From IMG/VR virus record IMGVR_UViG_3300031775_000018, positions 1 through 31,754 of that record: 31,754 nt of DNA. The stretch is one strand, 5' to 3'. Below are positions 1-31,754 of this stretch, piece by piece; within the stretch, counting starts at the first letter, position 1, and each line of letters opens with the position of its first letter. Made by a program: the position numbers and the translations under genes. This stretch comes from a virus. The notes beneath the pieces are model-generated. The model was not told where the DNA came from, made no database searches, and saw nothing but the letters and a program-made list of their open reading frames with translations.

Positions 1-80
1 TCTTCACGGTAGTATCTGTCCCGCACATCTTGATGCTTGACAGTCTCACGTACCTTTTTAAAATCGCTGAACGACTTCAT
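1..80 (-). CDS. 5' end of an unidentified late gene (partial)
   Basis: An ATG at 80 opens a frame that stays open for 26 codons to the window edge (begins MKSFSDFKKVRETVKHQ). A T4-type late box (TATAAATA, 114-107) sits 26 nt upstream, which implies late expression and hence a structural or assembly role. MKSF-type starts are common among structural proteins of T4-like cyanophages, but too little is present to name a product. No strong Shine-Dalgarno sequence is visible. Confidence 0.6.
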   Translation of the reverse strand, partial: MKSFSDFKKVRETVKHQDVRDRYYRE

Positions 81-106
81 TCAATTACTAATTTTATGTA
101 CAAGTT

Positions 107-114
107 TATTTATA
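107..114 (-). promoter_or_regulatory. T4-type late promoter box TATAAATA
   Basis: The minus strand reads TATAAATA from 114 to 107, an exact match to the T4 late promoter recognised by gp55 polymerase. It overlaps the TAA stop of the nucleotidyltransferase gene and lies 26 nt before the ATG at 80, the usual spacing for a late gene. gp55 is encoded in this window. Confidence 0.7.
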
Positions 115-658
115 ACAAATCTCCTAGTTCCTCCATTAACTTCTTGGTGTCAGTGTTGTTTAAAGCTTTTGGTATGCCATCCCTGAATGCTTGATAGTCA
201 CCCACCTCTGCTGCTCTACGCATCTTAGTCCCAGATATAGCAAAGGTATCGCCATCAGCATCACGTTCTCCAGAGGATATGATATCCAAATTACGGAACC
301 TAAACTCCTTACCATTATATCTCTTGATCCATTGCATAGCCTGTACCCTGTCACTACCTACCACAAGCATACAGTCATCATAACCCTGACTCTGTAACTC
401 TTTCAGTACAGCAGTAGGATCTCTAGGACCACTGCGAATCTGCTTTGCTAGATGTGGGAACATCTTCTGTGCCCAGAATAGTTTCCTCTTAGGTGGTAGA
501 GGATCGGTACCCTTCTTCTCTGTCTGTGACAGATAGATGTACCAGTCACAGTTACCTGCTTTCTTTTTAACAGCCTCAAAATTTTCCGCGTGACCCTTGG
601 TGGGTGGTTGAAACCTACCGAAGGTAAAGTATACGCATTTATAATCTACTATTTCCAT
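110..658 (-). CDS. HxGH-type nucleotidyltransferase (NMNAT/cytidylyltransferase-like)
   Basis: This 182-aa protein has the two landmarks of the nucleotidylyltransferase superfamily. Near the N terminus is GRFQPPTKGH (about residues 14-23), the nucleotide-binding HxGH-type loop with T replacing the first H. Near residue 142 is ISGTKMR, the ISxTxxR-type phosphate-binding motif. The family joins a nucleotide to a phosphorylated small molecule and releases pyrophosphate; NMN adenylyltransferase and CTP-dependent enzymes both belong. The substrate cannot be read from sequence. Similar proteins are common in T4-like cyanophages. The start overlaps the end of the ligase-like gene by 10 nt, so the two are probably translated together. 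A late promoter for the next gene overlaps its stop codon. Confidence 0.8.
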   Translation of the reverse strand: MEIVDYKCVYFTFGRFQPPTKGHAENFEAVKKKAGNCDWYIYLSQTEKKGTDPLPPKRKLFWAQKMFPHLAKQIRSGPRDPTAVLKELQSQGYDDCMLVVGSDRVQAMQWIKRYNGKEFRFRNLDIISSGERDADGDTFAISGTKMRRAAEVGDYQAFRDGIPKALNNTDTKKLMEELGDLL

Positions 659-1860
659 TGCTTTGCCAATGTGAAATTAATATAGGAGAACTCAATTCTA
701 TTTACTAACTTGATCATGTCTCCATTGTGATGTAGTACGTAACCCTCTGGTGCTGTTACCTTATAACCTTTATCAGTCATGGCAAAAGTCCTGAACGATT
801 CAAGTTTATCCAAAGCCTCAATGACTATGGTCTTGTTCTCCTGTATCTTCCTGTAAAGATTAAACATAGCATGAAACTCTTGCTCATTATCCTCAAGGTA
901 CTGTAAACCATCAAACAACTGGTTCCTCCTCTCAGTCTGCTTAGGAATACTCTTCATCTTAGATACTTCTTTGTCCATCTTATCTTTATAGAACTTACCA
1001 AGACTCTTCAATGCCATCTTAGGATCAGTAATACTACGTGCTGCTTTAATCTCAGCATTAAAGAACTGCTTAAGATAAGATGCTACATTAAACTTCTTAT
1101 CACCAGTAGTACCCATCTGAGATACCAAAGTGTTTAGAAAATTACCAGCCTTCCGACACATCTGATCAATGATCGTAAGGTTAGCCTCAAACTTCTTAAG
1201 TTGAGTTGTCTCCACTGACACATCCATCAAGGGAGTATCATTAAGAACAACAGCAACATTACTAGACGTTTGAAACTGTGATGTAGGTGCCCCACCCACT
1301 GCTGTCATGGTAGCAAGTTCACTACCATTATATGAAGTATGAAATACTATACCTATCTTAGCATCCCCAATCTTCTTTCCTATAGGATGGTCAACAGGTA
1401 TACCATAGGTGATAGTGTTTGGTCTAAAGGTATATAATCTCTCACCATCAACTCTCTCTTCCTTTACATCCGTGGTGAATAATAGATCTCCTTGTACAAC
1501 AGTAGGTATTTTTAAATCTGGAAAGTATCTTACACAGTATTTTAATTTCTCCACTAAGTCAGGACTACTATCTCCATACATTCTATCAACATCAGCTTCA
1601 TCATAACAAACCTTAGGAGAAGTTTTATTGAACACTGACTTAGTGCCAACAAAAAACATTCCATTGACAGGATGCTTACCACATACTACAGCAGGAGCAC
1701 CGTCCCATTTAGTCTGCATGTATCCACTACTAGGTTGCTTACCTAACATACGAAGCATCTCTTTCATAGCAGAGACAGACGCTATACAACCATCTACTCC
1801 GTAGTTAAGCATCTCATCCTCAATATGTTCGAGGTGTTTTAGTTGAGTAATATTTGCCAT
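649..1860 (-). CDS. Putative covalent nucleotidyltransferase (nucleic-acid-ligase-like fold)
   Basis: This 403-aa protein has no family I can name for certain; it resembles a cyanophage hypothetical family. It carries ligase-superfamily motifs in canonical order: QTKWDGAP with Lys51 (motif I, KxDG, the nucleotidylated lysine), VVQGDLLF (about 121-128), IGIVFHTSY (about 169-177, compatible with motif IIIa), EGYVL (372-376, motif IV) and IKLVN with Lys384 (motif V). A Lys-rich helical region of roughly 180 residues separates IIIa from IV, much longer than in standard ligases. No OB-fold follows motif V, because the protein ends 19 residues later. The start forms TAATG with the stop of the 496-aa gene and its end overlaps the nucleotidyltransferase gene. 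I infer adenylyl or guanylyl transfer to an RNA, DNA or protein substrate; the target is unknown. Confidence 0.6.
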   Translation of the reverse strand: MANITQLKHLEHIEDEMLNYGVDGCIASVSAMKEMLRMLGKQPSSGYMQTKWDGAPAVVCGKHPVNGMFFVGTKSVFNKTSPKVCYDEADVDRMYGDSSPDLVEKLKYCVRYFPDLKIPTVVQGDLLFTTDVKEERVDGERLYTFRPNTITYGIPVDHPIGKKIGDAKIGIVFHTSYNGSELATMTAVGGAPTSQFQTSSNVAVVLNDTPLMDVSVETTQLKKFEANLTIIDQMCRKAGNFLNTLVSQMGTTGDKKFNVASYLKQFFNAEIKAARSITDPKMALKSLGKFYKDKMDKEVSKMKSIPKQTERRNQLFDGLQYLEDNEQEFHAMFNLYRKIQENKTIVIEALDKLESFRTFAMTDKGYKVTAPEGYVLHHNGDMIKLVNRIEFSYINFTLAKQWK

Positions 1861-3350
1861 TATGATGTCTTTAAGAATGGTGCTGAGTCTCTGGACTGAG
1901 AGGTAGCATACAAATGAATCAACTGTGCTGCCTCATTTGCTTGAGCATTAGTACCTGATTCCAATACATCGACCACCTTGAGACCAAGATACTTTGAGAA
2001 GATCCACTGTCCTTTATTTGATGTCTTCAACCTATTACGTTCAACCAAATCAGCATCAATCGTTGGTGCTGTAAACTTAGAAGTCTTCTTAGGATTATTA
2101 CTCCCATCAATAATGTTCTGATGTTTCAAAGATAATTTTAACACCTTACCATTAAGGTTACCATTCCTAGATTCAGATTTGATACCACTAAGATTAGTAT
2201 AAAGAGGTTTGCCATACACCTGATCTATAATCATATCATAAACTCCACCACCAATCTTACCATGCTTTGCTGCTGTACCTATGACTTCACCCTGCCATGT
2301 TAAAGGATCTCCACCAGAAGTATCACGAAACTGTATCTCCAAAGATACACCCTTGGTATACATCCATACATCCAATGCGTCATAGCTCTTAGCATATATC
2401 TTATCGTATGTTGCTACTGGTCTTGCCGAGGTGTAGTTAATTGCAGTTAAGTGTGCTTCATTACCCTCTACTGCTTTCAAAGATATCCCATACAATTGTT
2501 GAGCATCCATACACTCCTTCAACCACCTATTTAATCCAGCAAAGGTACGATGCTGAGTTATATGTTCCTCCTTAAGAGTACACCGACATGCCCATATATC
2601 TGCGGGTGTCCACTTGTTTAAGTTAGCGAAAGGCTTCCTTTTTACACCAGTCTCAGGTTCTATGTGATCACCATTAATAACCTTAAACTGATCGTCCATC
2701 CATTTAACTAGACCTTCACCTCTATACCAATTATAAGCATTCTTCTCTCCAAACTCTTCGTACAATGCATTAGCAGTCTTAGCACATGAATCTATCCAGT
2801 CAGGTAGGTCTTCCAGATGTTGCTTTATATCACTTAACTTACTCTTTGTGAACACACGATCTTTAACTCTATTAAACTGCCTATCAGATGGCATACCTTC
2901 ACCACCCTCTGTCTCTAATGACTTCTTCATACTAAACCTAACAGCACAGAACCATGCTGCGGCACTCTCTTCCAAAGCTGTATTAGCACTACCACCACCT
3001 GAACCAGAACTACCACCACCAAAATCAGATGTCTTCATTATCTTGGTCAAAGCAATTTCTTCAGTATCCCCATCCTTGATTAACTTAAAAGGTTTCTTTC
3101 CCTTCGTCTTCAATGCTTCTTTAAGTGCTATATGTTGTGGTTCATCACTACCAACAACGTCAGATGCTGCTCTAAGTAAGTCCTCTATTCCATCTTGATT
3201 ATATTGTATAGCATACTTACCACCCACTACATCTATAGGAGTTCCCTTTTCTATGACATGAAGAAGTACACCAGCCCTTGACTTGTAAGGATACTTACTT
3301 AATTTATTTTCTTTAGAGATATCAACATATCCTAGTTTGCCAGCTGCCAT
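1860..3350 (-). CDS. Unknown 496-aa protein, possible PD-(D/E)XK-type nuclease
   Basis: Function is not recognised. Residues 100-107 lead into DFGGGSSGSGGGS (109-121), a Gly/Ser linker, which is followed by ALEESAAAWF (125-134). A second conserved-looking block has KWTPADIW (246-253) and then YGISLKAVEG (287-296). The order Glu (127/128), Pro-x-Asp (Asp251) and Ser-Leu-Lys (Lys292) fits the E...D...(E/S)xK layout of PD-(D/E)XK nucleases, but this is by-eye inference. No signal peptide or membrane segment is seen. The gene is joined by TAATG overlaps to an oxygenase gene upstream and the ligase-like gene downstream, suggesting coupled translation and perhaps a shared job. A virion structural role is the main alternative. 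Confidence 0.5.
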   Translation of the reverse strand: MAAGKLGYVDISKENKLSKYPYKSRAGVLLHVIEKGTPIDVVGGKYAIQYNQDGIEDLLRAASDVVGSDEPQHIALKEALKTKGKKPFKLIKDGDTEEIALTKIMKTSDFGGGSSGSGGGSANTALEESAAAWFCAVRFSMKKSLETEGGEGMPSDRQFNRVKDRVFTKSKLSDIKQHLEDLPDWIDSCAKTANALYEEFGEKNAYNWYRGEGLVKWMDDQFKVINGDHIEPETGVKRKPFANLNKWTPADIWACRCTLKEEHITQHRTFAGLNRWLKECMDAQQLYGISLKAVEGNEAHLTAINYTSARPVATYDKIYAKSYDALDVWMYTKGVSLEIQFRDTSGGDPLTWQGEVIGTAAKHGKIGGGVYDMIIDQVYGKPLYTNLSGIKSESRNGNLNGKVLKLSLKHQNIIDGSNNPKKTSKFTAPTIDADLVERNRLKTSNKGQWIFSKYLGLKVVDVLESGTNAQANEAAQLIHLYATSQSRDSAPFLKTS

Positions 3351-3937
3351 TAGAATTGTTTCCAGTACTTCGGATGAGTAAGTCCTCCCTCTCTATTTAG
3401 ATCTGGATTAGTGAGGAGCACATCACCTGCTAAACTCATACGAGGACCAGTATTAAAGGTGTGATGATGTAGTTTACTAGGAAATATAAAGAGATCTCCT
3501 GGCTCTGTTGGTTCAGCCCATACTGTTGTGTTATTAAATGTCTTCTCAAGGTCAGCAAATGCCTGAGGGAACCATTCATTAGGTGCGTCTGCCTGGAAAT
3601 GAAGTGGATCCTGTGTCTCCACATAATATATCCATGAGATATGAGCAGGGTCATGACAGTGGTCAGGTACTGACCTCTCTTCATCAGTGACAGCGTACCA
3701 TGTCTTCATAAAATGAACATCATAGAAACAATTCATAGAGTCCATGTACTCTACTATATGATCATTAACCTCACAAAAGAAACTGGCAAGTTGAGGGTCT
3801 TGGTGTACTAACACCTTACCATCTAACTCACCAGTCAATCCTTGATTAAATCTATGATGTTCCCACCTCCTACTAATCCACCTAACATATTCAGGTAAAG
3901 AATGCTTGTAGATAGAGGTTGGAAATATATTAATCAT
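3350..3937 (-). CDS. 2OG-Fe(II) oxygenase-like protein (HxH type)
   Basis: This 195-aa protein begins INIFPTSIYKH, the FPTxIY opening typical of the small 2OG-Fe(II) oxygenase family common in marine T4-like phages. The metal-binding region reads DHCHDPAHISWIYYV (near residues 92-106). The distal part reads GDLFIFPSKLHHHTFN, with a His and the following Arg of GPRMS, expected to supply the third iron ligand and the 2-oxoglutarate contact. The family is a double-stranded beta-helix that hydroxylates amino acids, peptides or nucleic acids; no substrate can be assigned. The ATG overlaps the stop of the upstream 56-aa ORF by 8 nt and its own stop forms TAATG with the 496-aa gene. Confidence 0.7.
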   Translation of the reverse strand: MINIFPTSIYKHSLPEYVRWISRRWEHHRFNQGLTGELDGKVLVHQDPQLASFFCEVNDHIVEYMDSMNCFYDVHFMKTWYAVTDEERSVPDHCHDPAHISWIYYVETQDPLHFQADAPNEWFPQAFADLEKTFNNTTVWAEPTEPGDLFIFPSKLHHHTFNTGPRMSLAGDVLLTNPDLNREGGLTHPKYWKQF

Positions 3938-4100
3938 GTATTATAAGACTAGGGTTATCTCCTAGTCTACTCTTGTTGTATATAATTATCCTATCGTTAT
4001 TATAATCTGCTGTAAATTCTAACTCATCGTCAGGAGGCCACATCAACTCCTCATATAGAGCATTGAGTTTCGCCATGTCCTCGTAGAGATCACTTGTCAT
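3930..4100 (-). CDS. Small acidic hypothetical protein (56 aa)
   Basis: I do not recognise this protein. The ATG at 4100 (MTSDLYEDMAKLNALYEEL) was chosen over a start at 4142, which would overlap mazG much further; the chosen start overlaps mazG by 11 nt, typical here. The N-terminal half looks helical and acidic, and the C-terminal half has a short beta-like stretch (ELEFTADYNNDRIIIYNK). The gene ends 8 nt inside the next oxygenase gene. It lies in a tightly coupled cluster, which supports its being real. Confidence 0.55.
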   Translation of the reverse strand: MTSDLYEDMAKLNALYEELMWPPDDELEFTADYNNDRIIIYNKSRLGDNPSLIIHD

Positions 4101-4494
4101 CTGGTTGACGATTCTCCGAATAATATATGTCGAATGAACCACCAGGATATCTCTTCTCTAACTTCTTAATATTCATCTCGATGACCTCATCAAATGATAC
4201 GTCTAATGCCTGGGTAGCCTGTGAAACATACCACATAATATCACCCAACTCAATAAGCAGATGCTCTCTGTTTGCGTCGTCCCAAGGTTTGCCTTGAAAC
4301 ACCATCTTCTTAACGATCTCAAGAAACTCGCCAGACTCAGCAGCAAGCCCAACACCAGCAGTGGTAAGACGTTCAATATTGGCACCCTCTCTGTCAAGCT
4401 CAACCAAACGGTCAGCAAGAGCGACAAAATCCTTAGAACTATCGCTTGTGACAGCATCCACGAAATGAGAGTACCTATCAAAATCTACAGCCAT
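4090..4494 (-). CDS. mazG: MazG-like nucleoside triphosphate pyrophosphohydrolase
   Basis: The 134-aa protein has the all-alpha NTP pyrophosphohydrolase signature: ESGEFLEIVKK (about 53-63) and LLIELGDIMWYVSQ (about 78-91), the ExxE and ExxD helices that bind magnesium. The C terminus RYPGGSFD...SENR is typical of the short, single-domain MazG of cyanophages. The family hydrolyses (d)NTPs to monophosphates; roles in nucleotide recycling or ppGpp control have been proposed for the phage versions. An AGGA Shine-Dalgarno sequence lies 10 nt before the ATG, and a sigma70-type promoter lies just upstream, so the gene can be expressed early and apart from the helicase operon. Confidence 0.88.
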   Translation of the reverse strand: MAVDFDRYSHFVDAVTSDSSKDFVALADRLVELDREGANIERLTTAGVGLAAESGEFLEIVKKMVFQGKPWDDANREHLLIELGDIMWYVSQATQALDVSFDEVIEMNIKKLEKRYPGGSFDIYYSENRQPDDK

Positions 4495-4517
4495 AATTTT
4501 TAATTCCTATAAAATAT

Positions 4518-4547
4518 ATTTTACACCTTACGGCGCATAGTTGTCAA
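4518..4547 (-). promoter_or_regulatory. Sigma70-type promoter for mazG, overlapping an AT palindrome
   Basis: The minus strand reads TTGACA (4547-4542), an 18-nt spacer, then TAAAAT (4523-4518): a perfect -35 and one mismatch in the -10. Initiation would fall near 4511, about 17 nt before the mazG ATG. The -10 lies inside a perfect 14-bp palindrome, TAAAATATATTTTA (4510-4523), and the promoter overlaps the end of the 66-aa ORF. Host RNA polymerase could read it early in infection. Confidence 0.55.
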
Positions 4548-4721
4548 GTGTTCTAACACTTCTTCACGAACCCAGAGGAGTTCATTGAAACAGCCTTGGT
4601 TGTGAGCACAACCTCTAAGTTGACTGTCTGGTCTTTGTACGGACTCGATGAAGATGTCGAGTGCTCTATTCCATTTAGTATCCTGACACTCATGAGTGTC
4701 TACACTACCTTGATCATGCAT
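4521..4721 (-). CDS. Small hypothetical protein (66 aa)
   Basis: Not recognised. It starts MHDQGSVDTHECQDTKWN with the ATG overlapping the helicase stop by one base (TAATG), the coupling used repeatedly in this window. Four cysteines (CQD, GCAH, GCF and context) and several histidines are present but not in an obvious zinc-finger spacing. Its 3' end contains the -10 and -35 of the mazG promoter. It could be a small helicase-operon accessory protein. Confidence 0.55.
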   Translation of the reverse strand: MHDQGSVDTHECQDTKWNRALDIFIESVQRPDSQLRGCAHNQGCFNELLWVREEVLEHLTTMRRKV

Positions 4722-6082
4722 TAGAATGTAAAGTCTCCAAACTTATGTTTCTTTTCCACACTAACTACTTCTTGTCCAGAATCCATAATATTATTCTGGG
4801 CTGATTGTTCTACATCATACAGCCTCATCTTAGATCTGTCAATACCTATCACAAATCTCTTGTTGAGTGTGGGGTCATAGTATCTATTCTTCAACTGCTT
4901 GACCATTATTTGATTCTGGGCTTCCAACTCCTCAGTAGATATGAGAGCGAACATAAGGTCAGCAGTAGCAGGGAGTCCGAAAGACTCTGACGTGTCAGTA
5001 AGGTCAACATCGCTAGAACCGAAACCAGCACGAGTAGTTTGAGTAGCACTGACAATCGGTACATTAAATTCAACGGCAAGTCCTCTCAATTCTTCTGCTA
5101 TACTTTTAACCATAGTGTATGAGTTTACACCTGAGTTACCTCTGAACCTCTGAGAGGCACATATATTCAAGTAGTCTATGAATATTATATCTGGTCTGAA
5201 ATTCTTCTTTAGTGCTAGGTCATTTAAGAGTGCTCGAAAGTGACCCGCATGTGCTGAAGCAGTCGGGTATTCTTTTACTATCAACTTACCTTGTGTCTTC
5301 TGAGAGAGGTTAGTGATCCTCGTCTCAAACATTTGCTTAGGTAACTGTGCTAGTTGTTGGATGTCGATGTTGAGGAGGTTTGCATCAACTCGTTCAGCAA
5401 TGCGCTCTTCCGCCATTTCCATTGTAATGTATAGAACGTTCCGTCCTTGCAACAACACGGAGCTAGCGACGTGGCACATGAATAAGCTTTTTCCGACACC
5501 CGTACCAGCAAGCGCGATGTTAAGAGTCTTATTAGGTAAGCCACCTTTGGTAATTTTGTTAAAAAATTCGATATCGAAGGGTACCTTCGACTCGACCTTG
5601 TGATAACTCTCATACCTTTCTTCATAATCGTCAATGTAATCGTGGCCAATGTGATTATCAAACGACACACCAAGTGCCTCCGATAGGATACTAGGTATCG
5701 CATCGGGGGTTTTCTTTTCATCAGAACCATCGGCAATCTTAATACTCTCCATGAGAGCAAGATAGATCGCACGTTCCTGGCACCACTTTTCAGTAGTGTC
5801 AAGGAGCCAATCTAACTCGGTTGCCTCCTTGTCTAAGGATTGAATGCTTGTAGTAATCTGCTTGAACTGATCATCACTAAGTGTAGAGATTTGCCCTACT
5901 TCAATGGTAAGAGCTTCAACTGTAGGAACAGCAGAATACTTTACGAAGTATTTATTAATGAGATCAAACAGAACTCTGTCTGTAAAGTCCTGGAAATACT
6001 CTTGCTTTACGAATGGAAGTACCCTTCTAGGATACTCCTCCGTCAACAATAAGTTTTTCAGGATCAAACTCTCCACCTTCAT
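4721..6082 (-). CDS. 41: Replicative DNA helicase gp41 (DnaB family)
   Basis: This 453-aa protein is the T4 gp41-type hexameric helicase that unwinds DNA 5'-3' ahead of the polymerase and works with primase. The N-terminal domain (1-150) matches the gp41 start pattern ([13 protein letters not shown]). The RecA-like domain has Walker A AGTGVGKS (192-199), TMEMAEERIAERV (the DnaB H1a-like segment), Walker B-like DIIFIDYLNIC and the SATQTTRAGF block. It ends with FGDFTF. Size is close to T4 gp41 (475 aa). The first 56 nt overlap the end of the upstream oxygenase gene in another frame; the N-terminal match to gp41 makes this start secure. Confidence 0.95.
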   Translation of the reverse strand: MKVESLILKNLLLTEEYPRRVLPFVKQEYFQDFTDRVLFDLINKYFVKYSAVPTVEALTIEVGQISTLSDDQFKQITTSIQSLDKEATELDWLLDTTEKWCQERAIYLALMESIKIADGSDEKKTPDAIPSILSEALGVSFDNHIGHDYIDDYEERYESYHKVESKVPFDIEFFNKITKGGLPNKTLNIALAGTGVGKSLFMCHVASSVLLQGRNVLYITMEMAEERIAERVDANLLNIDIQQLAQLPKQMFETRITNLSQKTQGKLIVKEYPTASAHAGHFRALLNDLALKKNFRPDIIFIDYLNICASQRFRGNSGVNSYTMVKSIAEELRGLAVEFNVPIVSATQTTRAGFGSSDVDLTDTSESFGLPATADLMFALISTEELEAQNQIMVKQLKNRYYDPTLNKRFVIGIDRSKMRLYDVEQSAQNNIMDSGQEVVSVEKKHKFGDFTF

Positions 6083-6638
6083 AGACTTCCTCGGTGATCA
6101 AAAAATTAAATGATATAGTAGACCTCAGTTTAGAGGACTTGTTCATGGGAGCAGAGTGCTCTAACCATGCGGGGAAGATAATTAAATCACCTTCAGTTAC
6201 CCAAGGTATTATAGTATTCTGTTCTTCACCTTGGCAAGCCAATAATGTCTCGTTAGGGTGATAGAACTGAGTACCCTTGTGTTCATTGGGATCAAAGTGT
6301 ACATAATATACACCAGACCACTGACCAGGAGCATGTATATGCTTATCCTGCCAGTTGGTACGATCATAACAGTTCATCCAGAGGTCAGTGAGTAAAAGAT
6401 TACCAGGTATTCTTGCCTCATCTTGGAACTCATCAAAGACATGACCAAACTCCTCCATACATTCTACAATAGGAAACATCTTAGTGCCAAATGTAGTAAA
6501 GAGATTGCAGTTCCACCCTTCAGGTGTACTGGTCTCTAGTTTGTGTTCCTCATAATACTGTTCAACCCTCTCCTTAATAGGAGCATGATCTTCTATATGA
6601 TATCTGAATATCTTAGTAGGAAATATATCAACCTTCAC
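6027..6638 (-). CDS. 2OG-Fe(II) oxygenase-like protein between uvsX and 41
   Basis: The 203-aa product has the family opening [11 protein letters not shown], the iron-binding region [18 protein letters not shown], and the distal block [30 protein letters not shown] with the third His and the 2OG-binding Arg. I start it at a GTG at 6638, because a GGAGGT Shine-Dalgarno lies 5 nt upstream and this places FPTxIF at the usual distance. A GTG at 6665 would add nine residues. The start overlaps the uvsX stop by 11 nt. The 3' end runs 56 nt into gene 41, an unusually long overlap. Substrate unknown. Confidence 0.75.
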
Positions 6639-7650
6639 CGTGACCTCCGTATCTAAATTCCTCACCAGCAGCCCAGTCTAACTTCTCCATCACTTCGGAC
6701 GTGAAGTATTTTTCGGGATCTTTAAGCATAGCAGAAGGATAAACGGAGCTATCGCCGACAACAATGCGGTTGCCTTTACGAGTGAAAACTCCGTACTTCT
6801 CACCAAGTTCCAAGAGTCCATAGTATTTGTCAAGTCCTCGCTTGTCATAAAATAAACGAATAGAAACTTGAGCATTCTCTTTAGACAATCGTGACTTAGC
6901 AGTCTTAGCTTTAATAATGTTGCCTACCACTTCCTTACCATCCTTCTCCTTAGACTTGGATAAGTATATTATAGTAGAAGCAGCGTACTTAAGTCCACTA
7001 CCACCGCCCATTTCTTTGGTTGGCACATAGGCACCGACCACATCATATGTATGGTTAGTTACCAGCATAGGGACATTTGCTTTACCTAACTTCAAGGTGA
7101 GTACTCGGAAGATCGCTTTGACCACCTGTGCTCTAGTCATATCCCTAGTGTCCTTACCCTCTGCTGAGTCTGCTAGTTCCTTAGAGGTGGACAACATACC
7201 CAGAGAATCTAAAACAAACATTAAGGGTTGTCTCTTCTCTTTGGGTTGTTCTAAATATTTGTCTAAGATTTGTATTGCTTGTGTTCTAAACTCCTGTACT
7301 GTAGTCACAGGTACTAGGATCATCCTACTGGTATCAACCTCACGTTCCTCCATCATCTGTTTAGAGATGGCAGACTCTGACTCGAAGTATACTACTCCAG
7401 CATTCTTATTCTGCTTAAGGAAGTTCTCAACTATTCCAAGACAGAAGAAGGTCTTTCCTGTAGAGGATTCACCAGCGATGGCGGTAATTTTATTGGCAGG
7501 GATACCACTGTTAATAGACCCACTAACAAGAGCGTTAAAAATATAACTCCCAGTATCCACATACCCTCCGATGTCTCCGACTGATCCGTCTGAGAGGAGT
7601 CCTGCGTAGTCGTTACCTATTTCTTTAACGACATCCTTTAAAAAACTCAT
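6628..7650 (-). CDS. uvsX: UvsX RecA-like recombinase
   Basis: The 340-aa protein is the T4-type strand-exchange protein that coats single-stranded DNA, loaded by UvsY, for recombination-dependent replication and repair. Walker A is GESSTGKT (60-67), Walker B is the hydrophobic strand [11 protein letters not shown], and the conserved [14 protein letters not shown] block (about 214-227) contributes to the DNA-binding and nucleotide-sensing loops. An acidic, Gly-rich tail ([11 protein letters not shown]) follows. Its ATG overlaps the polymerase stop by 4 nt. The last bases supply the GGAGGT ribosome-binding site for the next oxygenase gene. Confidence 0.95.
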
Positions 7651-10142
7651 GTAAATAAAAATTCAAGTGTTGATGTCTTCTCTGTCTCCCATCCTATCAC
7701 GTTAGTGATGATCTGTAAAGGGTCGAGGAAACTTTTCTGGAACTGTGCCTTACGATCTATACAACGTTCAAGTTCCAACTCCCTAGGAAATGTATTCAAA
7801 AATGATATGACATTCTCTCTAGTGTAGTTCTTATTATCCTTCTGCTTCAAGAACAAATACTTTATCTTCTCACCCTCTTGTACTAAGGGGTATTTGTGTT
7901 CGAGTTTTTTCTTAGCGACATAAAAATTATATAAGAGAGTTCCACGAACATGTAACGGGCATCCCTTTGAATACACGTCTGTTGTTGATTTGTATTTCTT
8001 GATTCCATTGACCGACCTAGGAAATGCAATGTCTTCAGGCGGTAACGAATAGAACTCATCCTTGAATCTATCTATAAAGGTTACCAACTCGTCCTGCTCA
8101 CCTGACATCATGATGTCAAGAGCATCTTTAATCGCTGTCCTACATGGTGATGGTGTTGATGACTTGACTGCCTCAATACCCATCATCTTAAGCTTAGGTT
8201 TATTATACCTAACACCTTCACTGTCCCAGACATTCAAGATGTATCTCTTCTTCGCAGTCCAGATACCCCTAGCAGCAATGTTCTCCCTCTTCATGGACAT
8301 CTTTTGGTCATAGGCATTTACATAGTCTGCTAGTTCCTTATACGACCTATCAATGAATGGTTCGATCTTCTCCTGACATGCCTTGTCGAGGAAGTTGACG
8401 ATCTTCTCCTGTGATACTTCTTTATCACCAAAAACTGTAGATACCAAGCGGTCCAAATTAAGGTAAATACTATCGGTATCACTTGCGATGACATAATCTT
8501 CTCCCTCTGTATTCAATAACTTATTAAGGTACTCATTCATCTTATTCTCTATCCATCTGATAGAGACCTGACCTGATAGAGTAATCGCCTCAGCATTAGC
8601 AAGGTTATAATATCTAAAGTACTGGTTACCAATGGCACCATAAGCAGAGTTCAGTTGGATCTTACGAGCCATCTGAATGTTATTGTACTTACTAATCTGC
8701 TTCTCTAATTTCTTACTAGGATTCTTTTCATACTCCTGCTTTGCCATAAGCATGAGCTTCTTACTCTGTACACGTTCATCGTATATCTTCTGCATTATCT
8801 TAGGCAAGAATCCTCTTATGTCCTTACGATACTGTGCTCCATTAGCACACGTAGAGTACTCAGGATTAATAGGACACTCTTGGTTTAAGATCCTTTCAAC
8901 ATTTGCACTGGCATGTCTAGTCTCCCGGAGGGTTTCTGGACTGATATTGTACTGCATAATAAGATGAGGGTACAAGCTATTAAGGTCAAAACTGACCACC
9001 CAATCATAGCGTCCTGGTTTCGGTTCCTTGACATAAGCCCCTGCGTACTGTTGATTCTTATCTGATCTTTTTGTTGGTGGAACTACGATGTTCCTCTTAC
9101 CTAGGAAATTATATATGAGTGTGTCCCACATACGAACCTGATAGTAAACATCCTTCATATTAACCTTAGCATCATACGCTAAAGCAATAGCAAGTTCTAC
9201 CAGTTTCATCTTGTCTTCTAGTTGAGAGACAAGTTCAACGTCCTTGATGTTGTAGTCAATAAACTTCTGCCAGTCCTTAGTATAGAACTCCTTAAAGTTC
9301 TCGAACTCACTGTGATCCAACTTCTGTTGTCCCAGTTCTACAAAAGCAATATGATCTAACCTGTATGATTCCTGATTAGTATAAGTGAACTTCTTATACA
9401 AGTCAAGGTAGTCCAGCACATTGATACCATACATGTTGTATATGATCTGCTGACGACCCTTTATCTCCATCTCCTCTCGGTGTACTATACCCCAAGGAGA
9501 CATCATCCTCATCTCTTTGTTACCAAAGAGTCTCTCCATACGTCCACAGATATATGGTACGTCATATAGTTCTACATTCCAACCAGTAAGAACATCTGGG
9601 AAATCAGTTTGCCAGTAAGCAAGAAAGCTGCGTAGCAGATGTTCTTCACCGTCGCACAAAATGAACTCAACGTCCTCACGATCCGTCTTATAATCCCTCG
9701 TCCCCCATACTTTAAGCTTACGGCTAGCATAGTCCTGTACTGTGATCGATAGTAATGGTTCCGCACATTCACGTACGTTAGGAAAGCCATTCTCACATGC
9801 AACCTCAATATCGAGCGACGTAATCTTAAGTGCTTTGAGATCGTAATCCACCTCATCCTTAAACTCCGACGAGATGTATTGATATAGGAATCTATCATAC
9901 CCATGAACCTCAAATCCATCTACATCCTTATATTTGTCTCTAAATTCACGTGCCTCCTTGACAGTATTGAATTGTATAGGCTTGGCAAATCTACCGTCCA
10001 AGGTTTTATACTTGGTCTCGGTATTGCTAACCACATACAAAGTAGGTGAGAACTTAAACTTCCTTTGGATACGTTGTCCATACTCGTATCCCAAATAGAG
10101 GAGATCGTTCCCGACTAATTGAACATTGGTGTAGAAACTCAT
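7647..10142 (-). CDS. 43: DNA polymerase gp43 (family B)
   Basis: The 831-aa protein is the replicative polymerase. The 3'-5' exonuclease motif I is [11 protein letters not shown] (Asp111, Glu113, matching the T4 positions). Polymerase motif A is DLNSLYP (386-392), motif B is KIQLNSAYG (494-502) and motif C is SDTDS (554-558). The C terminus ends LEFLFT, a hydrophobic tail like the clamp-binding peptide of T4 gp43, expected to contact gp45. It is shorter than T4 gp43 (898 aa), as usual in cyanophages. The ATG overlaps the upstream small gene by 4 nt, and all catalytic residues looked for are present. No split or intein is seen. Confidence 0.96.
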
Positions 10143-10402
10143 TCAGTGCAAGTCTTATACTTCTTAAGGAGTTCATCCTTTGGTTCTAAGATTGTAGCAA
10201 TAGTATCAGAATAAATCAACACGTCATCGTCCACTGTGTGAAGTGGCCATGGTTCTAATGTACCATCCTCCCTCACCATAAATGGTTGTTCTAAATGAGC
10301 AGCAGGTTCTTCCTCAAGTGTCTCGATCTTGCTGATCAGGTACGTCCCCGACTTCAGTAGTATCAGTTGTGTCTCCAACTGACTCGCTAGTTCCTTCGCC
10401 AT
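10139..10402 (-). CDS. Small conserved-domain protein C upstream of polymerase (87 aa)
   Basis: The protein (MAKELASQLETQLILLKSG...) resembles its two upstream neighbours: a start strand LILLKSGTYLISKIETL, a HLEQPF block, an acidic loop, then TIATILEPKDELLKKY. This G-x-x-[IL]...P...P..LL..Y layout suggests a small all-beta barrel of Sm-like type; that is inference. The ATG at 10402 is preferred over 10489 because the homology begins just after it. Even so, the first 89 nt overlap the end of the previous gene in another frame, unusually long here. It overlaps gene 43 by 4 nt, so its translation may couple to that of the polymerase. Confidence 0.6.
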   Translation of the reverse strand: MAKELASQLETQLILLKSGTYLISKIETLEEEPAAHLEQPFMVREDGTLEPWPLHTVDDDVLIYSDTIATILEPKDELLKKYKTCTE

Positions 10403-10802
10403 CGTCAATCTCTTGTAATAATTTATCTGCTTCTTCAAACATGTCATCAAGATCCTGCTCCTCATAACTGAGATTGAATCTCTCCTCATGCTTCTTGAAA
10501 TTCTCTTCGTACCTAGCCTCGTCTATAGCAGAAATATACTGGGCATTAATAGCATCCAGTGGTTCATATACTGTGACCACATGACTGCCTGGTAAAAAGA
10601 AGTCCTTGTCTTTGCTCAAGGGAGCCCAAGGAAACCACTCCAACTGATACCCTTTATCACCACCAGCAGTGCTGACAATATCAAGTCGAAATGGTTTATG
10701 CATATGATACCCAAGAGGTTTCTCAGTCTCAGGCTCAATTATTTCTTTTACCTCAGCGATGACTTCCTCACCTGTCCTAAGCATTAATAATTTTATACTC
10801 AT
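10314..10802 (-). CDS. Small conserved-domain protein B (162 aa)
   Basis: Not named by any family I recall with confidence. It has an N-terminal small beta domain (MSIKLLMLRTGEEVIAEV, HKPFRL, EWFPWAPL, FFLPGSHVVTVYEPLDAINAQY; residues 1-90), then a helical, strongly acidic tail rich in Glu, Asp and Thr (about 105-162, EQDLDDMFEEADKLL and onward). The N-terminal domain aligns by eye with proteins A (10799-11194), C (10139-10402) and D (25160-25543). The ATG overlaps the stop of A by 4 nt. Its acidic tail is encoded by the same DNA as the start of C. Confidence 0.65.
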   Translation of the reverse strand: MSIKLLMLRTGEEVIAEVKEIIEPETEKPLGYHMHKPFRLDIVSTAGGDKGYQLEWFPWAPLSKDKDFFLPGSHVVTVYEPLDAINAQYISAIDEARYEENFKKHEERFNLSYEEQDLDDMFEEADKLLQEIDDGEGTSESVGDTTDTTEVGDVPDQQDRDT

Positions 10803-11194
10803 ACTACCGTTCCATCAGGAGCTATGATCTCAGGAATAGTAGTTGCTACTGGTGCTCCTTGATCACCTTGCTTCTTACGTACGTTACTTAAGTATGTGTG
10901 AAGTAAACTAGGTGCTGGTTCCATTATAGAAACAACATAGTCTGGTTGGATAGCAATCCTTGTGTCAATGGTGAAAGGATTCCAAGGTGTGTACCTTATC
11001 TTAATCTCCTGATCCTCAAAGGTTTCTGGATCAGTCACCTGTGATGGTTGCTCTGAGATCTCTACCTTATAAGGGACAGTCATCAAGTATGCCTGTCTGT
11101 CACCAGAGTCTTTATCAACTGCTTCCTGTAAGTCACAGATGACAGTATCACCATCTCGTGTCAGAAGTAACTTAATTCTTGATTCGTCAATCAT
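10799..11194 (-). CDS. Small conserved-domain protein A (131 aa)
   Basis: It shares a domain with B, C and D: SRIKLLLTRDGDTVICDL, PYKVEI, RYTPWNPF, IAIQPDYVVSIMEP...LLHTYLSNV. I place the start at ATG 11194 (MIDESRIK) because a perfect sigma70 promoter has its -10 at 11221-11216, putting the 5' end of that mRNA near 11209, past the alternative ATG at 11236. The upstream ATG does have a GGGGAG ribosome-binding site and could be used on read-through or late transcripts, adding 14 residues. This is the first gene of an early-type unit leading into gene 43. Function unknown; an RNA-binding role is a guess from the Sm-like look. Confidence 0.65.
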   Translation of the reverse strand: MIDESRIKLLLTRDGDTVICDLQEAVDKDSGDRQAYLMTVPYKVEISEQPSQVTDPETFEDQEIKIRYTPWNPFTIDTRIAIQPDYVVSIMEPAPSLLHTYLSNVRKKQGDQGAPVATTIPEIIAPDGTVV

Positions 11195-11215
11195 GGCGTA
11201 GTTCTTTGTACTAAC

Positions 11216-11244
11216 ATTATAGAGGGGAGCTAACATAATGTCAA
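11216..11244 (-). promoter_or_regulatory. Consensus sigma70 promoter (TTGACA-N17-TATAAT)
   Basis: The minus strand has TTGACA at 11244-11239, exactly 17 nt of spacer, then TATAAT at 11221-11216: no mismatch to the bacterial consensus. Transcription would start near 11209, about 15 nt before the ATG at 11194, giving a very short leader with no clear Shine-Dalgarno sequence. It should be read by unmodified host polymerase and drive proteins A, B, C and probably gene 43. Confidence 0.75.
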
Positions 11245-11251
11245 GCTCCCC
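11224..11251 (-). repeat. Inverted repeat over the promoter and the alternative start
   Basis: An 8-bp perfect inverted repeat, GGGGAGCT (11224-11231) and AGCTCCCC (11244-11251), encloses a 12-nt loop. On read-through RNA from hsp20 the GGGGAG ribosome-binding site would lie in the stem and the ATG at 11236 in the loop, so translation from that start could be blocked. It could also act as a weak terminator for hsp20, though no U-tract follows. Confidence 0.5.
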
Positions 11252-11263
11252 ACATCGTTACGT

Positions 11264-11271
11264 TATTTATG
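11264..11271 (-). promoter_or_regulatory. Possible late promoter box CATAAATA
   Basis: The minus strand reads CATAAATA, one mismatch (first base) from the T4 late box, overlapping the hsp20 stop codon and 27 nt before the ATG at 11236. If active it would give a late transcript that includes that alternative start. The match is short and may be chance. Confidence 0.3.
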
Positions 11272-11707
11272 ACACGGGTAGTGCCGCAGTTACATCATAA
11301 GTGATTCGCTTCTGATGATCTGGTACCACTTTTTCCAGATTAATTTTCAGAAGTCCATCGGTGAACGTAACACCTGCGACTCTTACATCGTCACCCAACT
11401 GCCATGTTGTCTTGAAGGATCGTTGGGACAATCCTCTATGAACATATGTTCTCTCAAGATCTTTGTCCTTAATCTTTGAGGCAACTGTGAGAACGTTCTG
11501 TTCAGTAGTAACTTCGATCTGGTCTCTCTTAAAGCCAGCAAGTGCGACTTCAATGTCGAAGTTAGTAGAGTCATTCTTTATAATATTGTAAGGGGGATAG
11601 CTTGTACTGTGACCATGATAGGACTCAAGTCTGTCGAATAGGGTTTCTAATCCTACTCCAAACGGTGAGTAATCGAATCCAGCCAATGCTGATGCTCTGT
11701 TAGGCAT
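11267..11707 (-). CDS. hsp20: Small heat-shock protein (Hsp20/alpha-crystallin)
   Basis: The 146-aa protein begins MPNRASALAGFDYSPFGVGLETLFDRLE and has an alpha-crystallin domain: YNIIKNDSTNFDIEVALAGF (strand start), LTVASKI, RTYVHRGLSQRSFKTTWQL, and VTFTDGLLKINLEK, the G-x-L-x-I/V-x-L-type element that ends the domain. These ATP-independent chaperones hold unfolding proteins; cyanophage versions may protect phage or photosystem proteins. The start at ATG 11707 is set by a strong AAAGGAG 8 nt upstream; the frame extends to 11818, but that part overlaps the regA terminator and promoter. A C-terminal I-x-I motif is not obvious. The gene is a monocistron-like insert with its own promoter. Confidence 0.92.
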   Translation of the reverse strand: MPNRASALAGFDYSPFGVGLETLFDRLESYHGHSTSYPPYNIIKNDSTNFDIEVALAGFKRDQIEVTTEQNVLTVASKIKDKDLERTYVHRGLSQRSFKTTWQLGDDVRVAGVTFTDGLLKINLEKVVPDHQKRITYDVTAALPVS

Positions 11708-11768
11708 GATAGTAGCTCCTTTAATAAGCGAGTTTATGTTGTGTGGACCCTTTCGGCATCCATAACTA

Positions 11769-11777
11769 ATTATAACA
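11769..11777 (-). promoter_or_regulatory. Extended -10 promoter for hsp20
   Basis: The minus strand reads TGTTATAAT (TGn plus TATAAT, 11777-11769) between the regA terminator and the hsp20 ribosome-binding site. No good -35 is present at 17 nt, so it would act as an extended -10 promoter. The transcript would carry a leader of about 55 nt. Confidence 0.5.
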
Positions 11778-11783
11778 TGACAT

Positions 11784-11811
11784 AAAAAAAGAGGGGTGTT
11801 GAAACCCCTCT
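11784..11811 (-). terminator. Rho-independent terminator after regA
   Basis: On the minus strand an 8-bp stem AGAGGGGT / ACCCCTCT (plus-strand arms 11790-11797 and 11804-11811) with a 6-nt loop is followed by a run of seven T. It begins 16 nt past the regA stop and closes the 45-44-62-regA unit. Confidence 0.88.
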
Positions 11812-11826
11812 CTATCACTACGGTTT

Positions 11827-12252
11827 TTACGCCTTCTTCTTACCAATGTTGTACTTAGACTCTAGAGTCCATCCACCCTTGTCCTTATAAGACAAGACTT
11901 TAATCTGACTCAAGGGAGCAACATCAACAACATCATCTGAATTGTTTATGCTTACTAATCCCCAGTCACTAAGTAACTGAATAATTCTGTTCCTTCTTTG
12001 GACATCATTAAGAGAAAGGTTCGCAGACTTACCATCAAGTGCGAACAGTTCTTTAAAATGTACAATGTAATATCTTCCCTGCTTATGCAGGATGTGGCAT
12101 GACTGATATAGTTTCTTTTCCTTTCTAGAAGCTACACCAATACGTGTTAGTGTTTCCCTTACCTTAAGAAAATCATCTGGTTCACTTAAAGTCACCTCTA
12201 CCATCTGGTCAGGAGTCCATTTAACTTCCTGTTCAGTGAAAGATGTTGTCAT
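11827..12252 (-). CDS. regA: RegA translational repressor
   Basis: This 141-aa protein aligns closely to T4 RegA, which binds ribosome-binding sites of early mRNAs (including 44, 45 and 62) and blocks initiation. Matching blocks are VEVTLSEPDDFLKVRETLTR, LYQSCHIL, YYIVHFKELF, the DVQRRNRIIQLLSDWGL region and the C-terminal WTLESKYNIG. Compared with T4 RegA it carries 16 extra N-terminal residues (MTTSFTEQEVKWTPDQ) if the ATG at 12252 is used; that start has a GGAGG-type ribosome-binding site and the usual 4-nt overlap with gene 62. Starting at ATG 12204 would match T4 exactly but has a poorer site. It is followed directly by a terminator. Confidence 0.92.
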   Translation of the reverse strand: MTTSFTEQEVKWTPDQMVEVTLSEPDDFLKVRETLTRIGVASRKEKKLYQSCHILHKQGRYYIVHFKELFALDGKSANLSLNDVQRRNRIIQLLSDWGLVSINNSDDVVDVAPLSQIKVLSYKDKGGWTLESKYNIGKKKA

Positions 12253-12635
12253 CTCCTTCCTCCCGTGTCATGCTTTTGCCTAATAAAATCTAGTTGGGTT
12301 TTGGTGAGAAGTTTAAGGGCGATCTTTGCTTTGTCATTACTATAACCATAATGCTTTTTAACAAGATCCAGATCTTCAATCTGTTCCTTCTTCAACCAAG
12401 GGGTGAAACGCTTACGTTTCCTCAAAGTATTTAGCAAGAAGTCATATTGAAGACGGTTAGGCAAGTGTGTTGCCTTGTTCATCTCGTTTGCATATAAGAT
12501 ACTATCAACATGACCAGACAGACATCTATTAACGACGTAACTAGGATAAGACTTGATGCGATCAGGATCCTCAAGATATAGATGTTTCTTAGTGGTGTTG
12601 ATGGAAGTAAGGATGTCAGATAATTCACTGCTCAT
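12249..12635 (-). CDS. 62: Clamp-loader small subunit gp62
   Basis: The 128-aa protein sits directly before regA, where T4 has gene 62, and is the expected non-ATPase partner of gp44 in loading the gp45 clamp. Recognisable features are the N-terminal LSDILTSINTTKKHL and the Lys/Arg-rich LNTLRKRKRFTPWLKKEQIEDLDLVKKHYGYS segment. It is shorter than T4 gp62 (187 aa), as in other cyanophages. The assignment leans on gene order as well as sequence. It overlaps both neighbours by 4 nt. Confidence 0.8.
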   Translation of the reverse strand: MSSELSDILTSINTTKKHLYLEDPDRIKSYPSYVVNRCLSGHVDSILYANEMNKATHLPNRLQYDFLLNTLRKRKRFTPWLKKEQIEDLDLVKKHYGYSNDKAKIALKLLTKTQLDFIRQKHDTGGRR

Positions 12636-13246
12636 AATATAGGTGGGGATTCAAAATCGTAACTGTGGTCTGGTGTGATATTCATAGAAAGTATCACTCT
12701 CCTTCCAGTAGTATAGTTAGGTTCAGTCTTATGACGCAACCAACCAGGAAAGAATATCACATCACCTTGAGATACATTAATGCGTCTCCAAGGTTCTACG
12801 TTCATGGGTTCTGATGCTCTGATCTCTGTAAGAGGATCTCTTATGAGCAGTTCACCTGAACCTTCTGGTTTTAATATGTATGCTGTGGCTACAACACAAG
12901 GACCGTGCTGATGTTCGTCAGTCCAGTCCCCTTCATAGTGTTCATTATACCATGAGTTAGATATAAAGAAAGGATAGTTATCATACTTCCATGCTTGTTT
13001 AAGGTACATCATCTTCTCTCTAAGATAATTGATGTACGTATGATTACCATCATTATTGTGGGGGAAGTGATGACCTGGTACACCCACTAGATTGGCAGTA
13101 GATCTACCACCATGTTCTATGCTGGTCTGTACCTCATACTGATTAACCAACCCAAAGAGTTGGTCAGCAATCTTAACCTGCTCATCAGTATTAAAATCAA
13201 ACCTATCCCTATAAACATAAGGATAGGATACTCCAACCTGCTTCAT
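12632..13246 (-). CDS. 2OG-Fe(II) oxygenase-like protein before gene 62
   Basis: The 204-aa protein has the iron-binding region GDWTDEHQHGPCVVATAYIL (HxH type) and the distal block GDVIFFPGWLRHKTEPNYT with GRRVILSMNI, giving the third His and a 2OG-binding Arg. The N terminus (MKQVGVSYPYVYRDRFDFN) lacks the FPTxIY opening seen in its paralogues here. It is joined by 4-nt overlaps to the 71-aa gene and to gene 62, so it is co-translated with the clamp loader. The reaction is presumably a hydroxylation; the substrate is unknown. Confidence 0.7.
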   Translation of the reverse strand: MKQVGVSYPYVYRDRFDFNTDEQVKIADQLFGLVNQYEVQTSIEHGGRSTANLVGVPGHHFPHNNDGNHTYINYLREKMMYLKQAWKYDNYPFFISNSWYNEHYEGDWTDEHQHGPCVVATAYILKPEGSGELLIRDPLTEIRASEPMNVEPWRRINVSQGDVIFFPGWLRHKTEPNYTTGRRVILSMNITPDHSYDFESPPIL

Positions 13247-13458
13247 GTAATTATTCTCCGAGGACCATTAACACCAGTACCATGCTGATTGATCTCATAG
13301 ATGGCAACAGAGCCACTGTTCAGAGTGACATGTACCTCATCACCATTGATGAGAGCCTGTGTACATCCAGTACCAAAGACCTGAAGGATGCCTCTCCTTG
13401 TATGATACAAAGAGCAACGTCCGTTCTTGACTCTGACTCCTAAGCTTCCTTCTGACAT
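13243..13458 (-). CDS. Small beta-rich hypothetical protein (71 aa)
   Basis: Not recognised. The product (MSEGSLGVRVKNGRCSLYHT...) is rich in Gly, Val and Thr with alternating hydrophobic residues (ALINGDEVHVTLNSGSVAIYEI), suggesting a small beta-sheet fold. It starts 19 nt inside the end of dam and overlaps the next oxygenase gene by 4 nt, which supports its being translated. Confidence 0.55.
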   Translation of the reverse strand: MSEGSLGVRVKNGRCSLYHTRRGILQVFGTGCTQALINGDEVHVTLNSGSVAIYEINQHGTGVNGPRRIIT

Positions 13459-14300
13459 GTGTAGTTCGTTAGTAAAAGTTCACGTCTGGCCTTCTGGTCT
13501 TTCATGTAGTCACCAGTAGAGCGCATCGTGTACGTGTGATCCCAATCATAAGCCTTCCACTCCCAAAAACGATCCCTGATCTCCTTATTGTCATTATATG
13601 AAATCATTACGTTCCCGATTGTATCATCCATTACATTTGCGAACCTCTCATGGTCGAAACCCTTATGTAACTTACCCTTCTCTCCATAGAGGAAGTCTTT
13701 AATACTGTAAGGTGGGTCAGCATATATGAATGTACTGTACTCGCATGTAAGCTTAACACTATGACCTGTACAGTCCTCTACAAGGTCAGCGTAGTCTACG
13801 CAGGTGATCTTCCAGTCCTTGATAATCTCACTGTAACCAGGGAGTTTATCTATCCCTCTCATAGTCCAGTTATTATTAGATGCTTGAGGTGAAAATGATG
13901 AGGACTCAGTAAGACCACTGAATGAACACTTGTTTACAATATAAAAAGCAACTGCTCTGTCAATGTCATCACCATCAAGAAGATTCCCTTTACTATCATT
14001 AAACAAACCTCTTGCTTTATCTGGTGTATTATATTCTTTCTTAAGATCTGCTAAGTCTGATGATATTGTTTCTCCATGATCTCTTAACTGGATCCAGAAG
14101 TTCACCAGTGGTTCATACAAATCATTAACCCAGACAGGTATACCAGGGTACTGTTTGGTAATAGCTATTGCCATACTACCACCACCTAAGAATGGTTCTC
14201 TGAACTCAGAGATATCTTTAGGTAAGAACTCAAATAATTTAGGAACTGCTCTTGACTTACCACCTGGGTAACGAAGAGGAGTTTTCAAAGCTTTGCTCAT
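13440..14300 (-). CDS. dam: DNA adenine-N6 methyltransferase (Dam, D12 class)
   Basis: The 286-aa protein has the D12-class order: LRYPGGKSRAVP (near 8-19), the AdoMet-binding REPFLGGGSMAIAI (FxGxG-like, near 35-48), the NKCSFSGLTESSSFS block and the catalytic IYADPPYSI (DPPY, near residue 193). It methylates adenine N6 at a short duplex site, probably GATC as in T4 Dam, though the target cannot be read from sequence. It may protect phage DNA from restriction. It lies between clamp-loader genes 44 and 62, where T4 has no methylase, so it is an insertion into the conserved order. No partner endonuclease is seen. Confidence 0.92.
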   Translation of the reverse strand: MSKALKTPLRYPGGKSRAVPKLFEFLPKDISEFREPFLGGGSMAIAITKQYPGIPVWVNDLYEPLVNFWIQLRDHGETISSDLADLKKEYNTPDKARGLFNDSKGNLLDGDDIDRAVAFYIVNKCSFSGLTESSSFSPQASNNNWTMRGIDKLPGYSEIIKDWKITCVDYADLVEDCTGHSVKLTCEYSTFIYADPPYSIKDFLYGEKGKLHKGFDHERFANVMDDTIGNVMISYNDNKEIRDRFWEWKAYDWDHTYTMRSTGDYMKDQKARRELLLTNYTCQKEA

Positions 14301-14301
14301 G

Positions 14302-14817
14302 TCAAATGTATGTTGCGACTAGGACAATACGGCGATCCCCTGGTGCGGGTGGTTCCATATTATGTAGACCTCTGAACTCTATTATATCATCTTCAGAGGG
14401 TGAATGTACACCCCTCACGTCACCACTATACACACTGGTACAACCCTGTTGGAAACTACTAAGATATATTAACAGGTTGTGGTGAGGGAAGTCATGGTCT
14501 CTATGGATAGGTGAAGATGTACCACCAGTATAGTGTGTACAGTTCACATTGATCCTTAAGACTGCCTTAACATCTATTTCATTATGATCGAAGATCTCTT
14601 TAAGAACTTCATTAGAATGTACAAGGTATTCTGACTGCTGAGTGGACATAAACATACCATCAAAGCCTGGTCGGGCTAAAATGGTATGGCTATAGTAAGG
14701 TGGTGTTGCCTCATCACCTTCAAAATAATTCCAAGAGAAACTTGGTGATTGTATGTCAGACTTGAACCTCTGGTAAACTTGGGTACAAGGATTCTTTAGG
14801 ATATTAATCAAGCCCAT
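14302..14817 (-). CDS. 2OG-Fe(II) oxygenase-like protein (HxD type) after gene 44
   Basis: The 171-aa protein carries PIHRDHDFPHHNLLIYLS, an HxD iron-binding motif followed by the strand typical of prolyl-hydroxylase-like folds, and GLHNMEPPAPGDRRIVLVATYI, with the distal His and the Arg that binds 2-oxoglutarate. It differs from the HxH group in lacking the FPTxIY start. It begins 1 nt after the gene 44 stop and ends 1 nt before the dam start, so the three are probably one message. Substrate unknown. Confidence 0.72.
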   Translation of the reverse strand: MGLINILKNPCTQVYQRFKSDIQSPSFSWNYFEGDEATPPYYSHTILARPGFDGMFMSTQQSEYLVHSNEVLKEIFDHNEIDVKAVLRINVNCTHYTGGTSSPIHRDHDFPHHNLLIYLSSFQQGCTSVYSGDVRGVHSPSEDDIIEFRGLHNMEPPAPGDRRIVLVATYI

Positions 14818-14818
14818 T

Positions 14819-15760
14819 TCATTTAAAATTACACTCCACCATTATTTCTGTGAGTGCTGCGAGTAAGTTAATTTCTTGATCTGCCACAAAAGCAATCTGA
14901 TATTGGTACTTGGCAATGACAAGTACAGCAGAAGGGATACTGCTAGGCTCCAAGTGAGTGTATAAAGCATCGTATAGTGATCTAAGTATCATGTTAGGGT
15001 CATTGTCTAGATTGTCAACTAACCACTTACGTACATTACCATAGTCCTTTCTCTTAAGAAATCCAACTAGAGCATCCACGTTAGAGTTACCTACGTTAGC
15101 AAGTATACCATTATCAATGGTACCACTTACTGAGTATCGCTGACATTCATTAAGTACTCGTCTCCAATCTGGGAAATATCGTTGAATGAGTTCTGCGACG
15201 ACCCTCTTATCAAAACTAATCCCTTCACCGTCCAAGATGTTGTTAAGTCTGTTGAAGAAACTAGCAGCGATCTGTTGCTTCTCATTTTTATCAATGGCGA
15301 AGTCGATACATGAACAGCGGGAATGTAGGGGGTCAATTATCTTGTTCTTAAAGTTACACGTGAAGATGAACCTACAATTTTTGTGAAACTCTTCCACGAA
15401 CGCACGTAATAATAACTGAACGTCGTGGGTTGTGTTGTCTGCCTCATCGATGATGATGACTTTGTGAGCAGAGCTGCCCAGTAAGGAAACAGTTGATGCA
15501 AAGTTTTTGGCTTGGGATCTGACTGTATCCAGAAACCGTCCTTCGTCCGAACCATTAATGACATAGTAATCTACTCCGATCTCTTTACATAATGCCTTGG
15601 CTACCGTGGTCTTACCTATGCCAGCAGTACCAGATAATAATAGATTAGGGATCTCACCCTTCTGTACAAATTCTTTGAAGGTATCCTTGATACGTTTAGG
15701 TAGGATACAATCATCAATCTTCTGAGGTCGATACTTCTCGACCCATAAGAAATCACTCAT
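14819..15760 (-). CDS. 44: Clamp-loader ATPase subunit gp44
   Basis: The 313-aa protein is an AAA+ ATPase, forming a pentamer with gp62 that opens the gp45 ring and places it on primer-template. It starts SDFLWVEKYRPQKIDDCILP, the standard clamp-loader opening. Walker A is GTAGIGKT (44-51), Walker B IIIDEADN (102-109), and the arginine-finger SRC motif is in DPLHSRCSCIDF. Length matches T4 gp44 (319 aa). The ATG overlaps the upstream oxygenase gene by 4 nt. Confidence 0.95.
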   Translation of the reverse strand: MSDFLWVEKYRPQKIDDCILPKRIKDTFKEFVQKGEIPNLLLSGTAGIGKTTVAKALCKEIGVDYYVINGSDEGRFLDTVRSQAKNFASTVSLLGSSAHKVIIIDEADNTTHDVQLLLRAFVEEFHKNCRFIFTCNFKNKIIDPLHSRCSCIDFAIDKNEKQQIAASFFNRLNNILDGEGISFDKRVVAELIQRYFPDWRRVLNECQRYSVSGTIDNGILANVGNSNVDALVGFLKRKDYGNVRKWLVDNLDNDPNMILRSLYDALYTHLEPSSIPSAVLVIAKYQYQIAFVADQEINLLAALTEIMVECNFK

Positions 15761-16323
15761 GATAAAACTGTGTTAATAAGAATCCGAGTCTGGTGGTCGG
15801 AAGGAGAATATCCAGTATGGACATAACTCCCATCAAATAATACCATACGACCTGGCTTAGGTGCAATGGTTGTCTTAATTTTCATATCAGTAGGGTAAGA
15901 CTTTGCCCACTCCTGCTGATGGTCATAGATAACGGTGTCTCCATCGGTCTCATTTAGGTATACTATAGAGGCAATGTGAGGTGTGTCAATATCTATATGT
16001 GGTGGATGTAAATAGTGGTCATGTAAGACAGTCATGTCCAATCTACACCGTAAAATATGCTCCGCATGGGCATAATCCTTCAACTGATAAATCAAGGGTG
16101 CTACAAGCGTTGCTAGGGGCGACTGATCGAACTGATCGGGTTGCCATGGTGGTACAATTCCAACAGAGAATCCAAAGTCTTCCACCTTGTCTGTAGCATA
16201 GGTAGATAAAGATTGTGATGACTGTATAAACCAAGGACATTTCTCTCCTATGGAATCTTGTAATGCCCTCAGGTATGAGGGCGATACAAAGTCATCAACT
16301 ATTTCAATATCAATCTTCTTCAT
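15757..16323 (-). CDS. 2OG-Fe(II) oxygenase-like protein (HxD type) between 45 and 44
   Basis: The 188-aa protein has HPPHIDIDTPHIASIVYLN (HxD iron ligands), a GDTVIYDHQ turn and PGRMVLFDGSYVHTGYSPS with the distal His, then the Arg of QTRILINTVL. This is the prolyl-4-hydroxylase/PHD-like layout. It is wedged between clamp gene 45 (14-nt overlap) and clamp-loader gene 44 (4-nt overlap), which are adjacent in T4. Substrate unknown; co-translation with the clamp is likely. Confidence 0.75.
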   Translation of the reverse strand: MKKIDIEIVDDFVSPSYLRALQDSIGEKCPWFIQSSQSLSTYATDKVEDFGFSVGIVPPWQPDQFDQSPLATLVAPLIYQLKDYAHAEHILRCRLDMTVLHDHYLHPPHIDIDTPHIASIVYLNETDGDTVIYDHQQEWAKSYPTDMKIKTTIAPKPGRMVLFDGSYVHTGYSPSDHQTRILINTVLS

Positions 16324-17005
16324 AAGATGAATCAGGTTCTAGTGCTATAAGATAGGTAACGTTATCGGAACTAATCCAACGACTAACACCAGACTTACTA
16401 ACCTCTACATGATATCCAGTAACAATTGCTTGTGACTGTTCAATCTTACTGATATTCTCAGACTTAAGATTGAATTGGAACTTAGCATCAGTCTCACCTA
16501 CATCAATAGAATAGGTATTAGATGAAGCATTCTCACGATCAGCAACAACCACCTGTATAGTACCATCATTACTAATGATAGAGAAATCATCTATGTTACC
16601 ATAGATGGATAGAGCCTGACTCAATGATCTGATCTGACCAATAGAGATATCAAACTCACAATCTACACTAGGAAGTTCTGGTAACTTCTCAGGTGGTGTG
16701 ACCACGATTGAAGGATCAGCAAAGAAATACTTTGCTTCAGTATTCCTTCCCTTAATAGTGACAAAGGATTCGTTTTCAAATTCTAAGTCAATATTCATGT
16801 CCTCAGATAGAGAACATATCTTAAGGAACTCATCCAAATCATAGATGGCAAAATCCCTAGGAAATGTTTCCTCAACCTCTGTACTTGCTAGTACATTCTT
16901 CTGAATAGACAGTGTAGATAACTGACTACCTTGCTTGATCCGTATAGATCTGTTAATTGATGTAAGATTTCTCAGAACCTTATACGTACGATCAGAAAGT
17001 TTCAT
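16310..17005 (-). CDS. 45: Sliding clamp gp45
   Basis: The 231-aa protein is the trimeric processivity clamp for gp43 and, in T4, the mobile activator of late transcription with gp55. It begins MKLSDRTYKVLRNLTSINRS, matching the T4 start MKLS; I therefore reject the longer GTG start at 17023. Further matches to T4 include FAIYDLDEFLKICSL, FADPSIVVTPP and the C-terminal YLIALEPDSS. It overlaps the DUF3310-like gene by 14 nt and the next oxygenase gene by 14 nt. No good ribosome-binding site is visible, so coupling or an atypical site is likely. Confidence 0.94.
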   Translation of the reverse strand: MKLSDRTYKVLRNLTSINRSIRIKQGSQLSTLSIQKNVLASTEVEETFPRDFAIYDLDEFLKICSLSEDMNIDLEFENESFVTIKGRNTEAKYFFADPSIVVTPPEKLPELPSVDCEFDISIGQIRSLSQALSIYGNIDDFSIISNDGTIQVVVADRENASSNTYSIDVGETDAKFQFNLKSENISKIEQSQAIVTGYHVEVSKSGVSRWISSDNVTYLIALEPDSSYEED

Positions 17006-17387
17006 AGGGTGTAGTGTCTTCACGATTGTCTTTGTTAATAAAATGATGTAATAGAACGCAGTAATGAATTGCCTTTAAAATGTCGTGTGATGGACGACCT
17101 TTCTTGTCATATCTTGACAAGTATTTGATCGCATTACTTCGACAAAAAGCAGGGGCATCACCAGTTGCTTCGATGAGATCAAGGGTCTGTATGTTAGTCC
17201 CTTCACTGGTGTAATGTCCCTTGTAAGTGCTGGAGATATACTCTCCTGCCTTCTTAAGGATCTCATCCTCATCATACTTACAGCGGATGGACTGATTGTC
17301 CATCCCTGCTTCTGGTGTACTCTTTTCCATACTTTCTAGTGATTCCTGGAGCATACCCCACGCATTTGTTTGGTTATCCTTACTCAT
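16992..17387 (-). CDS. DUF3310-like protein
   Basis: The 131-aa protein has the C-terminal block NIQTLDLIEATG...FCRSNAIKYLSRYDKKGRPSHDILKAIHYC, the pattern of the DUF3310 family found in many phages (often labelled nucleotide kinase, without good proof). The start at ATG 17387 overlaps the cobS stop and has a GGAGGA site 11 nt upstream; a further upstream start at 17414 would overlap cobS more. It precedes gene 45 by a 14-nt overlap. Its function is not established. Confidence 0.78.
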   Translation of the reverse strand: MSKDNQTNAWGMLQESLESMEKSTPEAGMDNQSIRCKYDEDEILKKAGEYISSTYKGHYTSEGTNIQTLDLIEATGDAPAFCRSNAIKYLSRYDKKGRPSHDILKAIHYCVLLHHFINKDNREDTTPYETF

Positions 17388-18456
17388 TATAGGCTTGATC
17401 CTCCACTTTGTCAAATTCTACATCAGCATCCACTTTGTCATACAACTCTTGGAATGCTCTACTGGTCTCTTCATCGAAACGAGAGATACAGGTGGCAATT
17501 GCCTTTGCCTTATCACCAAAGATTTGGTAGGCACGGGCTATGTGAACAAGACGACGTGTACTAATGACCTCATCGATGCCACCATCCTTGAACGTTTTAC
17601 GGATGATGTCTGCCCAGTCACATAAGTTCTTGACATAACCCTCATCCTCACAATGATAACCAAGTATCCTTGCTTCAGTAACTGGACTAGGATACTCTTG
17701 CTCAAAGGTTAATGGGAATCTCTCAAGGAATGCTTCATTAAGTACATTAGTACCAACGAATCTACCATCCTCGGATCCTTTACCCTTAGTGTTAGCAGTA
17801 GCAACTACAGTGAATCCATTAGTAGGTTTCACGTAGCGTCCTATCTTCTTAAGGAAGACACCTTTACCCTCTAAGACACTCTGTAAGCAGAGAATCTTAT
17901 TAGATGCTAAGTCCACCTCATCTAAGAGAAGAACAGCACCACGCTCTAGTGCCTCTATCACAGGACCATTATGCCAAACAGTGTTCCCATCAACAAGACG
18001 GAACCCACCAATAAGATCATCCTCATCAGTTTCAATAGTAATGTTAACACGGATCAATTCTCTATTCAAGACAGCGCAAGCTTGCTCTACTGAATAAGAC
18101 TTACCGTTACCTGATAGACCAGTGATGAATACTGGGTAGAAGGTCTTGGATTTAATGACCTTCTTAAGATCAGAGAAGTTACCAAAAGGTACGAACTCTT
18201 CGTCCTTGAATGGTACTAGGTTCTGATCAACTCTCTCTACTGTAGCAGGAGATTTCGTAAGTGTCTTTTCTAATGCTTCACGTACTGTAAGATTCCATTG
18301 ACCACGTTTGCCCTCTACTTTATACTTACGTAATTGTTTAGCAAGGGTAGGATAGGTCAATCCTTGAGCAGCACAGTACTCACGTACTTGTGCGGCATCG
18401 ATACTGTCCCCATACTGAGAACGAAGTTCGGATGCTCTGTCGAGTTTCTTAGCCAT
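17380..18456 (-). CDS. cobS: CobS-like MoxR-family AAA+ ATPase
   Basis: The 358-aa protein has Walker A GLSGNGKS (113-120), a pore-loop-like DDLIGGF (146-152), Walker B LLLDEVD (176-182), sensor-1 TVVATANT and the LERFP region expected to hold the arginine finger. This is the MoxR/CobS type; CobS with CobT drives cobalt insertion by CobN in aerobic B12 synthesis, and cyanophages are known to carry cobS. Residues 20-48 look like a helix-turn-helix or small adaptor domain. No CobN is in the window, so cobalt chelation is not shown. The CobT-like gene lies 0.7 kb upstream behind a closely similar regulatory element. No Shine-Dalgarno sequence is visible. Confidence 0.88.
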   Translation of the reverse strand: MAKKLDRASELRSQYGDSIDAAQVREYCAAQGLTYPTLAKQLRKYKVEGKRGQWNLTVREALEKTLTKSPATVERVDQNLVPFKDEEFVPFGNFSDLKKVIKSKTFYPVFITGLSGNGKSYSVEQACAVLNRELIRVNITIETDEDDLIGGFRLVDGNTVWHNGPVIEALERGAVLLLDEVDLASNKILCLQSVLEGKGVFLKKIGRYVKPTNGFTVVATANTKGKGSEDGRFVGTNVLNEAFLERFPLTFEQEYPSPVTEARILGYHCEDEGYVKNLCDWADIIRKTFKDGGIDEVISTRRLVHIARAYQIFGDKAKAIATCISRFDEETSRAFQELYDKVDADVEFDKVEDQAYNE

Positions 18457-18469
18457 TGGGGTTTGTTTC

Positions 18470-18524
18470 GTATGTACTTACAATACAGTACCAAGAGGGT
18501 ATTGTAAGCCACTTAGGGACACTT
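18470..18524 (-). promoter_or_regulatory. Regulatory module copy 2 (before cobS)
   Basis: Plus-strand sequence holds GTATGTACTTACAATA (18470-18485), a 10-bp perfect inverted repeat CTTACAATAC / GTATTGTAAG (18477-18486 and 18499-18508), and ACTTAGGGACACTT (18511-18524). The first and last elements recur in the same order and spacing before the CobT-like gene. It spans the gap between the oxygenase stop and the cobS ATG. A shared promoter, operator or RNA structure is inferred. Confidence 0.6.
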
Positions 18525-19146
18525 ATTTGATCGTCACATTCGATCCAGCATAAGTTCCTATGGTTCCTCGGATGAAAACATCAAAGGCAACACACCAACG
18601 TACGTTCCCTGACTCGTTTTTCTCCACGTTATGTATAAGTTGTGAAGGAAATATTAAGATTTGTCCATTGGTAGGGTGGCACCTCCACGACTGCATGGTG
18701 AACTTGTTAAACATATGTACATCAGGTGCTAGCGTAGGCATGAAACAGTTAGGATGTAACTGTCCCTTCTCCATAACCACATCACCACTCTTCTCAAACA
18801 CATCAAGATAATATATCCCTGAGAATATACTATTCATATGACAGTGATTCTGTGCCCAGTCACCAGGTAGGTGCTGAACACCCCATCCTCTAAGTAAATC
18901 TAGGTACACATGAGCAGAAACATTCAACTGACCATAAGCAAAATACTTAACAGCATTTTTAATCTCATGGTACAGTGATCTGAGTTCATCATACTCCCAT
19001 ATATTCCTATTGTTAGAAATATAACCATTATCTGTGGCAGTACGATCATAGTCTAATGTCTTAACAAAATCAAGCCACTCTTTCTGTACTGGGATGTGAC
19101 TCTCCAGTACAGGGGTGGGAAATAATTGATGTACCTGAGGTTTCAT
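18523..19146 (-). CDS. 2OG-Fe(II) oxygenase-like protein between the CobT-like gene and cobS
   Basis: The 207-aa protein opens VHQLFPTPVLESHIP, the FPTxx family start. The iron-binding part reads WAQNHCHMNSIFSGIYYLDV (HxH type), and the distal part is GQILIFPSQLIHNVEKNESGNVRWCVAFDV with His and Arg. It is joined by a 4-nt overlap to the CobT-like gene and is followed by the cobS regulatory module, so it is the middle member of a three-gene group with the MoxR-VWA pair. Substrate unknown; it could be a client of that pair, but nothing in the sequence shows this. Confidence 0.75.
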   Translation of the reverse strand: MKPQVHQLFPTPVLESHIPVQKEWLDFVKTLDYDRTATDNGYISNNRNIWEYDELRSLYHEIKNAVKYFAYGQLNVSAHVYLDLLRGWGVQHLPGDWAQNHCHMNSIFSGIYYLDVFEKSGDVVMEKGQLHPNCFMPTLAPDVHMFNKFTMQSWRCHPTNGQILIFPSQLIHNVEKNESGNVRWCVAFDVFIRGTIGTYAGSNVTIK

Positions 19147-21275
19147 GCTATCAATGCTATAAATTCATTCAATATTCTCTTACTTGATTTCTTATTCTTA
19201 AGAGACTTCTTAAATGCTCTAGTAATATCACCCTTCTTAGCATCTTCTTTCACTTCAAACTCATTCTTAGTCTCATCGAATGTATTACTATGGATATAGA
19301 GTGATCTAGTATAAGCAGAAGTCTGATCAATGAATGATCTATGCTTCTTCCACTCAACCTGAGACCTCTGTCTATCTTCCCATGTTTGCTTAGTCTGTAC
19401 TCTACTCCAGTCATTACCATTAATCAAACGTATGCTAATGATAGATGCTTGAGGGAAGTTATCACGTAGATTCTGTACCCATGGTGATGAATCGCCATAG
19501 TAACACTGTCTGTGATTGAATGCTGGATAGATTCTACCTATCTTACGATCACGTAATTGACATCCATGTATATCTCTAGGGAATAATTTATCCTCTGAAC
19601 TTATTCCTAAAGATTCTATGTCCCATGCGTGTCTAGAAGGTGCCCATCTTTGTACACCACTTCCTTCTCCATCAGTTAGGTTGATAACATGTACCTTCTC
19701 AACCTTATTAGTATTCTGAAACTGAGGAATGACCTGCTTCATAGCAATGATCGCTTCATTAAGAGGGGTGCCAGAGAGATAAAGTCTGCTAGGTATTCCA
19801 TAACGTGTATGGTGACGAACCGCATGTGACATTCTGAATACATTTCTACATGCTCTATCTAAATCCTTAGTCTTTGCTTTACTTGTTATCAAGTTGAGCA
19901 AATTAAACCCTGCTATTCTGATATCACCCTCCTTTTTAGGTTGCTTATACCAGCAATTCTCACCCCTTTCCCACTCATTAGTAAAAGCATAGACTTCAAA
20001 AGGAATCTTAACTTTACGACAGAATGATACGAGGTTAAGTAACTGCTTTACAGTATCATGTAAGACCATCTGCATAGATCCAGACCAATCTAAATTAAAT
20101 ATTAGACCATGGTTCTTACCATCAGCAGTAATTCTTATCTTCCTGAAAATATCGTCATTATATTTGTAAGTGTGAAGCTTCGTTGTATCGAGAACCCCAG
20201 TGCGACTAACAGAACTACGAGCATGACTCGAAGCTGCCTTACGACACTCGAACTCTTTAACCAAATAGTTGACTTCACGGTTTGAATTAATTTTGTACTG
20301 ATTATATGCTTCATTGACTTGATCAAATGTATCTGGACGAGAAAAGAACTCTTTCCAATAATCTTCTAAGCACTTATGAACCTCTTCACTACTAGCAATT
20401 ATCTGTTTAAGATCTAACTCTGGAAGTTGTACATAATTTATGATAGGAGCAGAAGAATCAACAAGGTCTTGGATAGATTCAGACAAAGTGGAATCTGTTT
20501 TTGCTTCCAAGTCTTCTTCATGTCTTTCACCACCACGTTGGGCACTTGAATCAGCAGCACCTTCATCATGGTTAAGGTCTTGACTCTCTGGTTCAGTTTC
20601 AGAACCGTCCTGATCCCCTTCTTCTGTAGTTTCTGTATTAGATTCGTCCGATGACTGTTGGGTAGGCGGTACTTCATCCGATTGCAAGCTACCGTCAGGC
20701 TCTTGGGAATCGGTAGGAGTCTGAGAAGGTTGATTCTCCTTCTGCTTCCTGTCATATGTATACAAATCCTTAGCATACTGAAGGACTTCTTCAAATGTTT
20801 CTAGATCCCATCCTGTAAGTTTATAAGTCTCCTCTTCTTCAGTGAAAGGTACATCAATAAAGTGACCAATCTTGAAGAAAATATTAAGACGATCAGCAAG
20901 TGAGAAGTCATTAAGATCTTTACCCTCTAACTGGAAGAAGTCTTCAGCAGAGAACTTCTCATAACCTTTACGGAAGGTCTTAGGTAGTCCAGCGTACCTA
21001 CGCTTCATCAATTTCTCAATTCTTATATCTTCAGCAACATTCACATAGGACTGAGGTACAGAACCAACGTGATCCCATGTATTAGGGGTGTATAAAGCAT
21101 GTCCAACCTCATGTGCGATGAGCATATCCAACACTTCATTGGATGCTTTCTCCCACAATGGTAGGGTGAGGACTCTACGCTCTACATCAAACTGTGCTGT
21201 CTCTACCTGACGGTGCTCTACGATCAGATCTTCCTGAGCAAGCAGTTTAGCAAGTTGTCCTTTGACTTCAAGCAT
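19143..21275 (-). CDS. CobT-like protein: HEVGH metallopeptidase domain plus VWA domain
   Basis: The 710-aa protein has three parts. Residues 1-175 hold a gluzincin-type zinc motif HEVGHALYTP (His55, Glu56, His59) followed by NVAEDIRIE (79-87), which offers the third ligand. Residues 178-262 are an acidic, Ser/Thr/Gln-rich linker like that of CobT. Residues 385-710 hold a von Willebrand A domain with a complete MIDAS: DWSGS (396-400), Thr503 in LSGTPLNEA and Asp535 in NLTDGEGSG. CobT, ViaA and NorD proteins pair a VWA domain with a MoxR ATPase, here the cobS product. The GAGGAAACAC ribosome-binding region precedes the ATG. A working peptidase is possible but unproved. Confidence 0.82.
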   Translation of the reverse strand: MLEVKGQLAKLLAQEDLIVEHRQVETAQFDVERRVLTLPLWEKASNEVLDMLIAHEVGHALYTPNTWDHVGSVPQSYVNVAEDIRIEKLMKRRYAGLPKTFRKGYEKFSAEDFFQLEGKDLNDFSLADRLNIFFKIGHFIDVPFTEEEETYKLTGWDLETFEEVLQYAKDLYTYDRKQKENQPSQTPTDSQEPDGSLQSDEVPPTQQSSDESNTETTEEGDQDGSETEPESQDLNHDEGAADSSAQRGGERHEEDLEAKTDSTLSESIQDLVDSSAPIINYVQLPELDLKQIIASSEEVHKCLEDYWKEFFSRPDTFDQVNEAYNQYKINSNREVNYLVKEFECRKAASSHARSSVSRTGVLDTTKLHTYKYNDDIFRKIRITADGKNHGLIFNLDWSGSMQMVLHDTVKQLLNLVSFCRKVKIPFEVYAFTNEWERGENCWYKQPKKEGDIRIAGFNLLNLITSKAKTKDLDRACRNVFRMSHAVRHHTRYGIPSRLYLSGTPLNEAIIAMKQVIPQFQNTNKVEKVHVINLTDGEGSGVQRWAPSRHAWDIESLGISSEDKLFPRDIHGCQLRDRKIGRIYPAFNHRQCYYGDSSPWVQNLRDNFPQASIISIRLINGNDWSRVQTKQTWEDRQRSQVEWKKHRSFIDQTSAYTRSLYIHSNTFDETKNEFEVKEDAKKGDITRAFKKSLKNKKSSKRILNEFIALIA

Positions 21276-21287
21276 GTGTTTCCTCGT

Positions 21288-21342
21288 GTATGTACATACA
21301 ATAATACCCCTTCCGTTCGGATGGGGTACTTAGTAGACACTT
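21288..21342 (-). promoter_or_regulatory. Regulatory module copy 1 (before the CobT-like gene)
   Basis: Plus-strand sequence holds GTATGTACATACAATA (21288-21303), lying within a perfect 14-bp palindrome TGTATGTACATACA (21287-21300), then a near-perfect hairpin TACCCCTTCCG / CGGATGGGGTA (21305-21328, one mismatch), then ACTTAGTAGACACTT (21328-21342). The first element is 12 nt before the ATG; its twin is 13 nt before cobS, with 15 of 16 bases identical. The G/C hairpin may also stop transcription of the upstream 62-aa gene. Confidence 0.62.
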
Positions 21343-21355
21343 TATGAACTGGTTC

Positions 21356-21544
21356 CTAGCTTTCTTCGCTTGACGCAGTGCTTGTGGCTTTAGGTGGCGT
21401 TTCTTTTCCTTTTTGGAATGATGCTGCCAATTGGGAACTTTCATGGAGCTTCTCCAGTGCTTGCTTTAACTCAGGGGTCTCCTCCCACGACCATTCCTGG
21501 TTGTGCTGAGGGTTCTTTTTAGTGATTGTATGGGTTCTAATCAT
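21356..21544 (-). CDS. Small Thr/Ser/Glu-rich hypothetical protein (62 aa)
   Basis: Not recognised. A charged protein (MIRTHTITKKNPQHNQEWSW...) with a helical middle (ELKQALEKLHESSQLAASF) and a Ser/Thr/Lys tail. It has the only exact T4 late box inside the window's interior (TATAAATA, 21576-21569), 25 nt before its ATG, so it should be a late gene; a small virion or assembly protein is possible. A G/C hairpin follows within 30 nt of its stop. Confidence 0.6.
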   Translation of the reverse strand: MIRTHTITKKNPQHNQEWSWEETPELKQALEKLHESSQLAASFQKGKETPPKATSTASSEES

Positions 21545-21568
21545 AATATGGGATACGCAAGGTGATTT

Positions 21569-21576
21569 TATTTATA
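21569..21576 (-). promoter_or_regulatory. T4-type late promoter box TATAAATA
   Basis: The minus strand reads TATAAATA from 21576 to 21569, overlapping the last codons of gene 46 and 25 nt before the ATG at 21544. It is an exact match to the T4 late box and is placed as expected for driving the 62-aa gene and perhaps the CobT-like gene. Confidence 0.7.
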
Positions 21577-23293
21577 TGCCACTTTCTTCAGTGGTCACTG
21601 AGAAGTTCTGTTTCTTCTCTACTCTAAGGATCCTCTCGAACTTGTCCTGAAGGACATCAGGTTTGTGAGATATGATGAATACATTTGTACTATCGTTAAA
21701 TGCTCTCAGGATTTTCATGAAATCATAGGTACCTGCTATGTCAAGGGAACTGTCAAAGATCTCGTCCAGTATCAACAGGTTAGTATTGGCACTGTTCTTC
21801 ATCTTAGCTATGGTTCTCCATGTAAACAGTAGGGCAAGGTCGATCCTCATCTTCTCACCCTCTGAGAATGAAGCATAGCAGAACTCATCCCTGAACCTAG
21901 ACTTAATGGTCTCTTCAAACCCCTCATCTAGTTCAAAGGATACGTAGAAATCAAGGTCATTGAGGTACTTATTGATCATCTTGTTCATGATCGGTAGGTA
22001 CTTCTTAATGATCTGACTCTTGATACCTGTGTCTCTAAGGAGTTGAGAAGCAACATCGAAGTTATCTCTCTTCTTCCTAGCCACAGACATAGTTTCCTCT
22101 GCTTCTAGTCCCTCTTTTGCTAGTTCCCTAAGGTTCTTCTGCTCTCTCTTAAGGTTGCCTGTACCTTGGCAAGCAATCTCCTGTTCAATTTTCTTAATGG
22201 ACTTCCTCTTCCATCCAATCTCTCTATTATTAGTGGTTATCTGGGTGTGTAGTTCCCTTATCTGCTTGAGTACATCCCTTTTCTTGTCCAGTATACCAGT
22301 AATGGCCTCTATTTCTTTCTTGACTTGGGATGTTCCCTCTGTAAGTTCTTGAAGCTGTGTGCTAATGCTTCCTTTCTTATCTGACCGTAGGCTATCAGGG
22401 ATTCCTTGCCTGCAAGTTGGACAATGATCATGCTCATCAAAGAATGTCAACTCCTTATTTAGTCTATCTGCTTTATCTTCAAACTTAGCTTCAAAGAGAT
22501 GGAACTCACTTAACTTCTTATCAACATCACCGAACTCATCAACCTCTTTCTCTAAAGATGAGACACTCTCAGATCCAGATTGGATTAATTGTTCAAGACT
22601 GAGAATATCTGTCTCTAAAGATTCGATGTCAGACCTCTTGACTTCCTGATTAGACTTGGTTTGCTGCTTAATGTCAGCAATAAATCTCTTCTGGATGTCA
22701 ACCTTTTCCTTTATAAGGTCAAGGGTGTACTGATGTTTGGTAAGTGAGTCCTTAACTCCCTTTGCCCTCTCCTTTAGTAGGGTATTCATCGTAGAGAAGA
22801 TCTTAATATCAAGGAGATCCTCAATAACTTCTCTACGATTGGGGGCAGTCAACTGCATAAACGGAACAAAGGTGCTACTACCTAGTATCACCACCTGTGT
22901 AAAAGACTTATAGTTAAGCTTCAATACAGACTGTTCCAACCAGGTTTGTTGGTCCCTTTGGTTGGACTCTTGATTTAGTACCGTACCATCTCTAGTGATC
23001 TCAAAGACATTAGGTTTTATTCCACGCTTGATAGACCAGTCGGTAGAACCGATTGAAAAATCAACCATAACAACAGTATCCTTCTCGTTGACAGCATTGA
23101 TCAACTGAGACTTTGATATCTTACGAAACGGTTTGTTGAACAGGACAAAGCATATAGCATCTAGCATCGTGCTCTTCCCTGCCCCATTAGAACCGACAAC
23201 AAGTGTCGATGGAGAACCATTCAAGTCAATTTCAGTGTAAGAGTTACCAGTAGAAAGGAAATTCTTCCATCTGATAGTCTTGAATATAATCAT
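21572..23293 (-). CDS. 46: Recombination exonuclease subunit gp46 (Rad50/SbcC-like)
   Basis: The 573-aa protein is the ATPase arm of the gp46/47 nuclease that resects DNA ends and, in T4, degrades host DNA. It begins FKTIRWKNFLSTGNSYTEI with Walker A GSNGAGKST (34-42). A coiled coil (about 165-430) is split by the zinc hook CPTCRQG (Cys291, Cys294). The C-terminal part has the ABC signature SFSEGEKMRID and Walker B LLILDEIFDSSLD, followed by the IISHKPD switch region. It lies 12 nt after the DUF3110-like gene, which separates it from gene 47. No Shine-Dalgarno sequence is evident. Confidence 0.95.
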   Translation of the reverse strand: MIIFKTIRWKNFLSTGNSYTEIDLNGSPSTLVVGSNGAGKSTMLDAICFVLFNKPFRKISKSQLINAVNEKDTVVMVDFSIGSTDWSIKRGIKPNVFEITRDGTVLNQESNQRDQQTWLEQSVLKLNYKSFTQVVILGSSTFVPFMQLTAPNRREVIEDLLDIKIFSTMNTLLKERAKGVKDSLTKHQYTLDLIKEKVDIQKRFIADIKQQTKSNQEVKRSDIESLETDILSLEQLIQSGSESVSSLEKEVDEFGDVDKKLSEFHLFEAKFEDKADRLNKELTFFDEHDHCPTCRQGIPDSLRSDKKGSISTQLQELTEGTSQVKKEIEAITGILDKKRDVLKQIRELHTQITTNNREIGWKRKSIKKIEQEIACQGTGNLKREQKNLRELAKEGLEAEETMSVARKKRDNFDVASQLLRDTGIKSQIIKKYLPIMNKMINKYLNDLDFYVSFELDEGFEETIKSRFRDEFCYASFSEGEKMRIDLALLFTWRTIAKMKNSANTNLLILDEIFDSSLDIAGTYDFMKILRAFNDSTNVFIISHKPDVLQDKFERILRVEKKQNFSVTTEESGI

Positions 23294-23305
23294 GATTTAG
23301 ACAAA

Positions 23306-23560
23306 TTAAAAATCAGGAGGGATTACAATCTGATCTGGAGTGATCACATAGTATGGGTGATTGCGCTCTATACAAGCACCAATCGCTTCTCTCTCGCTCA
23401 CTTCCACCACACTCATGAGTGGGTAGTCGTCGGCCTCTAATAAACCAGCATAGCGCATTGCGTCGTCTTTGTCAACAAAAAGGTAAAGTGTCTTCCCAGT
23501 CTCTTCTTCTACTGAGTAGGCACCCTCATCTTCTTTACCTTTTAATGCTAGGACAAACAC
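23306..23560 (-). CDS. DUF3110-like cyanobacterial protein
   Basis: The 84-aa protein reads FVLALKGKEDEGAYSVEEET... with a striking DKDDAMRYAGLLEADDYPLMSVVEV block (30-54). The pattern of a short beta start, EGxYS, then D-D-A-x-R-[YF]-x-x-x-L-E-A-x-D-[YF]-P, matches the cyanobacterial DUF3110 family as I know it. Function is not known. The start is GTG at 23560, overlapping the gene 47 stop as TAGTG, with a GGAG 8 nt upstream. It is probably of host origin and points to a cyanobacterial host. Confidence 0.75.
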   Translation of the reverse strand: MFVLALKGKEDEGAYSVEEETGKTLYLFVDKDDAMRYAGLLEADDYPLMSVVEVSEREAIGACIERNHPYYVITPDQIVIPPDF

Positions 23561-24594
23561 TAGACTTGCTCCAACGCTTCTACATATAATGATTTTAGAA
23601 GGGTCTTGATACCATCCTTGTCTTGGTAATCCATGCCGTCAACATAGTTCTCAAGAATTGTCAGGGTATCCTCCTTCTCTATATCTAGGCTATCGTCCAG
23701 TTCTGAATCAAGTGAGGAATCCTCTACCACCTTGATCTCATGCACCCCGTGCACGTATAACTGACTGATAAAATATTCAAACTTAGCAGAGTCTGTCTTA
23801 TTTTCTACGATAACCTTAACAACCTTACCTGCGTACTCTTTAGGATCAGGTAGCTTCCTCTCATCATAGAACACCTTAGAGAACATGGTGTAAGGGTTGC
23901 GAATAAACTCCTTCTCTAGGGTATCTGTATCATATACATGGAACCCTCTGTCATCACCCCAGTCATTCCAGTAAATTTCATAGGGGTTACCTAAGTAATG
24001 GAACTGATCCTGACTAGATTTCTTATGGTAGTGACCTGAGAAGACCTGCTTAAACTTCTTAAGGGCAGTTATAGGAGTACCATGGGTCATTACATACCCT
24101 TTGTGTGCTTCAAAACCATTGAGTTCCAAGTGACCCATAGCCACCTCACAATCTGTGCTCTCTATGAGGTCGAAGGTGCCCTCTGTGTTCTCTGAATTGA
24201 TCCAAGGTATGAATAGTATAGGTAGTCCACCTATTTCTACTTCTGTAGCATTCTCATATATGTGTACGTTCTCATACTCTCTCAAAAAATTATCAAGAGT
24301 GTTAATCTTATTAGTATCCTTGTAGTATGCTGTATGATTACCCACAAGGGAATGAACTTCGACCCCCATTTTTTGTAGGCGGTTAAAGTAATTATTTCTT
24401 GCCCAGTTAGCTGCCCATATATCTACATTCTTTCTGTTATCGAATGTATCTCCAAGATCTAAGACTACCTCTATCTTATTCTTCTCTAAGAAAGGGAAGA
24501 ATATATCATCATAAAATCTTTGGAAGTTGTCATGAAAAACTCGACTAGACTTCCTCGCACCAAAGTGCTGGTCAGTTATTATAACTAGCTTCAA
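23560..24594 (-). CDS. 47: Recombination nuclease subunit gp47 (Mre11/SbcD-like)
   Basis: The 344-aa protein is the metallophosphoesterase partner of gp46. Motifs are ITDQHFG (6-12), LDLGDTFDNR (45-54), LVGNHTAYY with the catalytic His, MGHLELNG and SGHYHKK. The C-terminal part has an acidic stretch (DSSLDSELDDSLDIEKEDT), perhaps a cap or gp46-contact region. Length is near T4 gp47 (339 aa). It overlaps gene 55 by 4 nt. Confidence 0.95.
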   Translation of the reverse strand: MKLVIITDQHFGARKSSRVFHDNFQRFYDDIFFPFLEKNKIEVVLDLGDTFDNRKNVDIWAANWARNNYFNRLQKMGVEVHSLVGNHTAYYKDTNKINTLDNFLREYENVHIYENATEVEIGGLPILFIPWINSENTEGTFDLIESTDCEVAMGHLELNGFEAHKGYVMTHGTPITALKKFKQVFSGHYHKKSSQDQFHYLGNPYEIYWNDWGDDRGFHVYDTDTLEKEFIRNPYTMFSKVFYDERKLPDPKEYAGKVVKVIVENKTDSAKFEYFISQLYVHGVHEIKVVEDSSLDSELDDSLDIEKEDTLTILENYVDGMDYQDKDGIKTLLKSLYVEALEQV

Positions 24595-25052
24595 TTGCTT
24601 CTTACTTGTACGTTTTCCTTAATGGTATTCATATCTGAATAACTTTCAGTGCCATCTGTATGGAACACCTGATCGAAACCAGACTTAGTAATAATTTTAT
24701 TCTTAATCTCTAACTGTCTCTTCTCTTTAGAGATCCTTCTAAGGAAAGCATAGTAAATGATCTGTGTGAAGTAAGCAAATGGATTGCTTGACTTAGCAGG
24801 ATCAAAGTTCTGTATATACTGGACACAATTTTCTATTCCATCACATATCATATCCTCTCTGAACATATAGTTCACAAAGTTTGGTTTATACGATAGGTGT
24901 GTAGCAATCTTTAGGAAACATTCTCCAATATAGTTAGAGATGCGAGGTCTAGGTGCTTCATTCTCTGCGGCAATCTTACAAGCTGCTTTAAATTCTACTA
25001 GAGCCACTAGAAATTCCTTATTATTTACATAGTGCTCTGACTTCTTTTTCAT
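24591..25052 (-). CDS. 55: Late transcription sigma factor gp55
   Basis: The 153-aa protein is the highly diverged sigma factor that directs polymerase to TATAAATA boxes. It matches T4 gp55 at the N terminus (HYVNNKEFLVALVEFK against T4 YVNNKELLQAI), in REDMICDGIENCVQYIQNFDP (region-2 like) and in PFAYFTQIIYYAFLRRISKEKRQ. The T4 protein is longer (185 aa) and ends in a clamp-binding tail; here the C terminus NTIKENVQVRSN lacks an obvious hydrophobic clamp-binding tail. It is driven by its own sigma70-type promoter, so host polymerase can make it first. Confidence 0.93.
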   Translation of the reverse strand: MKKKSEHYVNNKEFLVALVEFKAACKIAAENEAPRPRISNYIGECFLKIATHLSYKPNFVNYMFREDMICDGIENCVQYIQNFDPAKSSNPFAYFTQIIYYAFLRRISKEKRQLEIKNKIITKSGFDQVFHTDGTESYSDMNTIKENVQVRSN

Positions 25053-25073
25053 ATGGAGTCGGTCTGTATTAAC

Positions 25074-25102
25074 AGTATAGTATGTTAAGGAACATACGTC
25101 AA
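25074..25102 (-). promoter_or_regulatory. 55: Sigma70-type promoter for gene 55 with inverted-repeat spacer
   Basis: The minus strand has TTGACG (25102-25097), a 17-nt spacer, then TATACT (25079-25074): one mismatch in each hexamer. The start would be near 25067, about 15 nt before the ATG, with no clear Shine-Dalgarno sequence. The spacer is almost wholly an inverted repeat, GTATGTT / AACATAC (25080-25097), a candidate operator. Confidence 0.62.
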
Positions 25103-25123
25103 GCTTGACAAGATCAAACTTGA
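25098..25123. repeat. Two TCAA-TTGA palindromic sites upstream of gene 55
   Basis: A perfect 12-bp palindrome GTCAAGCTTGAC (25098-25109) overlaps the -35 of the gene 55 promoter, and a related site TCAAACTTGA lies at 25114-25123, about 15 nt away. Two related, phased dyads at a promoter suggest a dimeric repressor site; this is inference. Confidence 0.4.
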
Positions 25124-25159
25124 GCTGTAGACTAACTGTGTAGCAGGTTCAGACAAATA

Positions 25160-25543
25160 CTATTGAGACTTTTTATTAAAGAGAGTCTCTAGATGAGTCC
25201 TTGCCTGATCCACTGTGCCGACATGTCCTTTTTTTCTAGGAGGACCAACGTCGCCGTCGATTCTTCTGACTGATAAGTCATAGAACAACTTCACTTCTGG
25301 ATCACATTCTACCACAGTTATAATTTTATTCATAGGAACAATGAACTGTTCCTCTTTTGAAAACTTCATCCAAGGGGATACCTTAGCACCTATTTTATGG
25401 TGCACTGTAACTTCTTCAACAATGATAGGGTTATCTAAAATAAGATAATCACCATTGTCATCAGAAACCGATGTCACCTTAGAAAGAACCTCTTCACCAG
25501 ACACCATCTTGATGGCACCCAGGAATTCTTCGTCGGTTGGCAT
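25160..25543 (-). CDS. Small conserved-domain protein D, between uvsW and 55
   Basis: The 127-aa protein (MPTDEEFLGAIKMVSGEEVLSKV...) resembles proteins A, B and C near gene 43: IKMVSGEEVLSKV, LDNPIIVEEV, WMKFSKEEQFIVPMNKIITVVECDPEVKLFYD. A basic tail follows (GPPRKKGHVGTVDQARTHL). The ATG at 25543 lies just past the uvsW stop and suits the shared domain; a start at 25597 would overlap uvsW by 53 nt and add 18 residues. The last codon is 108 nt before the gene 55 ATG, and the gap holds the gene 55 promoter. Function unknown. Confidence 0.62.
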   Translation of the reverse strand: MPTDEEFLGAIKMVSGEEVLSKVTSVSDDNGDYLILDNPIIVEEVTVHHKIGAKVSPWMKFSKEEQFIVPMNKIITVVECDPEVKLFYDLSVRRIDGDVGPPRKKGHVGTVDQARTHLETLFNKKSQ

Positions 25544-25544
25544 T

Positions 25545-27014
25545 TTATTTTGTTCTGAGATTAACGTCAATAAATTCATAGTTAAACGATTCTTCATTAT
25601 AAATTTTCACCCTCTCAATCAAATGGTTGAGGGTATAATTTCGACGACCACCTGTTGTGATGTCGTCTGCTATATCATATAACACAGCCTTATCTTTGTT
25701 CACTCCTTTGCGGAGGACTCTACCGATGGACTGGAGATTTCTAATTCTGGACTTTGAGGGGCTTGCGAACACGACGTTATGAAGATTCCTAATGTTGATA
25801 CCAGTGCTAAAAGTCCCATAGCTGGCAACAATGATTGAATCTTTTGTTGTTTCAGCGATACGCCTTGCTTTTTCTCGGTCATCTACTTCTACTCCACCGT
25901 GGACTAAGAAGATCTGACGATGACCCCCTACTTTTTTATTTATTAAATCGAAAAGTGGGAGACCATGCTTCTCGACATAATTAAAGAGAACTAGAGTGTT
26001 ACCTTCTAGGTCACATACAAGATTTCGTATGAATCTATTCCTCTGATCACTGCCACAGAGGTATTCCATCTCATCTTGATAGGTTTCAAACTTCTGCTTC
26101 TCATGTTTCAGTAGTAATATTTTAATTTCAAACTTAGACAAGTGTCCTTGCTTGATTAATTTCTCTGTCTTGGTTACCTTATTAACTGAACCAAAGACAC
26201 CCTCTAGAACTAAGCGATTAGTTTCCATACCATCTAAGGTACCAGTGAAACCAATCCTATACTTACAGTCATGAAGTTTATTCATGATACTGGTAAGAGA
26301 CTTTGCTTTGAACTGATGTGCTTCATCACCTATGATAGCACCGAACTGTTCAAAGTATTTTCTTGGGAGTTTATAGATGGATTGCCAAGTAGTAATAATA
26401 ACATCCTGCTTAGAAAATGGCGACGCACCACCATATACCTTATGACAGTGTGCCTCTGCGTTCCATCCATAGTCCTCAAAGTCCTTATACATCTGCTCTA
26501 CCAGTGATGTAGTGGGCACTACTATAAGTGTCCTAAGGTTCTTCCTCTCAAAGAATCTTGTTAAGGCATATATCATTAATGATTTACCTGAGGCAGTAGG
26601 TGATAGGAGTAACTTTCTCCTATGCTTCATAGCCTCATAGATTGCCTTGTACTGGTAGTCCCTTACCTTATGTGGTAAGCCAAGAGTCTTTACGAATTCC
26701 CCAACTCCCTCAGGAGTAATAAGGTCATCCACTTCTTGTGGTAGTCCGTAGACTTCGTTGTCCACGTAGACATATCTGTACCCTCGTTCTTGTAGAAAAG
26801 AAGTAACGTGAGGTAGAAGACCAGCATAAATCTCACCTGTACCTGGACTGAATAGTTTGATTTTTCCATCCCAATAGCGTTTCTTATACGCTGACATGAA
26901 CTTTGCTTGAGGCACCTCAAAGGTGAACTGGTCTGCCAATTCGTGTCCCACATGGGGTTCGCAATCTATCTTAAGATAGACTTCGTTCTTCTTTTGTATA
27001 TGGACACTAGACAT
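25545..27014 (-). CDS. uvsW: Helicase UvsW
   Basis: The 489-aa protein is the T4-type SF2 helicase that branch-migrates recombination intermediates and resolves R-loops, ending origin-dependent replication. Motifs in order: HKVRDYQYKAIYEA (Q-like), Walker A SPTASGKS, VVPTTSLVEQ, TTWQSIYK, GDEAHQF (motif II), GFTGTLDG (III), SYGTFSTGIN (V) and SIGRVLRKG (VI). The N-terminal region matches T4 UvsW's small domain. The start at ATG 27014 (or 27017 just before) has AAAGG a few bases upstream and overlaps the uvsY stop; the extra upstream 11 codons do not match the family. Confidence 0.94.
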   Translation of the reverse strand: MSSVHIQKKNEVYLKIDCEPHVGHELADQFTFEVPQAKFMSAYKKRYWDGKIKLFSPGTGEIYAGLLPHVTSFLQERGYRYVYVDNEVYGLPQEVDDLITPEGVGEFVKTLGLPHKVRDYQYKAIYEAMKHRRKLLLSPTASGKSLMIYALTRFFERKNLRTLIVVPTTSLVEQMYKDFEDYGWNAEAHCHKVYGGASPFSKQDVIITTWQSIYKLPRKYFEQFGAIIGDEAHQFKAKSLTSIMNKLHDCKYRIGFTGTLDGMETNRLVLEGVFGSVNKVTKTEKLIKQGHLSKFEIKILLLKHEKQKFETYQDEMEYLCGSDQRNRFIRNLVCDLEGNTLVLFNYVEKHGLPLFDLINKKVGGHRQIFLVHGGVEVDDREKARRIAETTKDSIIVASYGTFSTGINIRNLHNVVFASPSKSRIRNLQSIGRVLRKGVNKDKAVLYDIADDITTGGRRNYTLNHLIERVKIYNEESFNYEFIDVNLRTK

Positions 27015-27420
27015 CATAGCCTTTAAGCATCTTGGCAAACTCAATCGCATTCTTTATTTGAAACGATTGGTTGTTCACTGCCGTAAGGATGCTCTTGAGA
27101 GCATCTATCATCTGGTTATAATACTTTAATTTTAGTATTGCTTTCTGATACTTCTCATCGGAGTCTATGTAGATGCCGATGTCTGTCTTTAATAGTTTTA
27201 TGTGGAAGGGCTTCTCAGACTTTCCAGTATAGAATTCCCAGAGTTCACGGTAAAGTGACTTCAGTTTGATTTCATGCTCATCTCTAAGCATGGTTACTTG
27301 GTTAAGTAACTGTAGATATTTAGCGTGCTTCCTTGGGATGTCAAGGGAGTCGTGATCTAGTTTTTCATCATCTAGTTGAGAATCCTTTTTCCAAAGACTC
27401 TCGATCAATTCAAGATTCAT
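27007..27420 (-). CDS. uvsY: Recombination mediator UvsY
   Basis: The 137-aa protein is the helical mediator that loads UvsX onto single-stranded DNA. It matches T4 UvsY by length (137 aa), the opening LELIESLWKKDSQLD, the DHDSLDIPRKHAKYLQLL block (T4 KLQYEA...SKWLNK) and the C-terminal AIEFAKMLKGY. Predicted structure is mostly alpha-helical with no nucleotide-binding motif. It overlaps the TauD-like gene by 4 nt and uvsW by 8 nt, forming one unit with uvsW. Confidence 0.9.
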   Translation of the reverse strand: MNLELIESLWKKDSQLDDEKLDHDSLDIPRKHAKYLQLLNQVTMLRDEHEIKLKSLYRELWEFYTGKSEKPFHIKLLKTDIGIYIDSDEKYQKAILKLKYYNQMIDALKSILTAVNNQSFQIKNAIEFAKMLKGYDV

Positions 27421-28445
27421 AACTCATCTAGTATAGATTTACGTTTCTTATACCTCTCTATATATTCCTCTTGGAAGTAGGGTATATATTCCCCACCTAC
27501 TCCATCAAGATCATGTGCGTATCGAAGTGCCATCCGATCAGTGGTATCACCTAGTCTTCTGTGCTGTAGAATAGTATTGTCAAACAATATCAGATCATTA
27601 TCATTCTCCCACCAGTAGTCCCAAGAATATTTCTCTAGATCTTTCCTTATCTGAGACAGTATAAGCTCTGAGTCATGCTCACTCATACCTTTGATGTGTG
27701 TGACACTATTATAACTGTAATGTAGACCCTTGACACCTCCTGGACTCTGAATAACCATCGGTATCTCAACGTCTGGGTCATGACATATATTCATATTCAT
27801 GATGAAAGCATCCTGCTCCTCGTTAAGACCAGGGTTAATAGCATATGGTTTGAAATTATGTACCAATACCATCTCATCCAGTTCACTACGGAAGCTATCA
27901 GGAAGACTATAATAGTAGTCTGTAGTCGTCTGGAACCCAGTCGCACTCTTAGTCATACCCTTAACACCCAATAGACATACATTAGGTGTAAAACATATAT
28001 CTCCACTCTCATTACTGTGCCAAGTCAGTTCACCATCAGCAAACATACCAATTCTATTACCATTCTTGTCTCTTATACCAGAGACCTTAAGCATATCACC
28101 GTGACGAGACTTAATACCACCCACTCTGATACGAAAATACTCCTTGAGTACCCTTCTATCTGCATCTGATAGAGAAGGATCCTTAAGGAGTTTATAGACA
28201 TTACCATTTGCTTGGGGATATCGTGCCCACATGAGACGACCCCAATTCAAACGATCTCTACCTAACATCCTCGCCCACTTGAGGTAGGAACGTTCGTCAA
28301 GTTTGACATTTCTTATTATGGTAATCAGTTCACGGAGGTGGATCCTTCCTACCTCCATCCATTCATCATCTGTAATCTTTGTAAAATCTAGATCATCAAT
28401 GAAGACACCCTGACTACCACATCCAGGTATCTTTGTCACCTTCAT
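27417..28445 (-). CDS. TauD/TfdA-like dioxygenase with altered iron motif
   Basis: The 342-aa protein has the TauD-like order: RNVKLDERSYLKWARMLG near the N terminus (the clavaminate-like FRG equivalent), DGELTWHSNESGD (138-149) where TauD has WHTD, and LILFDNTILQHRRLG with distal His295 and Arg304 in DRMALRYAHD. The usual HxD becomes His143-Ser-Asn145, with Glu146 next to it, so iron binding may be altered or use the Glu. TauD family members are 2-oxoglutarate-dependent and take up small sulphonates and similar compounds. The gene sits between the tail-tube-like gene and uvsY (4-nt overlap). Substrate unknown. Confidence 0.7.
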   Translation of the reverse strand: MKVTKIPGCGSQGVFIDDLDFTKITDDEWMEVGRIHLRELITIIRNVKLDERSYLKWARMLGRDRLNWGRLMWARYPQANGNVYKLLKDPSLSDADRRVLKEYFRIRVGGIKSRHGDMLKVSGIRDKNGNRIGMFADGELTWHSNESGDICFTPNVCLLGVKGMTKSATGFQTTTDYYYSLPDSFRSELDEMVLVHNFKPYAINPGLNEEQDAFIMNMNICHDPDVEIPMVIQSPGGVKGLHYSYNSVTHIKGMSEHDSELILSQIRKDLEKYSWDYWWENDNDLILFDNTILQHRRLGDTTDRMALRYAHDLDGVGGEYIPYFQEEYIERYKKRKSILDEL

Positions 28446-28446
28446 A

Positions 28447-29001
28447 TCATATACGCTTGCCGTCGCTATCTATAAATTGCATCAAGGTGTACTTGAATGT
28501 AGCATCTGCTGTAACGTAGTCTACGTCAGAAGCATCAGCATTAAACCTCACACCTGTCAATGCTGTGGGGAATAAGTTCATGAACACTGCTGTAGTAACT
28601 GTATTATAATTACTATCCAATATCATTAATCTGGCATCAGTAGTTGCCTTAGCAAAATCAGTCTGTCTTCCTTTCTCATCGACAGTTGATAGGTAATCAA
28701 AGAACTGTTGCTCTGTCTCAGGATTTGTTAGACCTGTTAACCAGTTATAGATCTCATAGTAGTTATCCATGTTCTCATTGATCATGAATGTCAGATTAAG
28801 ATCTCCCTGTGAGAGTTTATCACCAGGGACATCGTATGCTTTAACTCTATTGTCTATAGTTCTACTACCTATACTCATGTCAGGGATGTTCACTGACTGA
28901 CAGAAAAAGTCAACAGTGGGTACCCTCTCAATAACAAACTTAAACCCAGTAGGGGATAGAAAGTTCTTACTGTCTGGTGAAAATAGGCGGCTGGTTGTCA
29001 T
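28447..29001 (-). CDS. Tail-tube-fold structural protein (gp19-like)
   Basis: The 184-aa protein has the tail-tube pattern: PTGFKFVIERVPTVDFFCQSVNIPDM, AYDVPGDKLSQGDLNLTFMINE, NYYEIYNWLTGL, with a beta-rich C-terminal half ending FKYTLMQFID. Several T4 tail proteins use this fold, so a second tube-like protein or the gp3-type tube terminator that often follows gene 23 in cyanophages is also possible. It starts 4 nt inside the upstream small gene. Being after gene 23, it is probably a late gene. Confidence 0.65.
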   Translation of the reverse strand: MTTSRLFSPDSKNFLSPTGFKFVIERVPTVDFFCQSVNIPDMSIGSRTIDNRVKAYDVPGDKLSQGDLNLTFMINENMDNYYEIYNWLTGLTNPETEQQFFDYLSTVDEKGRQTDFAKATTDARLMILDSNYNTVTTAVFMNLFPTALTGVRFNADASDVDYVTADATFKYTLMQFIDSDGKRI

Positions 29002-29162
29002 TCCCAGTATTCATCTAGTACATCTAATACACTATTTAGGGCTTGCTGGGCTGCCCATCTCTCCTGTCCGTCCCACTCATTGTGCACTCCTTTAGTATCA
29101 ATACCATGCTTGATCTTCATAACACGTGTGGTCATATCTACTTTACTTACCCTACCGTTCAC
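28998..29162 (-). CDS. Small conserved hypothetical protein (54 aa)
   Basis: The product reads MNGRVSKVDMTTRVMKIK... and ends DVLDEYWE. A GTG at 29162 overlaps the upstream TGA as GTGA, so translation is probably coupled; an ATG at 29135 or 29201 is an alternative. The second half looks like one amphipathic helix (ERWAAQQALNSVLDVLDEY). I recall related small proteins in T4-like cyanophages but no function. Confidence 0.55.
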   Translation of the reverse strand: MNGRVSKVDMTTRVMKIKHGIDTKGVHNEWDGQERWAAQQALNSVLDVLDEYWE

Positions 29163-29341
29163 AGTACCATACCGAATGAAGATCCCTTTGATAAGATACA
29201 ATCAACATGGTTTGGATGATCGTGGATCCATGGTACGTCTTCTTGAGCAATTCTTCTGGCATCCCAAGAGTCTTCTGCTGTAACGCAGATTTCCTGATGG
29301 TGTCTAGTCTGGTCTAAGTACCCTACAGTATAGTGAGTCAT
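29159..29341 (-). CDS. Small conserved hypothetical protein (60 aa)
   Basis: The product MTHYTVGYLDQTRHHQEICVTAEDS... has HHQEICV followed by DSWDARRIAQEDVPWIHDHPNH, a pattern seen in small proteins of cyanophages; no role is known. The ATG at 29341 is chosen for its AGGA site 8 nt upstream and the late-like box 26 nt upstream; a longer frame to 29398 would run into the gene 23 terminator. It ends in the GTGA overlap with the next gene. Confidence 0.6.
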   Translation of the reverse strand: MTHYTVGYLDQTRHHQEICVTAEDSWDARRIAQEDVPWIHDHPNHVDCILSKGSSFGMVL

Positions 29342-29366
29342 TAGCAAGTTCCTAATATGGTTCAAA

Positions 29367-29374
29367 TATTTATT
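29367..29374 (-). promoter_or_regulatory. Possible late promoter box AATAAATA
   Basis: The minus strand reads AATAAATA, one mismatch from TATAAATA, placed between the gene 23 terminator and the small-gene ATG at 29341 (26 nt away). Its position suggests it restarts transcription for the downstream structural genes. Confidence 0.4.
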
Positions 29375-29386
29375 TAATTCTAGCAT

Positions 29387-29412
29387 AAAAAAAGGCACCC
29401 GAAGGTGCCTTT
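29387..29412 (-). terminator. Rho-independent terminator after gene 23
   Basis: On the minus strand a 9-bp perfect stem AAAGGCACC / GGTGCCTTT closed by a TTCG tetraloop is followed by a run of T. Plus-strand arms are 29391-29399 and 29404-29412. It lies 22 nt past the gene 23 stop and ends the strongly expressed capsid message. Confidence 0.92.
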
Positions 29413-29434
29413 GTCCGTATATCGTGACTCGATA

Positions 29435-30802
29435 TCACATTAGGTTAGCAACTCTTACACGTCTGTAGTAAGCGTTAGCACCAACGTTAGAACTATGCTG
29501 TGGATCGCTGTTTGAAAGCGCAGTTAGTCCCTTAGCAAATGGGTTAAGAACCATTCCGTAACGAGTCTTAAATCCGATACGTGGTTGGAATGTGTCTTGT
29601 CCAATCGCTCTGTACATCTGGAGAGGTACATAAGGACAATAGAATAGACCTGCGTCATAAGCATTAGATCCCTTATAACCAACAACGTAGTATTGGTCAG
29701 CAGAAACGTTAGCTGAATATGGGTCAATGTAGACTTTGAAACGTCCGTTGATTGTACCAACGAATGTGTTTCCAGTGTCATCGATTTCGCCAAGACCACC
29801 AGTTGCCTGAGTGATTCCTGAATCGTAGTCAAGAACACCAGCCATAGCAAGAGCAGAAGCAACATCACTTGAAGTGATAATTACGTTACCCTTTCCACGA
29901 CGAGTCTCAAGAGCGATTGCGTTAGCGTCTCTTTCGATCTGGAATAGAAGTCCTTTGAATTTCTCAACTGACCATCTACCGTTGGAGTCAACGTCAAGGT
30001 CAAATACACCAGCGTTAGCAGTGTTAACCTGAGCACCAGGCTTAGCACCACGATAAACTGTACGTACTACCTCACGGTTGATTTCAGCAAGTATCTCTGT
30101 AGAGAGAATGTTTGCTAACTCAGACTCAGCATCCAATCCATGAATAGCTTTCAAGTCTTGAGCAAGTTCAACAGAGTAGTCTGCTCTTAGGGCACGACCT
30201 TTAGCTTCAACCGCAATACGGTCTATGCTGAACGCCATTTCCATGAACGCTGTAGAAGCACCTTCACCTAAGCTTTCTTGCTCGGATGTAGTGAACTTGC
30301 TACTTGCTAGGTCGTAGTTACCTTCAGTAACACCACCACCTGTTGCGTCGTTAAGAAGCGCAGGGTTCTTCTCAGTAGTAGCTGTTGGAGGTGTAGCACC
30401 ATCAGTACCAGAGAACTGTGCATCTGGCTCATCGAAGAATGCTTCGTTACCAGTCTGGTTAACGTAGCGGCTTCGCATTGCGAAGATTAGTCCAGTAGGA
30501 CCATTCATTGGCTGAACACCTGCGATGTCATAAGCAATAAGCTTAGGCATAGCACGACGAATCAAGCTAATGAGTATAGGGTCGAAACCATATACATTAC
30601 CAGCACCTGTGGTAGGTGTGTTCAGTGGACCTGCGTTTGTAGGTGCCTCTGTGAGGATCTGGCGTTCCTCCTTCAAGAATTTTTCTTGGTTCTCTAAGAG
30701 TTGGGCGGTAACAGCCTTACGATAGTTATCCTTAATTTCAGGAAGACCATCATGGTTAAGAACTGGATTCCACTTCTCTTGGAGAGTTTCTGTGTTAAAC
30801 AT
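29435..30802 (-). CDS. 23: Major capsid protein gp23
   Basis: The 455-aa protein is the HK97-fold capsid precursor. It begins MFNTETLQEKWNPVLNH, the standard opening of marine gp23 proteins; the frame upstream to 30901 overlaps gp22 and is not used. Further recognisable blocks are YGFDPILISLIRRAMPKLIAYDIAGVQPM, GPTGLIFAMRSRY, SIDRIAVEAKGRALRADYSVELAQDL and the C-terminal GLFYCPYVPLQMYRAIG...FQPRIGFKTRYGM. The N-terminal 60-70 residues would be cut in T4-like maturation. It starts 31 nt after gp22 and is followed by a terminator. A clear Shine-Dalgarno is lacking (AAAGAG touches the ATG). Confidence 0.97.
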   Translation of the reverse strand: MFNTETLQEKWNPVLNHDGLPEIKDNYRKAVTAQLLENQEKFLKEERQILTEAPTNAGPLNTPTTGAGNVYGFDPILISLIRRAMPKLIAYDIAGVQPMNGPTGLIFAMRSRYVNQTGNEAFFDEPDAQFSGTDGATPPTATTEKNPALLNDATGGGVTEGNYDLASSKFTTSEQESLGEGASTAFMEMAFSIDRIAVEAKGRALRADYSVELAQDLKAIHGLDAESELANILSTEILAEINREVVRTVYRGAKPGAQVNTANAGVFDLDVDSNGRWSVEKFKGLLFQIERDANAIALETRRGKGNVIITSSDVASALAMAGVLDYDSGITQATGGLGEIDDTGNTFVGTINGRFKVYIDPYSANVSADQYYVVGYKGSNAYDAGLFYCPYVPLQMYRAIGQDTFQPRIGFKTRYGMVLNPFAKGLTALSNSDPQHSSNVGANAYYRRVRVANLM

Positions 30803-30833
30803 CTCTTTAGATTTTAGAAGTTTTGAATGACAG

Positions 30834-31754
30834 TTAGATTCTCTTAGCAAGTTCGCTGACATATGCTGCCATTGACTCACTAACAGTTTCAACTTTTGCA
30901 TCAGGTGCAGACTCTTCAGAAGAAATCTCTTCCTTCGTTTCTACCTTCGGTGCCCCGAAGTATGATTCTTTAATCTGAACCAGTTTTTCACGGTACGACT
31001 CTTCGGTTTTGAATTCAACGGCTTCAGCAAGTGAGGTGAACTTATCCTTTTGGACTTCGCTTTCGAGTCCTCTAGCTAGTTCATTCAAGATCTCATTTTT
31101 ACGATAGGTACCTACTACCTCGTGAAGTTCGATGTTCTTCTGGACCTGCTCGTTAAGTCGGCCTTCCATTTCATCAAGTTTCTCGCTCATCTGAGCAGCA
31201 ACGTCCAATTTTTCATCAGGTACGTTGATGTTGCTCTCGATAAACAATTTCTTTAGCCCTTCCATGAATGCTTCTGTGACTTCAGCACGGAGACCTTGCT
31301 CAACGGCAAGTTCATTCTCCTTGAGCCACTCCTCTGCAGCATATGAAAGGAAATTCTCTACGCGACCAGCAAATTCTTCCTTGATGGAGTCAATCTCCTC
31401 AACGAATTTACCAGCAGCTTGTTCCTTAAGTGCATCGACTTTTGTTGCCACCCTTGCGGTTACAGCAGCTTCAAAAACTGTCTTAGCTTTCTCTTGGAAT
31501 TCTTCTGATAGGTCAGCACCTGCTAGTACAGCAGTAATGTCCTCTTTGACCTCATCTGTAGACTCAACCTTTGCAGGTTCTTCAGCAATTACCTCACCTT
31601 CAGTCTCTACATCATCAAAGATCTTAGCGGAAAGAGCACCAGGCATCTTAGAAGAAGCACCAGATGGCTTCATCTTAAGTGTCTTGTCTTTTTCTACTGC
31701 TACAGGAGCAGCGGCTCTCTTGCCAACGTTAGCATCCCCTTCGGGCTTGTCCTT
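30834..31754 (-). CDS. 22: Prohead core scaffold protein gp22 (5' partial)
   Basis: The frame is open to the window edge, 306 codons in view, with the true start outside. Residues are highly charged and mostly helical with long coiled-coil segments (LDVAAQMSEKLDEMEGRLNEQ, VQKNIELHEVVGTYRK), and it ends MAAYVSELAKRI. Position directly before gene 23, composition and this C-terminal form identify the scaffold that shapes the prohead and is degraded at maturation. An internal ATG at 31673 is not the start, because in-frame coding (Lys/Ala-rich) continues upstream of it. Confidence 0.9.
   Translation of the reverse strand, partial: KDKPEGDANVGKRAAAPVAVEKDKTLKMKPSGASSKMPGALSAKIFDDVETEGEVIAEEPAKVESTDEVKEDITAVLAGADLSEEFQEKAKTVFEAAVTARVATKVDALKEQAAGKFVEEIDSIKEEFAGRVENFLSYAAEEWLKENELAVEQGLRAEVTEAFMEGLKKLFIESNINVPDEKLDVAAQMSEKLDEMEGRLNEQVQKNIELHEVVGTYRKNEILNELARGLESEVQKDKFTSLAEAVEFKTEESYREKLVQIKESYFGAPKVETKEEISSEESAPDAKVETVSESMAAYVSELAKRI

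Follow-up and report, generated by a model that had tools for sequence, protein, structure and literature searches.

Positions 110 to 3350 of the DNA stretch analysed here (the window: IMG/VR virus record IMGVR_UViG_3300031775_000018, positions 1 to 31,754, 31,754 nucleotides) carry three coupled genes, the middle one of which encodes a 403-aa protein of the Pfam family DUF6267 (PF19782; E 8.6e-126), a family of unknown function. Judged from its motifs and its structure model, this protein most likely represents a new ligase family that acts by lysine nucleotidylation, contains a helical insert of about 130 residues and lacks an OB domain. We propose that the trio belongs to the phage replication apparatus, as a module that processes and seals nucleic-acid ends and in which DUF6267 would serve as a divergent polynucleotide ligase, a reading whose chances we regard as evenly balanced.

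A translationally coupled gene trio in the phage replication cluster

The trio genes are real and translationally coupled. All three open reading frames lie on the minus strand (3350-1860, 496 aa; 1860-649, 403 aa; 658-110, 182 aa), and the coupling by TAATG and a 10-nt overlap that the initial annotation had described is borne out in the DNA: a TAATG junction at 1860 joins the 496-aa and 403-aa genes, and the 403-aa and 182-aa genes share positions 649-658. A second TAATG, at 3350, links the trio in the same way to a 2OG-Fe(II) oxygenase-like gene upstream, so the run of coupled genes extends beyond what that annotation had stated. The genome is that of a T4-like marine phage of the Kyanoviridae type, and the trio is situated within the replication cluster, beside homologues of gp43, UvsX and gp41.

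110..658, minus strand: 182-aa (H/T)xGH nucleotidyltransferase, NMNAT-like (PF01467, E 1.5e-6, 28.9 bits against a cut-off of 21; phrog_3041, E 3.2e-56)
649..1860, minus strand: 403-aa DUF6267 protein, predicted lysine-nucleotidylating ligase-type enzyme (PF19782; model; structural alignments)
1860..3350, minus strand: 496-aa protein of the phrog_1462 family (E 1.2e-66), putative PD-(D/E)xK-like nuclease
3350..3937, minus strand: 195-aa 2OG-Fe(II) oxygenase-like gene upstream of the trio, context (PF13759, E 4.7e-11; TAATG junction)
4721..6082, minus strand: gp41-like DnaB helicase, replication-cluster context (phrog_19, E 5.7e-133)

A survey of gene order, as suggested by the initial annotation, found DUF6267 and the nucleotidyltransferase together in 127 of the 145 loci that possess at least 1500 nt downstream of DUF6267 (loci not dereplicated). 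Given this co-occurrence and the matches to PF19782 and PF01467, the trio is far beyond chance. Fusions of the two genes are present in loci L113 and L120 and in the S-PM2 protein A0A0M6VVW4. Among Synechococcus-phage records, we counted 371 with DUF6267, 374 with the nucleotidyltransferase and 376 with gp41, these being counts and not matched sets. The trio of P-HM1, and DUF6267 of S-PM2 and HTVC008M, occupy the same place after gp41; in P-SSM2 and S-SSM7, DUF6267 is a standalone gene away from the replication cluster.

DUF6267 carries the motifs of covalent nucleotidyltransferases

The KWDG (Lys51), EGYVL (Glu372) and IKLVN (Lys384) motifs of the 403-aa protein, and ISGTKMR of the 182-aa protein, are all present as initially annotated. 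Across 207 loci, the DUF6267 motifs follow each other in the correct order, I (K51xD53G54), Lys74, III (QGD125), IV (E372GxV) and V (K384), and are near-invariant.

1702..1710, minus strand: codons of Lys51-Trp-Asp53 within KWDG, motif I, with Lys51 as the predicted nucleotidylated residue (aligned loci: K51 204/205, D53 205/205, G54 204/205)
1639..1641, minus strand: Lys74 codon in GTKS (207/207 loci)
1486..1488, minus strand: Asp125 codon in QGDLL, motif III-like (207/207 loci)
796..1209 (approximate), minus strand: helical insertion between motifs III and IV, residues about 218-355 (helices 218-351 in the model)
745..747, minus strand: Glu372 codon in EGYV, motif IV (202/202 aligned loci)
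709..711, minus strand: Lys384 codon in IKLVN, motif V (202/202 aligned loci)

The conservation of Lys51, Glu372 and Lys384, on which the ligase-like reading had been made to depend, is thereby upheld; the sole K51 exception (L206) is a partial match. A Vibrio straboviral copy with about 27% identity retains the same motif set. DUF6267 possesses the KxDG motif I with its invariant Lys and, in order, the acidic motif III, the EG of motif IV and the Lys of motif V that characterize the covalent nucleotidyltransferase superfamily.

Profile and sequence searches returned no known ligase family. The window protein gave no match to PF01068, PF09414 or PF01653 in a Pfam scan up to E 1, and a Pfam scan of 81 aligned DUF6267 members found no ligase family. 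Sequence searches of the PDB with one DUF6267 protein and with a 15-sequence profile yielded no match, and hhalign comparison with a five-sequence T4 Rnl2 alignment gave probabilities of 0.3% and 0.1%, with no match either when the helical insert was left out; a control comparison of the 496-aa family with Rnl2 was equally empty. The case for homology between DUF6267 and ligases hence comes from the order of the motifs, their conservation and the predicted fold. None of the titles and opening abstracts that we searched, most subscription papers being outside reach, called the family a ligase, and a literature search on the name DUF6267 found no paper.

The predicted fold of DUF6267 resembles that of polynucleotide ligases

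In the DUF6267 structure model (pLDDT 87.9, pTM 0.81), D125 lies on strand 121-128, K384 on strand 381-386, and E372 just before strand 373-378. A fold unrelated to ligases, the outcome that the initial annotation had named as speaking against its own proposal, was not seen, and the model aligns best to polynucleotide ligases. The best structural alignments obtained with VIA-align were RNA and DNA ligases with Z scores from 8.3 down to 5.5, values near 8 being within the range about which the tool warns; among the matches listed, 44 of 50 entries were ligases or ligase-holding complexes. The Naegleria RNA ligase NgrRnl (6vt3) aligned with a Z of 8.3 over 183 residues at 3.6 A, T4 Rnl2 with a Z of 7.2, and T4 Rnl1 with a Z of 6.7. 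The model hence displays the nucleotidyltransferase fold of the superfamily at moderate Z. A Foldseek search of the PDB gave nothing below E 0.001; its top rows were unrelated, and LigA adenylation domains appeared at E about 1. The corresponding search of BFVD contained no named ligase below E 0.001, the named rows being mostly DUF6267- or transferase-type phage proteins. Beyond motif V, the model contains helix 388-397 only, with neither an OB domain nor a motif VI region. The helical insert is much shorter in the cyanophage relatives L086-L088. Motifs and model together make it very probable that DUF6267 has the fold of a covalent nucleotidyltransferase and a complete set of catalytic residues.

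DUF6267 and the ligase content of T4-like phages

T4-like myoviruses are described as ubiquitous in the ocean (PMC3037559), and a 2010 review (PMC2984593) depicts their cyanobacterial members as having the T4 replisome but not the DNA ligase that belongs to it. For the cyanomyoviruses treated there, that review reports that g30 ligase was not found, nor rnh except in S-PM2, and leaves open whether distant homologues or true absence account for this.

We surveyed ligase families by HMM matching in 21 records, 16 with and five without DUF6267. PF01068, PF09414 and PF09511 were missing from 15 of the 16 carriers and PF01653 from all 16; each of the five comparison genomes contained a PF01068 DNA ligase. 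The association (Fisher p 0.0003) is phylogeny-uncorrected, and the anti-correlation follows one clade. The Vibrio phage EniLVp02 possesses DUF6267 plus PF01068, PF09414 and PF09511 ligases, and DUF6267 consequently cannot be the sole ligase there. Since DUF6267 is the only predicted ligase-type enzyme detectable in 15 of 16 carrier genomes, it is the best candidate to stand in for T4 DNA ligase gp30, which marine T4-like phages lack.

RNA ligases account for the top seven structural alignments of the DUF6267 model, the Rnl1 and Rnl2 families are likewise missing from 15 of the 16 carriers, and some loci also encode an AAA_33 P-loop kinase with a zeta-type fold in the neighbourhood of DUF6267 and the transferase. 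These observations would suit a repair RNA ligase that rejoins tRNA or other RNA after cleavage by host defence nucleases; the kinase, in those loci that have it, would heal 5' ends, the two enzymes acting in the manner of T4 Pnkp and Rnl1. However, DUF6267 is located in a replication cluster, a nuclease-like partner would be unexpected for RNA repair, the kinase was seen in just 15 of the scanned loci, and EniLVp02 retains both Rnl families alongside DUF6267; we judge this explanation unlikely.

Among the DUF6267 loci, 37 came from GTDB genomes, mostly metagenome-assembled bins, and PF19782 was found in none of 14 named control genomes. On these grounds, a bacterial origin of DUF6267 was put aside, and most of the GTDB loci are taken to be phage contigs within bins.

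The 182-aa protein is an (H/T)xGH nucleotidyltransferase

The downstream protein exceeds the PF01467 cut-off and contains both the (H/T)xGH and the ISGTxxR motifs of HIGH-type nucleotidyltransferases.

590..601, minus strand: TKGH codons, (H/T)xGH motif (H23 in 170/170 loci; position 20: T 157, H 12, S 1)
218..238, minus strand: ISGTKMR codons (R147 in 164/164 aligned loci)

Its initial description as an HxGH transferase was right about the class but not about the motif, which reads TKGH here and (H/T)xGH family-wide (170 loci). Curated NMNAT models matched weakly and below their cut-offs (TIGR00482, 14.7 versus 112.45 bits). The protein is an (H/T)xGH nucleotidyltransferase nearest to NMNAT, and its product is probably a dinucleotide such as NAD+.

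The possibility that the whole trio is packaged in the virion was considered and rejected: for S-SZBM1, the virion table (Table 1 of PMC9146016), read together with the genome map, lists the transferase (140) and the gene next downstream (139), but not DUF6267 (141) or the preceding gene (142).

Putative nucleases are exchanged upstream of DUF6267

The 496-aa protein matched no Pfam family. In 48 aligned sequences of its family, Asp251, Ser290 and Lys292 are invariant, and Glu128, Gln340 and Arg342 nearly so.

2598..2600, minus strand: Asp251 codon (PAD-IW), putative metal-binding Asp (D in 78/78 aligned loci)
2475..2483, minus strand: Ser290-Leu-Lys292 codons (GISLK), putative SxK half of the motif (aligned loci: S 79/79, K 80/80)

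The protein thus contains a conserved D...(D/E/S)xK, a PD-(D/E)xK feature chosen after inspection. Its model (pLDDT 89.6) matched no PDB fold (best VIA-align Z 3.2, Foldseek E 1.4), a listing that does not exclude a restriction-endonuclease-like core fold.

In other phages, the place of the 496-aa protein is taken by unrelated families bearing a PD-(D/E)xK-like signature. Counting the 496-aa family and seven clusters, the position upstream of a constant DUF6267 and transferase is occupied by at least eight nuclease-like families that are unrelated to one another. When clusters of at least three members were compared, D...[SE]xK was conserved in 7 of 10 upstream clusters versus 7 of 27 control clusters (p 0.020), and in 7 of the 8 directly adjacent ones (p 0.003); these p values are a guide only, as the pattern was chosen post hoc, and the singletons L095, L136, L195 and L089 were judged by eye. 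The spacing from D to [SE]xK was limited to 80 columns in upstream clusters and 60 in controls, the shortest upstream D-to-S distances being within 60. Two of the signature-negative clusters, a 2OG-oxygenase-like gene and one resembling MazG, are non-adjacent; the third, L141, escaped automatic detection, although two of its three members show KADLEL...FELK. One replacement family weakly matches PDDEXK_5 (E 0.028). The suggestion that the first gene may encode a nuclease accordingly holds at the motif level, through the invariant residues and the recurrence of the signature in unrelated families; we consider the upstream protein to be a nuclease with somewhat better than even probability. A role of the 496-aa protein as a stand-in for T4 RNase H was put aside, six of the 16 DUF6267 carriers keeping a T4-type RNase H.

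Such variability next to constant partners could also indicate a conflict module, in which the swappable nuclease attacks the DNA of the host or of rival phages, the ligase-like protein protects or repairs phage DNA, and the NMNAT-like protein works against defences that deplete NAD+. Sets of genes for NAD+ synthesis have been described in phages (PMC7824862), and NMNAT-like proteins have been reported in virions. Yet no part of the trio has a defence or toxin annotation, the nuclease role of the upstream protein is putative, and DUF6267 stands alone in P-SSM2 and S-SSM7; we give this idea a low probability, similar to that of RNA repair.

A proposed end-processing and sealing module

In the sealing module that we propose, Lys51 of DUF6267 would take AMP from ATP or NAD+ and pass it to a 5'-phosphate end, after which the nick would be sealed. 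Trimming of flaps, primers or damaged ends would fall to the upstream PD-(D/E)xK-like nuclease, represented by the 496-aa protein in the window and by other families at other loci, and the NMNAT-like enzyme encoded downstream would provide NAD+ or restore it. That DUF6267 seals nucleic acid is reasonably probable; that phage DNA is its main target is a more tentative proposition, slightly short of an even chance. The AAA_33 P-loop kinase that accompanies the set in 15 loci was counted in favour of the sealing module. For a housekeeping step, nucleases as variable as these would be unusual, which counts against the sealing-module explanation. Also counted against it were the missing ligase profile match, the missing OB domain, the EniLVp02 ligases, standalone DUF6267 and RNase H in six of 16 carriers.

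A self-contained NAD+-recycling DNA ligase system, in which DUF6267 uses NAD+ and releases NMN, the NMNAT-like partner remakes NAD+ with ATP, and the exchangeable PD-(D/E)xK nuclease prepares the ends, would, if true, supply the Okazaki-sealing step that is missing in the T4-like phages of the ocean; we rate it as rather improbable. Covalent nucleotidyltransferases include capping enzymes, and the absence of an OB domain and of a ligase profile match would fit an enzyme that nucleotidylates a protein or small molecule, or caps RNA, but such an activity is very unlikely, since ligases and not capping enzymes are favoured among the alignments listed, where absence excludes nothing.

Overall, the initial annotation is partly supported: the ligase-like 403-aa protein, the transferase class and, at the motif level, the nuclease stand, HxGH as a motif does not, and its list of roles (end repair, tagging of protein or RNA, NAD cofactors) has been narrowed, not settled. 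If DUF6267 is a ligase, the missing-ligase question can be tested directly with a single purified protein, a Pfam family without an assigned function gains a chemistry, and a gene set that combines a constant ligase-like part with exchangeable nuclease-like ones becomes of interest for studies of phage replication and of conflict between phage and host. The previously unnamed ligase-like enzyme of the trio would then help to answer where marine T4-like viruses keep the ligase thought missing.

Comparison with known systems

The 182-aa protein belongs among the cyanophage NMNAT/cytidylyltransferase-like proteins (phrog_3041, PF01467), one of which, from S-SCSM1, has been named NMNAT (PMC9602691); compared with longer relatives, it is a short form that has neither their leader nor their additional C-terminal portion, and it falls below curated NMNAT cut-offs. 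The 496-aa protein and its replacements share with the PD-(D/E)xK superfamily the D...SxK (or ExK) with an upstream Glu, but differ from it in the missing fold match of the 496-aa model and in the 38 residues from D251 to S290, a spacing longer than that of the classical core. With LigA (PF01653), DUF6267 has in common the weak Foldseek rows to the adenylation domain and its adjoining NMNAT-like gene, whereas PF01653 itself was matched in 0 of the 21 records. T4 Rnl2 and the Naegleria gruberi RNA ligase resemble DUF6267 in motif order (I, III, IV, V), in predicted fold and, by eye, in an N-terminal SLEN/HLEH-type segment ahead of motif I; in contrast to them, a large helical insert separates motifs III and IV in DUF6267, which has no domain past motif V and no detectable profile similarity to Rnl2. 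It departs from T4 DNA ligase gp30 (PF01068) in lacking both the OB domain/motif VI region after motif V and a PF01068 match, and EniLVp02 has both enzymes, but it shares with gp30 the covalent nucleotidyltransferase motifs and the proposed role in a T4-like replisome.

Organization of the three-gene cluster

A T4-like replication and head cluster, encoded on the minus strand, fills the 31,754-b window of the virus record and comprises genes for the major head protein, a UvsW-type helicase, a gp46-like SbcC subunit, the clamp loader, DNA polymerase, UvsX, the gp41 helicase and MazG. At its 3' end lie three genes:

3350-1860, minus strand: 496-aa protein, first gene
1860-649, minus strand: 403-aa protein, middle gene
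658-110, minus strand: 182-aa protein (transferase), last gene

They are joined by TAATG and then by a 10-nt overlap; an upstream 2OG-oxygenase-like gene is likewise TAATG-coupled to the trio. The nearest named relatives are Prochlorococcus and Synechococcus cyanophages (the P-HM1 homologue of the 403-aa protein is 69% identical), in which the gene order is conserved. In a near-identical contig, the transferase gene is followed by a 300-aa gene (L002:6781-7683; start MKSFSDF) that, judged by eye, looks like the C-terminal region of longer transferases; it lies beyond the end of the window. Gene 139 of S-SZBM1, in the same position, appears in the virion table of that phage (PMC9146016).

The 403-aa protein resembles covalent nucleotidyltransferases

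The 403-aa protein belongs to DUF6267 (Pfam PF19782, E 8.6e-126), a family of unknown function. Residues invariant among 15 diverse members, and in an 81-sequence alignment drawn from the window and from viral contigs, include the ones that a covalent nucleotidyltransferase would be expected to have. Counted over 207 loci, not dereplicated, K51 is kept in 204 of 205 aligned loci, D53 in 205/205, G54 in 204/205, K74 and D125 each in 207/207, and E372, G373, V375 and K384 each in 202/202; HxEHxED near the N-terminus is almost as constant. The AlphaFold model built from the 81 sequences (pLDDT 87.9, pTM 0.81) places Lys51 as the last residue of strand 47-51, motif III on strand 121-128 and motif V on strand 381-386, with motif IV running into strand 373-378 and helices 218-351 forming an insert between motifs III and IV.

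RNA ligases headed the VIA-align comparison of this model (NgrRnl, Z 8.3; T4 Rnl2, 7.2; T4 Rnl1, 6.7), followed mostly by DNA ligases; ligases or ligase-holding complexes made up 44 of the 50 entries among the matches listed. Other results speak against a ligase: sequence profiles of DUF6267 and Rnl2 did not match, a PDB sequence search with DUF6267 gave no match, Foldseek of the model against the PDB returned no row below E 0.06, and a C-terminal OB domain was not found in DUF6267. We consider it very likely that DUF6267 has the covalent nucleotidyltransferase fold and catalytic set; ligation is its predicted reaction.

Linkage, fusions and neighbors

Of the 204 DUF6267 loci, 145 extend 1500 nt or more downstream, and 127 of these contain the transferase; 162 extend 1700 nt or more upstream, and 72 of these contain the 496-aa family. 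The family phrog_455 covers DUF6267 and transferase together, and two loci (L113, L120) fuse them in a single ORF of 591 aa. UniProt A0A0M6VVW4 from S-PM2 (591 aa), named from its cytidyltransferase domain, aligns with the DUF6267 model at TM 0.93. These three fusions are intact, unlike that of the S-PM2 reference (NC_006820 103025-104804; L230:2526-4305), where a frameshift breaks the fused gene, so that the annotated 'cytidyltransferase' begins inside DUF6267.

Vibrio phage EniLVp02 (Straboviridae) carries a nuclease-like gene, DUF6267 and the transferase between a gp41-like helicase and primase; its transferase homologue (L089:6026-6913) is publicly annotated as 'DNA helicase'. Fifteen loci (e.g., L232:5063-5722) have an AAA_33/zeta-type P-loop kinase close to the DUF6267-transferase pair; in L157 (7174-9912) and L191 it shares one frame with the transferase. 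It may be a polynucleotide kinase or a nicotinamide riboside kinase. Solitary DUF6267 genes outside the replication cluster, with KxDG retained, occur in P-SSM2 (L231:3179-3991) and S-SSM7 (L086:4986-5951). Several relatives (L087:5905-7056, L088:5890-7047, L169:390-1478, L084:3872-4957 and 4950-6197, L090:4977-6200), but not the window's own proteins, begin with leaders such as MKKFSAFLKEA or MRFRQFIIEA, which may resemble the T4 capsid-targeting leader.

The 496-aa protein and its replacements

In 48 aligned sequences of the 496-aa family (phrog_1462), Trp247, Pro249, Asp251 and Ser290-Leu-Lys292 are invariant and Glu128, Gln340 and Arg342 near-invariant, a set that we take to be a PD-(D/E)xK-like pattern. 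Since the confident model (pLDDT 89.6) matches no solved structure, the designation as a putative nuclease is made at motif level.

From 109 loci without this family we obtained an upstream ORF; these form 27 BLAST-unrelated groups (39, 13, 9, 9 and 4 members, five of 3, three of 2, and 14 single). Of the 10 groups having at least three members, 7, which together hold 80 of the 109 loci, show a conserved D...[SE]xK, compared with 7/27 control groups, the pattern having been spotted before the test was made. Unrelated genes (2OG oxygenase, MazG and others) make up several other groups, mainly those at a distance of over 300 nt. We read this as a constant pair of ligase-like protein and transferase whose nuclease-like neighbor is often exchanged.

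The 182-aa transferase

PF01467 matches the 182-aa protein (phrog_3041) above cut-off, and NMNAT models match weakly, under cut-off. Its motifs are TKGH, whose first residue is T or H in 169/170 loci, and ISGTKMR. Cyanophage papers name relatives of this transferase NMNAT or cytidylyltransferase and report them from virions of S-SCSM1 (PMC9602691), S-CREM2 (PMC10665884, Table 3) and S-SZBM1 (PMC9146016, Table 1), the first two papers conceding possible carry-over through purification.

Other ligases and RNase H

A 2010 review (PMC2984593) states that cyanomyoviruses have no known g30 ligase or rnh, except for an RNase H in S-PM2, and judges true absence the likelier explanation, given that enzymes of the host could take over. 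We surveyed 21 phage or viral records, 16 with DUF6267 (three of them possibly incomplete IMG/VR records). Models PF01068, PF09414 and PF09511 were absent from 15 of the 16 carriers, the exception being EniLVp02, which has all three, and PF01653 was absent from all 16. PF01068 was present in 5/5 records without DUF6267 (T4, Cr30, phiM12, KVP40, PBECO4), a contrast that is not independent evidence since the carriers are mostly one clade. RNase H models match 6/16 carriers; this amends the 2010 account and makes it less likely that the nuclease stands in for RNase H.

Proposed mechanism

Gene structure, conservation, predicted fold, linkage and the lack of other ligase models are results of the analysis. 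In the reaction we propose, Lys51 would be adenylylated with AMP from ATP or NAD+, Glu372 and Lys384 serving as the motif IV and V residues, and the AMP would be handed to a 5'-phosphate. The nuclease-like neighbor would prepare the ends, and the transferase would make NAD+. An NAD+ cycle with DUF6267 is attractive because an NMNAT-like gene adjoins it, but we regard it as improbable. The chemistry of the covalent nucleotidyltransferase superfamily is already known; the accessible portion of the searchable literature yielded no description of DUF6267 as a ligase.

Follow-up and report, generated by a model that had tools for sequence, protein, structure and literature searches.

The stretch of DNA analyzed here (the window) is a 31.7-kb fragment of a T4-like marine cyanophage genome. 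Three minus-strand ORFs, whose coordinates are exact, are transcribed in the order VWA gene, oxygenase gene, cobS. The first (19143..21275) encodes a 710-residue CobT-like protein with a VWA domain that matches phrog_459, annotated as peptidase, over residues 2-710 (1.6e-235). It is followed by a gene for a 207-residue 2OG-Fe(II) oxygenase (18523..19146; PF13759, 2OG-FeII_Oxy_5, 3e-18), a lineage-specific insert that overlaps the VWA stop by 4 nt, and then by a gene for a 358-residue MoxR/CobS-like AAA+ ATPase (17380..18456; phrog_249, 2e-131). Upstream of the VWA gene lie the recombination nuclease subunit gene gp46 (21572..23293, minus strand; phrog_77, 4e-174) and gp47 (23560-24594; phrog_100, 2e-111). 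On the other side, the next gene toward the clamp encodes a DUF3310 protein (16992..17414, minus strand; PF11753, 8.8e-11), followed by the sliding clamp gene gp45 (16310..17023, minus strand; phrog_223, 9e-67) and the clamp loader gene gp44 (14819-15760; phrog_168, 3e-133).

The first-pass annotation regarded the presence of a VWA partner beside the ATPase as unusual. It is not, as the pair is a core gene module of all T4-like cyanophages and was already known. The order gp46-VWA-cobS-gp45 matches the cyanophage core position of phrog_459 (T4-GC 146), and both genes already appear in Liu 2021 as 'cobST, cyanophage core'. Core cobS (T4-GC 150) and the core 'peptidase' (T4-GC 146, S-PM2_119) are direct orthologues of the window genes in the same gp46-gp45 interval. 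The window differs in its oxygenase insert and in its divergent proteins, with the VWA protein sharing no more than 45% identity with those of named phages.

The ATPase contains Walker A at position 113 and Walker B at position 175. It matches AAA_5 (2e-18; 67 bits against a cut-off of 22) and CbbQ_C (4e-6; 27 bits against 20.6), and its relatives in the PDB are midasin, CobS, CbbQ and NorQ. Linkage of the two genes is obligate where it could be scored. The VWA protein is present in 463 phage records, and cobS was found in 59/59 homologous VWA loci with at least 4.5 kb of downstream flank, the only loci counted. Each host group contributes equal numbers of records for the two genes. Independent occurrence, which had been proposed as grounds for doubting a partnership, was therefore not observed. 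The pair is carried by phages of very different hosts, including a phage of E. coli.

The VWA protein consists of an N-terminal zinc metallopeptidase-like domain (residues 1-180; 20736..21275), an acidic disordered linker (residues 183-254; 20514..20729), a helical region, and a VWA domain with a complete MIDAS, all encoded on the minus strand. The full-length model has a pLDDT of 76; the model of the N-terminal domain reaches 88 (pTM 0.82), and the linker, with 22 D/E and 2 K/R in 72 residues, falls below 50. The MIDAS is formed by D396, S398 and S400 in the sequence DWSGS (residues 396-400; 20076..20090) together with T503 (19767-19769) and D535 (19671-19673). The VWA domain matches the folds of the midasin (MDN1) MIDAS domain and the NorD VWA domain. 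The first description of a MoxR-VWA pair with CobT-like architecture is supported.

Conservation of the putative zinc site was examined in 42 diverse homologues, whose identity to the window protein ranges from 28 to 94%. Only 47 alignment columns are invariant. They include H55, E56 and H59 of the HEVGH motif (residues 55-59; 21099..21113), E82, and all five MIDAS residues; D83 and R85 in the EDIRIE region (residues 82-87; 21015..21032) are also invariant. HExxHAL is retained in 107/109 full-length homologues. Given the length and composition of the protein, about 0.05 HExxH motifs are expected by chance, and chance is excluded because the motif is conserved. The protein shows the gluzincin ligand pattern, HExxH plus a downstream glutamate; in the domain model E82, the proposed third ligand, falls in helix 2 (75-93). 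The nearest folds to that model by Foldseek are abylysin, jannalysin, selecase, ArdC, PprI and Wss1. The top ten consist consistently of zinc metallopeptidases, namely minigluzincins and ArdC, and the top two have probabilities of 0.99-1.00 with weak E values (0.046-0.052). Judged by ligand invariance and by the minigluzincin-like model, the zinc site is real, and the peptidase motif noted at first pass is indeed intact and sits in a matching fold. The minigluzincins, Wss1, ArdC and PprI share with the N-domain both the fold and the arrangement of HExxH with a second-helix glutamate; to our knowledge none of them is linked to a MoxR ATPase or a VWA domain. In Pseudomonas phage nickie the CobT-like protein no longer has HExxH; not every relative requires the zinc site.

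No Pfam family matched the window protein significantly, a PDB sequence search with it gave no meaningful direct match, and the DUF2201_N metallopeptidase model was touched weakly by only 2/42 relatives. Previous authors have labelled the partner either peptidase or 'CobT mistakenly annotated as peptidase'. The window protein does not match the CobT equivalog model TIGR01651, and comparing the cyanophage and cellular CobT profiles directly gives a weak match (E about 0.01, probability 3-4%). The link is made by phage intermediates. A Klebsiella phage protein with HEVGH matches PF06213 at 1.4e-22 and PF11775 at 6.6e-100, and a Roseobacter phage CRP-810 protein with HEAGH matches TIGR01651 over its full length (2e-52). 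The CobT profile aligns this HEAGH to a site without HExxH, and the motif is absent from the corresponding site in 29 cellular CobTs. These intermediates are full-length CobT homologues that retain HExxH, and the case they make for homology is convincing. The best explanation, which we hold tentatively, is that the VWA protein is a distant CobT relative keeping an ancestral-type zinc site that cellular CobT has lost. The data suggest that the published labels are compatible, each being partly valid, and also that the CobT N-domain arose from a protease.

Lists of cyanophage B12 genes have long included cobS, and a phage CobST pair has been proposed to act with host CobN to raise the cobalamin supply (PMC8651126). 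The window pair resembles the CobS-CobT cobaltochelatase (PF06213, PF11775, TIGR01650, TIGR01651; PDB 9uka, 21vu) in being a gene pair with an AAA_5 ATPase, in the order of N-domain, acidic linker and VWA domain, in an E..R.E motif, and in having CobT-family intermediates among phages. It differs in its HExxH, low sequence similarity, lack of CobN, and scores far below the equivalog cut-offs; the ATPase reaches 71 bits with the CobS model TIGR01650, whose cut-off is 558.55. No CobN was found in the 31.7-kb window, as originally noted, and CobN occurs in only 2/50,697 phage records, neither of them a cyanophage. The Prochlorococcus genome carrying a related phage contig encodes two CobN/ChlH-family proteins, which speaks for the proposal. 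In contrast, E. coli, the control, has no CobN, yet one of its phages carries the pair, and SAR11, host of phage HTVC008M, is cited for scavenging or B12-independent routes (PMC4303638). Among 41 alphaproteobacterial genomes bearing CobT, 20 lack CobN, though some may be incomplete. The early doubt about B12 synthesis is borne out; these data make a B12 role unlikely, and we give the cobalamin-supply proposal very little credence.

In cyanophages the pair sits beside the clamp in the order gp46-VWA-cobS-gp45-gp44, and a separate, unrelated phage group has the order cobT-cobS-dnaE. Such a replication-gene neighborhood amounts to no more than two or three independent cases, and inheritance rather than function may account for it. 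A MoxR-vWA-metallopeptidase pair has also been reported in T4-like jumbo phages of group 2.2 (Iyer 2021, PMC7824862). Its described architecture, a MoxR ATPase and a vWA protein with an N-terminal metallopeptidase, is the same, and the two pairs probably belong to one family, with ASV44728/ASV44729 matched by description only. An archaeal virus tail system served as the model for suggesting that the jumbo-phage pair is a virion assembly machine, a chaperone and co-chaperone that would help to fold or process structural proteins (PMC7824862). Maturation cleavages would fit a zinc protease. However, the neighbors of the pair are replication and recombination genes, and cyanophages have their usual prohead protease, gp21, at another location.

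In the 200 nt preceding the VWA gene, the late motif NATAAATA occurs at 3/108 loci (5.5 expected); for cobS the figure is 4/96 (6.9 expected). In Syn19 it lies 28-54 nt upstream of 6/18 virion-region genes, so the motif is detectable at structural genes while roughly 100 loci of the pair have no late promoter ahead of them. A single TATAAATA at 21576 in the window was considered as a late promoter and rejected, as it is not conserved beside the VWA gene. An absent promoter is weak evidence of timing, because read-through from other promoters is possible. The main text of the literature examined gave no published expression data for the VWA gene and cobS. Promoters and context do not favor the assembly role, which we regard as unlikely.

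The intact, invariant zinc site would also be consistent with attack on host proteins, in takeover or counter-defence, with the AAA+ ring unfolding a target on which the zinc domain acts. Carriage by phages of very different hosts is in keeping with such a role. Counter-defence genes evolve fast, unlike this pair with its strict long-term conservation and fixed location, and no family in PADLOC, which covers known defence proteins only, was matched. This explanation appears improbable.

We favor, with a probability of about 0.45, a single remodelling and protease machine of the replication phase, belonging to the MoxR-vWA class of CobST, NorQD and midasin and distinct from the B12 cobaltochelatase. 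The CobS-like AAA+ protein would form an ATP-spending ring onto which the CobT-like protein docks. The VWA MIDAS would grip an acidic residue of the client, and the zinc domain, tethered by the flexible acidic linker, would cut or hold it. We infer that the client most likely takes part in DNA replication or recombination of the phage or in early takeover. New here are the invariance and fold of the zinc site, the reconciled labels, the scarcity of CobN, the restriction of the oxygenase and the placement in a replication module. With these, a universal, unexplained core pair of very abundant ocean viruses becomes a testable question of proteolysis and remodelling. A doubtful extension is that the pair, as a replisome-linked AAA+/zinc-protease machine, removes or cleaves proteins bound to phage DNA, with a logic comparable to Wss1 or SPRTN with an unfoldase, and that the cellular CobT N-domain is its decayed version. 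If true, a machine of this kind would be the origin of the B12 cobaltochelatase motor.

The pair might instead load metal into, or activate, an iron enzyme or host chelatase, such as Mg-chelatase or the enclosed oxygenase, in the style of NorQD or CbbQO. In favor of this are the similarity of the ATPase to NorQ and CbbQ, the VWA match to NorD, and the 4 nt shared by the oxygenase and VWA genes. NorQ-NorD, CbbQ-CbbO and midasin share the combination of MoxR-class ATPase and VWA/MIDAS partner as well as the structural matches; their partners are not known to contain a zinc protease domain. Phages of chlorophyll-free hosts also carry pairs, and activation of a host chelatase fits poorly with pairs in phages whose hosts lack CobN. 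Metal loading seems improbable. The oxygenase had been put forward as a client, and this was rejected as a general rule; it lies within the pair in only 5/92 loci, all close relatives (L003, L004, L006, L007 and L026), and the window holds three further, dispersed members of its family, four in total.

The window, an IMG/VR virus record of 31,754 bases, has the gene order of a T4-like cyanophage: scaffold gp22, major head protein gp23, uvsY, uvsW, gp55, gp47, gp46, the VWA protein gene (19143-21275), a 2OG-Fe(II) oxygenase gene (PF13759, 18523-19146), cobS (17380-18456), DUF3310, gp45, gp44, gp62, regA, hsp20, gp43, uvsX and a DnaB-like helicase. Coordinates of the VWA, oxygenase and cobS ORFs in the first-pass annotation were confirmed, all on the minus strand. 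Three small related proteins (phrog_483 and phrog_431 families) are encoded side by side at 10139-11236. Among homologous loci in viral and genome collections, those that encode the entire VWA protein and extend at least 4.5 kb downstream of it have cobS on the VWA strand in 59/59 cases (58 downstream, 1 upstream), separated by 86 to 4,069 nt, a co-occurrence consistent with the proposed partnership.

The first-pass annotation suggested that a partner beside the cobS-like ATPase is unusual. This is not supported, as 463 phage records carry the VWA protein, 453 of them covered over at least 80%. Organism-name counts are identical for VWA and cobS (365 Synechococcus, 61 'Cyanophage' and 24 Prochlorococcus records). 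The homologue is annotated 'peptidase' (T4-GC 146) and adjoins cobS (T4-GC 150) in S-PM2, P-SSM2, P-HM1 and Syn19, and likewise lies beside cobS in SAR11 phage HTVC008M. cobS is a core gene of cyanophages (PMC3037559); S-PM2_119, the same protein as VWA, was listed among conserved cyanophage genes without known function (PMC2984593). Liu et al. name the two genes cobST and count them in the cyanophage core, and Iyer et al. found in group 2.2 jumbo phages a MoxR-vWA pair that includes an N-terminal metallopeptidase (PMC7824862). The pair is a real, well-formed feature, already known in outline. Our analysis reconciles the labels it has been published under, cobST and MoxR-vWA-metallopeptidase, sets the oxygenase aside and weakens the B12 and virion-assembly readings.

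The enclosed oxygenase did not prove to be tied to the pair. A homologue lies between the two genes in only 5/92 loci (L003, L004, L006, L007 and L026), all close relatives; in other phages the interval is empty or holds unrelated genes. Because the insert is confined to these relatives and three further members of its family lie elsewhere in the window (3350-3937, 6027-6665 and 12632-13246), the oxygenase is most simply a passenger. Its gene overlaps the VWA gene by 4 nt, suggesting co-translation in this lineage. The window thus holds four phrog_81 2OG-Fe(II) oxygenases within 31.7 kb, and one taurine-dioxygenase-like gene (27417-28445). The nearest relative outside virus collections, L026 (contig QCLS01000003.1, 189 kb, Prochlorococcus AG-418-C09 assembly), has a VWA protein 54% identical to the window's and the same oxygenase insert, suggesting a Prochlorococcus host for the window lineage.

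The motifs noticed in the first pass are all present in the 710-aa VWA protein: HEVGH (residues 55-59), EDIRIE (82-87), an acidic linker (183-254) and a complete MIDAS (D396, S398, S400, T503, D535). Only 47 columns are invariant in an alignment of 42 homologues (28-94% identity to the window protein), and H55, E56, H59, E82 and all five MIDAS residues are among them. This invariance is strong evidence for selection on both the zinc site and the MIDAS. The AlphaFold models are of good quality, with a mean pLDDT of 76 for the whole protein, its linker disordered, and 88 for residues 1-180. In the N-domain model, E82 lies on the helix that follows the one bearing HExxH. Consistent with the suspected peptidase fold, its top ten PDB matches were the minigluzincins abylysin, jannalysin and selecase together with ArdC, at weak E-values (0.046 at best), with PprI/IrrE and Wss1 lower in the list. 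Structural matches of the VWA part are the MIDAS domain of midasin and NorD.

Direct profile comparison of the cyanophage protein with 29 cellular CobTs was weak (E about 0.01), pairing EDxRIE with the CobT EQARVE motif. Judged by sequence, the connection appears to run through phage intermediates. A Klebsiella phage protein matches PF06213 (1.4e-22) and PF11775 (6.6e-100), contains HEVGH and also matches phrog_459, the 'peptidase' family of the window protein, in the zinc region (7.7e-5). Roseobacter phage CRP-810 matches TIGR01651 over residues 10-630 (2e-52) and has HEAGH; in its alignment to the CobT profile, RGYVDHEAGH of CRP-810 stands opposite RGeaDaiaLr of the profile. With the cyanophage N-domain profile, both the Klebsiella and the Rhizobium phage protein are recovered (27-28 bits). 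The profile alignment and the intermediates therefore identify the same position in cellular CobT, without HExxH, which occurs elsewhere, unrelated, in 1/29 cellular CobTs. We infer that HExxH was lost in CobT. Such loss does happen, since SEISK replaces HExxH in the CobT-like protein of Pseudomonas phage nickie (L191:3974-6058), an apparently independent case. Five small alphaproteobacterial genomes (G015, G017, G037, G053, G055) have weak PF06213 matches, possibly divergent or phage-type CobT.

Doubt that the pair makes B12, raised in the first pass, is supported. The window proteins fall well short of the equivalog cut-offs for CobS and CobT, and CobN turned up in two of the 50,697 phage records searched, neither a cyanophage. 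Pseudomonas phage Y13 (OQ572414.1, 16457-20017) encodes a near full-length CobN-like protein, a rarity among phage records. Escherichia phage PhiR41_1 (recorded host K-12 MG1655) carries the pair, and the E. coli control genome had no CobN-family protein. SAR11 is cited as scavenging B12 or taking B12-independent routes (PMC4303638). The pair might still cooperate with a host CobN, and the Prochlorococcus genome with the L026 phage contig encodes two CobN/ChlH-family proteins; a function other than B12 synthesis is favoured. CobT was found in 41/58 alphaproteobacterial genomes (handles G002-G064), 20 of the 41 lacking a CobN-family protein, though some genomes may be incomplete, and the Caulobacter control has the same pattern. 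Cellular CobST may also have roles beyond B12 synthesis.

In cyanophages the pair is flanked by gp46/gp47 on one side and gp45/gp44 on the other. An unrelated group, comprising SSU5-like phage-plasmids, Pseudomonas phage nickie and Rhizobium phage RHEph10, has dnaE after cobT-cobS, an order found in 26/29 viral loci and in loci L190, L191 and L193. In the 200 nt preceding the VWA gene, the cyanophage late promoter known from the literature, NATAAATA (PMC2984593), occurs in 3/108 loci against 5.5 expected, and in the 200 nt preceding cobS in 4/96 against 6.9 expected, an occurrence resembling that of replication genes. In contrast, in Syn19 it lies 28-54 nt ahead of gp9, gp8, a YadA-domain structural gene, gp18, gp19 and gp22, and was not found ahead of genes around the pair. 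Promoter and gene-place data indirectly favour the replication phase over late virion assembly, and a putative replication-phase remodelling/protease machine is favoured over the weakened virion-assembly reading and over B12 synthesis. At the cobS end a perfect sigma-70 consensus (TTGACA-17-TATAAT, 17414-17386, minus strand) could, from its sequence, give rise to a transcript of its own toward gp45. Its -35 box coincides with the TTG at which the DUF3310 ORF opens, so the true DUF3310 start is probably internal. In Staphylococcus phage K a related ATPase (L025:3817-5825) is likewise found near a DUF3310 gene, as beside cyanophage cobS.
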